A stretch of 64,000 bases of DNA, from the NCBI RefSeq assembly GCF_009193325.2, contig NZ_CP059856.1, forward strand, positions 4,650,001 through 4,714,000, written 5' to 3'. A model generated the notes under the pieces. That model was not told the DNA's origin, did no database searches, and saw nothing but the letters and a program-made list of their open reading frames with translations. This stretch comes from Bacteroides zhangwenhongii. GTDB taxonomy: Bacteria; Bacteroidota; Bacteroidia; Bacteroidales; Bacteroidaceae. The translations under genes were made by a program, and so were the position numbers. Positions within the stretch are counted from its first letter, which is position 1; each line of letters starts with the position of its first letter. Shown in pieces: positions 1 to 64,000 of the stretch.

Positions 1-127
1 AAAAAAACATTACGCATTTCTGTTTTATCTTCAGTAATAGAAGATTATTTTATTATTCCAATTCATAATCAACTGATTAAATTGTCAAACTGAGCTCACA
101 AACGGAAACGTTTAACAAAACGCTCTA

Positions 128-352
128 TTAAATAATATACATAATTATTGCGACTAAAGTACATACCAATTCAGTTATTGGATTTGCAACAGATAAAACA
201 ATCAGTTGAAAAATTTCTTTATTTTCCAATACTATGGAGTCTAATGCTATATATATAGCAACTTGTATCAATATAGATAACATTATCAATTCCACGAATA
301 AAAACGTATGCTTCAACTTACAGTTGGTTGTAACAGTCTCATTTATTTTCAT
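128..352 (-). CDS. Small two-helix membrane protein, unknown function
   Basis: This encodes a 74-residue hydrophobic protein with two predicted membrane segments, roughly residues 15-38 and 48-73, joined by a short loop. An upstream in-frame ATG at 397 exists, but the ATG at 352 is preceded by AGGAG with an eight-base spacer, so 352 was chosen. No family is recognised. It lies downstream of, and on the same strand as, the TM2/zinc-ribbon gene, about 235 bp away, so co-transcription is possible but not shown. It could be an orphan membrane peptide. Confidence that it is a real gene is moderate and rests on the clear ribosome binding site and the clean hydrophobic pattern. Confidence 0.5.
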   Translation of the reverse strand: MKINETVTTNCKLKHTFLFVELIMLSILIQVAIYIALDSIVLENKEIFQLIVLSVANPITELVCTLVAIIMYII

Positions 353-586
353 ATTATACTCTCCTATATTACGACTATATTTTTTACAAACTAACAATCT
401 TTAAAAAGATGAGATTAAGTAAACATATAAAAAGAAAGGATTTGTATTTGATTCCACTTCTACGGAATAATTTATATTTCATCCTTTATTTAATTAGAAT
501 AAGGGGAAATGACTATCATGAATTAGAAAGACGCTCCTTAAATCTTCCTCATTCACTAAGCCATTCCCCCCACAACAATAACCTAA

Positions 587-1036
587 TTAGCCATATTTTT
601 GATGAAATTCATTATCATTCATCGTAAGTAAAATTATTCCCTCAATAAACGCAATTATAGTAATTAAGACAGGGACAAAAACAGTCCAACAGAAAAACCA
701 AAATAACAATAAATATGCTATACCTTGTCCATTTTTGCCTAAATAGAATTTATGTATTCCTAATCCACCTAAAAATATAGCAAGCATCCCCGCTGTCGTC
801 TTACTTTTCGTAGATTGCGCGTATTGAGGAGTATATTGCTGCGTACTCTGAGGCGTTTGTTGGACAGTAACCTGTACCACTGTATTTGACGGAGTTTGTA
901 CTTCCGACGACTTTTTTTCTTGATTTGGTTCTGTTTGTACTACCGCACCACAATATGCACATTTCCTTTGAAAAGGATCAGCACCCACAATTAATTTATT
1001 GCCACCGCATACGGGGCATTTTATTTCTTCACTCAT
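587..1036 (-). CDS. Zinc-ribbon plus TM2-domain membrane protein
   Basis: The 149-residue protein starts with a treble-clef or zinc-ribbon motif (CPVCGG near residue 7 and CAYCG near residue 26). A Gln/Thr/Pro-rich linker follows, then a C-terminal TM2 domain: two membrane helices with the GxxGxHKFYLG signature and a terminal acidic stretch. The start at 1036 was chosen because translation then begins directly before the zinc ribbon, two bases past the stop of the upstream gene; a longer reading from 1084 would overlap that gene. It is probably the last gene of an operon with the 241-residue membrane protein and the SPFH/GYF_2 protein. TM2 proteins are inner-membrane proteins of poorly known role. 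Function here is unknown. Confidence 0.85.
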   Translation of the reverse strand: MSEEIKCPVCGGNKLIVGADPFQRKCAYCGAVVQTEPNQEKKSSEVQTPSNTVVQVTVQQTPQSTQQYTPQYAQSTKSKTTAGMLAIFLGGLGIHKFYLGKNGQGIAYLLLFWFFCWTVFVPVLITIIAFIEGIILLTMNDNEFHQKYG

Positions 1037-1037
1037 A

Positions 1038-1763
1038 TTACAATGTATTTTTAATGTAAGATATATATTCTGTAAAGTTTTCAATTTCCCGGGTCAAAGT
1101 ATCCATATCCACCTCGACACTCTCTTTCCGTATCTGGAAATACGATTTTAATCCATTCAGCTTGATATTAATATCCTCTACTACAGTTGCATTACGTTCT
1201 AACTTTTCTGCCGGAATAGCCGCTATTTTATCTAACAGAATTTTCAATTGCTGCCCCTGCCTATCTTTCTGTTCACTATCAACATCACGTAAAGCCTGTC
1301 GATACTCCATCATTACCATTTGCGTAGAAGCTAAATGGCTTTTCCGAACCATCACGGATTGCTCTATTTCTTTTTGTTTCTCTGCCTGTACATTCCCACC
1401 GATTCCGACAATGCTAATCAATGCAACAAAGATTAAAAAGATAACAAGTAAACCCGCATAATAGTATTTAGTATCAACAGTATCGGATAAAAAAACATTG
1501 AAAACCAGCATCCAAATAGCTTCCGACAATATGAAGTAAAACAACTGCATACTAATGGAAGTATTACGAACCGTGGTTAATTTTCCATTAGTAAAAAATG
1601 GAAGATTACACAAGAGCATAATCTCTAATATAGAAGTGACCACCATATTAGCGTAAAATAAATGAGTCTTTTCCTCTGGACCTAACAAATAAAACAGTCC
1701 TATCGTAATCCCGACTATCACAAGTATAGCCACAAATAAAATCAAGAAATTCTTTGCTTTCAT
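1038..1763 (-). CDS. Membrane protein with long cytoplasmic helical tail
   Basis: This 241-residue protein has about four N-terminal hydrophobic helices (around residues 5-28, 35-56, 70-92 and 100-122). A charged, helix-prone C-terminal half follows (residues 125-241), rich in Glu, Lys and Gln and likely coiled coil. No known family is recognised. The gene ends one base before the start of the zinc-ribbon/TM2 gene and begins 45 bp after the SPFH/GYF_2 gene, so the three are almost certainly one transcript. The pairing with an SPFH protein suggests a membrane-microdomain or stress-linked complex, but that is inference from context. Confidence 0.8.
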   Translation of the reverse strand: MKAKNFLILFVAILVIVGITIGLFYLLGPEEKTHLFYANMVVTSILEIMLLCNLPFFTNGKLTTVRNTSISMQLFYFILSEAIWMLVFNVFLSDTVDTKYYYAGLLVIFLIFVALISIVGIGGNVQAEKQKEIEQSVMVRKSHLASTQMVMMEYRQALRDVDSEQKDRQGQQLKILLDKIAAIPAEKLERNATVVEDINIKLNGLKSYFQIRKESVEVDMDTLTREIENFTEYISYIKNTL

Positions 1764-1807
1764 AAGTATATATATATGATTAATATTTTAATTTACACAC
1801 TCCACCA

Positions 1808-2911
1808 TTACAAGCCTGGAGGTGGAGGGGGTGGCATTAAAGAGAACAAAGCTGCAATTTCCACAACATTTTCAGCCAACACCCACGATTGTGAGCCGAC
1901 TTTGCAGACATAAGTAGTTTTTGTTAACTGCCCATTCAACGCCATATCTTTCAGAACCTCCATAGTAAAAGGTCCCGTAGTTTGTCCATTTTGTGCTATA
2001 TAAAAAGAAGAATTTACAGGTGGCGGTGGCGGAGGAGTAGAAGGCATCCCCACATTTGTCATCACATTTCCCATCATATTTCCCACTGAATTTCCCATTC
2101 CGAATCCCATACCAGCTCCCATCATTACGCCCGCGCCTTCATTGCCCGCAGCTGTCTGTGCAATATCCAACTGCTTTTGTTGCAGATAATTTATTCCTAA
2201 TTTACTTAAACGAGCCTGTTCTGCAATACCAGAAAGCACCGTTTGATATCCCTTGTCATTCTCGTCGAATGATATATCCTCGATATTGAAATTTAAAACT
2301 TCAATACCATATTCATTAAAAGAAAGTTGAAGATTTTTGGAAGTTTCCTTAGATATTCCTCTGTATTCCATTCCCAGTTCATTTACATTCACTCCATTTT
2401 CTTTCATGTATTTGGCAATGGATACCCTTACAGCCTCAATCACATCTATACGAAACTGATTGTCAATCAATTCCATATCAGCATGTCCAACTGTTCCAAT
2501 CAATTTTTTCAAAAAAGTAGCCCCGTCTACAATACGAATCCCATATTGTCCACGAGCAGCAATCTTTATCGGAATTTGAAAATAGGGGTCAATAATTCGT
2601 AAACCTCCGGTTCCCCACAGCATATTGCGCTTTTCTAGTTTGCTGACAAACCATACCTCAGCCGTAAAGGTCGTTTCTCCTCCCGAAGGTAAATTCAATA
2701 GTTTTTGAAGAACAGGCAAATTAGCTGTGTTCAACGTATGCCTACCCGATGTAAAAGAATCACAAAGCGTACCACTTTTATAAAAGAAAGCCTCTTGACT
2801 TTCATTAACCGTCAACACACTACCTGTAGTAATGTTATTGAATGGAAACTTATAGACTAATTCTTCCTGGTCCATTTGCTCCCAATAGATGGATTTAATA
2901 ATTGCTGCCAT
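1808..2911 (-). CDS. SPFH/band-7 (YdjI-like) protein with C-terminal GYF_2 domain
   Basis: The 367-residue protein has an SPFH/band-7 core of the YdjI or 'virion core protein' type (about residues 20-250) without an obvious N-terminal membrane helix. A Gly/Met-rich low-complexity linker (about 262-290), a proline run, a GYF_2 (DUF4339) domain near 305-355 (FYIAQNGQTTGPF) and a second C-terminal proline run follow. GYF-like domains typically bind proline-rich peptides, so the two proline runs could serve as intra- or intermolecular ligands; that is inference. It is the first gene of a three-gene leftward cassette with two membrane proteins, one of them a zinc-ribbon/TM2 protein. Bacterial YdjI-like SPFH proteins are linked to membrane stress responses, but no substrate is known here. 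Confidence 0.87.
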   Translation of the reverse strand: MAAIIKSIYWEQMDQEELVYKFPFNNITTGSVLTVNESQEAFFYKSGTLCDSFTSGRHTLNTANLPVLQKLLNLPSGGETTFTAEVWFVSKLEKRNMLWGTGGLRIIDPYFQIPIKIAARGQYGIRIVDGATFLKKLIGTVGHADMELIDNQFRIDVIEAVRVSIAKYMKENGVNVNELGMEYRGISKETSKNLQLSFNEYGIEVLNFNIEDISFDENDKGYQTVLSGIAEQARLSKLGINYLQQKQLDIAQTAAGNEGAGVMMGAGMGFGMGNSVGNMMGNVMTNVGMPSTPPPPPPVNSSFYIAQNGQTTGPFTMEVLKDMALNGQLTKTTYVCKVGSQSWVLAENVVEIAALFSLMPPPPPPGL

Positions 2912-3020
2912 ATATAATCAATTTTATTTAATATCAAATTCAGCAGACTTCCAGTTCCCAAAAATCAGTCAATATATAAGTACACAAAAAAAGCGCGGAA
3001 CTGCGTGCCAACTATCTGCA

Positions 3021-3141
3021 ACTGAAGGTCCTAGGAAAACCCAAACACACGAATAGATGGACAGCAGACCCACGCTGAATCAGCGTAGGAAACATACTGT
3101 GTCATTCCCGTGTGTCATTGAAAATTTCCTAGGTTTTCAGT
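3021..3141. repeat. Nested inverted-repeat element upstream of the HU-related gene
   Basis: Two inverted copies of a roughly 35-base sequence flank a small central hairpin. The left arm (3021-3054) contains CTGAAGGTCCTAGGAAAAC and CACACG. The right arm (3104-3141) read in reverse has the same order of motifs, including CCTAGG and CACACG. The centre at 3072-3086 is a perfect 7-bp stem (ACGCTGA/TCAGCGT) with a one-base loop. It lies inside a 720-bp gene-free stretch (2912-3631). It may be a structured RNA, a REP-like repeat or a relic of a mobile element; the sequence alone does not decide. Confidence 0.6.
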
Positions 3142-3443
3142 CACAAGAATGAAGCACAACGCTTCTTACAATTTTATCTCTACAAATAATAGCCTATCGC
3201 TATAGACAACTGCAAAAATATGAAAATAAAATCAAATATCCTACTTCATCTCATTCATTTTTATTCAAGTAATAGAATAAAACTAGAAACACCCCTCCCA
3301 GCAATCGTCTAAACACATATAGACATCCTTTCCTACTTCCACTTTTCCTAGTACTTTCCACGCAATCTATTAATAGATAAATTCCTTTTTATTAATGCCA
3401 AACTTCTTTTTCTCAAATATAAAACCTACCTTTGTACAAGAGA

Positions 3444-3537
3444 AAACTATAAACGAAGGCTTTGTTTTTATAACCAAAGCTTTCGTTTTTATAAACGCAA
3501 GTTTCATTTGTAAAAACGAAAGCTCCGTTTATAGTTT
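3444..3537. repeat. Competing AT-rich hairpins upstream of the HU-related gene
   Basis: The inner pair AGCTTTCGTTTTTA (3478-3491) and TAAAAACGAAAGCT (3511-3524) is a perfect 14-bp inverted repeat. An outer pair, AAACTATAAACGAAGGCTTT (3444-3463) with its near-perfect complement at 3518-3537, overlaps the inner right arm. The two stems therefore exclude each other in part. The left half also contains a direct repeat of GCTTT-n-GTTTTTATAA. The element ends about 95 bp before the ATG at 3632, so a 5' leader or operator role for the HU-related gene is plausible but unproven. Confidence 0.65.
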
Positions 3538-3631
3538 ATACTTAATCCAAAAGTACTTATCTATTAGAGAAAAAGAAGTTTTGCCCTAGTATACAAGAAC
3601 TTATCTACTAATGATTTAAACAACAAACAGT

Positions 3632-4267
3632 ATGGCAAAGTACATAATGGAGGAGATGCCCGACTTACAGAATACGGGGAAAAGAATCACATATCCGAAG
3701 TTTGCACGGGTAGACAATGCAAGCATAAAAGAACTCGCCCAACGAGTGGGTGACGTCAGTGGTTTCAGCCCAGGAGATATAGAAGGCATATTGCTCCAAA
3801 CCTCCATCGAAATGGCACACATAATGGCGGAAGGACGCTCGGTTAAGATAGACGGAATCGGCACATTCACAGCGTCGCTAGCCCTGTACAAAGATAAAGA
3901 ACGGGAAGGAGCCGAAGAAGGAAGTGAACATCGTAATGCACAGAGTATTTATGTAGGAAATGTAAATTTCCGAGTAGACAAAATCATGCCGAGAAGAATT
4001 AATGAAAGATGCCGACTGGAAAGAGCCTCTTGGAAAAAGCAACGTTCCTCACAGAAGTTCACACCGGAGCAACGCCTCAAACTGGCATTGAAATATCTCG
4101 ACGAGCATTCGTTCCTTACGGTTCATGAATATCGGAACCTAACAGGACTCTTACAAACGGCAGCAACCATAGAATTAAAACAATGGGGAGATCAACCCAA
4201 TTCCGGAATCGGAATCGCTGGAAGAGGTGCACACAGAATCTATATAAAAAAGAAACAAGAAGAATAA
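3632..4267 (+). CDS. HU-related DNA-binding protein (HU-HIG type)
   Basis: This 211-residue protein has an HU/IHF-like N-terminal part (about residues 15-110). It shows the HU dimer-core pattern, with an acidic helix, GRSVKIDGIGTF and a basic RRINER segment in place of the usual DNA-binding arm. A C-terminal extension of about 65 residues (about 145-208) is predicted to be helical and winged-helix-like. Bacteroides genomes carry many such 'histone-like, HU-related' proteins, which are thought to bind and bend DNA; targets are unknown. It stands alone between two repeat-rich stretches: competing hairpins upstream and clustered ATGAGAGAT motifs downstream. Either could be its own binding site, which is inference. 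Confidence 0.88.
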   Translation: MAKYIMEEMPDLQNTGKRITYPKFARVDNASIKELAQRVGDVSGFSPGDIEGILLQTSIEMAHIMAEGRSVKIDGIGTFTASLALYKDKEREGAEEGSEHRNAQSIYVGNVNFRVDKIMPRRINERCRLERASWKKQRSSQKFTPEQRLKLALKYLDEHSFLTVHEYRNLTGLLQTAATIELKQWGDQPNSGIGIAGRGAHRIYIKKKQEE

Positions 4268-4306
4268 TGAGTTACCAAAGATTATATCTCAAAAGGTGCG
4301 GAAAGT

Positions 4307-4416
4307 ATGAGAGATAGAGCCTTAATATATGAGAGATGGTAGCACAAAAAAGATCTCTCATAAAATATCAAACTAATAATCAGCAATTTACAAGCAAATT
4401 ATGAGAGATGAGAGAT
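4307..4416. repeat. Cluster of five ATGAGAGAT motifs
   Basis: The 9-mer ATGAGAGAT occurs on the plus strand at 4307-4315, 4329-4337, 4401-4409 and 4408-4416 (the last two overlap) and inverted at 4353-4361. All lie in the 188-bp gap between the HU-related gene and the convergent LysR-type gene. Such density is not expected by chance. Iteron-like operator sites or an mRNA processing or termination region are possible roles. Confidence 0.6.
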
Positions 4417-4455
4417 AATATTGTTTTTTCTTCTAGTAGAGATTCCTAAGCGAGG

Positions 4456-5352
4456 TTATAAACTCTTGCTATGATGTCCCGCAAAACGCATAAAGACTTG
4501 GGACAATCCTCCCTCCTGCCCTTGCAACTGAACAAAGTTAAATTCACGTTGCATCGGCATTCCTTTTATTTCAACTACCCTGAGAGTGCCGGCAACAAGT
4601 TCCTTATGTACCGAACGGATGGAAACAATTCCCATACAATCCGTATGCTCCAGAAAAAGCTTGATACTTTCCGTACTGCCAAGATACATTAAAACATTCA
4701 GAGAAGAGAGCTTCAGATTATATTGCAGCAGAGCACGCTCAAATACATCTAATGTACCGGAACCTCTTTCGCGCAAGACCAAAGGGATATTTGGAAGTTC
4801 TTCCGGAAGGATTTCGTCGGCAACCGCCAATTTACTCCGCGTATGAACCACAGCCACGAGTTCATCTTGCAGGAATGCAGTGTACTTCAAATTCGGCAAA
4901 CGGAAGATACCCTCTACCAATCCCAGGTCAATACGATGTTCCTGCAACGCCACTTCCACCCCACGGGAATTCCCATTTATCAAAGAAAGATTGATTTGTG
5001 GAAACTTTGTTATGAAGTTGGCCAATAAAGGAGGAAGGACGTATTGCGCAATCGTAGTGCTGGCACCCAGTTTTAATTCTCCGATATATTCGTCATGCAA
5101 CAAGTGCATCTCGTATTCCAATTGCTTATAATCATCCAAAATCTTTTCACTATGCTTCAGCAACAGCTCTCCGGCCTCAGTCAAGGAGATTTTACTTCCC
5201 TGACGATCGAAAAGACGGGTTTGGTAACAAGTCTCCAACTCCTGAATATGCTTGGTGATAGCAGGCTGGCTGACAAACAACTCTTGCGAAGCCTTCGTAA
5301 AACTTAGGTTCTTCGCTACACTCTGAAAAACTTTTAAACGAAAATCGGACAC
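4456..5352 (-). CDS. LysR-family transcriptional regulator
   Basis: This is a 298-residue protein of normal LysR length. An N-terminal winged helix-turn-helix (residues 1-60, with SFTKASQELFVSQPAITKHI) is followed by a periplasmic-binding-protein-like effector domain (about 90-295). The effector half resembles the CysB/CbbR-like LysR_substrate fold and carries the usual RERGSGT segment. It is a cytoplasmic activator or repressor with an unknown small-molecule inducer. It is transcribed leftwards and starts 19 bp downstream of the DUF6621-like gene on the same strand, so the two may be co-transcribed. LysR regulators often control a divergent neighbour, but here the upstream neighbour is codirectional, so no target can be named. 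Confidence 0.93.
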   Translation of the reverse strand: MSDFRLKVFQSVAKNLSFTKASQELFVSQPAITKHIQELETCYQTRLFDRQGSKISLTEAGELLLKHSEKILDDYKQLEYEMHLLHDEYIGELKLGASTTIAQYVLPPLLANFITKFPQINLSLINGNSRGVEVALQEHRIDLGLVEGIFRLPNLKYTAFLQDELVAVVHTRSKLAVADEILPEELPNIPLVLRERGSGTLDVFERALLQYNLKLSSLNVLMYLGSTESIKLFLEHTDCMGIVSIRSVHKELVAGTLRVVEIKGMPMQREFNFVQLQGQEGGLSQVFMRFAGHHSKSL

Positions 5353-5371
5353 AGCAACTTAGTATTAGCGA

Positions 5372-5956
5372 TTATAACTCCTCCGCCCTTATTCCCAATG
5401 AATGCATCACAGGAAAAGCCAACATATCCCATTTGTAGTTTACCGGTATTTCCGGTTCATTCATACGGAACTGCATAACTTCCTTGCCTTTCAGTCCCTG
5501 TAGAACATCAGTCACTTTCTTCCCATATTCCTCGTTGAAAGAAACAACAATCATCCGCTTCACATCCGCCGAATCGGAAACAACGGAAAGCAAATCCATA
5601 AACAGGTCTTCTCTCGACACCATGCCCTCCGACGGGACACCGGCAAAAGAGAACTCGCCATACGGACTTTGGAAAGCAACTCCGTTCAGCTCCTCCTGCA
5701 AGTCGGAAGGCTGGCAATGTTGCAAGTGTCTCGATTCTTTATCATATACAAAAAGAAATTGCACCTCGTTCTTTCCTTCGTTGATTCCTGCATCCAGAGT
5801 CAGATAGGAAGTAAACAACGAAAGGTCTATCTCTTGTAAAGAACGTTGCAATGTCTTCTCAAAATAGTTTTTTATATCCGTTATTACAAAATTCAAAAAA
5901 GCGGCATCTATCAGCACTACTGTTTCGGACAGTTTTATTTGGGGTTTATCATTCAT
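5372..5956 (-). CDS. Conserved Bacteroidales protein, DUF6621-like
   Basis: The 194-residue cytoplasmic protein has no signal peptide or membrane segments. Mixed alpha/beta pattern is visible (VVLIDAAFLNFVITDI near the start, RMIVVSFNEEYG near residue 133), which may be a Rossmann-like or vWA-like fold. It matches by general appearance a Bacteroidales conserved family (DUF6621) of unknown function; the family name is from memory. It precedes the LysR regulator by 19 bp on the same strand and is divergent from clpB, so the 224-bp gap at 5957-6180 must carry both promoters. Confidence 0.75.
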   Translation of the reverse strand: MNDKPQIKLSETVVLIDAAFLNFVITDIKNYFEKTLQRSLQEIDLSLFTSYLTLDAGINEGKNEVQFLFVYDKESRHLQHCQPSDLQEELNGVAFQSPYGEFSFAGVPSEGMVSREDLFMDLLSVVSDSADVKRMIVVSFNEEYGKKVTDVLQGLKGKEVMQFRMNEPEIPVNYKWDMLAFPVMHSLGIRAEEL

Positions 5957-6180
5957 ATATACCTTAATTATATCATTACAGCGGATAAAGATACTACAAT
6001 ACTTTCATTTATCCACTTGATTATCTTGTAAATTCGTCAGTCTGCACTAAACAAAAAAAGTCATTTTGTCCTTTAACTCCTTAATAATCATGCTATTTTG
6101 TCATATTTTTCTACTTGGCAAATCTTTTGCGCCCTTTTAAGTGTTATTAGAAACATGAAATAAGAAAGGAGAACAACAAT

Positions 6181-8769
6181 ATGAATTTTAACAATTTTAC
6201 CATCAAATCTCAAGAAGCGGTGCAGGAAGCCGTGAACCTGGTACAAAGTCGGGGACAACAGGCTATTGAACCTGTCCACATCATGCAGGGAGTGATGAAA
6301 GTAGGCGAAAACGTCACTAACTTCATTTTCCAGAAATTGGGCATGAACGGACAACAGGTTGCTCTTGTTGTAGACAGACAAATCGATTCACTTCCGAAAG
6401 TATCCGGTGGCGAGCCGTACCTGAGTCGTGAATCCAACGAGGTTTTACAGAAAGCGACACAGTATTCCAAAGAAATGGGTGACGAATTCGTCTCACTGGA
6501 ACATATCATACTCGCATTGCTGACTGTCAAGAGTACCGTTTCTACCATCCTGAAGGACGCAGGTATGACGGAAAAGGAACTGCGTAACGCCATCAGTGAA
6601 TTGAGAAAAGGAGAAAAGGTTACGTCGCAATCAAGTGAAGACACCTATCAGTCACTCGAAAAGTATGCCATCAACTTGAATGAGGCTGCCCGTAGCGGTA
6701 AGTTGGACCCTGTCATCGGACGTGACGAGGAGATCCGCCGCGTACTTCAGATATTGAGCCGTCGTACTAAAAACAATCCGATTCTGATTGGAGAACCGGG
6801 TACCGGTAAGACAGCCATTGTAGAAGGATTGGCGCATCGTATTCTTCGTGGAGACGTGCCCGAAAATCTGAAAAACAAACAGGTGTATTCATTGGATATG
6901 GGTGCATTGGTTGCCGGTGCAAAATACAAAGGTGAGTTTGAGGAACGGTTGAAGTCCGTAGTCAATGAGGTGAAGAAATCCGAAGGTGATATCATCTTGT
7001 TTATTGACGAGATTCACACGCTGGTAGGCGCCGGAAAAGGGGAAGGTGCAATGGACGCCGCCAATATCCTAAAACCGGCCTTAGCACGTGGCGAGTTGCG
7101 GTCTATCGGTGCTACGACTCTCGACGAATACCAGAAATATTTCGAGAAGGATAAGGCTTTGGAACGCCGTTTCCAAATCGTGCAGGTGGATGAGCCGGAT
7201 AACTTGAGCACAATTTCTATCCTGCGTGGACTGAAAGAACGTTACGAGAACCATCATCATGTCCGTATCAAAGATGATGCGATCATTGCAGCCGTAGAAC
7301 TAAGTAGCCGCTACATCACCGATCGTTTCTTGCCGGACAAAGCTATCGACCTGATGGACGAAGCTGCCGCTAAATTACGCATGGAGGTGGATTCCGTTCC
7401 GGAAGAGCTGGATGAGATTTCCCGTAAAATCAAACAATTGGAGATTGAGCGTGAAGCCATCAAACGTGAGAATGACAAGCCTAAGTTGGAAATCATCGGT
7501 AAGGAGCTTGCCGAACTGAAAGAGCAGGAAAAGTCTTTCAAGGCAAAATGGCAGAGCGAAAAGACGTTGATGGACAAGATCCAACAGAATAAGGTGGAGA
7601 TTGAGAATCTGAAGTTTGAGGCTGAAAAGGCGGAACGGGAAGGCGACTACGGAAAAGTTGCGGAAATACGTTACGGTAAACTCCAAGCTTTGGACAAAGA
7701 AATAGAAGAGACTCAGCAAAAGCTCCGCGAGATGCAAGGTGATACCGCCATGATTAAAGAGGAAGTAGACGCCGAAGACATTGCAGACGTAGTTTCTCGT
7801 TGGACGGGTATTCCGGTCAGCAAAATGATGCAGAGCGAGAAAGACAAACTGTTGCATCTTGAAGAAGAGCTTCACGAACGGGTTATCGGGCAGGATGAAG
7901 CGATAGAAGCTGTTGCGGACGCTGTACGTCGTAGCCGCGCCGGACTGCAAGACCCGAAACGTCCGATCGGTTCATTCATCTTTCTCGGAACGACCGGTGT
8001 GGGTAAAACAGAGCTTGCAAAGGCATTGGCTGAATTTCTGTTTGATGACGAAACGATGATGACCCGTATCGATATGAGCGAGTATCAGGAAAAGCATAGT
8101 GTTTCCCGTTTGGTCGGAGCGCCTCCGGGATATGTAGGATATGATGAAGGCGGTCAACTGACGGAAGCTATCCGACGGAAACCTTATTCTGTCGTTCTGT
8201 TCGATGAAATAGAGAAAGCTCATCCGGATGTATTCAACATTCTGTTGCAAGTATTGGATGACGGACGACTGACGGACAACAAAGGAAGGGTGGTCAACTT
8301 CAAGAACACTATCATCATCATGACTTCAAATATGGGTAGTTCCTATATACAGAGCCAGATGGAGAAGCTGAATGGTGCAAACAAAGAAGAGGTAGTCGAA
8401 GAAACGAAAAAGGAAGTGATGAATATGCTGAAAAAGACCATTCGTCCGGAATTCTTGAACCGTATCGACGAAACAATCATGTTCTTGCCGTTAACAGAAA
8501 AGGAAATCAAGCAGATTGTACTCTTACAGATCAAGAGCGTACAGAAGATGTTAGCCGAAAACGGAGTGGAACTTGAGATGACCGAAGCTGCTTTGGACTT
8601 CTTATCTAAAGTAGGATATGATCCCGAATTCGGAGCACGTCCAGTAAAGAGGGCTATTCAACGCTACCTATTGAACGACTTGTCCAAAAAACTACTTTCT
8701 CAGGAAGTAGACCGAAGCAAAGCAATTATTGTAGACGCTAGCGGTGACGGATTAGTATTCAGGAATTAA
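6181..8769 (+). CDS. clpB: ATP-dependent disaggregase ClpB
   Basis: This 862-residue Hsp100 chaperone extracts polypeptides from aggregates together with DnaK. The order is a Clp N-domain (about 1-145), AAA+ domain 1 with Walker [10 protein letters not shown] near 205, the coiled-coil middle domain (about 400-530), AAA+ domain 2 with Walker [10 protein letters not shown] near 603 and Walker [13 protein letters not shown], and a ClpB D2-small C-terminal domain. Length is normal for ClpB, and the middle domain separates it from ClpA/ClpC. The ATG at 6181 has a good AAAGGAG ribosome binding site. Likely heat-stress induced, but no CIRCE or other heat-shock operator was recognised in the 224-bp upstream region. 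A strong hairpin terminator follows. Confidence 0.98.
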
Positions 8770-8784
8770 AGGTTTCATTAAATT

Positions 8785-8857
8785 AAAATGAGGATGTGTC
8801 ATAAATAACCTGCGATAATTTGCGTTCATCGCGGTATGACACATTCTCATTTTTTTA
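8785..8857 (+). terminator. Rho-independent terminator after clpB
   Basis: A long stem, ATGAGGATGTGTCAT against ATGACACATTCTCAT, encloses a smaller stem (GCGAT/ATCGC) and is followed by a run of seven T. It lies 16 bp after the clpB stop and can also serve the convergent small gene that ends at 8855. Confidence 0.85.
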
Positions 8858-9115
8858 TTTCTCTGAATATATAATCCTACGAACTTCCGGTTGACAGTTC
8901 GGATGGCTCATCACCAATACATAAGTCCCATATTTAGGAACCAGCATAGAAATTGAGGGCAACTCAAACTTGGACTTCCCCCTCAGCTCTCCCTGTGAAT
9001 CGTATAAAAACACCATCGTACCAACTAATAAGCCGGTTATGCACAAGGTTCCTTTTTGATTGTCCAAACGGACATTTACTTCTTTATTTGTTATTGTCTC
9101 CATCTCCCCTAACAT
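8855..9115 (-). CDS. Small DUF3244-like Bacteroides protein
   Basis: This 86-residue beta-rich protein has the pattern NVRLDN...ITGL..GTMVFLYDSQGEL...YVLVMSHPN..., reminiscent of the small DUF3244 proteins of Bacteroides, but it lacks a signal peptide with the start chosen. A promoter-like TATCTTTG lies at 9135-9142 (minus strand), so a longer reading from 9145 would begin upstream of transcription and is rejected. ATGs at 9115 and 9103 are both possible; the second has AGGGGAG directly against it, too close to act as a usual ribosome binding site. Function unknown. Confidence 0.6.
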   Translation of the reverse strand: MLGEMETITNKEVNVRLDNQKGTLCITGLLVGTMVFLYDSQGELRGKSKFELPSISMLVPKYGTYVLVMSHPNCQPEVRRIIYSEK

Positions 9116-9134
9116 CAATTTAAAACTATGGAGG

Positions 9135-9142
9135 CAAAGATA
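9135..9142 (-). promoter_or_regulatory. Bacteroides -7 element for the small DUF3244-like gene
   Basis: Read on the minus strand this is TATCTTTG, a perfect fit to TAnnTTTG. An ATTG lies 21 bases upstream. Transcription would begin near 9128, which excludes the longer reading frame start at 9145. Confidence 0.6.
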
Positions 9143-9244
9143 CACAAAAAGAAGTATTATTTACAATATAAACAGAAGATATTTATTTTAATCAAAGATT
9201 ACCCAATTAATACTAATATATTTTTGAAATATCCACATTCCAAC

Positions 9245-9284
9245 TAAAAAAGCATGATAACCATCTTTATGTGATTATCATGCT
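9245..9284 (-). terminator. Terminator of the DUF5606 gene
   Basis: AGCATGATAA (9251-9260) pairs with TTATCATGCT (9275-9284). On the minus strand the stem is followed by a U-run (plus-strand A-run 9246-9250). It lies 31 bp past the DUF5606 stop codon. Confidence 0.85.
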
Positions 9285-9315
9285 TTCACTTCGATTAAAC
9301 AATCGGATCAATTCC

Positions 9316-9741
9316 TTATTCCGTAACTGTTTCCTCTTTAGCCTCTTCCGGTTTAAATTCCGTGATTCCGTTAGCAACCAAGATATTATACCAGGAAACT
9401 AATTTCTTGATATCAGCCACATACACACGTTCACGATCGAAATTCGGCAATACTTCAGCCAAATATTCACGCAATTGTTCAGGAGTTGCTTTCTTTGGAT
9501 CAATAGAAGCGGCTGCAGATTTTTCTTTTTCCTTGATTGCTTCCAACACTTCATACAAAGGAACTTCCGCATCGTCCGTGTACATTGCTATATCTGCCAA
9601 AGAGATAATTTTTTCATTGCCATAAGCAGGAAAACGTTTTTTCTCAGCATTGACTGATTCTACAATCAACATATTTTTTCCTTGCGAAATGAGTTTGTAC
9701 AATCCCGGTTTGCCGGAGATAGACAAGATAGTCTTCAACAT
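9316..9741 (-). CDS. DUF5606-family protein
   Basis: This 141-residue protein matches the Bacteroidota-specific DUF5606 family. The N-terminal half is beta-rich and SH3- or KOW-like (TILSISGKPGLYKLISQ, then ..MLIVESVNAEKKRFPAYG). The C-terminal half is helical with a putative helix-turn-helix-like segment (TPEQLREYLAEVLPNF..RVYVADIKKLVSWYNIL), and the extreme C-terminus is acidic. No signal peptide is present; it is probably cytoplasmic and nucleic-acid or ribosome linked, which is inference. It has its own promoter inside the end of the coaE region (TACCTTTG at 9782-9789) and its own terminator, so it is an independent transcription unit. Function unknown. Confidence 0.88.
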   Translation of the reverse strand: MLKTILSISGKPGLYKLISQGKNMLIVESVNAEKKRFPAYGNEKIISLADIAMYTDDAEVPLYEVLEAIKEKEKSAAASIDPKKATPEQLREYLAEVLPNFDRERVYVADIKKLVSWYNILVANGITEFKPEEAKEETVTE

Positions 9742-9765
9742 AGTATATATTCTTTTGTTTATTAA

Positions 9766-10380
9766 TTATTTTTTTGCGGAGCAAAGGTAATGATTATTTT
9801 TAGATAGCAAAGAAATAAGCTCTAAAACCTGCGGAATTAAGGGTGTTTCATCGTCATTCACAATCACAAAGTCGGCTTGACTTCTCTTAACCTCATCACT
9901 CATTTGAGCCTCGATACGCTTCATTACCAAGTCCCTTGAAGAACCGTCACGTCGCATGGCACGTTCCACCCTTATATCCAATGGTGCATATACCATTACC
10001 AAAACATCGACCTCATCTCTAAAACCAGACTCTATAAGAATGGCTGATTCCATGCCGACTAATGGTTTACCGCTCAACCGACCGGCCCATTGACGGAAAT
10101 CATTTTTCACCTGTGGATGAATGATCCCATTCACTTCTTTCGTGCGTTCCGGATACCCAAACATATAGGCAGCCAACAAAGGACGGTTTAATTCCCCATT
10201 CTGAAAAACTTCCTCACCAACCAAAGCGCACAGTTCCCGACGAATCACCTCATCCGTATTCGTAATACGTTTCGCCTCTATATCAGAAATATAAACAGGG
10301 ATTCCCATTATGCCGAGCAATCTGGAAACCACACTTTTCCCGCTACCGATACCACCGGTTATACCTACTTTAATCGCCAT
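9766..10380 (-). CDS. coaE: Dephospho-CoA kinase
   Basis: This enzyme catalyses the last step of coenzyme A synthesis, phosphorylating the 3'-hydroxyl of dephospho-CoA with ATP. The 204-residue protein has the P-loop GGIGSGKS at about residues 9-16 and the CoaE pattern of a P-loop kinase with lid region ([11 protein letters not shown]). Its start overlaps the end of the YbbR-like gene by 11 bp, so the two are translationally coupled. YajC and NusB genes lie upstream in the same direction, and the four together look like one operon. Confidence 0.97.
9782..9811 (-). promoter_or_regulatory. Promoter of the DUF5606 gene
   Basis: The minus strand carries TACCTTTG at 9789-9782 with TTTG 18 bases upstream (9811-9808), close to the Bacteroides TTTG-N19-TAnnTTTG form. 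It lies within the 3' end of coaE. Confidence 0.65.
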
Positions 10381-11389
10381 TGGAAGATATTTGTTCTATC
10401 AAAAAATCAACTTGTGCCGGAGTAATACGGATTTGATTGATTCCACTTGGAAATGATTTCAACTTAACCGTGTATTTATCCGAACCCAACTTCAGCAACT
10501 CTTCATACGAGACATTAATCACGAAGTCACTCGCTTTTATGCTACGAAACCGTTTTAAGCCTACCTGAAAAGTAATCTGAACTTTAGAAGGGAAGGCACG
10601 CAGCACTTTATCCGCCGGAAAGTTGATTCCATGCAACGGCACTTCTACGGTTTTCTCCGTATAAATATCGACCGGGAATGTCATTTCAACCGAACTCGGA
10701 ACAAACTTTACTCCTTTCACCGGAGATAAAGAAACCCGTTGACGCGTAGTATCCGAAATATTCTCCAAATTTATCTTTTGCGTATAAGCAGTCGTTATCG
10801 TATCCAAAATTCCTTCCGGAGCATATATCAATACTGAATCAGGATTGCAAATCGTATCCGACACATAATATTGAAGTCCGGCAGTCACTTTTCCTTGAAG
10901 ACGAACAGGTACCAGTTTGGACTTTCCTTCCGAATAGATATAATCTAATGTATCCGGCTTTATAGAAAGAATTTTGGAAGACACGTTCAACTGGCTTATT
11001 ATCTTCTTTTCAAAATCCGAGGCGTAAATCTTCACATGATTATCTTTTCCCTTATAATCAGGAAAACTAAGATTCACCGGAAAAAAACTTTTGCCCAACA
11101 TATAGTTCAGAAGGACAGTCCCTTTATCTTTCACCCTGACGTGAAGTTCGGAAGGAGGTTCAGAGGTCAACACTACATTATTAGGAACGTCTTTGATACG
11201 CACCGGGATAGAGAAATCCGCTTCATAATCATTATTCAATGTTTGAAGTAACCAGAATCCGCTGGCTATCAAAAAGAAAAATAAAAAAATTAAGAACTCT
11301 CTGCTCTTATCACTGAGCAGAAAATCCTTAATTCTCTTAGATAGTTTTAAATACGTATATCTTATTTCCCTACGATCAAACATAGGCAT
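10370..11389 (-). CDS. YbbR-like (CdaR-like) membrane-anchored protein
   Basis: The 339-residue protein has a single N-terminal membrane helix (about residues 34-52), which follows a cytoplasmic basic stretch. The extracytoplasmic part carries several YbbR repeats of beta-strand type (for example [28 protein letters not shown] and VPVRLQGKV). In Firmicutes a YbbR protein (CdaR) regulates the di-adenylate cyclase CdaA; no such partner is seen here, so that role is not assigned. It overlaps coaE by 11 bp and follows yajC by 15 bp, forming part of the nusB-yajC-ybbR-coaE transcript. Confidence 0.9.
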
Positions 11390-11404
11390 GTATTTACCAG
11401 CTAT

Positions 11405-11728
11405 TTATTTAGATTGATTGCTAGCTGCTGAAGCGTCAGCAAAGATAGAATTCTTATCTATTTTAATCTTTACGTTAGAAGCAATCTCAAGTACAACATA
11501 GTCGTCAGTAATTTCCTTGATTGTTCCGTGTATACCACCGGCAGTAATCACACTCTGATTTACTTGAAGAGATTTACGGAAATTAGCTATTTCTTTTTGT
11601 TTCTTATTTTGAGGACGGATCATAAAGAAATACATGATAACAAACATCGCTATCAGCATGATCCACATCATACTTCCACCTCCGGCAGCCCCAACAGGAG
11701 CATCTAATAATAAAGTCAATACGTTCAT
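11405..11728 (-). CDS. yajC: Sec translocon accessory subunit YajC
   Basis: YajC is a small inner-membrane protein that associates with SecDF-YidC to assist protein export. The 107-residue protein has one N-terminal membrane helix (about residues 18-40, MMWIMLIAMFVIMYFFMIRPQ) followed directly by the hallmark RPQNKKQKE basic stretch. A small soluble beta domain (VITAGGIHGTIKEI) completes it. Length and order match the family. It lies 15 bp upstream of the YbbR-like gene and 39 bp downstream of nusB, all leftwards. Confidence 0.96.
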   Translation of the reverse strand: MNVLTLLLDAPVGAAGGGSMMWIMLIAMFVIMYFFMIRPQNKKQKEIANFRKSLQVNQSVITAGGIHGTIKEITDDYVVLEIASNVKIKIDKNSIFADASAASNQSK

Positions 11729-11767
11729 AAATAATCTGTTTTAGTTTCTATAATGTATACAAAGGTA

Positions 11768-12694
11768 TCAGTTTTTGGTCAACTTACCTTCTTTTTTCAA
11801 TTGATTAACTATTCCATCCAGCGTTCCGTTGATAAAGCTACCGCTTTTAGACGTGCTATACAACTTCGCTATTTCTACATATTCATTTAACGAAACACTG
11901 ACCGGAATGTTCGGGAAACTTAAAATTTCCGCTAAGGCAGTTTGCATAATGATGATATCCATAAATGCAATACGGTCCAAATCCCAATTCTTCGTATTCT
12001 CGCTAATCAAATGGCGATAGTAGTCAGAGTTCAAAATAGTACGACGGAACAGACGGCGCGCAAATTCCTGATCTTCATCATCCTTGAATTCCGGAAGTAA
12101 TTCCTGATTAGCGCCTTTCTTTTCATCAAAACGTTTAATTGTCTTCAGCACGAATGTATCTACGATTTCCTTATCGTCATTCCAATACAGACTTTGATCC
12201 TCCAACACCTGATCTAAAGAATCGTTGTTAAAAATATATGTTTTATAGAGTTTTCTCCATAATTCACGGTCTGCTTCATAAGAATCATCATCGGAAGCCA
12301 TATAATCTTTATAAATATCAGTTTCCACAATTTTTTCATAAAGTTCCTTTACGAAATCCTGATCGTTCGCCCAAGTCCTTTTCTGATTGGCTATGAACTC
12401 TGTAAGCTGCTTATTGACCTCCAATTGAGCAACAAACTTGTTGTTCACAAACTTTGTATTGGGATATAACTCCTCTGCCGTAGGTGCCAATTTGGCTTTT
12501 GCCGTATCAATACGTTTTTGTGCGTACTCTGTCAATGCTATCATCAGCATTAGCAAATAATTATAAAGGTCATACGCCTTTGAAAGACTAAAGAATAACT
12601 CTTTCTCCGCTGAGTCTAGATTTTTACTGCCATTCTGATAATAGGCATATACTATCTGTATAATCTTAAGACGAATAAGAACTCTGTTGATCAT
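11768..12694 (-). CDS. nusB: Transcription antitermination factor NusB, long form
   Basis: NusB joins NusE/S10 at boxA RNA in rRNA transcription complexes. The conserved NusB domain is the C-terminal 110 residues (DRIAFMDIIIMQTALAEILSFPNIP..VSLNEYVEIAKLYSTSKSGSFINGTLDGI). At 308 residues it is about twice the E. coli protein; the N-terminal 190 residues form a helical extension that also begins NusB-like (MINRVLIRLKIIQIVYAYYQNG). This long form is usual in Bacteroidota. It heads the nusB-yajC-ybbR-coaE operon. A TACTTTTG box on the minus strand at 12725-12732 is a likely promoter. Confidence 0.95.
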   Translation of the reverse strand: MINRVLIRLKIIQIVYAYYQNGSKNLDSAEKELFFSLSKAYDLYNYLLMLMIALTEYAQKRIDTAKAKLAPTAEELYPNTKFVNNKFVAQLEVNKQLTEFIANQKRTWANDQDFVKELYEKIVETDIYKDYMASDDDSYEADRELWRKLYKTYIFNNDSLDQVLEDQSLYWNDDKEIVDTFVLKTIKRFDEKKGANQELLPEFKDDEDQEFARRLFRRTILNSDYYRHLISENTKNWDLDRIAFMDIIIMQTALAEILSFPNIPVSVSLNEYVEIAKLYSTSKSGSFINGTLDGIVNQLKKEGKLTKN

Positions 12695-12724
12695 AATTCA
12701 AATTAATACTGTTGTTATCGAACT

Positions 12725-12732
12725 GCAAAAGT
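12725..12732 (-). promoter_or_regulatory. Probable -7 element of the nusB operon
   Basis: The minus strand reads TACTTTTG, a perfect TAnnTTTG, 31 bp before the nusB start. TTTG is found 22 bases further upstream, slightly longer than the usual 19-21 spacing. Confidence 0.5.
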
Positions 12733-12804
12733 AGATATTTTTAATGAGTTTCCACAAATAAATCACATTTTTTAATGCAGTATTTCATTCTCTGCGCTTT
12801 TTCT

Positions 12805-12835
12805 TTTGACAGTTTAAAAAAAATATCCAATTTTG
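12805..12835 (+). promoter_or_regulatory. Probable promoter of the PUR-like gene
   Basis: TTTG at 12805-12808, a spacer of exactly 19 bases, then CAATTTTG (12828-12835), a one-mismatch version of TAnnTTTG. The ATG is at 12863. Confidence 0.45.
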
Positions 12836-12862
12836 AGGCCGATTATAAACGGACCGTAAGAT

Positions 12863-13264
12863 ATGGAAGATTTAAAAAAGAAAATGAGCGCAGACATGAA
12901 TGACAAGGAGATCGTATTCTCCAAGTCCATTAAAGCAGGTAAACGCATCTATTACCTTGACGTAAAAAAGAATCGTAAAGATGAAATGTTCCTGGCTATT
13001 ACAGAGAGTAAAAAAGTGGTAACGGGAGAAGGTGATGACTCTCAAGTGAGCTTCGAGAAACACAAAATCTTCTTATACCGGGAAGACTTTCAGAAGTTTA
13101 TGGCAGGGTTGACGGAAGCTATCAGCTTTATCGACCGTAGTGAAATGGGTGACTACAGCGGTCAGCTGGACCAAGAAGCCGATGAAGAGAATGAGCGAAA
13201 AGCTACCGAAGAAGCCCAAGAAGAGAAATTAGAGAGTGAAATTAAGATTGATATTGACTTTTAA
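12863..13264 (+). CDS. PUR-alpha-like DNA/RNA-binding protein (DUF3276)
   Basis: The 133-residue protein matches the bacterial PUR family (DUF3276), which folds like one PUR-alpha repeat and binds single-stranded nucleic acid. Two beta-beta-beta-beta-alpha halves are visible: EIVFSKSIKAGKRIYYLDVKKNR and VSFEKHKIFLYREDFQKFMAGL. The C-terminal 35 residues are strongly acidic, rich in Glu and Asp. The role in bacteria is unclear; Borrelia EbfC/BpuR-type regulation is the nearest known case. It lies divergent from nusB and upstream of rplY, which has its own strong promoter. Confidence 0.9.
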   Translation: MEDLKKKMSADMNDKEIVFSKSIKAGKRIYYLDVKKNRKDEMFLAITESKKVVTGEGDDSQVSFEKHKIFLYREDFQKFMAGLTEAISFIDRSEMGDYSGQLDQEADEENERKATEEAQEEKLESEIKIDIDF

Positions 13265-13275
13265 AGGAGTAACTC

Positions 13276-13306
13276 TTTGATATCTCAAAAGAAAGATGTA
13301 CTTTTG
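13276..13306 (+). promoter_or_regulatory. Strong promoter of rplY
   Basis: TTTG at 13276-13279, a 19-base spacer and TACTTTTG at 13299-13306 match the Bacteroides sigma consensus exactly. Transcription would begin near 13313, leaving a leader of about 90 bases before the ATG at 13402. That leader contains a 12-bp direct repeat, ACATCGTGTGAT, at 13322-13333 and 13339-13350. Confidence 0.8.
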
Positions 13307-13401
13307 CACCGCTTTTTTGCAACATCGTGTGATAATCCACATCGTGTGATGGTGAATTAAGCAAACTAACTTAATTTAGAGTAACACAAATTTTTAAAGA
13401 A

Positions 13402-13992
13402 ATGAAATCAATTGAAGTAAAAGGAACTGCAAGAACAATTGCAGAACGCTCTTCAGAACAGGCAAGAGCTTTGAAAGAAATGCGTAAGAACGGTGGTGTA
13501 CCTTGTGTACTTTACGGAGGTAATGAAGTAGTTCACTTCACAGTGACTAACGAAGGTCTTCGCAACTTGGTTTATACTCCGCACATCTACGTAGTAGACT
13601 TGGTGATCGATGGCAAAAAAGTAAACGCTATCTTGAAAGACATCCAGTTCCACCCGGTAAAGGATACTATCCTGCACGTTGACTTCTATCAGATTGATGA
13701 AGCTAAACCTATCGTAATGGAAGTTCCTGTACAGTTGGAAGGTCTTGCAGAAGGTGTAAAAGCCGGTGGTAAGTTGGCATTGCAGATGCGTAAGATCAAA
13801 GTGAAAGCTTTGTACAATGTAATTCCTGAAAAACTGATCATCAACGTTTCTCACTTAGGATTGGGTAAGACTATCAAAGTTGGTGAATTGAGCTTTGAAG
13901 GTCTTGAACTGATCAGTGCTAAAGAAGCCGTTGTATGTGCCGTTAAGTTGACTCGTGCAGCAAGAGGTGCAGCAGCCGCTGCAGGCAAATAA
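13402..13992 (+). CDS. rplY: 50S ribosomal protein bL25 (Ctc type)
   Basis: bL25 binds 5S rRNA in the large subunit. The 196-residue protein is the long, two-domain Ctc form. An N-terminal L25 domain (about residues 5-95) is followed by a TL5-like C-terminal beta domain (about 100-180) and an Ala-rich tail (RAARGAAAAAGK). This length is typical outside the gamma-proteobacteria. It has a strong separate promoter and a long leader. An inverted repeat at 14027-14091 separates it from pth. Confidence 0.96.
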   Translation: MKSIEVKGTARTIAERSSEQARALKEMRKNGGVPCVLYGGNEVVHFTVTNEGLRNLVYTPHIYVVDLVIDGKKVNAILKDIQFHPVKDTILHVDFYQIDEAKPIVMEVPVQLEGLAEGVKAGGKLALQMRKIKVKALYNVIPEKLIINVSHLGLGKTIKVGELSFEGLELISAKEAVVCAVKLTRAARGAAAAAGK

Positions 13993-14026
13993 TCTGAGAT
14001 TATCCCTGTAAACAGAGATATACTTC

Positions 14027-14091
14027 AAACGCAGATTAATGCAGATTAAAGCAGATGTTCAGTCTGCATTAATTTGTATTAATCTGCGTTT
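14027..14091. repeat. Palindromic intergenic repeat, CGCAGATTAA family, copy 1
   Basis: The left arm of 29 bases begins AAACGCAGATTAATGCAG and pairs, with a few mismatches, with the right arm ending AATCTGCGTTT at 14091; the loop is about seven bases. The arm ends (AAACGCAGATTAA/TTAATCTGCGTTT) are shared with the element at 18111-18192, so this is a dispersed repeat family. It could also act as a terminator or mRNA-end stabiliser for rplY. Confidence 0.8.
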
Positions 14092-14129
14092 CTCTTTCTA
14101 CATTAACGAACTGTTTTACCGAAAAAACA

Positions 14130-14699
14130 ATGATAAAATATTTAATTGTCGGACTGGGGAATATTGGTCCCGAATATCATGAGACCCGCCACAACATCGG
14201 ATTTATGACGGTAGATTCATTGGCTAAAACCAACAGTGCGCCTCCTTTTATTGACGGCCGCTACGGATTCACCACTAATTTCACGATCAAAGGTCGCCAA
14301 CTGATACTGTTGAAACCGTCTACTTTTATGAACCTAAGCGGATTAGCCGTTCGCTATTGGATGCAAAAAGAAAACATTCCACTAGAAAATATATTGATTG
14401 TAGTAGACGATCTGGCACTTCCCTTCGGAACGTTACGTTTGAAGGGAAAAGGAAGCGATGCCGGACACAACGGCTTGAAACATATCGCTGCAACATTAGG
14501 GACTCAGAACTATGCCCGCTTGCGTTTTGGTATCGGAAATGATTTTCCTCGTGGCGGACAAATAGATTACGTACTCGGACACTTCACTGATGAAGACTGG
14601 AAAACAATGAATGAAAGATTAGAAACAGCTGGAGAAATCATCAAGAGTTTTTGCCTTTCCGGAATTGATATCACTATGAACCAGTTTAATAAGAAATAA
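14130..14699 (+). CDS. pth: Peptidyl-tRNA hydrolase
   Basis: Pth hydrolyses the ester bond of peptidyl-tRNA released from stalled ribosomes and recycles tRNA. The 189-residue protein has the catalytic His in ETRHNIGFM near residue 21 and the [10 protein letters not shown]...[12 protein letters not shown] region with the second conserved His and Asp. N68-type residue is seen in TFMNLSG. Length is normal. It follows rplY in the usual bL25-pth order and is followed after one base by the S4-domain gene, so the latter two are co-transcribed. Confidence 0.97.
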
Positions 14700-14700
14700 A

Positions 14701-15117
14701 ATGGCGGAAGCAAGAATAGATAAATGGATGTGGGCTGTCCGCATCTTCAAGACACGCACAATTGCAGCGGAAGCTTGTAAGAAAGGACGCGTCACCATCA
14801 ATGGCGCATTAGTGAAAGCTGCCCGTATGGTAAAACCGGGAGATGTCATACAGGTAAAAAAGCCACCTATCACCTATTCATTCAAGGTACTGCAGGCTAT
14901 CGAAAAGCGCATAGGTGCAAAGTTAGTACCGGAGATGATGGAAAACGTCACTACTCCCGATCAATACGAATTGTTAGAAATGAGCAAAATCAGCGGATTC
15001 ATAGACCGTGCACGCGGAACCGGACGCCCAACTAAAAAAGACCGCCGCGAGCTGGAAGAATTTACAACTCCGGAGTTTATGGACGATTTCGACTTCGATT
15101 TTGACTTTGAAGAATAG
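14701..15117 (+). CDS. S4-domain RNA-binding protein (HslR/Hsp15-like)
   Basis: This 138-residue protein has an N-terminal S4 domain (residues 4-65; RIDKWMWAVRIFKTRTIA then GRVTINGALVKAARMVKPGD), as in Hsp15/HslR, which rescues 50S subunits carrying nascent chain-tRNA. The C-terminal half includes the RARGTGRPTKKDRRELEE stretch, and the last 11 residues are an alternating Asp/Phe acidic tail. The start codon lies one base after the pth stop. The pairing with pth fits a ribosome-rescue role. No gene symbol is given because Hsp15 identity cannot be confirmed by eye. Confidence 0.9.
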   Translation: MAEARIDKWMWAVRIFKTRTIAAEACKKGRVTINGALVKAARMVKPGDVIQVKKPPITYSFKVLQAIEKRIGAKLVPEMMENVTTPDQYELLEMSKISGFIDRARGTGRPTKKDRRELEEFTTPEFMDDFDFDFDFEE

Positions 15118-15266
15118 TTCACCACAGAGGACACGGAGGACACAGAGGAAATAGGGGAAAGAGTCTTTTAGGCACTGTCCATGATTATACTCTTAATACA
15201 ATTACAGGATACCATAGGTATGCTCCGATATACAACCTCTGTGTCCCCTGTGTCCTCTGTGGTGAA
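15118..15266. repeat. ACCACAGAGG-type palindromic repeat element
   Basis: The left arm, 15118-15148, starts TTCACCACAGAGGACACGG and is internally repetitive (ACAGAGGACAC/GAGGACACAGAGG). It pairs with the right arm 15236-15266, ending CCTCTGTGGTGAA. About 87 unpaired bases lie between them. This resembles the ACCACAGAGG/CCTCTGTGGT repeats that appear in intergenic DNA of many unrelated bacteria, as far as I recall. It lies between convergent genes, where it may also stop transcription. Confidence 0.8.
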
Positions 15267-15294
15267 CCGTGAACCGTGGACTCTAGATTATCAT

Positions 15295-15720
15295 TTATAG
15301 ATTTGCCTTAACTACATCAATCAGTTCCTGATATTCCGCGTCAGTCAGATAAACCTTTCCCGGATTCATTTGGAATGTACCTCCATAATCCGGTCCATCC
15401 ACATATTTAGGCGCTAAATGAAAATGCAAATGAGACAACTTATCTGAGTATGCACCATAATTTATCTTTTCCGGCTGGAAAGCTTTTTGCATGGCACGGG
15501 TAACACGTGCAACGTCTGACATAAAAGCATTACGGTCTTCATCACTCAACTCGTTCAAATCGTTCACATGATCCTTGTAAGCAACAAGGCAACGCCCGCG
15601 ATAGGTTTGCTCCTTAAACAGGAATACACGTGACACACTCAACTGCGCAATCTCAATCATCAGATTATGCAGCGTTTCATTATTCTGGCAATACAGACAT
15701 TCTTTCGGATCGCTCTTCAT
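15295..15720 (-). CDS. HIT-family hydrolase
   Basis: This 141-residue histidine-triad protein hydrolyses or transfers nucleotides, typically adenosine phosphoramidates or dinucleoside polyphosphates. The catalytic motif HLHFHLAPK lies near residues 99-107. An N-terminal pair of Cys (CLYCQNN) suggests a metal site shared with HinT/Fhit-like members. It is a single-gene unit, convergent with the S4-domain gene and 51 bp downstream of the antiporter gene. Substrate is not known. Confidence 0.92.
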   Translation of the reverse strand: MKSDPKECLYCQNNETLHNLMIEIAQLSVSRVFLFKEQTYRGRCLVAYKDHVNDLNELSDEDRNAFMSDVARVTRAMQKAFQPEKINYGAYSDKLSHLHFHLAPKYVDGPDYGGTFQMNPGKVYLTDAEYQELIDVVKANL

Positions 15721-15771
15721 GACATTATTATTTTTAAGTTTTTATCGTTTACAAAAATAGGCATAACATTC

Positions 15772-18045
15772 CTATCCGACTTGTACTTTTTCGTTTTTTT
15801 GATTGACTAATTGGTATACATCCTCTTTTTCACCTACCACCCAGACCACATCACCCTCTTCAAGCGGCACATTCACATCTGGAATCATCAATGTTCCATC
15901 CTCACTTTCAACACCTGCTATCATACAATGATATTTATCCCGAATGCCCGATTCACGAATGGTCTTATCTAAAAACATGGAATCACTATCAACAATTAAT
16001 TGTTTTAGAGTCATCTCACTCTTTTCATACACATCCCAATCCACCTTTGTCCCATTTTGCATGGCTTCATTAAACACATTCAATTGTTCATCCGTCCCTA
16101 TCACCTGTATTTTATCCATTGGAAACAGACGGACAGAACCACCCGGAATATTAATCCGTCTCTTTCCGCGAAGAATGGAAGCAACATGAACTCCGAACTT
16201 CTTTCCTAAATTCAGTTCCATCAATGTCTTTCCCGCCCAAGCAGACTCACCAGGAATCTCCATATCGGCAAGATGGAGATCATGCGATAACAAGCGTCCG
16301 GCATATTCCGGTTTTTTCTCCCCCAGATATTCCGCACGCACATCACGGGAACGAAGATTCTGGAAGAAACGACGTTCAATCGAGATAGACTGCTTTTTCA
16401 AGCGGCGCGACCATACCATTAGCAACACTACCAGCACTGCAACTCCGATAACCAGGCCGATAGACGCCTTGAATAATCCGGAAATCACAAAGATAACAAA
16501 AAGTGCCGCTATCATAATGCGAATCACAATGGTCGATACCAGCGGAGCGCGATTTGCACGATTGGCGTGCCACAAAGTCATAAACTCCACCGAATGGTTT
16601 TTCTTCACCATAATAGCCCGCAGAAATGGAGCAATACAGAGAATGATAAACACGGCTCCAAGTAAAGAAGCTCCCAAATGAGGCAGGTTCTCTTTAAAGA
16701 AAGGTATGACAAAACGGAAAGAAAGCGCAATGATCGATATGCTGACAATAGAATAAACGACAGTAATACGTACCATTGCCAATATCAACTTCTTCCATAA
16801 GTTCTCATGATTGAGCGCAGTCTGCGATCCGGAAGAGTAGCGCATCAGGAATTTCCTCCATGAAACGGGAAGATGAGCATCTACGAAAGTAGAAGCCGGT
16901 TCGGCAAGACGAATCATATAAGGAGTCAGAAAAGTAGTGATGACGGAAACAGCCACCACAATCGGATAGAGAAAATCACTTGTCACGTGCAGCGAGACTC
17001 CCAAAGATGCGATAATAAATGCAAATTCACCAATCTGCGTCAGACTAAAGCCGCATTGCATAGCCGTCTTCAATGGTTTGCCGGAAAGTATTACTCCAAA
17101 TGTTCCGAATACGGACTGCCCCAAAATAACCGCCAAAGTAATGACAAGAATAGGTATGGCATATTCTACAATCATCGCCGGATCCACCATCATTCCTACC
17201 GATACGAAAAAGATGGCTCCGAAAAGATCTTTAACAGGTTTCACTAACCGGTCGATAGATTCCGCTTCAATTGTTTCCGCCAAAATAGATCCCATAATAA
17301 ACGCACCGAAAGCAGCAGAGAAACCCGTATTGGCCGCCATAACCACCATACCGAAACATAGTGCCAGCGACACAATAAGCAAAGTCTCCTCTCCCATCAG
17401 TTTACGGCAACGTTTCAAGAATTCCGGTACTAGATAGATACCGACCACAAACCAGAGAATTAGGAAAAACAATAGTTTACCGATACTTTCCAACATTTCC
17501 GTACCTTCAAAATTATGGCTTACAGCCATTGTGGAAAGCATGACCATCAACACAATTGCCAAAATATCTTCCAAAATCAAGATACTCAAGACCAAGCCGG
17601 TAAACTGTTTTTTCCGTAACCCCAGATCATCAAAAGCCTTATAAATAATCGTAGTAGAGGACATTGCAATCATACCACCCAAAAACAGGCTATCCATCCT
17701 ATGCCAGCCGAAGCCCATACCAACACCTATACCCAACAGGATCATGCAGAAAATAATAGTACAAGCGGCAATAATAGCAGAGCCACCCACTTTCACTATC
17801 TTCTTAAAACTAAATTCCAGTCCGAGAGCAAACAACAAGAAGATAACACCTATATCCGCCCATGTCTTAATATTCGCAGTATCCATTACGGAAGGCGTAT
17901 AAGGCATATGCGGACTTGCCAAAAAGCCGGCAACCACATATCCTAAAACCAAAGGTTGCTTCAACTTCTTAAATAATAAAGTCATGATGCCTGCACAGAT
18001 CAATATCAGTGCGAGATCGGCTATAAGAGTAGGTAACTGAGACAT
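15772..18045 (-). CDS. Kef-type cation:proton antiporter with two TrkA-C domains
   Basis: The 757-residue inner-membrane protein begins with a Na+/H+ exchanger domain of 11-12 helices (about 1-375). A second membrane cluster follows (about 410-545, four helices). Two TrkA_C regulatory domains complete it: near 590-670 (MEIPGESAWAGKTLMEL) and 680-757 (MFLDKTIRESGI). No TrkA_N Rossmann domain is seen between, unlike E. coli KefB/KefC, so NAD(H) control is not predicted. It is expected to exchange K+ or Na+ for protons. It sits between gcvT and the HIT gene on the same strand; the repeat at 18111-18192 separates it from gcvT. Confidence 0.92.
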   Translation of the reverse strand: MSQLPTLIADLALILICAGIMTLLFKKLKQPLVLGYVVAGFLASPHMPYTPSVMDTANIKTWADIGVIFLLFALGLEFSFKKIVKVGGSAIIAACTIIFCMILLGIGVGMGFGWHRMDSLFLGGMIAMSSTTIIYKAFDDLGLRKKQFTGLVLSILILEDILAIVLMVMLSTMAVSHNFEGTEMLESIGKLLFFLILWFVVGIYLVPEFLKRCRKLMGEETLLIVSLALCFGMVVMAANTGFSAAFGAFIMGSILAETIEAESIDRLVKPVKDLFGAIFFVSVGMMVDPAMIVEYAIPILVITLAVILGQSVFGTFGVILSGKPLKTAMQCGFSLTQIGEFAFIIASLGVSLHVTSDFLYPIVVAVSVITTFLTPYMIRLAEPASTFVDAHLPVSWRKFLMRYSSGSQTALNHENLWKKLILAMVRITVVYSIVSISIIALSFRFVIPFFKENLPHLGASLLGAVFIILCIAPFLRAIMVKKNHSVEFMTLWHANRANRAPLVSTIVIRIMIAALFVIFVISGLFKASIGLVIGVAVLVVLLMVWSRRLKKQSISIERRFFQNLRSRDVRAEYLGEKKPEYAGRLLSHDLHLADMEIPGESAWAGKTLMELNLGKKFGVHVASILRGKRRINIPGGSVRLFPMDKIQVIGTDEQLNVFNEAMQNGTKVDWDVYEKSEMTLKQLIVDSDSMFLDKTIRESGIRDKYHCMIAGVESEDGTLMIPDVNVPLEEGDVVWVVGEKEDVYQLVNQKNEKVQVG

Positions 18046-18110
18046 TATTTCATCATATTTGCTGACAAAATTATAATAAATCTATGGAATGAGCAACGTT
18101 TATCCATATA

Positions 18111-18192
18111 AGAAACGCAGATTAACGCAAATTTGCGCAGAATAAGATTTGAAATTAAACTTCTGCGTGAATTTGCGTTAATCTGCGTTTCT
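18111..18192. repeat. Palindromic intergenic repeat, CGCAGATTAA family, copy 2
   Basis: The left arm (18111-18142) begins AGAAACGCAGATTAACGC and pairs with the right arm (18161-18192) ending GCGTTAATCTGCGTTTCT. The outer 16 bases match the copy at 14027-14091. It fills most of the 160-bp gap between the antiporter gene and gcvT. Confidence 0.8.
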
Positions 18193-18204
18193 ATAAATAT
18201 TCAA

Positions 18205-19290
18205 TTATTTCCTGAACGGAGGTTTTACCACGACCGCTTTCAATTTACGCCCACGCATATCGATACAGATTTCCGTACCTGCCTTGCCGTATTCCGGTTT
18301 CACATACCCCATGCCGATACCGATTTTGCGGGTAGGCGACATAGTGCCCGAAGTAACGATCCCAATCTTCTCCCCATCCGAATTTACAAGTTCATACCCA
18401 TGACGGGGAATTCCACGATCAACCATTTCAAAGCCAACCAATTTACGGGTTACTCCTTCTGCTTTCTGCTTCTCCAGCATCGGACGATTGATAAACTCTT
18501 TACCTTCTATAAACTTAGTTATCCATCCAAGTCCGGCTTCTATCGGTGAAGTAGTATCATCCAAATCATTTCCATACAGACAGAATCCCATCTCCAACCG
18601 GAGTGTATCGCGAGCTCCTAAACCGATAGGTTTGATATCAAACTCCTCACCGGCTTCAAAGACCGCTTTCCAAATGGTATCAGCCACATTCGGATAGAAA
18701 TATAGTTCAAAACCTCCTGCACCCGTATAGCCGGTATTAGAAATTATCACGTTCTCTTCACCTGCAAACTTTCCGACTTTAAAAGTATAATAAGGAATTG
18801 ATGACAGATCAATATCAGTCAATTTTTGCAAAGCAAGAATCGCTTTCGGTCCCTGCACAGCAAGTTGCGCCATGTGATCCGAAGCGTTCTCCAATTCCGC
18901 TCCTTCCGTATTATGAGAAACGCACCAGTCCCAGTCCTTTTCAATATTAGCGGCATTGACTACCAACATATATTTTTCCGGTTCATACTGATATACCAGT
19001 AAGTCATCTACAATTCCTCCCTTATCATTCGGGAAACAAGTATATTGAATCTTTCCCGGAGTCAGTACCGCCACATTATTGGAAGTCACCTTCTGAAGAA
19101 AAGCCAATGCCTTCGGACCTTTCACCCAGAATTCTCCCATGTGGGATACATCAAACACCCCGACACCCTGACAGACCGTCAGATGTTCGTCAATGATACC
19201 GGAGTATTCAATAGGCATATTATAACCTGCAAACTCGTGCATTTTAGCGCCAAGCGCTATATGTTTCTCTGTAAACGGAGTGGTTTTCAT
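18205..19290 (-). CDS. gcvT: Glycine cleavage system T protein (aminomethyltransferase)
   Basis: GcvT transfers the aminomethyl group from lipoyl-H protein to tetrahydrofolate, giving methylene-THF and ammonia. The 361-residue protein shows the expected folate-binding GCV_T domain (about 5-265) with [18 protein letters not shown], and the barrel-like C-terminal GCV_T_C domain (about 270-360; [21 protein letters not shown]). Length is normal. The H and P protein genes are not in this window. Next upstream on the same strand is pepT, 31 bp away. Confidence 0.97.
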
Positions 19291-19321
19291 ATTCTTTTAA
19301 GTATTAAGTTTTAAGTATCAG

Positions 19322-20545
19322 TTATTTGGAAGCTACAAGCTCGGCAATCTTCACTATTACTTTCATTGCTTTCTCCATATTCTGGATAGGCACAAATTCA
19401 TAACGTCCGTGAAAATTCAGCCCACCGGCAAAGATATTCGGGCAAGGCAAGCCTTTAAAAGAAAGTTGTGCACCATCCGTACCTCCACGAATCGGCTTCA
19501 CATTCGGTTTCACACCAACAGCTTCCATTGCAGCAAAAGCGGTGTCGATAATATGCATCACCGGCTCTATCTTCTCACGCATATTATAATATTGGTCGCG
19601 CAATTCGAGAGTCACCGTACCCGCACCATATTCGGCATTCATTTGAGCGACCAGACGTTCCATTTCTTTCTTGCGGTTTTCGAACTTAGTACGGTCATGA
19701 TCGCGAATGATATAAGAAACTGAGCTTTGCTCCACTTCACCCTGAATGCCAATCAGATGATAAAATCCTTCATATCCCGTAGTATGCTCCGGCCTTTCCT
19801 GTGCCGGCAGCAGAGTAATAAACCGATTGGCCAAATAAATGGAATTAATCATCTTATCCTTAGCATATCCCGGATGTACATTACGCCCTTTAAAAGTAAC
19901 TTTAGCGGCAGCAGCATTGAAGTTCTCGAACTCCAACTCTCCCACTTCACCGCCATCCATTGTATATCCCCACTCACAACCGAACTTTTCTACATCGAAT
20001 TTATGAGCGCCTTCACCGATTTCTTCGTCCGGATTGAAACCGATACGGATTTTTCCGTGTTTGATTTCAGGGTGTTCTTTCAGATAGGCCATTGCAGAAA
20101 CAATCTCTGCAATACCGGCCTTATCATCAGCACCGAGCAAAGTTTTTCCGTTGGTTACAATCAAATCTTCTCCTTTATGATCCAACAATTCAGGGAATTG
20201 CGACGGAGAAAGAACCACATTTTCTTCAGTACAAAGTACAATATCCGAACCGTCATACTTTTCTACAATACGCGGAGTAACATCCTTACCCGTCATATCC
20301 GGACTTGTATCCATGTGAGCAATAAACCCGATAGTCGGCACCTTTTTATCTATATTGGCAGGGAGCGTGGCGAAAAGATAACCATGCTCATCCAAAGTTA
20401 TATCTTCCAACCCCAAAGATTCCAACTCTTTTTTCAAGTATTCTGCAAAAACCATCTGCTTCGGAGTACTTGGAGTAAGCCCTGTCGATTCATCAGATTG
20501 TGTATCGAAGCTTACATACTTTAAAAATCTGTCTACTAAAGTCAT
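19322..20545 (-). CDS. pepT: Peptidase T (tripeptide aminopeptidase)
   Basis: A cytoplasmic M20B zinc exopeptidase that removes the N-terminal residue of tripeptides. The 407-residue protein has metal-binding motifs [11 protein letters not shown] (near 75-85), [13 protein letters not shown] (near 137-149, Asp ligand) and PDEEIGEG (catalytic and ligand Glu near 175). The lid-dimerisation domain includes [13 protein letters not shown]. Length is as in E. coli PepT. It precedes gcvT by 31 bp and may share a transcript. A strong terminator at 20611-20653 separates it from the PurF-like gene upstream. Confidence 0.97.
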
Positions 20546-20610
20546 ATCGTTTTAATTACAAGTTACTAATTACAATTTACAAATTGATAGTTTATAGTGC
20601 CGTAAAGGTA

Positions 20611-20653
20611 AAAAAAGAGCCGTGAATTACAAAGCAATTCACGGCTCTTTTTT
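20611..20653 (-). terminator. Bidirectional terminator downstream of the PurF-like gene
   Basis: GAGCCGTGAATT (20617-20628) pairs with AATTCACGGCTC (20636-20647). An A-run precedes and a T-run follows, so it can end transcription in either direction. On the minus strand it ends the PurF-like gene. Confidence 0.92.
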
Positions 20654-20698
20654 ATTGTATAATTTTATCCGGATACTTAACTGACCTATCTGACCACT

Positions 20699-22108
20699 TT
20701 AAAAATGGCTACTGCCATCAAAGCAATGTGTACAAACCTTGCATTTGGGCAGACCGATAGCTTCTATTAATGTTTCCACTGTATTGAACTTCAAAGAAGA
20801 AAGCCCGAAACGTTCGGCTATAATACCAACCATCTTCTCATATTCGGGAGACCCGGTAGTAGCATATTTATCCAAATTCTTATTTTCATCACCTTCCAAT
20901 TCCTTAATAATACGGCGGGTAATCAGTTCCAACGCATTTTTGGAAGCGGAAAAACCTACAAACGGACAAGCATAAATCAATGGAGGGCAGGCAATACGCA
21001 TATGTACCTCTTTTGCTCCATAATCATATAGTATCTTCACATTATCACGCAACTGCGTGCCACGAACGATAGAATCATCACAAAACAACAAACGTTTACC
21101 TTCAAGCATTGCACGGTTCGGAATCAATTTCATCTTCGCCACTAACGCACGCATCTCCTGATTACTAGGAGTAAAACTACGAGGCCAGGTCGGTGTATAT
21201 TTTGAAATCGCACGGTGATAAGGAACACCCTTGCCTTCCGCATATCCCAAAGCCATACCCACTCCCGAATCAGGAATACCACAAGCACAGTCCACTTCCG
21301 ATTGATCTGTCTGTCCCATCTTCAATCCACAAGTGAAGCGCACCTCTTCTACATTCCGTCCTTCATAACAAGAAGTAGGAAAGCCATAGTACACCCACAA
21401 GAACGAACAAATCTGCATATCCTCATTCGGTTCACGAAGTTGTTCGATATGATCGTCATACATACGGACGATTTCACCGGGACCTAAGTATTTCTCTATC
21501 TCATAATCCAAATTCGGAAAACTGGATGATTCGCTTGTCGCAGCGTATGCTCCTTCTTTTTTTCCTATTACGATAGGAGTACGCCCCCACTGGTCACGAG
21601 CAGCGATGATACTTCCGTCCTCCGTCAAGATAAGCATTGAACAAGAACCTTTGATGTGCTTGAACACATTCTCAATACCTTCCACAAAGTTTCTACCTTG
21701 TATCAGAAGTAATGCGATAAGTTCTGTCTGATTGGTATTGCTCGAACTAAGTTCGGCGAAGTGCATATTTTGATTGAGGAGTTCATCTTCCAGTTGTTGA
21801 ATATTGACAACCTTTGCAACGGTAATAATGGCGAAGCGACCGAGGTGAGAGTTAATAATAATAGGTTGAGCGTCTGTGTCACTAATAATGCCGATACCGG
21901 CGTTTCCTTTAAACTTGTCCAATTCTCCTTCGAACTTTGTTCGAAAATAGGTACTTTCCAAATTATGAATGGAGCGTATAAACCCTTTTTCCTTACTGTA
22001 TGTCGCGAGTCCTCCCCGCTTTGTACCCAGATGTGAGTTATAATCTGTGCCGTAGAATAAATCAGTCACGCAACTAGCTTTCGAGACTGTTCCGAAAAAA
22101 CCTCCCAT
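20699..22108 (-). CDS. PurF-like amidophosphoribosyltransferase paralogue lacking N-terminal Cys
   Basis: The 469-residue protein has the PurF layout: an N-terminal Ntn-glutaminase-like domain (about 1-240) and a C-terminal phosphoribosyltransferase domain with the PRPP motif LLFCDDSIVRGTQ (about 350-362). PurF makes phosphoribosylamine from PRPP and glutamine. Here the mature N-terminus would be Gly (MGGFFGT) rather than the catalytic Cys of ordinary PurF (MCGxxG), so glutamine hydrolysis should be lost. Cys residues at positions comparable to the B. subtilis PurF Fe-S ligands (QICSF, CPFVGF, CKVC) remain. The ATG at 22108 is chosen because a TACTTTTG promoter box (22145-22152) overlaps a longer start at 22147. 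It may be ammonia-dependent or regulatory; a second, normal purF may lie elsewhere in the genome. Confidence 0.85.
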   Translation of the reverse strand: MGGFFGTVSKASCVTDLFYGTDYNSHLGTKRGGLATYSKEKGFIRSIHNLESTYFRTKFEGELDKFKGNAGIGIISDTDAQPIIINSHLGRFAIITVAKVVNIQQLEDELLNQNMHFAELSSSNTNQTELIALLLIQGRNFVEGIENVFKHIKGSCSMLILTEDGSIIAARDQWGRTPIVIGKKEGAYAATSESSSFPNLDYEIEKYLGPGEIVRMYDDHIEQLREPNEDMQICSFLWVYYGFPTSCYEGRNVEEVRFTCGLKMGQTDQSEVDCACGIPDSGVGMALGYAEGKGVPYHRAISKYTPTWPRSFTPSNQEMRALVAKMKLIPNRAMLEGKRLLFCDDSIVRGTQLRDNVKILYDYGAKEVHMRIACPPLIYACPFVGFSASKNALELITRRIIKELEGDENKNLDKYATTGSPEYEKMVGIIAERFGLSSLKFNTVETLIEAIGLPKCKVCTHCFDGSSHF

Positions 22109-22144
22109 GTTATTCTCTTTATTGATGTTTTTTAAAAAGATGTG

Positions 22145-22152
22145 CAAAAGTA
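22145..22152 (-). promoter_or_regulatory. -7 element of the PurF-like gene
   Basis: The minus strand reads TACTTTTG (TAnnTTTG). Transcription would begin near 22138, about 30 bases before the ATG at 22108. Confidence 0.55.
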
Positions 22153-22182
22153 CAAAAAAGAATCCGTCTGATAAAATAAAGA

Positions 22183-22213
22183 GCCCCGCAAAGTTTTGTT
22201 TTCTTTGTGGGGC
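22183..22213 (-). terminator. Terminator of the GH97 gene
   Basis: GCCCCGCAAAG pairs with CTTTGTGGGGC around a nine-base loop. On the minus strand it is followed by CTCTTTATTTTAT, a moderately U-rich tail. It lies 57 bp past the GH97 stop. Confidence 0.75.
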
Positions 22214-22269
22214 AACAACTAATATTTATTAAAAACGGGGAATCCGAGAACAATCTCTTTGCCTAGATC

Positions 22270-24441
<2,172 letters not shown>

Positions 24442-24642
24442 TTAGTTAATAATCGTATCGCAAAGATAGGACAGAAATATAGGAACTGTTTTTCTTTATA
24501 ATTAAAATATAGATAATCCAAAAATTCCATTCAGCATAAGCACCTAATTTTCAGAATACTACAAAAGTTAGGAATAAGAAAAAATATAGTAATTATCCTG
24601 CAATTAATCTGAATGATTAAAGTATATATTACACGTTCTTTC

Positions 24643-24650
24643 TATCTTTG
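24643..24650 (+). promoter_or_regulatory. -7 element upstream of crcB
   Basis: TATCTTTG matches TAnnTTTG; transcription would start near 24657 and the ATG is at 24688. The leader is too short to hold a fluoride riboswitch and none was recognised in the 258-bp gap (24430-24687). Confidence 0.5.
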
Positions 24651-24687
24651 CCAAAAATTATCTCGACAGTAACGTATCTAAAATCAA

Positions 24688-25065
24688 ATGAGTAAAGAAG
24701 TTATCTATATCTTTATCGGTGGAGGAACCGGTAGTGCACTGCGTTATTTCATCCAGTTGTTAATGCACGAACGAATCGTCCCTTATCATTTTCCATGGGC
24801 CACTTTCACGGTCAATCTTCTTGGCAGTTTTCTCATCGGTCTGTTCTATGCCCTTTCAGAGCGATTTCACCTTCCGTTCGAGGTCCGTTTGTTTCTGACA
24901 ACGGGTTTATGTGGAGGTTTCACAACGTTCTCTACTTTCTCCAGTGACGGCGTAGGTCTGCTGAAAGGAGAATTTTACGGAACATTTGTTCTATATACAT
25001 TATTAAGTATAGGAATAGGATTAGCCGCAACGTTAGCCGGCGGATATGTGGGAAAACAGATTTAA
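24688..25065 (+). CDS. crcB: Fluoride exporter CrcB/Fluc
   Basis: Fluc channels export fluoride as antiparallel dimers. The 125-residue protein has four membrane helices and the signature segments GGGTGSALRYFIQ (residues 11-23), TVNLLGSFLIGLF (with the pore Asn) and GLCGGFTTFSTFS (with the Phe-box and Thr/Ser track). Single-gene form, so it should be a homodimer. It lies in front of eno on the plus strand, with 100 bp between, and eno has its own promoter. Confidence 0.96.
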   Translation: MSKEVIYIFIGGGTGSALRYFIQLLMHERIVPYHFPWATFTVNLLGSFLIGLFYALSERFHLPFEVRLFLTTGLCGGFTTFSTFSSDGVGLLKGEFYGTFVLYTLLSIGIGLAATLAGGYVGKQI

Positions 25066-25108
25066 ACAAAAAGCATCGTCCTGTTGTTATAGTATAAGAG
25101 CGGACTAA

Positions 25109-26446
<1,338 letters not shown>

Positions 26447-26471
26447 AAACTGAATCCCTATTAAAAGGTAT

Positions 26472-26508
26472 AAAAAAAGCATTCAGGTAATTACCTGAAT
26501 GCTTTTTT
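26472..26508. terminator. Bidirectional terminator between eno and tRNA-Thr
   Basis: AGCATTCAGGTAA (26478-26490) pairs perfectly with TTACCTGAATGCT (26491-26503). The stem is preceded by an A-run and followed by a T-run, so it ends both the rightward eno and the leftward SRP RNA/tRNA transcripts. Confidence 0.93.
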
Positions 26509-26537
26509 CTTGGATCTGTTATATATCCTTTTTTTGA

Positions 26538-26610
26538 GCCTCTTGTCGGATTCGAACCAACGACCCCGAGATTACAAATCACGTGCTCTGGCCAACTGAG
26601 CTAAAGAGGC
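26538..26610 (-). tRNA. tRNA-Thr (anticodon TGT)
   Basis: The 73-nt minus-strand sequence folds as a cloverleaf. The acceptor stem is GCCTCTT with AAGAGGC, the D-arm GCTC...GAGC, the anticodon loop TTTGTAA (anticodon TGT, one T-T mismatch in the stem), the variable loop five bases, and the T-arm GTTGG TTCGAAT CCGAC. CCA is not encoded. The terminator at 26472-26508 follows, and the probable SRP RNA lies immediately upstream in the same transcript. Confidence 0.97.
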
Positions 26611-26614
26611 GGGT

Positions 26615-26710
26615 GGGTAAGCTATCTATATCGCGCCGCTACAACCAACTACCTTTGCTGCGATCAAGCCCTGGAGGATTCGAAGGGAGCTGGCCGTATA
26701 GGACTTACCC
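26615..26710 (-). ncRNA. ffs: Probable small-type SRP RNA (4.5S)
   Basis: On the minus strand the sequence carries a closing stem (GGGTAAG with CTTACCC, then CTATA with TATAG). It also carries GCAGCAAAGGTAG, which matches the GCAGC-CAAGGCAG core of E. coli 4.5S RNA, preceded by CCAGGGCTTGATC in the place of the GGAA-loop region. The length of about 96 nt fits the bacterial small SRP RNA. It is followed after four bases by tRNA-Thr and preceded by a perfect Bacteroides promoter, so the two RNAs are probably processed from one precursor. The identification is by eye; a covariance-model search was not done. Confidence 0.75.
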
Positions 26711-26722
26711 GTTTTGCGGTTG

Positions 26723-26752
26723 CAAAGGTAGGCATTTTTACGGATTCTGCAA
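26723..26752 (-). promoter_or_regulatory. Promoter of the SRP RNA/tRNA-Thr transcript
   Basis: The minus strand has TTG at 26752-26750, a 19-base spacer and TACCTTTG at 26730-26723, an exact match to the Bacteroides consensus. Transcription would begin near 26716, about six bases before the first SRP RNA stem. Confidence 0.78.
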
Positions 26753-26896
26753 TAGCTACGAACAACTTTTTTCAAGTAAAACAACTAACAGACTACATTT
26801 CAAGCAATTAAAAGTATAAAAAAAATCTCTACTAGCAACTTTTATTGCTTTATTAACTTTAACAACCATATTCCCTCTATCAACCGATATTATTTG

Positions 26897-26904
26897 TACC
26901 TTTG
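26897..26904 (+). promoter_or_regulatory. -7 element of the DUF4199 operon
   Basis: TACCTTTG matches TAnnTTTG and lies 22 bp upstream of the DUF4199 gene start. Confidence 0.5.
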
Positions 26905-26918
26905 TGCGCAATTTATAA

Positions 26919-27476
26919 ATGAAGATGACAGAGAACAGAAGCTATTTACAGAAATACGCCATGCATTTTGGCACATATATGGGAGCTTATTGGATATTGA
27001 AATTCATACTACTTCCATTGATGTTTACTATACCTTTTTTCCAATTGCTATATGTTATTCTAACGCTAGCCGTGCCAATCATAGGTTATTATTACGTAAA
27101 AATCTATCGCGACAAAGTATGCGGAGGAGCTATACAATTCTCACACGCTGTTCTTTTCACTATATTTATGTATATGTTCGCTTCCCTATTGGTAGCCGTA
27201 GCACATTACATATACTTCCAGTTTATAGATCACGGCTTTATCTTCAACGCCCTTGCTGATTTTTGGAACCAAGCGATAGAGCAAAGTCCCGCTTTACAAG
27301 AAAACAAAGAACTTATGAAAGATATGTTTGATGCAGATAAAATAAACTCGCTCAGCGCTATCAACATTACCATGCAAATGCTGTCATCGGACGTATTTTT
27401 CGGAAGTATCCTTGCCATCCCTACCGGATTAATGGTAATGAAAAAAGCGAAGCCCGGAAACAATGAGCCGAGTTGA
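26919..27476 (+). CDS. DUF4199-family membrane protein
   Basis: The 185-residue protein has four membrane helices (about residues 17-38, 42-60, 75-100 and 150-172) and matches the DUF4199 family of Bacteroidota inner-membrane proteins of unknown function. A charged loop of about 45 residues lies between helices three and four. It sits directly upstream of a polyprenyl-phosphate-type glycosyltransferase (35 bp gap) on the same strand, a pairing I recall as common in Bacteroidota. That suggests a shared envelope role, but nothing in the sequence shows catalysis. An in-frame ATG two codons later is an alternative start. Confidence 0.85.
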   Translation: MKMTENRSYLQKYAMHFGTYMGAYWILKFILLPLMFTIPFFQLLYVILTLAVPIIGYYYVKIYRDKVCGGAIQFSHAVLFTIFMYMFASLLVAVAHYIYFQFIDHGFIFNALADFWNQAIEQSPALQENKELMKDMFDADKINSLSAINITMQMLSSDVFFGSILAIPTGLMVMKKAKPGNNEPS

Positions 27477-27511
27477 TTGTAATTTGTAATTCGTAACTAG
27501 TAATTAAAGAA

Positions 27512-28462
27512 ATGGATATATCAGTTGTAGTCCCATTATTCAATGAAGAAGAGTCACTACCCGAACTCTACGCTTGGATAGAACGGGTAATGCAAGCCAA
27601 CGGATTCTCATTTGAGGTGATTTTCGTTAATGACGGAAGTACGGACCGTTCATGGGAAGTGATAGAAAAGCTAAAATCCCAATCGGAGCATGTAAGAGGT
27701 ATCAAGTTCCGTCGCAACTACGGCAAGTCACCCGCACTCTACTGTGGATTCGCAGAAGCGCAGGGAGACGTGGTTATAACGATGGACGCAGATTTACAGG
27801 ACAGTCCGGACGAAATACCTGAACTCTACCGGATGATAACCGAAGACGGTTACGACTTGGTTTCCGGCTGGAAACAAAAAAGATATGATCCTCTGTCAAA
27901 GACACTTCCCACCAAACTGTTTAATGCAACGGCACGCAAAGTTTCAGGCATTAAAAACCTGCACGACTTCAACTGCGGACTGAAAGCGTATCGCAGAGAG
28001 GTCGTAAAACATATCGAAGTGTATGGTGAGATGCACCGTTATATACCTTATCTGGCAAAGAACGCCGGATTCAAGAAAATCGGTGAAAAAGTGGTGCACC
28101 ATCAAGCCCGCAAATACGGTACAACCAAATTCGGACTTAACCGCTTCGTGAACGGTTATCTGGATTTGCTCTCACTCTGGTTCCTTTCCAAATTCGGAAT
28201 CAAACCGATGCATTTTTTCGGCTTGTTAGGATCGCTGATGTTTCTCATCGGAATGATTTCCGTTATCATTGTAGGTGGCAGTAAGCTATATGCAATGTAC
28301 AACAATCTACCATATAGACTAGTGACCGACTCTCCCTATTTTTATTTGTCACTTACGGCAATGATTATAGGCACACAATTATTCCTTGCCGGATTTCTTG
28401 GCGAATTAATCTCGCGTAACGCACCGGAACGGAATAACTACCAGATAGAAAAGAAAATTTGA
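27512..28462 (+). CDS. Family 2 glycosyltransferase with two C-terminal membrane helices
   Basis: This 316-residue GT2 enzyme resembles polyprenyl-phosphate sugar synthases (DPM1/GtrB/ArnC type), which transfer a sugar from a nucleotide donor to undecaprenyl phosphate. The GT-A domain runs from about 1-220, with VVPLFNEEESLPEL at the start, VNDGSTD and the MDADLQDSPDEIP motif (DAD metal site near 95). HHQARKYGTTKF occurs near 200. Two membrane helices follow (about 233-258 and 270-295), which anchor it to the inner membrane. The next gene starts four bases before its stop, in an operon with the DUF4199 gene upstream. Confidence 0.94.
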   Translation: MDISVVVPLFNEEESLPELYAWIERVMQANGFSFEVIFVNDGSTDRSWEVIEKLKSQSEHVRGIKFRRNYGKSPALYCGFAEAQGDVVITMDADLQDSPDEIPELYRMITEDGYDLVSGWKQKRYDPLSKTLPTKLFNATARKVSGIKNLHDFNCGLKAYRREVVKHIEVYGEMHRYIPYLAKNAGFKKIGEKVVHHQARKYGTTKFGLNRFVNGYLDLLSLWFLSKFGIKPMHFFGLLGSLMFLIGMISVIIVGGSKLYAMYNNLPYRLVTDSPYFYLSLTAMIIGTQLFLAGFLGELISRNAPERNNYQIEKKI

Positions 28463-28482
28463 TTCACATTCAATACTTGACT

Positions 28483-29031
28483 ATGAAGAATTTAGTTCGT
28501 ATCTTTCTCCTATTGATAATCGTTGGTGCCGCTATCGGTATCCACAGTTCATGTTCGGACGAAAATGATTGTTCTATGGCAGGACGTCCCATGATGTATT
28601 GTACGTTCAAAACCAACGATCCGGATAATGATAAGGCCGTACTCAATGACACACTCGACTCGCTGACAGTCAGAGCAATGGGAACAGACTCCATTATTCT
28701 CAACAATGAGAAAGATGTACATACAGTAATGTTGCCGTTGCGCTATACCAGCGATTCCACCGTATTTATCTTCCAATATGATCCGGTACGCAATCCCGAG
28801 GATGTAGATACAGTATATATCGTACAAGAGAACACTCCCTATTTTCAGTCTATGGAATGCGGCTACATGATGAAACAAAACATCATCAGTGCTGCATTCG
28901 GCAACAGAAAAAACAGTACGGAGAAAATAACGTCTATCGAATTACGAAATAAAGAAGCCAATTCAAATGAAATTGAGAATTTACAGATATTCTTTAACTA
29001 TCGCGACCGCACACCGGTTACGCCTGATTAG
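28483..29031 (+). CDS. Putative lipoprotein, DUF6452-like
   Basis: The 182-residue protein has an N-terminal hydrophobic segment and a Cys (IHSSC, about residue 24) that fits a weak lipobox. The mature part is beta-rich with conserved Cys (YCTFKTND, MECGYMM), pointing to an exported, envelope-located protein. It fits the Bacteroidales DUF6452 family (family name from memory). The ATG at 28483 is preferred over 28459 because it starts directly before the signal sequence. It overlaps the following DUF6048-like gene by 65 bp, which indicates tight coupling. Confidence 0.8.
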   Translation: MKNLVRIFLLLIIVGAAIGIHSSCSDENDCSMAGRPMMYCTFKTNDPDNDKAVLNDTLDSLTVRAMGTDSIILNNEKDVHTVMLPLRYTSDSTVFIFQYDPVRNPEDVDTVYIVQENTPYFQSMECGYMMKQNIISAAFGNRKNSTEKITSIELRNKEANSNEIENLQIFFNYRDRTPVTPD

Positions 29032-29764
29032 TCTGCTTCTACTCTTTTGTATCGGTCTTCCGTTACTGGCACAACAGCAGCGTCCTACTCATACACCCAA
29101 AAGAGACCAGAAGAAAAAAGAGACTGTCGAGATAGATACGATTCCGTTTTATAACGGGACGTATATTGGTGTGGATTTATACGGCATAGGAAGCAAAATC
29201 TTAGGAGGAGACTTCATGAGTTCAGAAGTCAGCATTGGTGTCAACCTTAAAAACAAATTCATCCCTACTTTTGAATTTGGCATGGGAGGAACAGACACCT
29301 GGAGCGAAACGGGTATACACTACAAAAGCAAAGCTGCCCCTTTTTTCCGTATCGGCGTAGACTACAACACGATGGCAAAGAAAAAAGAGAAAAACAGTTA
29401 TTTATATGCCGGACTTCGTTATGCATTCAGTTCTTTCAAATATGATGTATCAACCCTGCCGGCAAATGATCCTATTTGGGGAGATGTAATAGGCAATCCC
29501 AGCTTAGAAGACGATTATTGGGGAGGGAGTGTTCCTTTCAGCCATCTGGGCATGAAAGGCTCGGTGCAATGGTTGGAAATCGTCTTAGGCGTTAAAGTGC
29601 GTATTTACAAGAACTTTAATATGGGGTGGTCGGTACGCATGAAATACAAGACAAAAGCTTCTATCGGAGAGTATGGCGCTCCGTGGTATGTGCCGGGTTA
29701 CGGTAAATATAAATCAAATAATATGGGAATCACCTATTCCCTCATCTATAAATTGCCTCTTTAG
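28967..29764 (+). CDS. Putative outer-membrane beta-barrel protein, DUF6048-like
   Basis: The 265-residue protein has a signal peptide (hydrophobic core LISLLLLFCIGLPLLAQ, cleavage near residue 36). Alternating beta-strands rich in aromatic residues follow, ending in TYSLIYKLPL, typical of a small outer-membrane barrel. It resembles the Bacteroidales DUF6048 family that is found next to DUF6452, as here. The start overlaps the preceding gene by 65 bp; no later in-frame ATG would keep the signal peptide. Function unknown; the pair may form a lipoprotein-barrel unit. Confidence 0.8.
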   Translation: MKLRIYRYSLTIATAHRLRLISLLLLFCIGLPLLAQQQRPTHTPKRDQKKKETVEIDTIPFYNGTYIGVDLYGIGSKILGGDFMSSEVSIGVNLKNKFIPTFEFGMGGTDTWSETGIHYKSKAAPFFRIGVDYNTMAKKKEKNSYLYAGLRYAFSSFKYDVSTLPANDPIWGDVIGNPSLEDDYWGGSVPFSHLGMKGSVQWLEIVLGVKVRIYKNFNMGWSVRMKYKTKASIGEYGAPWYVPGYGKYKSNNMGITYSLIYKLPL

Positions 29765-29770
29765 AATACA

Positions 29771-30352
29771 ATGACAGGACTAGAGATTTGGTTGCTTGCA
29801 ATAGGTTTGGCGATGGATTGTTTTGCCGTATCCATTGCAAGCGGCATTATTTTGAAACGTACCCGATGGAGACCAATGCTAGTCATGGCCTTTGCTTTCG
29901 GACTTTTTCAAGCCATCATGCCACTTATCGGATGGATGTGTGCAAAAACCTTCAGTCATCTTATAGAAAGTATAGATCATTGGATCGCTTTCGGAATTCT
30001 TGCCTTTCTGGGAGGCCGAATGATTTGGGAATCCTTTAAAGAAGAAGAATGTTGCCAACTGTTCAATCCGGCAAACTTAAAGGTAGTACTGACCATGGCG
30101 GTAGCAACAAGTATCGACGCATTGGCAGTCGGTATTTCATTTGCCTTTTTGGGTATTCAGGATTACAGCGATATCCTTTCTCCTATCCTCATCATAGGAT
30201 TTGTTTCATTCGTCCTGTCATTAATCGGACTTATTTTCGGCATTCAATGTGGCTGCGGCCTTGCCCGGAAGTTAAAAGCTGAATTATGGGGAGGTATCAT
30301 TCTGGTAATTATCGGAATTAAAATATTAATTGAGCATCTATTTTTCCAATAA
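29771..30352 (+). CDS. mntP: Manganese efflux pump MntP
   Basis: MntP exports Mn(II) across the inner membrane. The 193-residue protein has six membrane helices in two three-helix repeats. Each repeat begins with the signature acidic motif: LAIGLAMDCFAVSIASG (Asp near 16) and AVATSIDALAVGISF (Asp near 117). Length is as usual. It follows the DUF6048-like gene by six bp and precedes apbE by 32 bp, probably in one transcript. No yybP-ykoY-type manganese riboswitch is possible in the short gap. Confidence 0.93.
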   Translation: MTGLEIWLLAIGLAMDCFAVSIASGIILKRTRWRPMLVMAFAFGLFQAIMPLIGWMCAKTFSHLIESIDHWIAFGILAFLGGRMIWESFKEEECCQLFNPANLKVVLTMAVATSIDALAVGISFAFLGIQDYSDILSPILIIGFVSFVLSLIGLIFGIQCGCGLARKLKAELWGGIILVIIGIKILIEHLFFQ

Positions 30353-30384
30353 AAAAAGAGTTTTCTTATTAAATAGAAGAGCGT

Positions 30385-31401
30385 ATGAAGACAAAAAAGA
30401 GTTTCCTTTGGCTGGCTTTCCTAATTCTGGCAACTATCTGGATATTGGCCAGGCACAATCAACAAGCAAACTACAACAGTATTACCGGTCTGGTGTTCGG
30501 AACCGTTTACAATATCACTTATCAATATGACGGTGACTTAAAACCGGAAATCGAAGCGGAGTTAAAACGATTCGACTTGTCACTGTCACCCTTCAATGAC
30601 AGTTCTGTCATCAGTCGCGTCAATCGTAACGAAGAAATAGTGACAGATACTTTTTTCCAAAAATGCTTCAACCGTTCTATGGAGATCTCCCGCGAGACCC
30701 AAGGAGCTTTTGACATAACGATAGCCCCACTCGCCAATGCGTGGGGATTCGGATTCAAGAAAGGCACTTTCCCTGATTCCATAATGATAGATAGTTTGTT
30801 GCAAATCACCGGATATGACAAAGTAAAACTTGAGAACGAAAAGATTATCAAACAAGATCCGCGTATTATGTTGAGTTGTAGTGCTGTAGCCAAGGGATAC
30901 TCAGTGGATGTAGTCGCCCGTCTGTTGGATAGAAAAGGAATCAAGAACTATATGATAGATATAGGTGGCGAAGTGGTGGTAAAAGGATTCAATCCTAAAA
31001 ACGACCGTTGGCGTATCGGAATCAACAAGCCTATCGATGATTCTCTCTCTGTAAAACAAGATATACAGACGGTACTCAAAGTGACCGATCTCGGTATGGC
31101 TACTTCCGGAAACTACCGCAACTTCTATTACAAAGACGGAAAGAAATATGCCCATACCATTGATCCGAGAACGGGCTATCCTGTGCAGCATAACATTCTG
31201 TCCGCTACTGTGATAGCGGAAGATTGTATGACAGCCGACGCTTTGGCTACCTCATTTATGGTGATGGGGCTTGAAAAAGCGGAGGCTTTCTGTAAAGCGC
31301 ATCCCAAGATTGATGCTTACTTTATATATAGTGGAGAAAAAGGAGAGTTCGAGACTTATTACACGGAAGGCATGAAACAATATATAACGGAAGCTCCCTG
31401 A
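30385..31401 (+). CDS. apbE: FAD:protein FMN transferase ApbE
   Basis: ApbE attaches FMN covalently to Thr/Ser of membrane flavoproteins such as NqrB/NqrC and RnfG. The 338-residue protein has a signal or anchor helix at the N-terminus (about 8-22; no Cys for lipidation). Family motifs are present: DIGGEVVVKGFN (near 193), HTIDPRTGYPV (near 260-270) and the C-terminal MTADALATSFMVMG. It follows mntP by 32 bp. Its target flavoproteins are not in this window. Confidence 0.95.
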   Translation: MKTKKSFLWLAFLILATIWILARHNQQANYNSITGLVFGTVYNITYQYDGDLKPEIEAELKRFDLSLSPFNDSSVISRVNRNEEIVTDTFFQKCFNRSMEISRETQGAFDITIAPLANAWGFGFKKGTFPDSIMIDSLLQITGYDKVKLENEKIIKQDPRIMLSCSAVAKGYSVDVVARLLDRKGIKNYMIDIGGEVVVKGFNPKNDRWRIGINKPIDDSLSVKQDIQTVLKVTDLGMATSGNYRNFYYKDGKKYAHTIDPRTGYPVQHNILSATVIAEDCMTADALATSFMVMGLEKAEAFCKAHPKIDAYFIYSGEKGEFETYYTEGMKQYITEAP

Positions 31402-31428
31402 TCATTCCGTTTCCTTGTTTTCACGCAC

Positions 31429-31464
31429 AAAAAAACCTATCCGGACTTTACAGTACCGGACAGG
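31429..31464 (-). terminator. Terminator of the OmpH-like gene
   Basis: CCTATCCGG (31436-31444) pairs with CCGGACAGG (31456-31464) with one mismatch. On the minus strand the stem is followed by a U-run of seven. It lies in the gap between the convergent apbE and OmpH-like genes. Confidence 0.85.
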
Positions 31465-31496
31465 CAAAAAATTTAAATATATAATAAAAAAATGAT

Positions 31497-32099
31497 CTAT
31501 TTCTTTACCGGTGAATATCGGGCATTCAATCCGTTTACGATTTCTTCTGTAATATTAAACGCGCTATCAGCATAAAGCAGATTATCGAAACCGGTGTTGC
31601 TGAAAATCAAGCTATATCCGTGAGTCTTATTATATTCTTTCAGGAATGCGTTGATAGAATCACGGAACTGCAAGCTATTCTTATTGTTCTCTTCCATCAA
31701 GCCATTCTGAAGCTTATTGCTCAGCTCTTGCAAGTCTTGTTCCAACTTTACCAGACGGTTATATTCCTGCTGTGCTCTATCTTGTGACAGGAAAGCATTG
31801 TTTTCCACTTTCTTCTGGAAGTCCTGCTTTTCCTTATTCAAGGAGTTAGCTTTCTGATTCAATGTCATACGAACATTCTCGCTTTTCTTCACCATAGCCT
31901 CATTCAAGTCAATACAAAAATTGTATTTGGCCAACAGCGAGTCTATTTCAACATAAGCAATTTTCATTCCTGACAATTCAGCATTTGCCTGAACGGGAGT
32001 TGTAGCAGTTTGATTATCAGCTTTGCCAGCGCATTGTGAAAATAAAACGATAAACGCAAGAGCAGCCAAACCGTTCATGAGGTAGTTCATTCTATTCAT
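31497..32099 (-). CDS. OmpH/Skp-family periplasmic chaperone
   Basis: The 200-residue protein has a lipoprotein-type signal (FSQCAG; Cys near residue 24). It is followed by the Skp-like pattern: an initial beta segment (KIAYVEIDSLLAKYNF), then two long charged helices of about 40 residues each (KSENVRMTLNQKANSLNKEKQ, and RAQQEYNRLVKLEQDLQELSNKLQ), and a closing segment (HGYSLIFSNTGFDNLLYAD). Skp-type trimers carry unfolded outer-membrane proteins through the periplasm; here lipidation would tether it. A 77-residue membrane protein gene lies 28 bp upstream on the same strand. Confidence 0.9.
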   Translation of the reverse strand: MNRMNYLMNGLAALAFIVLFSQCAGKADNQTATTPVQANAELSGMKIAYVEIDSLLAKYNFCIDLNEAMVKKSENVRMTLNQKANSLNKEKQDFQKKVENNAFLSQDRAQQEYNRLVKLEQDLQELSNKLQNGLMEENNKNSLQFRDSINAFLKEYNKTHGYSLIFSNTGFDNLLYADSAFNITEEIVNGLNARYSPVKK

Positions 32100-32126
32100 A
32101 ATTAATAAGTATTGTTTTTAATAAAT

Positions 32127-32360
32127 TTAATTCATACTATCATTCAAGGCCTTTTCTAACTCATCAATAGAAAAGCGCGGTTTCTTCTGTGCCTCACGAT
32201 CCTGAGACTGAGCACACCCAATTCCCTTTTTACGCAACGCCTTATTCCCACTCACATGACCATTCGGGAACTTCCCGCCCTTCGTAAAGAATACTTTCAC
32301 CCCCAATAAAACCAGGGAAATAGCAACTATTAACAAAGTTATCAGTATAGTCTCAACCAT
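32127..32360 (-). CDS. Small conserved membrane protein of unknown function
   Basis: This 77-residue protein has one N-terminal membrane helix (about residues 3-25). A conserved-looking segment follows (FPNGHVSGNKALRKKGIGC, near residues 31-49) and then a charged tail with a C-terminal helix. The His, Asn-Lys and Cys residues suggest a defined motif rather than random sequence. I recall similar small proteins in Bacteroidota but know no function. It sits 28 bp before the OmpH-like gene with a likely promoter box TATCTTTG at 32381-32388 on the minus strand. Confidence 0.75.
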   Translation of the reverse strand: MVETILITLLIVAISLVLLGVKVFFTKGGKFPNGHVSGNKALRKKGIGCAQSQDREAQKKPRFSIDELEKALNDSMN

Positions 32361-32494
32361 TTCTATTAATTTTGTGAATGCAAAGATAGGCTTTAATGAG
32401 ATATGAGTTCAGATAAGTCAATCAAATTAACCATATTTAGCAATAGAAGAAGCTAAAACCGCCCTTCTATTCCTTATTATAATAAAGAAACAAC

Positions 32495-33955
32495 ATGGAA
32501 AAAAAAGACCTAAAGCCGGCCGGCGTATTCAAGTATTTTGAAGAAATCTGCCAAGTACCGCGCCCTTCGAAGAAGGAAGAGAAAATGATTGCCTACCTAA
32601 AGGCATTCGGAGCTAAACATAATCTTGAGACCAAAGTGGACGAAGCGGGCAACGTACTGATTAAAAAGCCTGCCACTCCCGGAAAGGAAAACCTGCAAAC
32701 TGTAGTACTGCAATCGCACATTGACATGGTATGTGAGAAAAACAATGATGTTCAACACGACTTCCTCACCGATCCAATCGAAACAGAAATAGACGGTGAA
32801 TGGCTGAAAGCCAAAGGAACCACACTCGGAGCCGACAATGGTATCGGTGTGGCTACAGAGCTGGCTATTCTTGCCGATGACAGCATAGAACACGGACCGC
32901 TGGAATGTCTGTTCACCGTAGATGAAGAAACCGGACTGACCGGAGCATTTGCCCTAAAAGAAGGTTTTATGAGCGGAGATATCCTTTTGAATCTCGACTC
33001 TGAGGATGAAGGGGAAATCTTTATCGGATGTGCCGGTGGTATTGACTCCGTAGCAGAATTTACGTATAAAGAAATCGAAGTACCTGCCGGATATTTCTTC
33101 TTCAAAGTAGAAGTAAAAGGACTGAAAGGAGGCCACTCTGGAGGAGATATCCATCTGGGACGCGGCAATGCCAACAAAATCTTGAACCGTTTCCTTACCC
33201 GCATAGCCAATAACCACGATTTGTACCTTTGCGAAATCAACGGTGGAAATCTGCGCAATGCCATCCCTCGTGAAGCTTATGCCATCTGTGCAGTTCCCGA
33301 AGATGCAAAACATGACGTACGCACCGAACTGAACATCTTCGCCAGTGAAATGGAAGACGAGCTGTCAGTTGTAGAACCGGATTTGAAATTGGTTCTCGAA
33401 TCAGAGACTCCCCGCCAGACAGCTATCGACCAAGATACCACCGACCGCCTGTTGAAAGCACTGTACGCGGCTCCTCACGGAGTATATGCAATGAGTCAAG
33501 ACATTCCGGGACTGGTAGAAACATCCACGAACCTTGCTTCGGTGAAGATGAAACCCGACCATATCATCCGTATTGAAACCAGCCAGCGTAGTTCTATATT
33601 GTCCGCACGCAACGATATGGCAAATACCGTACGTGCCGTATTCAGACTGGCTGGAGCGGAAGTCACTTTCGGTGAAGGTTATCCGGGATGGAAGCCCAAC
33701 CCGCATTCGGCCATTCTCGAAGTGGCAGCCGAATCCTACAAACGCCTGTTCGGTGTAGAAGCCAAAGTGAAAGCAATTCACGCAGGACTCGAATGTGGCC
33801 TGTTCCTCGATAAATATCCCACATTGGACATGATTTCCTTCGGACCGACATTGACGGGAGTACACTCTCCGGACGAACGGATGCTTATCCCTACCGTAGA
33901 GAAGTTCTGGAAACATTTATTGGATATTCTGGTACATGTCCCTGCTAAAAAATAA
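32495..33955 (+). CDS. pepD: Aminoacyl-histidine dipeptidase (M20C)
   Basis: PepD hydrolyses Xaa-His dipeptides such as carnosine. The 486-residue protein belongs to the M20C metallopeptidase family. It has the metal-binding motif LQSHIDMVCEKNND (residues 73-86), TTLGADNGIGVA with the bridging Asp, and VDEETGLTGAFAL with the catalytic Glu, followed by a lid domain (KGGHSGGDIHLGRGN). The length is the usual PepD length. The following gene starts inside its last seven codons, on the same strand, so the two are translationally coupled. Confidence 0.96.
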   Translation: MEKKDLKPAGVFKYFEEICQVPRPSKKEEKMIAYLKAFGAKHNLETKVDEAGNVLIKKPATPGKENLQTVVLQSHIDMVCEKNNDVQHDFLTDPIETEIDGEWLKAKGTTLGADNGIGVATELAILADDSIEHGPLECLFTVDEETGLTGAFALKEGFMSGDILLNLDSEDEGEIFIGCAGGIDSVAEFTYKEIEVPAGYFFFKVEVKGLKGGHSGGDIHLGRGNANKILNRFLTRIANNHDLYLCEINGGNLRNAIPREAYAICAVPEDAKHDVRTELNIFASEMEDELSVVEPDLKLVLESETPRQTAIDQDTTDRLLKALYAAPHGVYAMSQDIPGLVETSTNLASVKMKPDHIIRIETSQRSSILSARNDMANTVRAVFRLAGAEVTFGEGYPGWKPNPHSAILEVAAESYKRLFGVEAKVKAIHAGLECGLFLDKYPTLDMISFGPTLTGVHSPDERMLIPTVEKFWKHLLDILVHVPAKK

Positions 33956-35075
33956 AAGACGGATAAGTCTGCGACAACTAAAGTATGGTAACAGTGAAAC
34001 AAGAGTAGCTGTTACCATACTCTTTTTTGTTATCTGTTCATGGAACGCACCGGCACAAGAAAATATCCGGTTCCGTGTTGCCTGCTGGAATACAGAAAAC
34101 TTGTTTGATACCCACCATGACAGTCTGAAGAACGATTACGAGTTCTTTCCCAATGCCATGCGCCATTGGAATTACAACAGATATAAAAAGAAACTGAGTG
34201 ATATCGCACGTGTCATCACTGCTATCGGTGAATGGAATGCTCCAGCACTCATAGGCCTCTGCGAAGTAGAGAACGACACAGTACTCCGTGACCTCACCCA
34301 CCGTTCGCCTTTGCAAGAGCTCGATTATCGTTATGTAATGACTGACTCTCCCGATCTAAGAGGTATCGACGTGGCTCTTCTTTACCAACGGGATTTATTC
34401 AAACTCTTATCCTCCCGCTCTATTTCCATTCCTGTGTTCAGGCAACATCGCCCGACAAGAGATTTGCTGCACGTCAACGGTCTGCTGCTGACCGGAGATA
34501 CATTGGATGTATTCGTCTGCCATCTTCCAAGCCGCTCAGGCGGAGCAAAAGAATCCGAGCCTTATCGACTCCATGCCGCTCAAATTTTACGCACAGAAGT
34601 GGATAGCGTCCTGCATACCCGTCTCCATCCTCAAGTCATCATCATGGGCGACTTCAATGATTATCCCAACAATAAATCAATTCGTAAAATACTCGAAGCG
34701 GAAGCTCCTCCTATCCGTTCCGATAGTTTGGATATAGCAACCCATCCTGCTACCTCACCCTCATCCCTATCCCCGTTAAAGCTCTATCATCTGCTTGCCC
34801 GAAAAGCAAAGACTGCCAATTTCGGTTCATATAAATATCATGGGGAATGGGGATTGCTCGACCATTTAATTGTATCCGGTACATTGCTCAACACTTCCGG
34901 TAATTTCTTCACTCATGAGGAAAAAGCGAAAGTCTGCCAACTTCCTTTTTTGTTGACCGACGACAAGAAGTATGGAGGTAAAGAACCTTTTCGCACCTAT
35001 AAAGGAATGAAATATCAAGGAGGGTTCAGCGACCACCTTCCCATCTATACAGACTTCGAACTAGTACTCCCCTGA
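33936..35075 (+). CDS. Secreted endonuclease/exonuclease/phosphatase-family protein
   Basis: This 379-residue protein has a signal peptide (hydrophobic VAVTILFFVICSW, cleavage near residue 40). An EEP-fold domain follows with ACWNTENLFDTHHD (metal Asn/Glu), GLCEVENDTVL, IIMGDFNDYPNN (catalytic Asp/Asn) and GFSDHLPIYTDF (catalytic His). The fold covers DNases, phosphodiesterases and sphingomyelinases, so the substrate is open. It overlaps pepD by 20 bp, and no later ATG precedes the signal peptide. It is followed by a 22-bp palindromic tandem repeat. Confidence 0.92.
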   Translation: MSLLKNKRRISLRQLKYGNSETRVAVTILFFVICSWNAPAQENIRFRVACWNTENLFDTHHDSLKNDYEFFPNAMRHWNYNRYKKKLSDIARVITAIGEWNAPALIGLCEVENDTVLRDLTHRSPLQELDYRYVMTDSPDLRGIDVALLYQRDLFKLLSSRSISIPVFRQHRPTRDLLHVNGLLLTGDTLDVFVCHLPSRSGGAKESEPYRLHAAQILRTEVDSVLHTRLHPQVIIMGDFNDYPNNKSIRKILEAEAPPIRSDSLDIATHPATSPSSLSPLKLYHLLARKAKTANFGSYKYHGEWGLLDHLIVSGTLLNTSGNFFTHEEKAKVCQLPFLLTDDKKYGGKEPFRTYKGMKYQGGFSDHLPIYTDFELVLP

Positions 35076-35106
35076 CAAAGCTCACACAGCCACAGGAAGC
35101 AGTTTA

Positions 35107-35216
35107 GTGCCACCACGTTGGCACAATAGTGTCATCGCATTGGCATAACAGTGCCAACGTAGTGGCACAGTCGTGACACTAACGTGGCATGACCACGGCA
35201 TCAACGTGACGTATTC
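35107..35216. repeat. Degenerate 22-bp palindromic tandem repeat, five units
   Basis: Units begin at 35107, 35129, 35151, 35173 and 35195, each 22 bp. The clearest units are imperfect palindromes of GTGCCA-N6-TGGCAC form (units 1 and 3); the others keep most of the bases (GTGTCA...TGGCAT, GTGACA...TGGCAT). The array fills the gap between the rightward EEP gene and the leftward mscS gene, so it could act as a terminator or barrier between convergent transcripts. Confidence 0.75.
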
Positions 35217-35219
35217 CGT

Positions 35220-36395
35220 TCAATCCGAATACTGATAAACCTTTAAGTCAAACTTGGGAACCATTGCCAGCAAATGGTCAAAGATATCCGATTGGATACG
35301 TTCGTACTCTTTCCAGATTTTATTTCGGGAAAAGAAGTAAACCTGAATAGGCACTCCATACATCGTAGCCTCTTTCTGGCTGATAATCAGATCCAAATCT
35401 TGGTTCACTACAGGCAAGCTGCACAAATAGCGTTCAATATATACCCTATATACTTGGGAATTGGTCGGAACCGTCCCTTCTTCCGGCTGATAGTCTGCCA
35501 TCAAGGGAATCTCCTTCCGGTAACGGTCCAGCATTTCCGGTGTACAGAACTGTAAAGTAGTCAGATCTAAGGTAATGTTCTTCATGACCCTCCGTCCTCC
35601 CGACTCCGTCATTCCCCGCCAATTCTGAAATGGCGTACTCACTAACGTATAAGGCGGAACCGTAGAAATTGTATTATCAAAATTCTGAATCTTAACCGTA
35701 TTCAACGTAATTTCCTGCACCGTGCCATTGGCTTCCCCCGAAGGCAGCGTAACCCAGTCGCCCGGACGTACCATATCATTGGCAGAAAGCTGAATGCCCG
35801 CCACAAAGCCCAAAATAGAATCCTTGAATACCAACATCAGGATAGCTGCCGACGCTCCCAATCCTGCAAACAGACTGGCAGGAGACTTATTTACAATAAT
35901 AGCGATGATTACAATTCCGCCCACAAAGAAAAGAACGACCTGCAAGACTTGAATAAATCCTTTCATAGGCCGGTTCTTCATAGATTCTTTACCATCGTAA
36001 ATATCCATAATCATCAGCAGGATACCATTAATAGCCAACAACAGCGAAAAGATTATATAAATGGTGCACGCTTTCTGTGAAATCAGCAATAACTCTTTTC
36101 CACGAACAAATGCCATTGGCAAAAGAGCATAAACAAGAAAAGCCGGAATAGTATGAATCAGATGATGGAACACTTTACGCTTCATCAGCAGTGTATTCCA
36201 TTTATGCGGCTTTCGCCGGGTATACTGTTTCATTCCTCCTATGAGAATTGCCTGACAGAGATAATTCAAGCCGACAGCAATCGCTATCATCAATATAGCA
36301 ATAATAGTTTCATCAAAACGGTCGGCAACTTCCGGGTCTATCCCCCAATCTATCAGGATTTTATTCATCCACTTTCCTAAATCTACTACGAGCAT
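35220..36395 (-). CDS. Small-conductance mechanosensitive channel, MscS family
   Basis: The 391-residue protein has about four or five membrane helices in its first 180 residues. The MscS core follows, with pore helix GLGASAAILMLVFKDSILGFVAGIQL (about 195-225) and the cytoplasmic beta domain GDWVTLPSGEANGTVQEITLNTVKI. MscS opens under membrane tension to release solutes in hypo-osmotic shock. The start at 36395 is chosen because the in-frame ATG at 36485 lies inside the terminator of the upstream sulfatase gene. It lies downstream of the carbohydrate locus, separated by that terminator, so it is probably a separate unit. Confidence 0.9.
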   Translation of the reverse strand: MLVVDLGKWMNKILIDWGIDPEVADRFDETIIAILMIAIAVGLNYLCQAILIGGMKQYTRRKPHKWNTLLMKRKVFHHLIHTIPAFLVYALLPMAFVRGKELLLISQKACTIYIIFSLLLAINGILLMIMDIYDGKESMKNRPMKGFIQVLQVVLFFVGGIVIIAIIVNKSPASLFAGLGASAAILMLVFKDSILGFVAGIQLSANDMVRPGDWVTLPSGEANGTVQEITLNTVKIQNFDNTISTVPPYTLVSTPFQNWRGMTESGGRRVMKNITLDLTTLQFCTPEMLDRYRKEIPLMADYQPEEGTVPTNSQVYRVYIERYLCSLPVVNQDLDLIISQKEATMYGVPIQVYFFSRNKIWKEYERIQSDIFDHLLAMVPKFDLKVYQYSD

Positions 36396-36450
36396 AACTT
36401 CTGTCTTTTTTAAGAAATAACAGTCTGGATATACATTTGGTTTAGAAAAT

Positions 36451-36496
36451 AAAAAAAGACCGGCATCCGACTCATAAAGAATCAAGACGCCAGTCT
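36451..36496 (-). terminator. Terminator at the end of the carbohydrate locus
   Basis: On the minus strand AGACTGGCGTC pairs with GATGCCGGTCT, followed by a run of seven U. It lies 26 bp past the stop of the last sulfatase gene and marks the left end of the leftward PUL operon. Confidence 0.88.
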
Positions 36497-36521
36497 ACAC
36501 TGCTACTCTCTAAGCATTCTT

Positions 36522-38072
36522 TTACAAAGGCAAACCATAACGACCGTCTACTATCTTTTCCAATTGTTGCGACATTTTCGTCACTATTTTCGGATTCTTC
36601 TCTGCTACATTATTCTTTTCAGTCGGATCTTTCTTTATGTCATAAAGTTGAGGTTTCATGCTGTTACCTAATTCAATATTGACATTTTTGTTATATGCAG
36701 GACCTTTCCCGGGACGCAGGTATTTCCACCGTCCATCCGTCAACGACAGATTATTCTGTGCATTCTGAAGTACCAGCCATTCCCGACCTTTCTTTTCTTT
36801 ACCTGTCCAGGCATTCAGTAACGGTTCACTATCCGGAGCAGCTCCCTCCGGCAAACGGAAATTCATCATTTGCGCAAAAGTAGCAAACCAGTCTATCTGA
36901 CAAAGCAACGCATCCGAAACGGTACCGGGACGAATCACTCCCTGCCAACTCCAAATACACGGCACACGTGTACCGGCTTCGTAAGCACTGTATTTTCCTC
37001 CACGATAAACACCTCCGGGTTTATGATCGCCCAGTAATTCTACCGCCTGATCCTTATAACCGTCATCCACTACCGGCCCGTTATCACTAGACAAAACCAC
37101 CAATGTATTTTTATCCAGTCCCAAGCGTTCCAATGCATCCAGCACTTGTCCTACCGACCAGTCAAATTCAAGAAGACAATCGCCACGAGATCCCATACCG
37201 CTTTTGCCAACAAACTGAGGAGACGGCACACGAGGAACGTGTGCATCCTGAGTGGCGAAATACAAAAAGAAGGGAGCATCCTTGTGTCCTTCAATAAAAG
37301 ATATCGCTTTCCCGGTTAAAGTTTCCGCAATCTTATCATCTTGCCAAAGAGCGGATTTTCCACCTTTCATATACCCGATACGTGAGATACCGTTGACAAT
37401 ACTTTGATTGTGACCATGGGAAGGATGCATTTTCAGCAGTTCCGGATTGTCTTTCCCGGTAGGTTCACCCGGAAAGTTCTTTTTATAACTTACTTGAATC
37501 GGATCATTCGGATCAAGATTAATCACCCGGTCGTTTTCCACAAAAACACACGGCACACGGTCACCGGTAGCGGCCATGATAAATGAATAATCAAACCCGA
37601 TATCATTTGTGCCCGGTTTCAAAGGCTTGTTCCAATCCTGTTCACCTCCCTTGTCGCCAAGTCCCAAATGCCATTTACCTACCACCCCCGTACTATATCC
37701 TGCCTCTTTGAACATATCCGCCATTGTATAACGTTCCGGACGGATGATAGATGCGGCATCTCCGTCTGCAATTCCCGTTCCTTCCTTACGCCAAGCGTAT
37801 TCACCGGTCAGCATAGCATAACGGGAAGGCGTACTTGTAGCGGCAGCACTATGCGCATTTGTAAAACGTACTCCCATCTTTGCCAAACGCTCTACATTAG
37901 GAGTGTGAATCGTCTTCGCTCCATTGCAACTCAAATCACCATAGCCTATGTCATCGGCATAAATAAAGACTACATTCGGACGGTTTATCTGTCTTTCCTG
38001 GGCAGATGTCTGAGAAACCAGACAAGAGGTTAAAGCCAAAGGCAATATACCATAATAATATTCTTTTTTCAT
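36522..38072 (-). CDS. Type I sulfatase, arylsulfatase-A-like (Ser-type)
   Basis: The 516-residue secreted sulfatase has a signal peptide ending near TSAQ (residue 25). The formylglycine motif is STPSR at residues 80-84; Ser80 would be oxidised by an anaerobic sulfatase-maturating enzyme encoded elsewhere. Metal ligands sit in IYADDIGYGD near the N-terminus and SSDNGP in the middle; GKWHLGLGD carries catalytic Lys/His. A small C-terminal domain (about 420-516) completes the fold. It may belong to the S1_15/S1_16-like groups that act on sulfated galactose or GalNAc; this subfamily guess is from memory. It is the last gene of the PUL, 30 bp after the GH2-GH29 gene. Confidence 0.92.
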   Translation of the reverse strand: MKKEYYYGILPLALTSCLVSQTSAQERQINRPNVVFIYADDIGYGDLSCNGAKTIHTPNVERLAKMGVRFTNAHSAAATSTPSRYAMLTGEYAWRKEGTGIADGDAASIIRPERYTMADMFKEAGYSTGVVGKWHLGLGDKGGEQDWNKPLKPGTNDIGFDYSFIMAATGDRVPCVFVENDRVINLDPNDPIQVSYKKNFPGEPTGKDNPELLKMHPSHGHNQSIVNGISRIGYMKGGKSALWQDDKIAETLTGKAISFIEGHKDAPFFLYFATQDAHVPRVPSPQFVGKSGMGSRGDCLLEFDWSVGQVLDALERLGLDKNTLVVLSSDNGPVVDDGYKDQAVELLGDHKPGGVYRGGKYSAYEAGTRVPCIWSWQGVIRPGTVSDALLCQIDWFATFAQMMNFRLPEGAAPDSEPLLNAWTGKEKKGREWLVLQNAQNNLSLTDGRWKYLRPGKGPAYNKNVNIELGNSMKPQLYDIKKDPTEKNNVAEKNPKIVTKMSQQLEKIVDGRYGLPL

Positions 38073-38102
38073 CTTATGTTCTGAAATAATAGGTTATCTG
38101 TA

Positions 38103-42971
<4,869 letters not shown>

Positions 42972-45302
42972 CTATTCAATAATGATCTCATCAAAATATA
43001 CTCTCGATTCCTGTCCCGGACGAACATGGTCGGCAGGACATTCCCCCGCTCCATTCACCGTTACACGAATATACCTTGCCTCCGTTCCTTTCATATCCAT
43101 AGAAAGGTCTTCAATATAGGTGCCTTCACGGAATATTTCTTCAGGAGTGTAGTTCAATCCGGTTACGTCACGATAAGATTTATTGTCGTCTGATACAGCT
43201 ATACGTATTGATTTCGGTTTATGTACGCCCATACCATAGTTCGTGATACAACCGATTGTAAAAGTATTCATTTTTTCCTTCTGCTGCAAATCTATGGTAA
43301 AAGAAATAAGGTCGTTCTTGTCCCAACAGCACCATTCAAAGTCAGTCTGTTTCAGGCTTCCACGAACACCATTGAGCATAAGCATCTCATTCTGTTTATT
43401 TCCAAGTATCGTCTTAGCGCTCGCTTTGTTCCACGTAATCGGTAATACAAGCGTCTTTCCCATCTGCACACCTTCTGCAAAGGTAGCACATTTAATGAGT
43501 TGAGTCCCTGTTACGATCAGTGAGTCTGAATACACAGAAGAATTTGCCGCAGGTTCACTGCCGTCGATAGTATAGCGAATCTCTACATCGGGACGAATAC
43601 ATTCCAGATTTAACTTCAACCCACCGTTTTCCGGTGTTACTTTATGCTGGATATTGTACATCGAACGGGCATAGACAATACCTTTTTCTGCAATATGCCC
43701 GTTATACCGGTCCATAGCTTGCAGAAACGAAGCCCAATCTTTCTTTTCCGGTTGTGTCCACGCTACTTCCGCCACCGCTGCCAGACGAGGGAACAAAAGA
43801 TAATCCACATCTTCCGGTTTATTACAGAATTCCGTCCACATAGAACCTTGTACCCCCATCAGTAATGAAGCATATTCCGGTTTCCAGTCTTTTTGTACCG
43901 GTTCATAGTCATATACATCTTTCAATGTATTATTGCCGAAATATGTCAAAGGTTCGAACCATTGCGGCCCTTGATAACGAATCAGATACATGACACGTGC
44001 CGGAGTCATAATGAAACGGTGTCCCTTTTCCGCAGCTTTCAGTGCAGCCTTGCCATATCCCTGCCAACCAAGAATAATAGAGCCTTCCGGTAAGAAACTA
44101 CTGTTAGTCAGTTCATCCCAACCAATCACTTCACGACCTTTACTACGTACATAGTCACTTATCCGCTGCATAAAATAGCCTTGAAGGTCTTCTTCATTAG
44201 CCAAGCCTTCTTTCTTCATACGAGCCTGACACAACGGACATTTTTTCCAATGTGTCTTTTGAGCTTCATCGCCTCCGATATGGATATAACGGGAAGGGAA
44301 TAACTCCATAATCTCATCCATCACATTCTGCAAAAAAGTGAAAACGCTGTCATTTCCGGCACAAAAGATGATTTCTGAGTTTCGTCCTCCCAAACCGGGC
44401 AATACACCGATATAGTCCTTCACTACCGGACAAGCCAATTTCGGATAAGCCGTCAATGCAGCGTTACTATGGGCAGGCATATCTATCTCCGGCACAATCT
44501 CTATCTGGCGTTCGGTCGCATAAGTTACCATTTCCTTTATATCTTTTTGCGAATAGAAACCTCCTATCGGAGTCGGTTCTCCGGGCTTCGGATTACGCCG
44601 GGCCGGAAACGGAACGTCCATACGATCCACTCTCCATGCGCCAACCTCAGTCAAACGAGGATACTTTTTTATTTCTATGCGCCAGCCGTTGTCATCTGTC
44701 AGATGGAAATGCAGTTTATTTATCTTCAACATCGACATACAGTCAATGATACGCAAAACGTTCTCTTTAGGAATAAAAAAACGCGACGCATCCAGTAACA
44801 AGGCACGGTACTCAAAACGGGGTTCATCCTGAACATTCATGGCAGGAATGCTCCACTTCTCTTTTTTATCCGACGGACTTTCTCTTTCGATAGATGCGGG
44901 AAGTAATTGCCGGATAGTTTGCAAAGCATAAAAGAATCCCTTATCACCGGAAGCCTTAATGATAATTTCCTTTGGAGAAACTTCCAATGAATATGCTTCG
45001 CTCTTTAAAGAAGCGTCCGTTACAAACCGAACATCCCCCTTTTCCGTAGTGCCCACAACCAACTTGGGAGTAAAACCGGCTACATTGGTAAATCGGGAAA
45101 TAAGACTGGCTGCCACAGCCGCCTGTTCCTCATTCTCCACCACAAATACAGTTTTGTCTGAGAAGAGATAGTTGCCACTGCCCGGCATCAAATGTGCCGG
45201 ACGTGGAACCAAGGGTATGTCATGTGTCAAGTTAGTATCAGTACATCCCGTCGTAATTGGTAGTAAAAAACCTATCAATAAGATAAAGATATATTTAATC
45301 AT
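42972..45302 (-). CDS. GH20 beta-N-acetylhexosaminidase lipoprotein
   Basis: This 776-residue exo-enzyme removes terminal beta-GlcNAc or beta-GalNAc by substrate-assisted catalysis. It has a lipoprotein signal (PITTGC, Cys near residue 20), a GH20b domain (about 28-150) and a GH20 barrel (about 155-510) with catalytic pair D345-E346 in HIGGDEAQ and HFHLTDDNGWRIEIK earlier. A chitobiase-C-like beta domain follows (about 540-630; IRYTIDGSEPAANSS), then an F5/8 type C-like domain (about 650-776). It lies between the GlcNAc-sulfatase-like gene (15 bp) and the GH2-GH29 gene (24 bp). Position and activity fit removal of GlcNAc after 6-sulfate is taken off. Confidence 0.96.
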   Translation of the reverse strand: MIKYIFILLIGFLLPITTGCTDTNLTHDIPLVPRPAHLMPGSGNYLFSDKTVFVVENEEQAAVAASLISRFTNVAGFTPKLVVGTTEKGDVRFVTDASLKSEAYSLEVSPKEIIIKASGDKGFFYALQTIRQLLPASIERESPSDKKEKWSIPAMNVQDEPRFEYRALLLDASRFFIPKENVLRIIDCMSMLKINKLHFHLTDDNGWRIEIKKYPRLTEVGAWRVDRMDVPFPARRNPKPGEPTPIGGFYSQKDIKEMVTYATERQIEIVPEIDMPAHSNAALTAYPKLACPVVKDYIGVLPGLGGRNSEIIFCAGNDSVFTFLQNVMDEIMELFPSRYIHIGGDEAQKTHWKKCPLCQARMKKEGLANEEDLQGYFMQRISDYVRSKGREVIGWDELTNSSFLPEGSIILGWQGYGKAALKAAEKGHRFIMTPARVMYLIRYQGPQWFEPLTYFGNNTLKDVYDYEPVQKDWKPEYASLLMGVQGSMWTEFCNKPEDVDYLLFPRLAAVAEVAWTQPEKKDWASFLQAMDRYNGHIAEKGIVYARSMYNIQHKVTPENGGLKLNLECIRPDVEIRYTIDGSEPAANSSVYSDSLIVTGTQLIKCATFAEGVQMGKTLVLPITWNKASAKTILGNKQNEMLMLNGVRGSLKQTDFEWCCWDKNDLISFTIDLQQKEKMNTFTIGCITNYGMGVHKPKSIRIAVSDDNKSYRDVTGLNYTPEEIFREGTYIEDLSMDMKGTEARYIRVTVNGAGECPADHVRPGQESRVYFDEIIIE

Positions 45303-45317
45303 GCTGATGTATTTTAT

Positions 45318-46901
45318 TTATTCTTTGCCTCTGTCCGGTGAAAAGCGAACAGGATCATTGTATTGTTCTTGCAACTTTTGCAATTCTTCTTTCAGTTCGT
45401 TCACTACGGATTGATATTCAGGTTGTCCGTAAAGGTTGTGCATTTCGGTCGGATCTGTCTTCATGTCATACAGTTCCCACCAATTAATGTCATTGTAAAA
45501 ATGAATCAGTTTATAACGTTCTGTACGCACTCCATAATGGCGTTTTACCATGTGTTCTGCCGGATATTCATAGAAATGATAATAAAGGGCTTTTCTCCAG
45601 TTTTCCGGCTGTTCTCCTTTCAATAAAGGAACCAACGAAACTCCTTGAATATCCGACGGTATCTCCGCTCCTGCCAATTCGAGGAAAGTCGGCGCATAAT
45701 CTATGTTCTGTACCATTTCAGTAATATCTCCTCTACGGTCGAATCCTTTCGGTAGACGCATTATCAAAGGAGTACGCATGGACTCTTCATACATAAAGCG
45801 CTTATCGAACCAGCCATGTTCGCCCATATAGAATCCCTGATCGGAGCTATAGACAACAAGAGTATTATCCAACAGTCCTTTTTCTTTCAGATAGTCGAGC
45901 ACACGACCTACATTATCATCAAGAGATTTCACAGTTTTCATATAATCACGCATATAACGCTGAAATTTCCAGTTGGCAAGTTCCTTACCTTGCAGATTTT
46001 GCTTATAGAAATCTTCTATAATCGGAGCATAGAATTTATCCCATGCGACACGTTGTCCCTCGTCCATCCGTCCCAAGAATTTCTCATAAAGAGATTTCAG
46101 GCGTGAATTTTTATCCGGCCTCAACATTTTAAGGTCGTAGATCATATCCATATCTTTCACGACACTCATTTCCTGAGCAGCCGCTGCAGGACGTCCTTCA
46201 TAATCGTCAAAGAAATTATCCGGCAATGGGAAAGTTTTATCTTCGTACAAAGCCAGATTACAAGTATCCGCCATCCAATTACGATGAATAGCCTTGTGAT
46301 GAATCAACAAGCAGAAAGGTTTCTCCGGGTTTCGCTTGTGTTCCATCCAATTAATGGCATTGTCCGTTATAAGATTGGTGATATATCCATGTTTCTGAAT
46401 CGTATCATTTTCTTGTGTGATGAAATCCGGATTATAATAATCTCCTTGTCCCGGAACGATTTCCCAATAATCAAATCCTGACGGCAAACTCTCCAAATGC
46501 CATTTTCCTACCAATGCAGTCTGATAACCGGCTTTCTGCAAAAGTTTTGGAAAGGTTTGTTGGGAACTATCGAAAACACAAGTCGTATTATCATAGAATT
46601 TATTGGCACAGCTATGTTTACCCGTTATCATACAGGCACGGCTGGGACCACTTAACGAATTGGCTACAAAACTTTGAGTAAAACGGACGCCATCGGCAGC
46701 AATACGGTCGAGATTCGGTGTTTCCATATAGCGAGTATCATAACAACTCATCATCTGAGCCGTATGGTCGTCTGTCATGATATAGACAATGTTCAGGGGA
46801 GGCTGTTCAGCAGGCTTTTGTTTACCGGTGCATGAAGCAAAAGAAGCAAGGGTAGCTACTCCCGCTAAAGAATAGAATAAGTTTGATTGCAGATTTTCCA
46901 T
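45318..46901 (-). CDS. Type I sulfatase, N-acetylglucosamine-6-sulfatase-like lipoprotein
   Basis: The 527-residue protein has a lipoprotein signal (SFASC, Cys24). The sulfatase fold carries metal ligands in YIMTDDHTAQ and the formylglycine motif SGPSR at 84-88, where Ser84 is modified. GKWHLESLPSGFDYW and YSSDQGFYMGEHGWFDKR are typical of the S1_11-type GlcNAc-6-O-sulfatases, as I recall them. The adjacent GH20 hexosaminidase would then act on desulfated GlcNAc. It follows the SGBP gene after a 192-bp gap that contains its own promoter box and an inverted repeat, so the four enzymes downstream may be transcribed separately from SusC/D. Confidence 0.92.
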   Translation of the reverse strand: MENLQSNLFYSLAGVATLASFASCTGKQKPAEQPPLNIVYIMTDDHTAQMMSCYDTRYMETPNLDRIAADGVRFTQSFVANSLSGPSRACMITGKHSCANKFYDNTTCVFDSSQQTFPKLLQKAGYQTALVGKWHLESLPSGFDYWEIVPGQGDYYNPDFITQENDTIQKHGYITNLITDNAINWMEHKRNPEKPFCLLIHHKAIHRNWMADTCNLALYEDKTFPLPDNFFDDYEGRPAAAAQEMSVVKDMDMIYDLKMLRPDKNSRLKSLYEKFLGRMDEGQRVAWDKFYAPIIEDFYKQNLQGKELANWKFQRYMRDYMKTVKSLDDNVGRVLDYLKEKGLLDNTLVVYSSDQGFYMGEHGWFDKRFMYEESMRTPLIMRLPKGFDRRGDITEMVQNIDYAPTFLELAGAEIPSDIQGVSLVPLLKGEQPENWRKALYYHFYEYPAEHMVKRHYGVRTERYKLIHFYNDINWWELYDMKTDPTEMHNLYGQPEYQSVVNELKEELQKLQEQYNDPVRFSPDRGKE

Positions 46902-46927
46902 AATAAATTTATGTTAGATTGAGAAAG

Positions 46928-46952
46928 CAAAGATAGGGAGGGATCCCTATCT
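46928..46952 (-). promoter_or_regulatory. Promoter box and overlapping inverted repeat upstream of the sulfatase/GH genes
   Basis: The minus strand carries TATCTTTG at 46935-46928, a perfect TAnnTTTG. A perfect 8-bp inverted repeat, AGATAGGG (46931-46938) and CCCTATCT (46945-46952), overlaps it, so it may be an operator or a hairpin in the transcript coming from upstream. No good -33 element was found. It lies about 27-50 bp before the sulfatase start. Confidence 0.45.
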
Positions 46953-47093
46953 TCACTTCCACAAATCATTAATTAAATTCCTTCAATATTTTCAGTTCAA
47001 TTCTTCTCACTCAATCTATACCAAAGTACGTCCATTTTTTACAATCCCTCTTTAGCACAGACTTTACCTCAAACCATTGAACGTTTCAATTTA

Positions 47094-48887
47094 TTAATAG
47101 AATATTGTATTTCTATTATTCGTCTCATTGCTTTCAACCTTATAAGCATCATTAACATAGAAACGAATCCAATCAATCTCCATTCTCGGTCCCTCTGTTT
47201 CAGGATCAGACACAGATTTCAGGTCTGAGTCCCATCCCGGTTCCATATTTCCAGCCTCAAGATCATCTGATGGGCTCATTCGCATTACGAGAAAAAGCCC
47301 TCTACATCCAAGCTTATTAGAAGGCATAGCAGCCTTCTCAAAAGGCCAACTTCCTAAATCATTCTTACTCACAGTCATTGTAGCAATCCCGTTAATACCA
47401 AGTTGAATATGCTCATCATCAACCAATTCCACCCAATAAATATTATATTCATTCGCTTGAGGTATGGCAGTAACCTTTGATACAGCATCAGCAACTTTAT
47501 CGCCTGTCACAGATTGTGTAATAAAAGAACCTGCTTTATTCTGAAGAATTTTTATCGCCTTAATTGCTCCATTAGACATTACATCCGGATTTTTAATTTC
47601 TATAGTAGGAACAAAGCCTGTTCGTACACCTCGCAGGCGAACTTTGAATTCAATTCTCATACCCGGGTAAATTCTGGTAAAGTTACCTAAGAAAGGGGAT
47701 CCCTGTCCACCATTAACCTTACAACATTGCATAGCACTAAATCCATACGCTTTACTGCCCCCATGCACAGCATCAGCCCACATTACCAACTCTCCATTAT
47801 TATTTAAATTAGAGCATTCTTTATTGTTCACTGTTGCTACTTTCTGAACAGCTGCTTCGTTGGAACTAGCAAAACATCTTAGCATATTAGAAGTAGCATC
47901 CCAATAATTAGCTGGCTCTATTTTATGAAATTCGACTGCATAATGAAATTTCCACCCTTCAGCAGCCAATACCTCATTAGAATGGACAGAATTTTCTTCT
48001 ATATCAGTAACTCTTCCAGTAAACCATGAATGAACCAGATCTCTATTTTGAGAAGATGCAAATGGACTCTCCGGCAATAAATAGACTTTTGTCATATCAT
48101 ACAAATCAGGATCAGCTAACGATTCAAGATCAGTCATCACAATACTTAATGTCGGGGAAATCATTGGATTTACAGAAGAAGAGCTTTCAAAATTTAAAGT
48201 TAAATTCAAATCACCCGTTTTTTCTCCATCCGCTTTAATTGTGATAGCTGCACTCTTCACACTAGTTCTTCCCGCAGGAATAGTTATTGACGAAGGCAAA
48301 TTTTCATATCGCCCTTCCTCGCCCTCTTTAGGAGTAATAGTCACATCAATAGGTATTGCCTTTGCCTTATCTATTTTTGCCACTAAAACAAATTTATCTC
48401 CTTCCGTTACTACATTATCTACATTATTTTCCAAAGACATGGTTATCCGATAATAATCGGATACTTTAATTGCTTGACTCGAATTTGCCATTTTATAACC
48501 ACGCGCGAAAGCAACAAACTCCATCGCAGTACTCCCCGTCAATCCGGATTTCTTCACTGGAAAATCCACCTGAATTTGTTTTTCACCTTTTGGAAACGTA
48601 ACAATACCGCTAAATGGTTCAAATACATCCGATACATCTTCAGTACCAGCTTTAGCCGTAAAGTAAATATCAAAGTCCTCGTTAGCTACCATCTCATTCC
48701 CATCTGCATCAGCATCCACATTGATATTTACTTTCAGATTTTCTCCCATCACAAATGCCTTTTCGTTAATGCTCATAGTCAACGGCACCGCTTCCGGCAA
48801 AGGACGATATTTTGTTTCATCTTCACAACCTGTCAAACTTATAGTAAACAAGCATATTGGAAGCATTCTATATAATATGTTCTTCAT
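47094..48887 (-). CDS. Surface glycan-binding lipoprotein (SGBP-like) with Calx-beta-like and GH16-like folds
   Basis: The 597-residue protein has a lipoprotein signal (ISLTGC, Cys21). Two beta-sandwich domains resemble Calx-beta or DUF1735-type repeats (about 36-145, 148-255). A C-terminal domain (about 275-597) looks like a concanavalin/GH16-like fold: LKFHYAVEFHKIEP, AKILQNKAG, WVELVDDEHIQLGING and the ending GPRMEIDWIRFYVND, where GH16 enzymes end with a similar VDYVRVY. No GH16 catalytic ExDxxE motif is seen, so binding rather than cleavage is inferred. It follows susD by 45 bp, the usual place of a surface glycan-binding protein. Confidence 0.85.
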   Translation of the reverse strand: MKNILYRMLPICLFTISLTGCEDETKYRPLPEAVPLTMSINEKAFVMGENLKVNINVDADADGNEMVANEDFDIYFTAKAGTEDVSDVFEPFSGIVTFPKGEKQIQVDFPVKKSGLTGSTAMEFVAFARGYKMANSSQAIKVSDYYRITMSLENNVDNVVTEGDKFVLVAKIDKAKAIPIDVTITPKEGEEGRYENLPSSITIPAGRTSVKSAAITIKADGEKTGDLNLTLNFESSSSVNPMISPTLSIVMTDLESLADPDLYDMTKVYLLPESPFASSQNRDLVHSWFTGRVTDIEENSVHSNEVLAAEGWKFHYAVEFHKIEPANYWDATSNMLRCFASSNEAAVQKVATVNNKECSNLNNNGELVMWADAVHGGSKAYGFSAMQCCKVNGGQGSPFLGNFTRIYPGMRIEFKVRLRGVRTGFVPTIEIKNPDVMSNGAIKAIKILQNKAGSFITQSVTGDKVADAVSKVTAIPQANEYNIYWVELVDDEHIQLGINGIATMTVSKNDLGSWPFEKAAMPSNKLGCRGLFLVMRMSPSDDLEAGNMEPGWDSDLKSVSDPETEGPRMEIDWIRFYVNDAYKVESNETNNRNTIFY

Positions 48888-48932
48888 ATCTTTATTTATC
48901 TAATTATCATCAATAAATATTGTTCTATTCTC

Positions 48933-50756
48933 TTATTTCCTCAGCCATCCCGGATTTTGTTCCAGTTCGTGATTCAGTGACAATTCACTCGGAGGAATTG
49001 GCAGCAGATAGTCACGGCTAGAATCAAACTGATAGCCTCGTGGAAGAACCTCTTTCTGTGGATCAAGCCAACCATCCGTAGTTAAAATAGTCTTCAAATC
49101 TACAGCTGTTTTAGGATCAAATGCTTTGTATAACACACCATCTGCTCCAAAATATGCCCCTGTTCCACGTTTTCCCTGAATCAATTTGTGAGCTCTCCAA
49201 CGCATCAAGTCATCCAAACGGAATCCTTGTAAAGCTAGTTCCGACCGTCTTTCCCTACGAATTTCCTGCAATTTGGCAGAGATTGGATAACCAAAATCGG
49301 TAAAATTAGGATCAATTTCAGCAGGAGCAGTATAGGTCACTCCCGCACGTTCACGCAAAGGCTTCAATGTCTTTTCCAATACATCAGGATCACATTTATC
49401 TAATTCTTCTGCAGCTTCCGCATAAGCTAACAAAGCTTCTGCATAACGAATTATCGGAAGTGAGGTCTCACCCTGACCACTGACATAAGTTGTATCAATA
49501 CTCATACGAATATGATAACCAGTTGCATTACGTGCCGGACCACTTTCTGTTAGATAAGGAGGACGAACTTTCTGTTTATTTTCATCCGAATATTCATCCA
49601 CAAACATAGCTTTTGACTTAGACTCAGGAGATGTAGACTTAAATTTACAGTCTGAATGCATAACTGTCGCTAACAAACGAGCATCACGTTCTTTAAATGT
49701 AAGGTTGAAATCCTTATAAATTCCATCGTTAGGATCAATAAAGCTTCCGTCAGCATTCAGATAATTATCAATCAATGATTGAGCTAAACCAGCCGCTCCA
49801 CTGTTGTCCACATAACCAGCACCTAAGTTACTACTCAAATTATGAGTCACTCCATCTGCTATCGAATACTTTTTCCAAAAAACGACCTCTGTCATATCCG
49901 ACAAATCTTTCGAATTAAACAAGTGTGCATAAGCATCTTCTTTTGATACAAATTTCTTATCATTATCCTTTGTATTTAAAGAAAGTCCCATAGTAAATAA
50001 TTCATCACCTAGTGTCAACACTTGTCCCAAAAGATCTGTAGATTTATCCTCTGCGGCTGCAAAATCTGTTCCCTTATGATACTTTTCCCATGTACCCTCA
50101 TAAAGCGCCACTCTCATGGCCATGATGATAGCAGCTTCTTTGCAAATCCTCAAGCCTTTATACTGACTACGTGAATAAAGCAAATTCTTAGCCGTCTTCA
50201 AATCATCAATAATAAACTGTGCCACTGCCGAACGATCGCGTGGGGGAATTTGCAAACCTGCAACTGTAGCGTTTCCATCCCAAAATTTATCCATTACAGG
50301 AATACTACCAAATCTAGTTAGTAAGTAAAAATGCCAATAAGCACGGAAAAAATAAGCTTCCCCTTTCAGTGACAGCACATCCTTTGTTTCCTCTGCTTCT
50401 GGAACTTTATAATATTCAAAAAAATAATTTACATTACGTAGATTCTGGTATCCGTTCTGCCATTCGGCAGTACCTCCTCCTGTCTCCAACAGCTCTCCAT
50501 TAAGACGTTTATCATAAACCTCCGCCACGATATTGTCACTATTCTTTTCTTCTCCACGGACTCCCATATCATAAGTACCAAAAGAAGGAAGTGCTATATA
50601 CAAACCATTAATATAATTGTTCACTGCACTTGCATTGGACAAGAATGTTTCACTATTGGGGGTTGTCATGGGGTCTCTATCTAGAAAATCGGAACACGCC
50701 GACATCATAACACTTGCCCCTACCGCTAATAATATATATAATTTTTTCATCATCAT
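48933..50756 (-). CDS. SusD/RagB-family glycan-binding lipoprotein
   Basis: The 607-residue SusD-like protein caps the SusC channel and binds the glycan before import. It has a lipoprotein signal (MMSACSDF, Cys near 21), then the tetratricopeptide-like SusD N-terminal domain with the LRNVNYFFEYY segment and the SusD C-terminal RagB domain (YAEALLAYAEAAEEL, RRERRSELALQGFRLDDLMRWRAH). Three ATGs in a row (50756, 50753, 50750) are all possible starts. It follows susC by 7 bp. The glycan is not predictable from this protein alone. Confidence 0.96.
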   Translation of the reverse strand: MMMKKLYILLAVGASVMMSACSDFLDRDPMTTPNSETFLSNASAVNNYINGLYIALPSFGTYDMGVRGEEKNSDNIVAEVYDKRLNGELLETGGGTAEWQNGYQNLRNVNYFFEYYKVPEAEETKDVLSLKGEAYFFRAYWHFYLLTRFGSIPVMDKFWDGNATVAGLQIPPRDRSAVAQFIIDDLKTAKNLLYSRSQYKGLRICKEAAIIMAMRVALYEGTWEKYHKGTDFAAAEDKSTDLLGQVLTLGDELFTMGLSLNTKDNDKKFVSKEDAYAHLFNSKDLSDMTEVVFWKKYSIADGVTHNLSSNLGAGYVDNSGAAGLAQSLIDNYLNADGSFIDPNDGIYKDFNLTFKERDARLLATVMHSDCKFKSTSPESKSKAMFVDEYSDENKQKVRPPYLTESGPARNATGYHIRMSIDTTYVSGQGETSLPIIRYAEALLAYAEAAEELDKCDPDVLEKTLKPLRERAGVTYTAPAEIDPNFTDFGYPISAKLQEIRRERRSELALQGFRLDDLMRWRAHKLIQGKRGTGAYFGADGVLYKAFDPKTAVDLKTILTTDGWLDPQKEVLPRGYQFDSSRDYLLPIPPSELSLNHELEQNPGWLRK

Positions 50757-50763
50757 TATCTAA

Positions 50764-53700
50764 TTAAAATGTAAAATCAAGTCCGAACACGAAGTTACGG
50801 TTCATCGGATATACCATACCATTACCATTTTGCTTCATCGGAGAAGTTAAACCCGGAGCCGTATTCTTAGCATCACCACCCGCTGACATATTTACCTGGT
50901 TCAGTGTTTCAGGATCAAACTGTTTCGGCAACTTTGTTATAGTAAACAAGTTGTCGCAAGTTACATACACTTTTAGATTGCTGATACCAATATGTTTCAA
51001 CTGTTTTTTATTAAATGTATAAGCCACTGTTAGATTTTTCATACGCATATAAGCAGCATTTAACAAATAACGTGTCGTATTGTATCCAGTATTCACCAAA
51101 AAATCCTTATCATCTTTCCAACCAGTCAAACGAGGCAAATATCCATTTGGGTTCTCTGTACTGAAATAATCAAGATGTTCTTTAAAGTTATAGTTATTTC
51201 CACCAAACATATAGTTACTTCCAGCAATCGGGAAATCTCTTTTTGCCACACCTTGTAACAAGGTAGATACTTCGAAACCCTTATATCCAAGATTCAAATT
51301 AATACCGAAAGAATATTTAGGAGTAGTATTTCCAATAACCTGCAGATCTCCGTGGTCTGACAAAGTACCTTTACCACCATCCACTCTACCGTCACCATTA
51401 GTATCTATATATTTCAAGTCACCACGACGCCAAAGATCGTTTGATTTGAACGCCGTCAGATTAACTTTTCTCAGATAATCATCAATTTCACGATTCGACA
51501 AAAAGAGATCATCAGCACGATATCCCCAAATTTCACCGAGATCCATACCTTCATAATAACCTTTATTAGCAGCCAATCCTGTATGGTTATTATAAATAAT
51601 ACCTTCCGGATTATTGTATTTAGTCACTACAGCCTTATAGTTAAAAACATTGAAACCAACTCCATAACTGAAACCACATTTCAATTTATCATTCCAACTG
51701 ACAGAAAGTTCCCATCCGCGATTACGCAAAGTTGCATTATTCACTTTTGCACGATCTTCCGAAGCGATACCACTGATACTTGGTATTGATTCTGCCGGAC
51801 CAATCATGTCACGTGTCGTACGTTGATATAAATCAGCAGTAATTGACAAACGGTTCTTAAACAACATCAAATCAAAACCTAAGTTAGCATTATCCACTTT
51901 CTCCCAAGTAATATAAGGACTAATCATTTTCGGAGTTTGTGCAATCGTACCTTTGGAAGCTGTGGAAGAAGAGGTGCCCGGTAATAACCAAGCATTAGTC
52001 CCCTGTGCATCTAAGGGCATCTGAGCGATATAATCATATAAGCCCGCTCCATTTTGGTTTCCTAAACGACCATAAGAAACACGTACCTTCAACTGAGATA
52101 CAGGCAGTGCCATTTTTTGGAAATAAGGCGTGCGAGCAATATCATAACCGGCAGAGAATGATGGGAAGAATCCCCAACGATGCCCCGCAGCAAAACGGGA
52201 AGAACCATCATAACGTCCACTGAACTCCAAAAAATAAATATTATTGTAGTTCCAATTCAAACGGGCATAAAATCCCATAGTAGACCAATGTGAACGGGCT
52301 TCACCTGCTATTACATTTCCACTGGCGTTGTCAAATGAGTAAATATCATTACTCAGCATACCATCTTTGTACATATATTCCTGTGAATCTTCTTTTAATT
52401 CCATTTGGTATCCTGCCATTGCCTTGAAGAAGTGATCTCCCCATTGATGAGTATATGAACTCGAGACATTAGGTGATAAGTAATAATTGAACATACTCCC
52501 ACGAGTATAAGATCCGAAATACATATTCTTCCAACTAATACCAGGATAAGTAAATCCTTGTCTTTGATTAGTAGCATCACCCGGTTTAAAAGTACCCACA
52601 GGAGTTTCATACTTCTGATTATTTTCCATTATCAGATCGTTATTTTCTATATCAAAACGGATTTTCATTTCTCCGGTGATATCCCATCCCTCCAATGGAG
52701 TTACTGTTGCAGAAAGTGACAAAGCATCTGAAATACGGTTCCTCTGATAATGAGAATTTTTCAAATATAACATTTCATTCCAACTCGGCAAATTGTATTC
52801 TGAATCAACAGGCAACTGAGTAACCTGAGTAGGACGATGGCTACCAATCTTATTATATAGAATCATCTGATTCGCCATCGGACGTTTAATCATCTGCAAA
52901 GTAATATTATTATTCAAATTAAATCGTAACCAATTATTGGTCTTCATCTGTAATTTGGTATTCAAATTATACTTACTCAAATCATCCTGCACTTGATCCA
53001 GCAAACCCTCTTGATAAGTATATCCCATACCAATATAGTAGTTTACCTTGTCAGAACCACCCTGTACACTTAAGTTATGAGAATGACGGATAGACTTATC
53101 TTTAAAATAATAATCAAACCAATCAGTATTGCCATACTGATTATAATAGGCTCCTGCCCAATCATCACCGGAAGTATTAGCCTCAATACCCGGAAATTCT
53201 GCTGAATAAGGATTCTGCATAAAACCTTTAATCTTCTCAATAGTTTTATCCGGAATTCTCTGTAAACCGGAAGACGCTCCACCATTATCATATTGCTGAT
53301 TATTATACATAGCGTATTCCAACGAGTTCATCATCTTTGGCATATTAATAGGTGAACTGAAACCAACTGTTCCACGATAGGTGACGCTAGCCCTCTCCTT
53401 TTTACCACTTTTTGTGGTAACCAATACTACTCCATAAGCTGCACGTGCACCATATACAGCAGAAGCGGAAGCATCTTTCAAAACACTGATACTAGCAATA
53501 TCGGCAGGATTCACATTCTGCATACTCTGCTCTACTCCATCTACCAATACATATGGTTCTCCACCATTGATAGAACCAATACCACGAATACTAAATTTAA
53601 TATCTGCACCGGTTTCACCACCGACACCACCTCCCACTGCGTCCGTAGCAAAATTTAAGCCTGCAATATTACCCTGCAAGGCACTTGTGACATCTGTAAC

Positions 53701-54123
53701 AGGACGATTGACAATGGCATCATCTTTCAACGTAGCAACAGCTGCTGTAATCGTATTTCTTTTTTGTGTATCCATACCCACAACTACCACTTCATCCAAT
53801 ACTTTGGCATCTTCTTTCATCACATATTTATTTCCTTCCAATTTAGTAACCTTTACTTGCATCGGAGCGTATCCAACGTATGTAATAGAAAGTATACTTC
53901 CAACTTTTCCCTGAATTGAAAAATTACCGTCAATATCAGTAATCGTTCCTCCAGTGTTGCCTTTTACCATGACCGTTGCACCAATAATCGCCTCACCACT
54001 ATCATCCACGACCTGTCCTTTTATCATCTTTTGTTGTGCTAATGCACCAAGAGGAAACAATAACAGGAGCATCAGAAAAAGAACAACCCGTCCCTGTTTT
54101 TTCACGAACTTCTTTTTTTCCAT
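50764..54123 (-). CDS. SusC/RagA-family TonB-dependent transporter
   Basis: This 1119-residue outer-membrane transporter imports oligosaccharides with TonB energy. A signal peptide (ALAQ, near residue 30) is followed by a carboxypeptidase-regulatory-like CarbopepD_reg domain (about 33-120; VKGNTGGTITDIDGNFSI). The TonB box LDEVVVVG and the plug (SIRGIGSINGGEPYVLVDGVEQSMQNVNPADIASI.. with VLKDASASAVYGARAAYGVV) come next, and then a beta-barrel of about 800 residues ending in FGLDFTF. There is no STN domain, so control by an anti-sigma factor is not expected; an HTCS is the natural regulator. It follows the GH18 gene by 31 bp and precedes susD by 7 bp. Confidence 0.97.
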   Translation of the reverse strand: MEKKKFVKKQGRVVLFLMLLLLFPLGALAQQKMIKGQVVDDSGEAIIGATVMVKGNTGGTITDIDGNFSIQGKVGSILSITYVGYAPMQVKVTKLEGNKYVMKEDAKVLDEVVVVGMDTQKRNTITAAVATLKDDAIVNRPVTDVTSALQGNIAGLNFATDAVGGGVGGETGADIKFSIRGIGSINGGEPYVLVDGVEQSMQNVNPADIASISVLKDASASAVYGARAAYGVVLVTTKSGKKERASVTYRGTVGFSSPINMPKMMNSLEYAMYNNQQYDNGGASSGLQRIPDKTIEKIKGFMQNPYSAEFPGIEANTSGDDWAGAYYNQYGNTDWFDYYFKDKSIRHSHNLSVQGGSDKVNYYIGMGYTYQEGLLDQVQDDLSKYNLNTKLQMKTNNWLRFNLNNNITLQMIKRPMANQMILYNKIGSHRPTQVTQLPVDSEYNLPSWNEMLYLKNSHYQRNRISDALSLSATVTPLEGWDITGEMKIRFDIENNDLIMENNQKYETPVGTFKPGDATNQRQGFTYPGISWKNMYFGSYTRGSMFNYYLSPNVSSSYTHQWGDHFFKAMAGYQMELKEDSQEYMYKDGMLSNDIYSFDNASGNVIAGEARSHWSTMGFYARLNWNYNNIYFLEFSGRYDGSSRFAAGHRWGFFPSFSAGYDIARTPYFQKMALPVSQLKVRVSYGRLGNQNGAGLYDYIAQMPLDAQGTNAWLLPGTSSSTASKGTIAQTPKMISPYITWEKVDNANLGFDLMLFKNRLSITADLYQRTTRDMIGPAESIPSISGIASEDRAKVNNATLRNRGWELSVSWNDKLKCGFSYGVGFNVFNYKAVVTKYNNPEGIIYNNHTGLAANKGYYEGMDLGEIWGYRADDLFLSNREIDDYLRKVNLTAFKSNDLWRRGDLKYIDTNGDGRVDGGKGTLSDHGDLQVIGNTTPKYSFGINLNLGYKGFEVSTLLQGVAKRDFPIAGSNYMFGGNNYNFKEHLDYFSTENPNGYLPRLTGWKDDKDFLVNTGYNTTRYLLNAAYMRMKNLTVAYTFNKKQLKHIGISNLKVYVTCDNLFTITKLPKQFDPETLNQVNMSAGGDAKNTAPGLTSPMKQNGNGMVYPMNRNFVFGLDFTF

Positions 54124-54154
54124 AATATTATATTTACTAATTAAGATTATACTG

Positions 54155-55822
54155 TTATTCTACGGCAGGATTAGCATAGTAATCAAACTCTTCTTTCACC
54201 ACTTTCAACAAAGACTTATCATCTGTCACATCTACGTCCGTAGCCAAATCCCAGCTCATTATTCCACCGAAACCATTCTCACACACATACTGTGTTTTTT
54301 GGCGAATTGTAGTCTGACTATTGAGTGTATAGCTCTTTCCATTATACATCCATTCATCCACAGAAGTGTTAGTAAGATTACCTTTATTTATCAGATCATA
54401 ATAAGCAACTTGTTCACCCGCTGTTCCGGTAGTTCCATAAAAAGGTACTCCCATCACCAATTTATTTTGAGGAATTCCATATTCAACAGCAGTTTGACCG
54501 TCTGATTTGAAACGTTCGAAAGAAAAAAGAGCCGCCTGAGGTCCATAACATTGGAAAGAGATAAAATCAACTGCAGCAATTGCTTCAGGAGTTATCTTAT
54601 AAGAAACCGGATGCAAGGAAACCGTAAAAAATACATTTTTTCCTAATACGTTGCGCAGTTTTACTATGGCTTTGCTGTAATTAGTTAAGTCACTAGCATA
54701 ATAAGCCCATTCAAAGTCAAGATCGACCCCATCCATATTATACTTATCCAAAACATTCTTAACATTATTAGCAAAGTTAGTGCGCGCAGTTTCATTACCA
54801 ACCATCTTCAACCATTCACCACCAGCGATACCCAAACGTAGTTTTCGGTCTCCTACTTGTCCATTTAATGCAGCACGTATTTGTTCTAAACGAATAGCCC
54901 AAGTATGAGAATCTTTTCCGAGCTGTGCAGAATCATCATATTTCCAATAAGCAAGTGTTTTTGTATTATTCCAAATATTAGTATCAAAAGAGATAGGATT
55001 TCTACCCAACGTACCTACTTCCAAACTGCTAACGAATGTCTCATCCAAATATCCTTTGAATTTTTCTCCAAGAAAGAAATCTGCACGAGTATTAGGAATT
55101 TCAGCAGGCAGAGAACCCGTAAATTCTGTAGGGGTATTATTAGTGTCTACATATAATTTAGCCTTTCCTCCACTATAAGTTATCGCTACATAATGCCAAG
55201 CACCCGGCTTTAAATTGTCATTGACAATAGTTGTCGTAGAATTTCCAATAGTAAATTTTAAATTTCCTTCAGTTTCACCAAGTTGGAAAGATATAATGGT
55301 AGAGTTATTGTTTACCTTATTAAATAAATAAGCACCATCTATCCATTCAGTTATATATAGATAAGTACCAAATGTAAACTTCTTGTATGCCCCATCCGGG
55401 GAATGAAGTAAACCATCTCCACCGTTCATTTTTCCGGCACCATCAAATTTCACCACTCCATTACGACCTTCATAAGAAGGCATATATGATACTCCTGTAA
55501 ATTCTGCGTCATTCACCGGCAGATCAAATGTCAAGTCACCGTCAGCATAAGGACGAGCTGTCAGATAAATCAAATCATTACAAGCACCCATACTTGCTCC
55601 AGAGATTCGATTTATCTCAAAAAAATCACCACGTATATAAGAACAATTAATAAATGATTTTTCTGTTGGATCCGGTTCATCTGGTTCTTCGTCATCACCC
55701 GGTTTTCCAACAACTGAACCTTCAGGAGGAGTGCCAGCTGGAACATCCACCCATTTTGTGTCTTTACAAGCTGCCAACATTCCAAAGAGGAAGAGACAAA
55801 AAAATAGGAATTTGCTTCTCAT
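54155..55822 (-). CDS. GH18 endo-beta-N-acetylglucosaminidase-like lipoprotein with inserted LamG domain
   Basis: The 555-residue protein has a lipoprotein signal (GMLAACKD, Cys19). A Pro/Asp/Glu-rich linker (about 33-55) follows. The GH18 barrel starts at about 57 (INCSYIRGDFFEIN, then NDLIYLTARPYADGDL). It is interrupted by a LamG/concanavalin-like jelly roll of about 150 residues (about 120-275, ending near GYLDETFVSSLEVGTL), and then continues (RLEQIRAALN, LRLGIAGGEW). The catalytic motif DGVDLDFE is at 364-371, with Glu371 as acid. ISFQCYG and MSWDLATD complete the barrel. Such surface enzymes cut the chitobiose core of N-glycans; that target is inferred. It is the first gene of the leftward PUL operon, 31 bp before susC. 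Confidence 0.9.
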   Translation of the reverse strand: MRSKFLFFCLFLFGMLAACKDTKWVDVPAGTPPEGSVVGKPGDDEEPDEPDPTEKSFINCSYIRGDFFEINRISGASMGACNDLIYLTARPYADGDLTFDLPVNDAEFTGVSYMPSYEGRNGVVKFDGAGKMNGGDGLLHSPDGAYKKFTFGTYLYITEWIDGAYLFNKVNNNSTIISFQLGETEGNLKFTIGNSTTTIVNDNLKPGAWHYVAITYSGGKAKLYVDTNNTPTEFTGSLPAEIPNTRADFFLGEKFKGYLDETFVSSLEVGTLGRNPISFDTNIWNNTKTLAYWKYDDSAQLGKDSHTWAIRLEQIRAALNGQVGDRKLRLGIAGGEWLKMVGNETARTNFANNVKNVLDKYNMDGVDLDFEWAYYASDLTNYSKAIVKLRNVLGKNVFFTVSLHPVSYKITPEAIAAVDFISFQCYGPQAALFSFERFKSDGQTAVEYGIPQNKLVMGVPFYGTTGTAGEQVAYYDLINKGNLTNTSVDEWMYNGKSYTLNSQTTIRQKTQYVCENGFGGIMSWDLATDVDVTDDKSLLKVVKEEFDYYANPAVE

Positions 55823-55885
55823 AAGTTTAATAATTAAGATTACCTTTTAATAATAGCAATGACTTTCTATCGTCATTCTCTGCTA

Positions 55886-55893
55886 CAAATGTA
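55886..55893 (-). promoter_or_regulatory. -7 element of the PUL operon
   Basis: The minus strand has TACATTTG, matching TAnnTTTG, 64 bp before the GH18 start. No TTTG is found at the usual distance upstream, as would fit a promoter that needs an activator. Transcription would begin near 55879. Confidence 0.5.
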
Positions 55894-55945
55894 TAGAAGA
55901 TTCAAGATTGTATGTGTTCTATTTTAGCTACGATTCTTCCAATTT

Positions 55946-55991
55946 TGTCTAAAATCGTCCATTTCATCGGATAATACGAGTTGTTTAGACA
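55946..55991. promoter_or_regulatory. Candidate activator-binding inverted repeat upstream of the PUL operon
   Basis: TGTCTAAA (55946-55953) and TTTAGACA (55984-55991) form a perfect 8-bp inverted repeat separated by 30 bp, about 60-105 bp upstream of the GH18-gene -7 box. The position suits binding by the AraC-type domain of the hybrid two-component system at 59373. This is a hypothesis from position and symmetry alone. Confidence 0.35.
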
Positions 55992-56089
55992 TTTTTGGAT
56001 ACGTATATAAAACAAAATAGGAAAGGCGAAAATACCCTTTTTGAGCATTCCCGCCTTTTCTTTTTTTATTTCTACTTAAAGTAATACTT

Positions 56090-56980
56090 TTATAACTTCT
56101 CTATTTCATCTACTGTCAATCCCGAAGATTGTGAAATAACATCTATTGAAACCCCTGCCTTCTTTAAATTACGCGCAATCTCAATTTGCTTATTTCTTTC
56201 CCCTTCGGCACGTCCTTCCAAACGTCCCTCAGCACGTCCTTCTGCACGTCCTTCTGCACGTTCCGTGAATATATTATCTCTCAAAATAACAATATTATCC
56301 AAATGTCTATAATAAGCATTGAGTTCTTCCTTTGTCATCCGATCCAATTTCAATCGCTGGCGTGCCTCGTTCAATCCCGGTGCAGTAGCGTTATCGGGAA
56401 TATCTCCTGTATTCAGATAGTAAATCCATTCTTCAAGCGGACTTCTTGCTACTTGATTGAAATCATTCACTTTCAATATATAATATTCCGGATAAAGTTG
56501 GCTGACAGTATCCACTTTGAAAGTTTGTTTTTGGAATGGAGTCAGTTCTAAAACATCCCCTTGATGAATTCCGCGAAATTCCGTTTTACCATGATATACA
56601 ACATCTTTACCGCTACCTAAAGAGAAATAGACGATATTAACGCTATACACTTTACGAACTTTGTCGTAACCTTCTCCACGATTTATGTATTCGGTAACCA
56701 ACTTAGATGTTCCAAATAACATACGCTGGAAATAAGCATATTCATTATTGTTTTGAACTTCTATTAAAATAAGCTCACCTTTAGAGTTTTCGGCAAGCAA
56801 ATCCACACGATTATATTTATCGTACTCATCTTCTTGATTACTTTCACTCTCCAATAATTTCTGAATAAGGATTGATTCCCCTAAAAGGGTAGTCAAAAAA
56901 CCTTCCAGTACGGCAAAATTAGCTTTATTACGCAATAAGCGTTTCATTGCCCAATCGAAACGAATATAATTACTTGTCAT
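56090..56980 (-). CDS. Rpn/PD-(D/E)XK nuclease-family protein with EGRA repeats
   Basis: This 296-residue protein of the Rpn/'PD-(D/E)XK nuclease family transposase' group has a nuclease core with Asp in RVDLLAENSKG and Glu-X-Gln in ELILIEVQNN (near 53-75). In E. coli, Rpn proteins are Ca2+-stimulated DNases that raise RecA-independent recombination. A C-terminal stretch contains four EGR/LEG-type tetrapeptides (ERAEGRAEGRAEGRLEG), encoded by 12-bp repeats at 56205-56264. The start at 56980 has AGGAGG eight bases upstream and lies about 30 bp downstream of the transcription start. It stands between the PUL and the AmgK/MurU genes, with its own promoter. Confidence 0.88.
   Translation of the reverse strand: MTSNYIRFDWAMKRLLRNKANFAVLEGFLTTLLGESILIQKLLESESNQEDEYDKYNRVDLLAENSKGELILIEVQNNNEYAYFQRMLFGTSKLVTEYINRGEGYDKVRKVYSVNIVYFSLGSGKDVVYHGKTEFRGIHQGDVLELTPFQKQTFKVDTVSQLYPEYYILKVNDFNQVARSPLEEWIYYLNTGDIPDNATAPGLNEARQRLKLDRMTKEELNAYYRHLDNIVILRDNIFTERAEGRAEGRAEGRLEGRAEGERNKQIEIARNLKKAGVSIDVISQSSGLTVDEIEKL
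56205..56264. repeat. 12-bp in-frame tandem repeat inside the Rpn gene, five units
   Basis: Units start at 56205, 56217, 56229, 56241 and 56253, each 12 bp, with consensus TCTGCACGTCCT. Each unit encodes four residues (RAEG or close), so a change in unit number keeps the frame. Slipped-strand variation in tail length is therefore possible. Confidence 0.8.
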
Positions 56981-57018
56981 TTGTTCGCCTCCTTTTTCTA
57001 TTTCTGTTTTCATTATAA

Positions 57019-57050
57019 CAAAGGTAAAGGAAATATGTTGGAATCCCAAA
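57019..57050 (-). promoter_or_regulatory. Promoter of the Rpn-family gene
   Basis: The minus strand has TTTG at 57050-57047, a 20-base spacer and TACCTTTG at 57026-57019, an exact fit to the Bacteroides consensus. Transcription would start near 57011. Confidence 0.75.
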
Positions 57051-57104
57051 CAAATACAAAAACTAAATTAGCCAAGCTCATGTTATTCGACCCAGCGAAC
57101 AATA

Positions 57105-57854
57105 CTATTTGCCGAAAGACCTTATAAACTCCTCTGCCTTAGCAAGTGTTTCCGGTTTACCAATATCAATAAGTTGCAGATTTTCCACCGGATAACCAAA
57201 GAAGTTCGTTTGTCGACAGGTGAAGAGATAAAAATCCATGATAGAGAACTTTCCTTCCCACAGGGGAACTTCCATTAATTGGAATATAGCAGGTGAAAGC
57301 ACATGAATGCCACTGAACGCATATTCTTGGAACAATGATTGTTCATATTGAAAACCTTCGGGTTTCACTTGACCTGTATCCTTGTTTATCCATCCGCAAA
57401 GTCTCTTCTCCGCATCGAGAAGCAGATAACGTGAAGTTTTACGTTGGCTTACCAATAAAGTAGCCAAACCATCAGTCTGCAAATGATAATCATAAAGTTC
57501 TTTCAAGTCCACATTCGAAAGAATGTCTACATTGTGTACAAGAAAAGGCTCATCGGAGTTCTCAAAAAAAGAACTGGCTTTCCGGATTCCTCCCCCTGTA
57601 TCAAGTAGCACATCACGTTCATCGGAAATATGGATAGTAAGTCCAAAATTGTCATTCACTTTCAGGAATTCAAGTATTTGCTCGCCAAAATGATGAATAT
57701 TAATTACTATTTCAGTAAAGCCGAATGCTTTCAGCTTCAAGATAACGTGCTCCAGCATGGGACGCCCGGCTACGGGAACAAGAGCTTTAGGCATAGTATC
57801 CGTCAGCGGTTTCAACCGACTTCCCAAACCGGCCGCAAATATCATTGCTTTCAT
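57105..57854 (-). CDS. Sugar-1-phosphate nucleotidyltransferase, MurU-like
   Basis: The 249-residue NTP_transferase protein has the signature GLGSRLKPLTDTMPKALVPVAGRPML at residues 9-34 (sugar-nucleotide pyrophosphorylase motif) and the metal-binding VHNVDI region near 107. MurU of Pseudomonas makes UDP-MurNAc from MurNAc-1-phosphate; mannose-1-phosphate guanylyltransferases are similar. The gene follows an AmgK-like kinase gene by nine bases. AmgK makes MurNAc/GlcNAc-1-phosphate, which MurU uses; the pair would form the cell-wall-sugar recycling route that bypasses de novo UDP-GlcNAc synthesis. Confidence 0.9.
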   Translation of the reverse strand: MKAMIFAAGLGSRLKPLTDTMPKALVPVAGRPMLEHVILKLKAFGFTEIVINIHHFGEQILEFLKVNDNFGLTIHISDERDVLLDTGGGIRKASSFFENSDEPFLVHNVDILSNVDLKELYDYHLQTDGLATLLVSQRKTSRYLLLDAEKRLCGWINKDTGQVKPEGFQYEQSLFQEYAFSGIHVLSPAIFQLMEVPLWEGKFSIMDFYLFTCRQTNFFGYPVENLQLIDIGKPETLAKAEEFIRSFGK

Positions 57855-57863
57855 AACGATCTT

Positions 57864-59294
57864 CTATATAGTTGCTTCAAATGTATGTTTTATATTCTGT
57901 TCGCGATGTACTAATTCCACTTTAACCCCAAACTCTCTATTCAGACGTTCCGCCAAATGCTGCGCTGAATAAACGGAACGGTGCTGTCCTCCGGTACAAC
58001 CGAAGCAAACCGACAAATTACTGAATCCGCGTTCCATATAACGTTTGACGGAAGCATCCACCAAAGCGTAAACATGGTCGAGAAAACGAAGAATCTCACC
58101 GTCTTCTTCCAGGAAAGTTATCACGGGCTCATCCAATCCGGTAAAAGACTTATAACGTTCGTATTTTCCGGGATTATTCACTGCACGACAATCGAATACA
58201 AAACCTCCGCCATTGCCTGTCGGGTCATCGGGAATACCTTTTTTATAGGCAAAGCTCATTACCTTGACCGTCAGTTGACGCTTCTCCAAGCCATCCGTAA
58301 ACTGCTTCAGTCCGGTCAGTTCACGCAACATTTTGCAGAGATACGGGTATTCCGGATATTCCTCTTTAAGCAACTCGCGCAAATTTGCGATAGCGTATGG
58401 AACACTCTGGATAAAATGAGGTTTTTTCTCAAAATAGCCGCGAAAACCATAAGCCCCCAACACCTGCAAAGTACGGAAAAGTACAAAATGACGGAGCTGA
58501 CTATAAAAATAAGGTTCATCAATCGGTTGATATTTGCGAAGAGCCTCTATATATTCCCGTAACAATTCTTTCCGAAGGCTATCGGGATATTTTGCTTTGG
58601 CTTGCCACAAGAAAGAAGCAATATCATAATAAAACGGACCTTTTCGTCCTCCTTGAAAGTCGATAAGCCAAGGGGCTCCATCCTTTATCATCACATTGCG
58701 ACTCTGAAAATCACGATACATAAAAGTAGCGGAAGAACTACGGAGCAAAACATCACTCATTTTCTGGAAATCATCCTCCAGCTTGTCTTCCTGAAACTCC
58801 ATTCCGGTAGCTTTAAGGAAACAATATTTGAAATAATTCAAATCCCAAAGTATGGAACGCTGATTGAATTCCGACTGGGGATAGCAACGGGAAAAATCAA
58901 ATCCGTCAGCTCCGGCAAACTGAATGGCAGGCAACAGACGGATCGTTTTACGAAGCAACTCTTTCTCTTCTTCGGAAAACACACTGGTAGCACGTCCTTT
59001 CTCAATAGCGTGAAAAAGTAAAGTATCTCCCAGATCTTCTTGCAGATAATACATTTTATCTTCCGACACGATGTGTACTTCGGGAACAGGAAGCCCATTC
59101 TTACGAAAATGTTCCGCCATATAAAAGAAAGCCTCATTCTCATCAACAGAAGTTCCATATACTCCAATCAGTGTTTGTGTTCCTGTCAGCCGGAAATAAC
59201 GGCGATTGGAACCGGAGGAAGGTAATTCTGTTACATTTTCAGCGGGAACTCCCGTATATGACTGATAAAGTTTCTGTAATTCTTCGGTAATCAT
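57864..59294 (-). CDS. AmgK-like aminoglycoside-phosphotransferase-fold kinase fused to RapZ C-terminal domain
   Basis: This 476-residue fusion starts with an APH-fold kinase (about 1-335), with catalytic loop YRDFQSRNVM (about 205) and metal-binding IDFQGGRKG. It resembles AmgK, which phosphorylates MurNAc and GlcNAc at the anomeric carbon. The C-terminal part, about 345-476, is the RapZ C-terminal domain: LTVKVMSFAYKKGIPDD, VFDCRAVNNPGKY, TGLDEPV, GCTGGQHRSVYSAQHL and HRE. In E. coli RapZ this domain senses glucosamine-6-phosphate and binds GlmZ RNA. The RapZ N-terminal P-loop ATPase domain is missing. The start at 59294 is the ATG just downstream of a promoter box, TATCTTTG at 59312-59319. 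Confidence 0.9.
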   Translation of the reverse strand: MITEELQKLYQSYTGVPAENVTELPSSGSNRRYFRLTGTQTLIGVYGTSVDENEAFFYMAEHFRKNGLPVPEVHIVSEDKMYYLQEDLGDTLLFHAIEKGRATSVFSEEEKELLRKTIRLLPAIQFAGADGFDFSRCYPQSEFNQRSILWDLNYFKYCFLKATGMEFQEDKLEDDFQKMSDVLLRSSSATFMYRDFQSRNVMIKDGAPWLIDFQGGRKGPFYYDIASFLWQAKAKYPDSLRKELLREYIEALRKYQPIDEPYFYSQLRHFVLFRTLQVLGAYGFRGYFEKKPHFIQSVPYAIANLRELLKEEYPEYPYLCKMLRELTGLKQFTDGLEKRQLTVKVMSFAYKKGIPDDPTGNGGGFVFDCRAVNNPGKYERYKSFTGLDEPVITFLEEDGEILRFLDHVYALVDASVKRYMERGFSNLSVCFGCTGGQHRSVYSAQHLAERLNREFGVKVELVHREQNIKHTFEATI

Positions 59295-59311
59295 AGTTAC
59301 ATATTTTCGAG

Positions 59312-59319
59312 CAAAGATA
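59312..59319 (-). promoter_or_regulatory. -7 element of the AmgK-RapZ/MurU operon
   Basis: TATCTTTG on the minus strand, 18 bp before the ATG at 59294. It lies back-to-back with the HTCS promoter at 59341. Confidence 0.55.
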
Positions 59320-59340
59320 GGAATTATAAACAAATAATAC

Positions 59341-59348
59341 TACCTTTG
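59341..59348 (+). promoter_or_regulatory. -7 element of the hybrid two-component gene
   Basis: TACCTTTG matches TAnnTTTG; the HTCS ATG is 25 bp downstream. No -33 TTTG at the expected spacing was found. Confidence 0.5.
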
Positions 59349-59372
59349 CTTTCGTTTAACTGACCTAATCTC

Positions 59373-62300
59373 ATGAGAATAAAAATCTTTATCCTACTAT
59401 GTTTGACAGTTATTATGCAGTTTGCCGGTGTCACGCACCTAAAAGCCAGCCATTATTACTATAAACAGCTCTCCCTAAAAGATGGGGTGACTTCAGCCGT
59501 GAGATGTATCTTGACAGACAAACAGGGATTTGTATGGATAGGAACGAAGGCTGGAGTAAGCCGATATGACGGACATGAGCTAAAGAAATACGTTCATTCT
59601 CCAAACAATCCTCAGTCGATTCCCAATAACTTAATCCATCAGATTGCAGAAGATGAAATGAGCAATATTTGGATTCTGACCGACAAAGGAATAGCCCGCT
59701 ATCAACGCCAAAGCGATGATTTTTTCTTACCTGCGGATGAAAAAGGTAATCCTATTATCGCCTATTCAACCTGCCTGACCAAAGACGGGGTCTTGTTTGG
59801 TTCTAAAGACAAAGTATACTTTTATAGTTATCGGGATTCTTCTCTTCGCCTTCTGCAGAAGCTGAATAAAGGGAGTAATTTTAATATCTCTTTACTAAGC
59901 CTATGGGACGAACATACTGTCCTTTGTTGCAGCCGGTGGCAAGGTCTTGTTTTGCTGGATCTGAATACGGGAAAGCATCGTCTCCCACCTTTCGATTGCG
60001 GAAAGGAAATCATGAATATGTTGATCGACTCACAAAACAGAATCTGGATTGCCCCTTACAATGAAGGTATAAAATGCTTCACCCATAACGGAGAGCTGGT
60101 GAAAGCCTATACTATTCACAATTCCGACCTAAGCAACAACGTCGTTTTAAGTCTTGCCGAACGGGAAGGAAAAATATGGATAGGAACAGACGGAGGCGGT
60201 ATCAATATCCTTGAACCGAAAACAGGACGTTTATCCTTGCTGGAACACATTTCCGGAGGTGATAACTATTCACTTCCCGCCACCTCTATCTTTTGTCTCT
60301 ACAATGATAGGAACAATAATATGTGGGCAGGAAGTATCCGCAACGGATTGATCAATATCCGGGAAGTCTCCATGAAAACCTATACGGAAGTCTTTCCGGG
60401 CAGTAACCGTGGATTAAGTTATAATACCGTACTCAGTCTTTATCAGGAATCGAACGACCGTATCTGGGTGGGTACAGACGGCGGCGGTATTAATCTCTTT
60501 AATCCTATCACAGAGAAATTCACCCATTACCCATCCACTTGGGAAGACAAAGTCGCTTCCATTTCCCCATTCACTTCCGGCAATCTGTTGGTTTCCATTT
60601 TCTCAAAAGGAATATTCGTATTCAACCCGGAAACAGGTGAGAAAACACCATTCATGATTATAGATCCGGAAACCTCCATGCGTCTCGGGAAGCGGGGAAA
60701 GACAGTCAATTTATTTTCCAACAGCCCTCATAGCGTTCTGTTACTTGGAGACCATGTATATCAATATGACTTGAAGAAGCAAACTTTCAATATTGCAACC
60801 GAACAAGAAGGACTGGACATTATCGGCACTTTCTTACCCATAACAAACTATGGGAATTATACTTATCTGAACGACATAAAGCACATTTATCGGCTGGATA
60901 ACCGCACCAACCGACTGGAAGTTCTGTATCAATGCTACAAGGACACTATTATCAACTCTGTTTCATTGGATGAGCATGGAGAATTCTGGATAGGAAATAA
61001 TTACGGGCTGCTTCATTATAATCCCGATAAAAAAATACAAACTCCCATATCCACTTCCCTTTTCTCGGAAGTCACATCGATTGTGTGCGACCAACAAGGA
61101 AAAGTATGGATAGGAACCAATAATATGCTGTTCGCCTGGCTAATCAAAGAACAGAAATTTGTGCTTTTCGGCGAATCGGACGGTGTCATTCAAAACGAGT
61201 ACTTATCCAAACCCTGTTTGTTAAGTTCACAAGGCAATATCTATATGGGCGGAGTGAAGGGATTATTGCACATCAATAGTACCCTACCCTTAATCACTAC
61301 CGAAATACCCCAACTTCAACTATCGGATATCATCATCAATGGTGAGTCCGTCAATGATAAGCTAAACAATAATCCAACGAGTATTTCCGCTCCTTGGAAC
61401 AGCAATATAATCATTCGGATAATGTCTAAAGAAAAAGACATCTTCCGACAGAAAGTATACCGATATCAAATAGAAGGACTGAACGACCAACAAATAGAAT
61501 CATATAACCCTGAACTGGTTATACGTTCACTCCCTCCGGGAAGTTATAAAATCACAGCGTCCTGCACAGCAAAAGATGGTAGTTGGATTCCCAATCAACA
61601 AGTATTGGTATTGACCATTCTTCCTCCCTGGTATCGCACATGGTGGTTTATCCTTAGCTGTGCGGTTCTCATTACTGTCGTTATTATCGAGACTTTCAGA
61701 AGGGCTCTGAAACGCAAAGAAGAAAAGTTGAAATGGGCGATGAAAGAGCATGAGCAACAGGTATACGAAGAAAAAGTACGTTTCCTCATTAATATCAGCC
61801 ACGAACTACGCACACCGTTGACATTGATACACGCTCCACTTAGCCGGATATTGAAATCACTCTCTCCTGAAGAGCCGCAATATCTGCCCATAAAGGCGAT
61901 TTACAGGCAGTCACAACGGATGAAGAATCTGATTAATATGGTACTTGACGTACGAAAAATGGAAGTGGGTGAAAGTAAAATACAGATACAGCCTCACTTC
62001 CTCAACCAATGGATAGAACACATCTCACAGGATTTCATCAGTGAAGGAGAAGCTAAAAACGTACGTATCCGATACCAACTGGATCCGCAAATAGAAACGG
62101 TAAGTTTCGATAAAGACAAATGCGAAATTATTTTGAGCAACTTGCTTATCAATGCATTGAAACACAGTCCGGAGAATACGGAAATCACTATTATATCAGA
62201 ATTGCTTCCTGAAAAAGACAGAATACGTATCTCTATCACCGACCAAGGAAGCGGTTTGAAGCAAGTCAATACACAAAAACTTTTCACACGCTTCTATCAA

Positions 62301-63305
62301 GGCTCCGGAGAACAAAACGGAACTGGAATCGGACTGTCTTATTCAAAGATTCTGGTTGAATTGCAAGGTGGTTCCATCGGCGCATACGACAATCAGGAAG
62401 CAGGTGCGACTTTCTTCATTGAATTGCCGTTAAGACAAGAATCAGAAGAAATCATCTGTCAACCGAAAGCCTATCTGAACGAACTGATGAGTGACGACAG
62501 CCATGAACAAGCACCCGGCAATGATGATTTCGATACAACTCCATATACAGTTTTAGTTGTAGACGACAATCCGGATTTAACAGACTTCCTGAAAAAATCG
62601 TTGGGAGAATACTTTAAACGGGTAGTGATAGCTTCGGATGGTGCAGAAGCCCTTCAACTTATCAGAAGCCACACGCCGGACATAATTGTCAGCGATGTAA
62701 TGATGCCTAGAATGAATGGATATGAACTCTGCAAAAGTATCAAGGAAGATATCACAATCAGCCATATCCCTATTATTCTGCTAACGGCAAGAGACGACCA
62801 GCAAAGTCAATTAAGCGGTTACAAGAATGGAGCGGACGCCTATCTGACAAAGCCTTTTGAGATAGAAATGCTTATGGAAATCATTCGTAACCGATTGAAA
62901 AACCGTGAGTCTACCAAGAAAAGATACCTGAATGCCGGAGTAATCCCTGCACCGGAAGAAAGTACGTTCAGCCAGGCAGACGAGACCTTCCTGCTCAAGT
63001 TAAATAAGATCATTCAAGAAAATCTGGACAACAGCAGTTTGGATATAGCCTTTATCTGCAAAGAAATCGGTATGAGCCGGGCTTCACTTTACAATAAGTT
63101 GAAAGCCCTGACCGATATGGGGGCTAATGATTATATCAATAAGTTCAGAATGGAGAAAGCAATAGCATACATTACCGGAACGGATATGACATTTACAGAA
63201 ATAGCCGAGAAAGTCGGCTTCACCACTTCACGTTATTTCAGTACAACTTTCAAACAATATACAGGGGAAACTCCTACACAATACAAAGAGAAACGAAAAA
63301 AGTGA
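59373..63305 (+). CDS. Hybrid two-component sensor/regulator (HTCS), AraC type
   Basis: This 1310-residue one-protein phosphorelay spans the inner membrane. A signal peptide (about 1-25) is followed by about fourteen two-component-regulator propeller repeats in the periplasm (for example IWIGTDGGGINI and IWVGTDGGGINL), a Y_Y_Y domain and a membrane helix (WWFILSCAVLITVVIIETF, about 755-775). The cytoplasmic part has HisKA with His810 (NISHELRTPL), HATPase (NLLINALKHSPENT, GTGIGLSYSKILVELQGG), a receiver with Asp1108 (IVSDVMMPRMNG) and a C-terminal AraC helix-turn-helix (about 1220-1310). Such proteins sense an oligosaccharide in the periplasm and activate the linked PUL. The nearest PUL is 3.5 kb away on the other strand, with three unrelated genes between. 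Confidence 0.97.
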   Translation: MRIKIFILLCLTVIMQFAGVTHLKASHYYYKQLSLKDGVTSAVRCILTDKQGFVWIGTKAGVSRYDGHELKKYVHSPNNPQSIPNNLIHQIAEDEMSNIWILTDKGIARYQRQSDDFFLPADEKGNPIIAYSTCLTKDGVLFGSKDKVYFYSYRDSSLRLLQKLNKGSNFNISLLSLWDEHTVLCCSRWQGLVLLDLNTGKHRLPPFDCGKEIMNMLIDSQNRIWIAPYNEGIKCFTHNGELVKAYTIHNSDLSNNVVLSLAEREGKIWIGTDGGGINILEPKTGRLSLLEHISGGDNYSLPATSIFCLYNDRNNNMWAGSIRNGLINIREVSMKTYTEVFPGSNRGLSYNTVLSLYQESNDRIWVGTDGGGINLFNPITEKFTHYPSTWEDKVASISPFTSGNLLVSIFSKGIFVFNPETGEKTPFMIIDPETSMRLGKRGKTVNLFSNSPHSVLLLGDHVYQYDLKKQTFNIATEQEGLDIIGTFLPITNYGNYTYLNDIKHIYRLDNRTNRLEVLYQCYKDTIINSVSLDEHGEFWIGNNYGLLHYNPDKKIQTPISTSLFSEVTSIVCDQQGKVWIGTNNMLFAWLIKEQKFVLFGESDGVIQNEYLSKPCLLSSQGNIYMGGVKGLLHINSTLPLITTEIPQLQLSDIIINGESVNDKLNNNPTSISAPWNSNIIIRIMSKEKDIFRQKVYRYQIEGLNDQQIESYNPELVIRSLPPGSYKITASCTAKDGSWIPNQQVLVLTILPPWYRTWWFILSCAVLITVVIIETFRRALKRKEEKLKWAMKEHEQQVYEEKVRFLINISHELRTPLTLIHAPLSRILKSLSPEEPQYLPIKAIYRQSQRMKNLINMVLDVRKMEVGESKIQIQPHFLNQWIEHISQDFISEGEAKNVRIRYQLDPQIETVSFDKDKCEIILSNLLINALKHSPENTEITIISELLPEKDRIRISITDQGSGLKQVNTQKLFTRFYQGSGEQNGTGIGLSYSKILVELQGGSIGAYDNQEAGATFFIELPLRQESEEIICQPKAYLNELMSDDSHEQAPGNDDFDTTPYTVLVVDDNPDLTDFLKKSLGEYFKRVVIASDGAEALQLIRSHTPDIIVSDVMMPRMNGYELCKSIKEDITISHIPIILLTARDDQQSQLSGYKNGADAYLTKPFEIEMLMEIIRNRLKNRESTKKRYLNAGVIPAPEESTFSQADETFLLKLNKIIQENLDNSSLDIAFICKEIGMSRASLYNKLKALTDMGANDYINKFRMEKAIAYITGTDMTFTEIAEKVGFTTSRYFSTTFKQYTGETPTQYKEKRKK

Positions 63306-63347
63306 ATATTCACCGACTGTTGACACAGTCACCGGAATATTCACTTT
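63302..63347 (+). terminator. Terminator of the HTCS gene
   Basis: GTGAATATTC (63302-63311) pairs with GAATATTCAC (63335-63344), and the inner CCG/CTGT bases pair with ACAG/CGG. A short T-run follows. The stem includes the HTCS stop codon region. Confidence 0.75.
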
Positions 63348-63390
63348 CCAGATGCGGACTCCGCACCTAAAATTTATCACTCATTTGATT

Positions 63391-64000
63391 TTACCCATTC
63401 ACTTTCTTATAATCCTCCAGAAACTTCTTCAATCCCGAATCCGTCAACGGATGATTGAGTAATCCCTTAATAGCGCTCAACGGACAAGTAGCAACATCAG
63501 CACCCACTTCCACACATTCTATAATATGCTTCGTATTACGAATCGAGGCTGCCAGTACTTGTGTCTTATAATCATACGTATGATACATACGTACAATATC
63601 AGCAACAAGCCCTACCCCATCTTCACAAATATCATCCAACCGTCCTACAAAAGGCGAAACATAAGTAGCTCCGGCTTTAGCCGCCAACAAAGCCTGTCCC
63701 ACAGAAAAGACTAATGTACAATTCGTACGAATCCCTTTTTCCGTAAAATGCTTGATAGCTTTGATGCCATCCGCAATGCATGGCACTTTCACTACAATAT
63801 GCGAATTGAGTGCTGCCAGTTCCTCTCCTTCACGAATCATCCCTTCGTAATCGGTAGCTATCACTTCGGCACTTACATCACCATTGACGATATTACAGAT
63901 TTTAATATAATGTTCACGTTGGTTTTGGGTTCCCTTGATACCTTCTTTCGCCATTAGCGAAGGATTGGTAGTCACTCCGTCAAGTACTCCGAGATCATAC
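63391..64000 (-). CDS. Transaldolase / fructose-6-phosphate aldolase, 5' end off window
   Basis: The visible 202 residues form most of a small transaldolase of the TalB-like subfamily 3B/Fsa group (usual length about 215-220). The frame stays open to base 64000, so the true start lies beyond the edge; the visible start of translated sequence reads YDLGVLDGVTTNPSLMAKEG. The Schiff-base Lys region is VVKVPCIADGIKAIK, and ALLAAKAGATYVSPFVGRLDD follows. It either interconverts sedoheptulose-7-phosphate with glyceraldehyde-3-phosphate or cleaves fructose-6-phosphate. It is convergent with the HTCS gene. Confidence 0.93.
   Translation of the reverse strand, partial: YDLGVLDGVTTNPSLMAKEGIKGTQNQREHYIKICNIVNGDVSAEVIATDYEGMIREGEELAALNSHIVVKVPCIADGIKAIKHFTEKGIRTNCTLVFSVGQALLAAKAGATYVSPFVGRLDDICEDGVGLVADIVRMYHTYDYKTQVLAASIRNTKHIIECVEVGADVATCPLSAIKGLLNHPLTDSGLKKFLEDYKKVNG

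Follow-up and report, generated by a model that had tools for sequence, protein, structure and literature searches.

What host glycan is served by a gene cluster that sets two sulfatases beside GH18, GH20, GH2, and GH29 enzymes, and how is that glycan first cut at the cell surface? The cluster lies within a stretch of 64,000 nucleotides of Bacteroides zhangwenhongii (hereafter the window), which belongs to a genome of 5.3 Mb in two contigs and a close relative of Bacteroides finegoldii. Among the named records matched, B. finegoldii DSM 17565 is the nearest, and its GH18 is 95% identical to that of the window. Profile searches with Pfam and NCBIfam assigned the eight genes, all on the minus strand (36522–55822), in the order GH18, SusC, SusD, binding protein, S1_11-type sulfatase, GH20, GH2-GH29 fusion, and S1_15-type sulfatase. 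The intergenic gaps, verified against the open reading frames, are 31, 7, 45, 192, 15, 24, and 30 bp from the GH18 to the last sulfatase. An earlier note on this DNA had given the eight leftward genes, their families, their order, and gaps of 7–192 bp exactly. The importer is a SusC-like TonB-dependent protein of 1119 aa (50764–54123; TIGR04056 at 834 bits), followed by a SusD-like lipoprotein of 607 aa (48933–50756; Pfam SusD_RagB and SusD-like_3). The susC and susD genes are neighbors, with CAZymes in the same operon-like run, as in a PUL. A linked sensor-regulator is also in place. This is a hybrid two-component protein (propeller sensor, kinase, receiver, and AraC HTH; profile search and synteny) on the plus strand at 59373–63305, approximately 3.5 kb upstream of the GH18 gene and outside the range covered by the earlier note; it is likely the regulator of the PUL. 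For comparison, 20 sister loci were selected from the stronger matches in a 149-genome genus search, and the gene order is kept in large part across these sister genomes, far beyond chance.

The answer that we favor, as somewhat better than an even proposition, is that the PUL captures and dismantles 6-O-sulfated and fucosylated poly-N-acetyllactosamine (polyLacNAc) of host mucin or keratan sulfate, by means of an import half that is likely an exchangeable cassette. The signature motifs are intact in the sequences of the GH18, GH2, GH29, and sulfatase parts. A sulfated and fucosylated Gal/GlcNAc host glycan had already been named as the target in the earlier note, and both the family content and the proximity of the sulfatases to the structures 7P24 and 7OZE support that assignment. 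The S1_11-type sulfatase (527 aa, with SGSH_C; 45318–46901, minus strand) finds its best structure in 7P24, titled “Mucin-desulfating sulfatase” (1077 bits, residues 30–527), which we take to be BT1628 and a member of S1_11; the S1_11 label of the window enzyme comes by way of this similarity and not from an S1 subfamily model. The best structure for the S1_15-type sulfatase (516 aa; 36522–38072, minus strand) is 7OZE (1062 bits), presumably BT1624, and entries named S1_15A and S1_15B match at 533 and 497 bits. Each enzyme has a Ser-type maturation motif (SGPSR in the former; STPSR, consistent with S1_15, in the latter), and a search of the genome identified an anaerobic sulfatase-maturing enzyme, which scored 489 bits where the cut-off is 349. 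A review describes BT1628 as a 6S-GlcNAc sulfatase and BT1624 as a 6S-Gal/GalNAc sulfatase, both within one mucin-associated PUL of B. thetaiotaomicron (PMC10154612). The window sulfatases are accordingly predicted from sequence to be a GlcNAc-6-O-sulfatase and a Gal/GalNAc-6-O-sulfatase, and this 6-O specificity would fit keratan-type sulfation. Because the S1_15 gene adjoins GH29 in only four of the 20 sister loci, removal of 6S-Gal is not a constant part of the system. In B. faecis, a sulfatase follows the regulator, and its best match is 7AN1, which we assume to be BT1636. The latter is the 3S-Gal sulfatase of the same review (PMC10154612). An 84% relative of this B. faecis enzyme is found in the window genome at C1:5075745, approximately 370 kb from the locus; in light of it and of weaker sulfatase matches elsewhere, the notion that only O6-sulfatases are available genome-wide was dropped. 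The remote position of this relative, and the absence of a sialidase, a GH95, and a second endo enzyme among the 14 window proteins scanned (Pfam and profile searches), make “complete,” as the earlier note had it, too strong a word for this PUL.

Two further genes encode a GH20 β-hexosaminidase and the GH2-GH29 fusion. The GH20 (776 aa; 42972–45302, minus strand) has 6Q63 as its best structure, an enzyme of N-glycan work. The GH2 half of the fusion (39876–42947, minus strand; Pfam/NCBIfam) shows the LacZ-type motifs WSLGNE and CEY, with 3BGA as best structure. For the GH29 half (38106–39866, minus strand), which includes an F5/8 type C domain, the best structure is 4ZRX, and the α-1,3/4-fucosidase 3UES matches at 426 bits. 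Residues D172 and E217 of 3UES, which we take to be its catalytic residues, align to an Asp and a Glu in this half, as is appropriate to the α-1,3/4-fucosidase type. GH2 and GH29 share one reading frame in two of 33 loci, namely those of the window and B. finegoldii. Both genes occur in 19 loci (the window and its 20 sisters make 21, of which G139 and G092 are without GH29), and 17 of these have them as separate genes. The same holds for all 14 further loci outside the sister set, in which GH2 and GH29 alone were compared; in one of these 14 (G104) each gene is broken into several frames. The fusion joint retains GQAQ (residue 1027), the residues with which the GH29 signal peptide of the relatives ends. 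A clean in-frame deletion would explain the arrangement, and the fused GH29 relies on the signal peptide of GH2.

GH18 enzymes work at GlcNAc residues. The window GH18 (555 aa; 54155–55822, minus strand; Pfam, predicted fold, and motif) is, as had been noted earlier, encoded upstream of susC; it has a lipoprotein-type signal, and its catalytic DGVDLDFE (residues 364–371) is an intact instance of the family DxxDxDxE. The predicted structure is a chitinase-type barrel, in which a laminin-G domain (Laminin_G_3, approximately residues 97–265) is inserted after barrel strand 2. Comparison of this predicted structure returned chitinases and chitinase-like proteins as the fold neighbors among the matches listed, and the Pfam EndoS TIM-barrel model matched weakly (28.9 bits, cut-off 27). 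In the literature covered, we found no GH18 acting on GlcNAc-β1,3-Gal. A designation as “keratanase II” was considered and dropped, as the keratan sulfate endo-β-N-acetylglucosaminidase of Bacillus circulans is placed in GH111 (PMC12997984).

The partner of the GH18 at the surface is the 597-aa binding protein (47094–48887, minus strand). Its description in the earlier note as a surface binding protein is in keeping with its Pfam domains (DUF5006/DUF5014), and the predicted model revises the picture to that of a GH16 fold that has lost its catalytic triad. Residues ~274–581 match this fold (moderate pLDDT of 78), with O-glycanases among the matches. The GH16 catalytic ExDxxE is replaced by A444, K446, and Q449, whereby all three catalytic acids are gone, and the protein is likely a catalytically dead GH16 that binds without cutting. 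The Pfam GH16 model had no match in the nine binding proteins tested. Across 20 homologous loci, an intact triad goes with the lack of a neighboring GH18 (12 of 12) and a broken triad with its presence (eight of eight). The Fisher p of 8e-6 overstates this complementarity, which corresponds to one event on the tree, with a single change sufficing, and we do not count it as independent evidence. The decay is graded over the eight GH18 loci, with one residue lost in G086, two in G110b, and three in the other six. The searches for additional loci at the family and order levels (399 and 393 genomes, overlapping each other and the genus search) yielded two new loci. One of them, G169, comes from a different genus of the family; its triad is intact, a GH18 relative lies on the opposite strand at a distance of 10.5 kb, and the locus was scored as being without GH18 in the operon, with one nearby; the other, G172, was left unscored, as its contig ends. 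A protein named as B. thetaiotaomicron (P0163) is likewise a broken-triad DUF5006 protein, with the motif QSICILKN. The binding protein also varies between close relatives. The window and B. finegoldii proteins are 98% identical over residues 1–150 and only 48% over residues 265–597, whereas SusD, SusC, and the S1_11 sulfatase of the same pair are 98–99% identical; between B. finegoldii and B. faecis, the binding protein is 86–87% identical in all three parts compared.

Variation of the import genes, which is not visible from one sequence, extends over the whole surface half. SusC is at least 69% identical in ten of the 20 sister loci, 22–39% identical in eight, and missing from this position in two. 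A GH18 (~54–95% identity) lies upstream of susC in five sisters, and a distant one (27–32%) in two more. The S1_11 gene has matches at 1e-150 in 95 of 158 genomes, some of them through other loci. In G146, G110, and G021, this gene is 80–82% identical to the window at the DNA level, nearly no DNA alignment exists from the binding protein through SusD and SusC to GH18, and the gene past the module is back at 77–79%. The boundary is sharp and falls just after the S1_11 gene, within the 192-bp gap, which holds a predicted 17-bp RNA hairpin (46923–46960, minus strand; –24.1 kcal/mol, z –5.8). The trees of the core (S1_11 and GH2) and of the import genes (SusC and SusD) reject each other (AU p of 6e-45 and 3e-4, 11 loci). 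The enzymes are conserved across the 20 sisters, and the surface-import half is likely an exchangeable cassette on this core. The regulator is at least 75% identical in 11 of the 20 sisters, whether their import module is near or distant, an indication that it senses one and the same fragment. A MurU/AmgK pair is kept in 12 of the 20 relatives. We do not claim that an Rpn nuclease drives the exchange; it is at the border in only five of the 20 relatives.

Could the target be a complex or sulfated N-glycan, with the GH18 as an endo-β-N-acetylglucosaminidase that cuts the chitobiose core while the other enzymes trim the antennae? The presence of a laminin-G-bearing GH18 in a host-glycan PUL, the EndoS match, and the similarity of the GH20 to 6Q63 would be in line with this. 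Yet profile searches of the eight genes identified neither a mannosidase nor a GH85 nor any other gene for core trimming, the fold neighbors listed for the GH18 are chitinases and chitinase-like proteins, and the surface modules of sister loci instead hold a GH16-type protein whose triad is intact. We regard this account as quite unlikely; complex N-glycans lose ground among the options of the earlier note, and mucin chains and keratan sulfate hold theirs. It is more improbable still that the GH18 acts on chitin or chitooligosaccharides and that exchange has left a surface module and a core that serve different glycans. The pairing recurs, in that a similar import module is found with GH20 in G110 and five relatives combine it with the core enzymes, and the matches of the binding protein, which is of GH16 fold, include O-glycanases. 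The GH16 O-glycanases cleave Gal-β1,4-GlcNAc in polyLacNAc, keratan sulphate included, and the latter can bear 6-sulfate on both of its sugars (PMC7419316). Most simply, the loci would share a single substrate, sulfated polyLacNAc, and make the first cut in it in two different ways.

Because loci of the same family without a GH18 keep the GH16 triad intact, the GH18 probably took over the endo-cutting step that a GH16 endo-galactosidase had once performed, with the old GH16 retained for binding. Alternatively, the broken triad may reflect nothing beyond decay of an unneeded activity, with no handover of the endo step. The single event on the tree and the graded loss of residues are both compatible with decay, but the protein remains full length (593–607 aa) in all eight GH18 loci, and the window copy retains its GH16-like predicted fold and N-terminal domains; we consider decay alone unlikely. 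The wider scenario in which Bacteroides species swap the whole surface half as a cassette at a single chromosomal site, and in which one lineage exchanged a GH16 endo-β-galactosidase for a GH18 cutting the other bond in the same chain, leaving the GH16 as a dead lectin whose binding half was replaced between near-identical genomes, is put forward tentatively, as a possibility short of even. In literature searches that mostly had other aims, no open-licence paper described such a GH16/GH18 switch by its title or abstract.

In the polyLacNAc reading that we prefer, SusD and the dead-GH16 lectin would hold the chain at the surface, the GH18 would cut it at GlcNAc, and the pieces would enter through SusC. 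Once they are in the periplasm, the 6-sulfate on the terminal Gal would fall to the S1_15 enzyme, GH29 would remove the 3/4-linked fucose and then GH2 the Gal, and the S1_11 enzyme would take the 6-sulfate off the exposed GlcNAc before GH20 removes this sugar. Under the wider scenario, the GH18 would represent a novel type of cutter, directed at GlcNAc-β1,3-Gal bonds in sulfated polyLacNAc; a GH18 with activity on this glycan would also be of use in glycan analysis. The opening of sulfated mucin chains by gut bacteria bears on colonization and inflammation. Should the surface module pick the chain while the core stays constant, enzyme content alone would not predict what a strain feeds on. Through the proposed GH16-to-GH18 switch, two kinds of natural loci are at hand whose downstream enzymes are similar but whose cutters differ, so that the role of the endo step is directly testable.

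A locus of this kind is already known from the B. thetaiotaomicron mucin locus BT1624–BT1628; what is added here is the variation of the import module, the broken-triad GH16-fold binding protein, and the in-frame joining of GH2 and GH29. The mucin-linked PUL of B. thetaiotaomicron (BT1624–BT1628 with BT1636) has S1_15 and S1_11 sulfatases, as is predicted for the enzyme half of the window (PMC10154612). In contrast to it, GH2 and GH29 are fused in the window, the counterpart of the sulfatase found after the regulator is unlinked, and the binding protein has a C-terminal half of a distinct allele (48% to B. finegoldii). The GH16 endo-O-glycanases (PMC7419316) differ from the window protein, which is without the triad and likely a non-cutting binder. 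A differing SusC/SusD pair has a precedent: strains of B. thetaiotaomicron differ in the SusC/SusD of their fructan PUL, and this changes what is used (PMC5967196). Both cases have a divergent SusC/SusD pair within an otherwise corresponding PUL, although the window locus is for host glycans, it is species rather than strains that differ, and the block that varies takes in an endo enzyme and a binding protein as well. For B. ovatus and B. xylanisolvens, another report describes gene blocks exchanged between core-gene “nodes” (PMC8845570). The variable block is set precisely between conserved genes there as here, but the downstream boundary in the window falls inside one operon-like run. As to expression, a pattern scan returned no complete match to the Bacteroides promoter pattern in the gap ahead of the GH18 gene; a –7-like element, TACATTTG, is located 71 nt before the GH18 start.

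Between the PUL and its hybrid two-component regulator lie genes (57105-59333) for a nucleotidyltransferase similar to MurU and for a protein that joins an AmgK-like kinase with a C-terminal domain of the RapZ type, all of these assignments having NCBIfam scores under the cut-off. The MurU-like/AmgK-like pair was retained at the same position in 12 of the 20 relatives in our sister-locus comparison, and it may link sugar-1-phosphate salvage with this GlcNAc-releasing locus. The upstream border of the variable import module is marked by an Rpn/PDDEXK_2 family nuclease gene (56090-57049), which was matched in five of the 20 relatives, part of these matches being broken.

At the opposite boundary, between the binding-protein and S1_11 sulfatase genes, a 17-bp hairpin is predicted (46923-46960; -24.1 kcal/mol, z -5.8). 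Such a structure, if formed, may separate expression of the import genes from that of the enzyme genes. An extra gene of 444-455 codons separates the GH16-type protein from S1_11 in four GH18-less loci (genomes G012, G091, G082 and G119); the single one of the four that was scanned, L047:4758-6104 in its fetched stretch, is DUF4988/BspA-like leucine-rich. A version of the import module comprising GH18, SusC, SusD, the GH16 protein with the broken catalytic triad and GH20 occupies a second site in genome G110 (G110:C1:2834183-2845336), and no relatives of the window's sulfatases were seen beside it in the fetched stretches (L144/L145). In genome G030, a quite different import module is accompanied by an ECF sigma factor/FecR pair (L068:8735-10478), and no hybrid regulator was seen within the fetched stretch of that locus.

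The sulfatase that comes next after the regulator in B. faecis has an 84% relative in the window's genome (L092:13746-15269; G000:C1:5075745-5077265), approximately 370 kb from the PUL and with no evident PUL around it. Elsewhere in the window, at 26536-26717, a tRNA-Thr and the Bacteroidales small SRP RNA directly adjoin each other.
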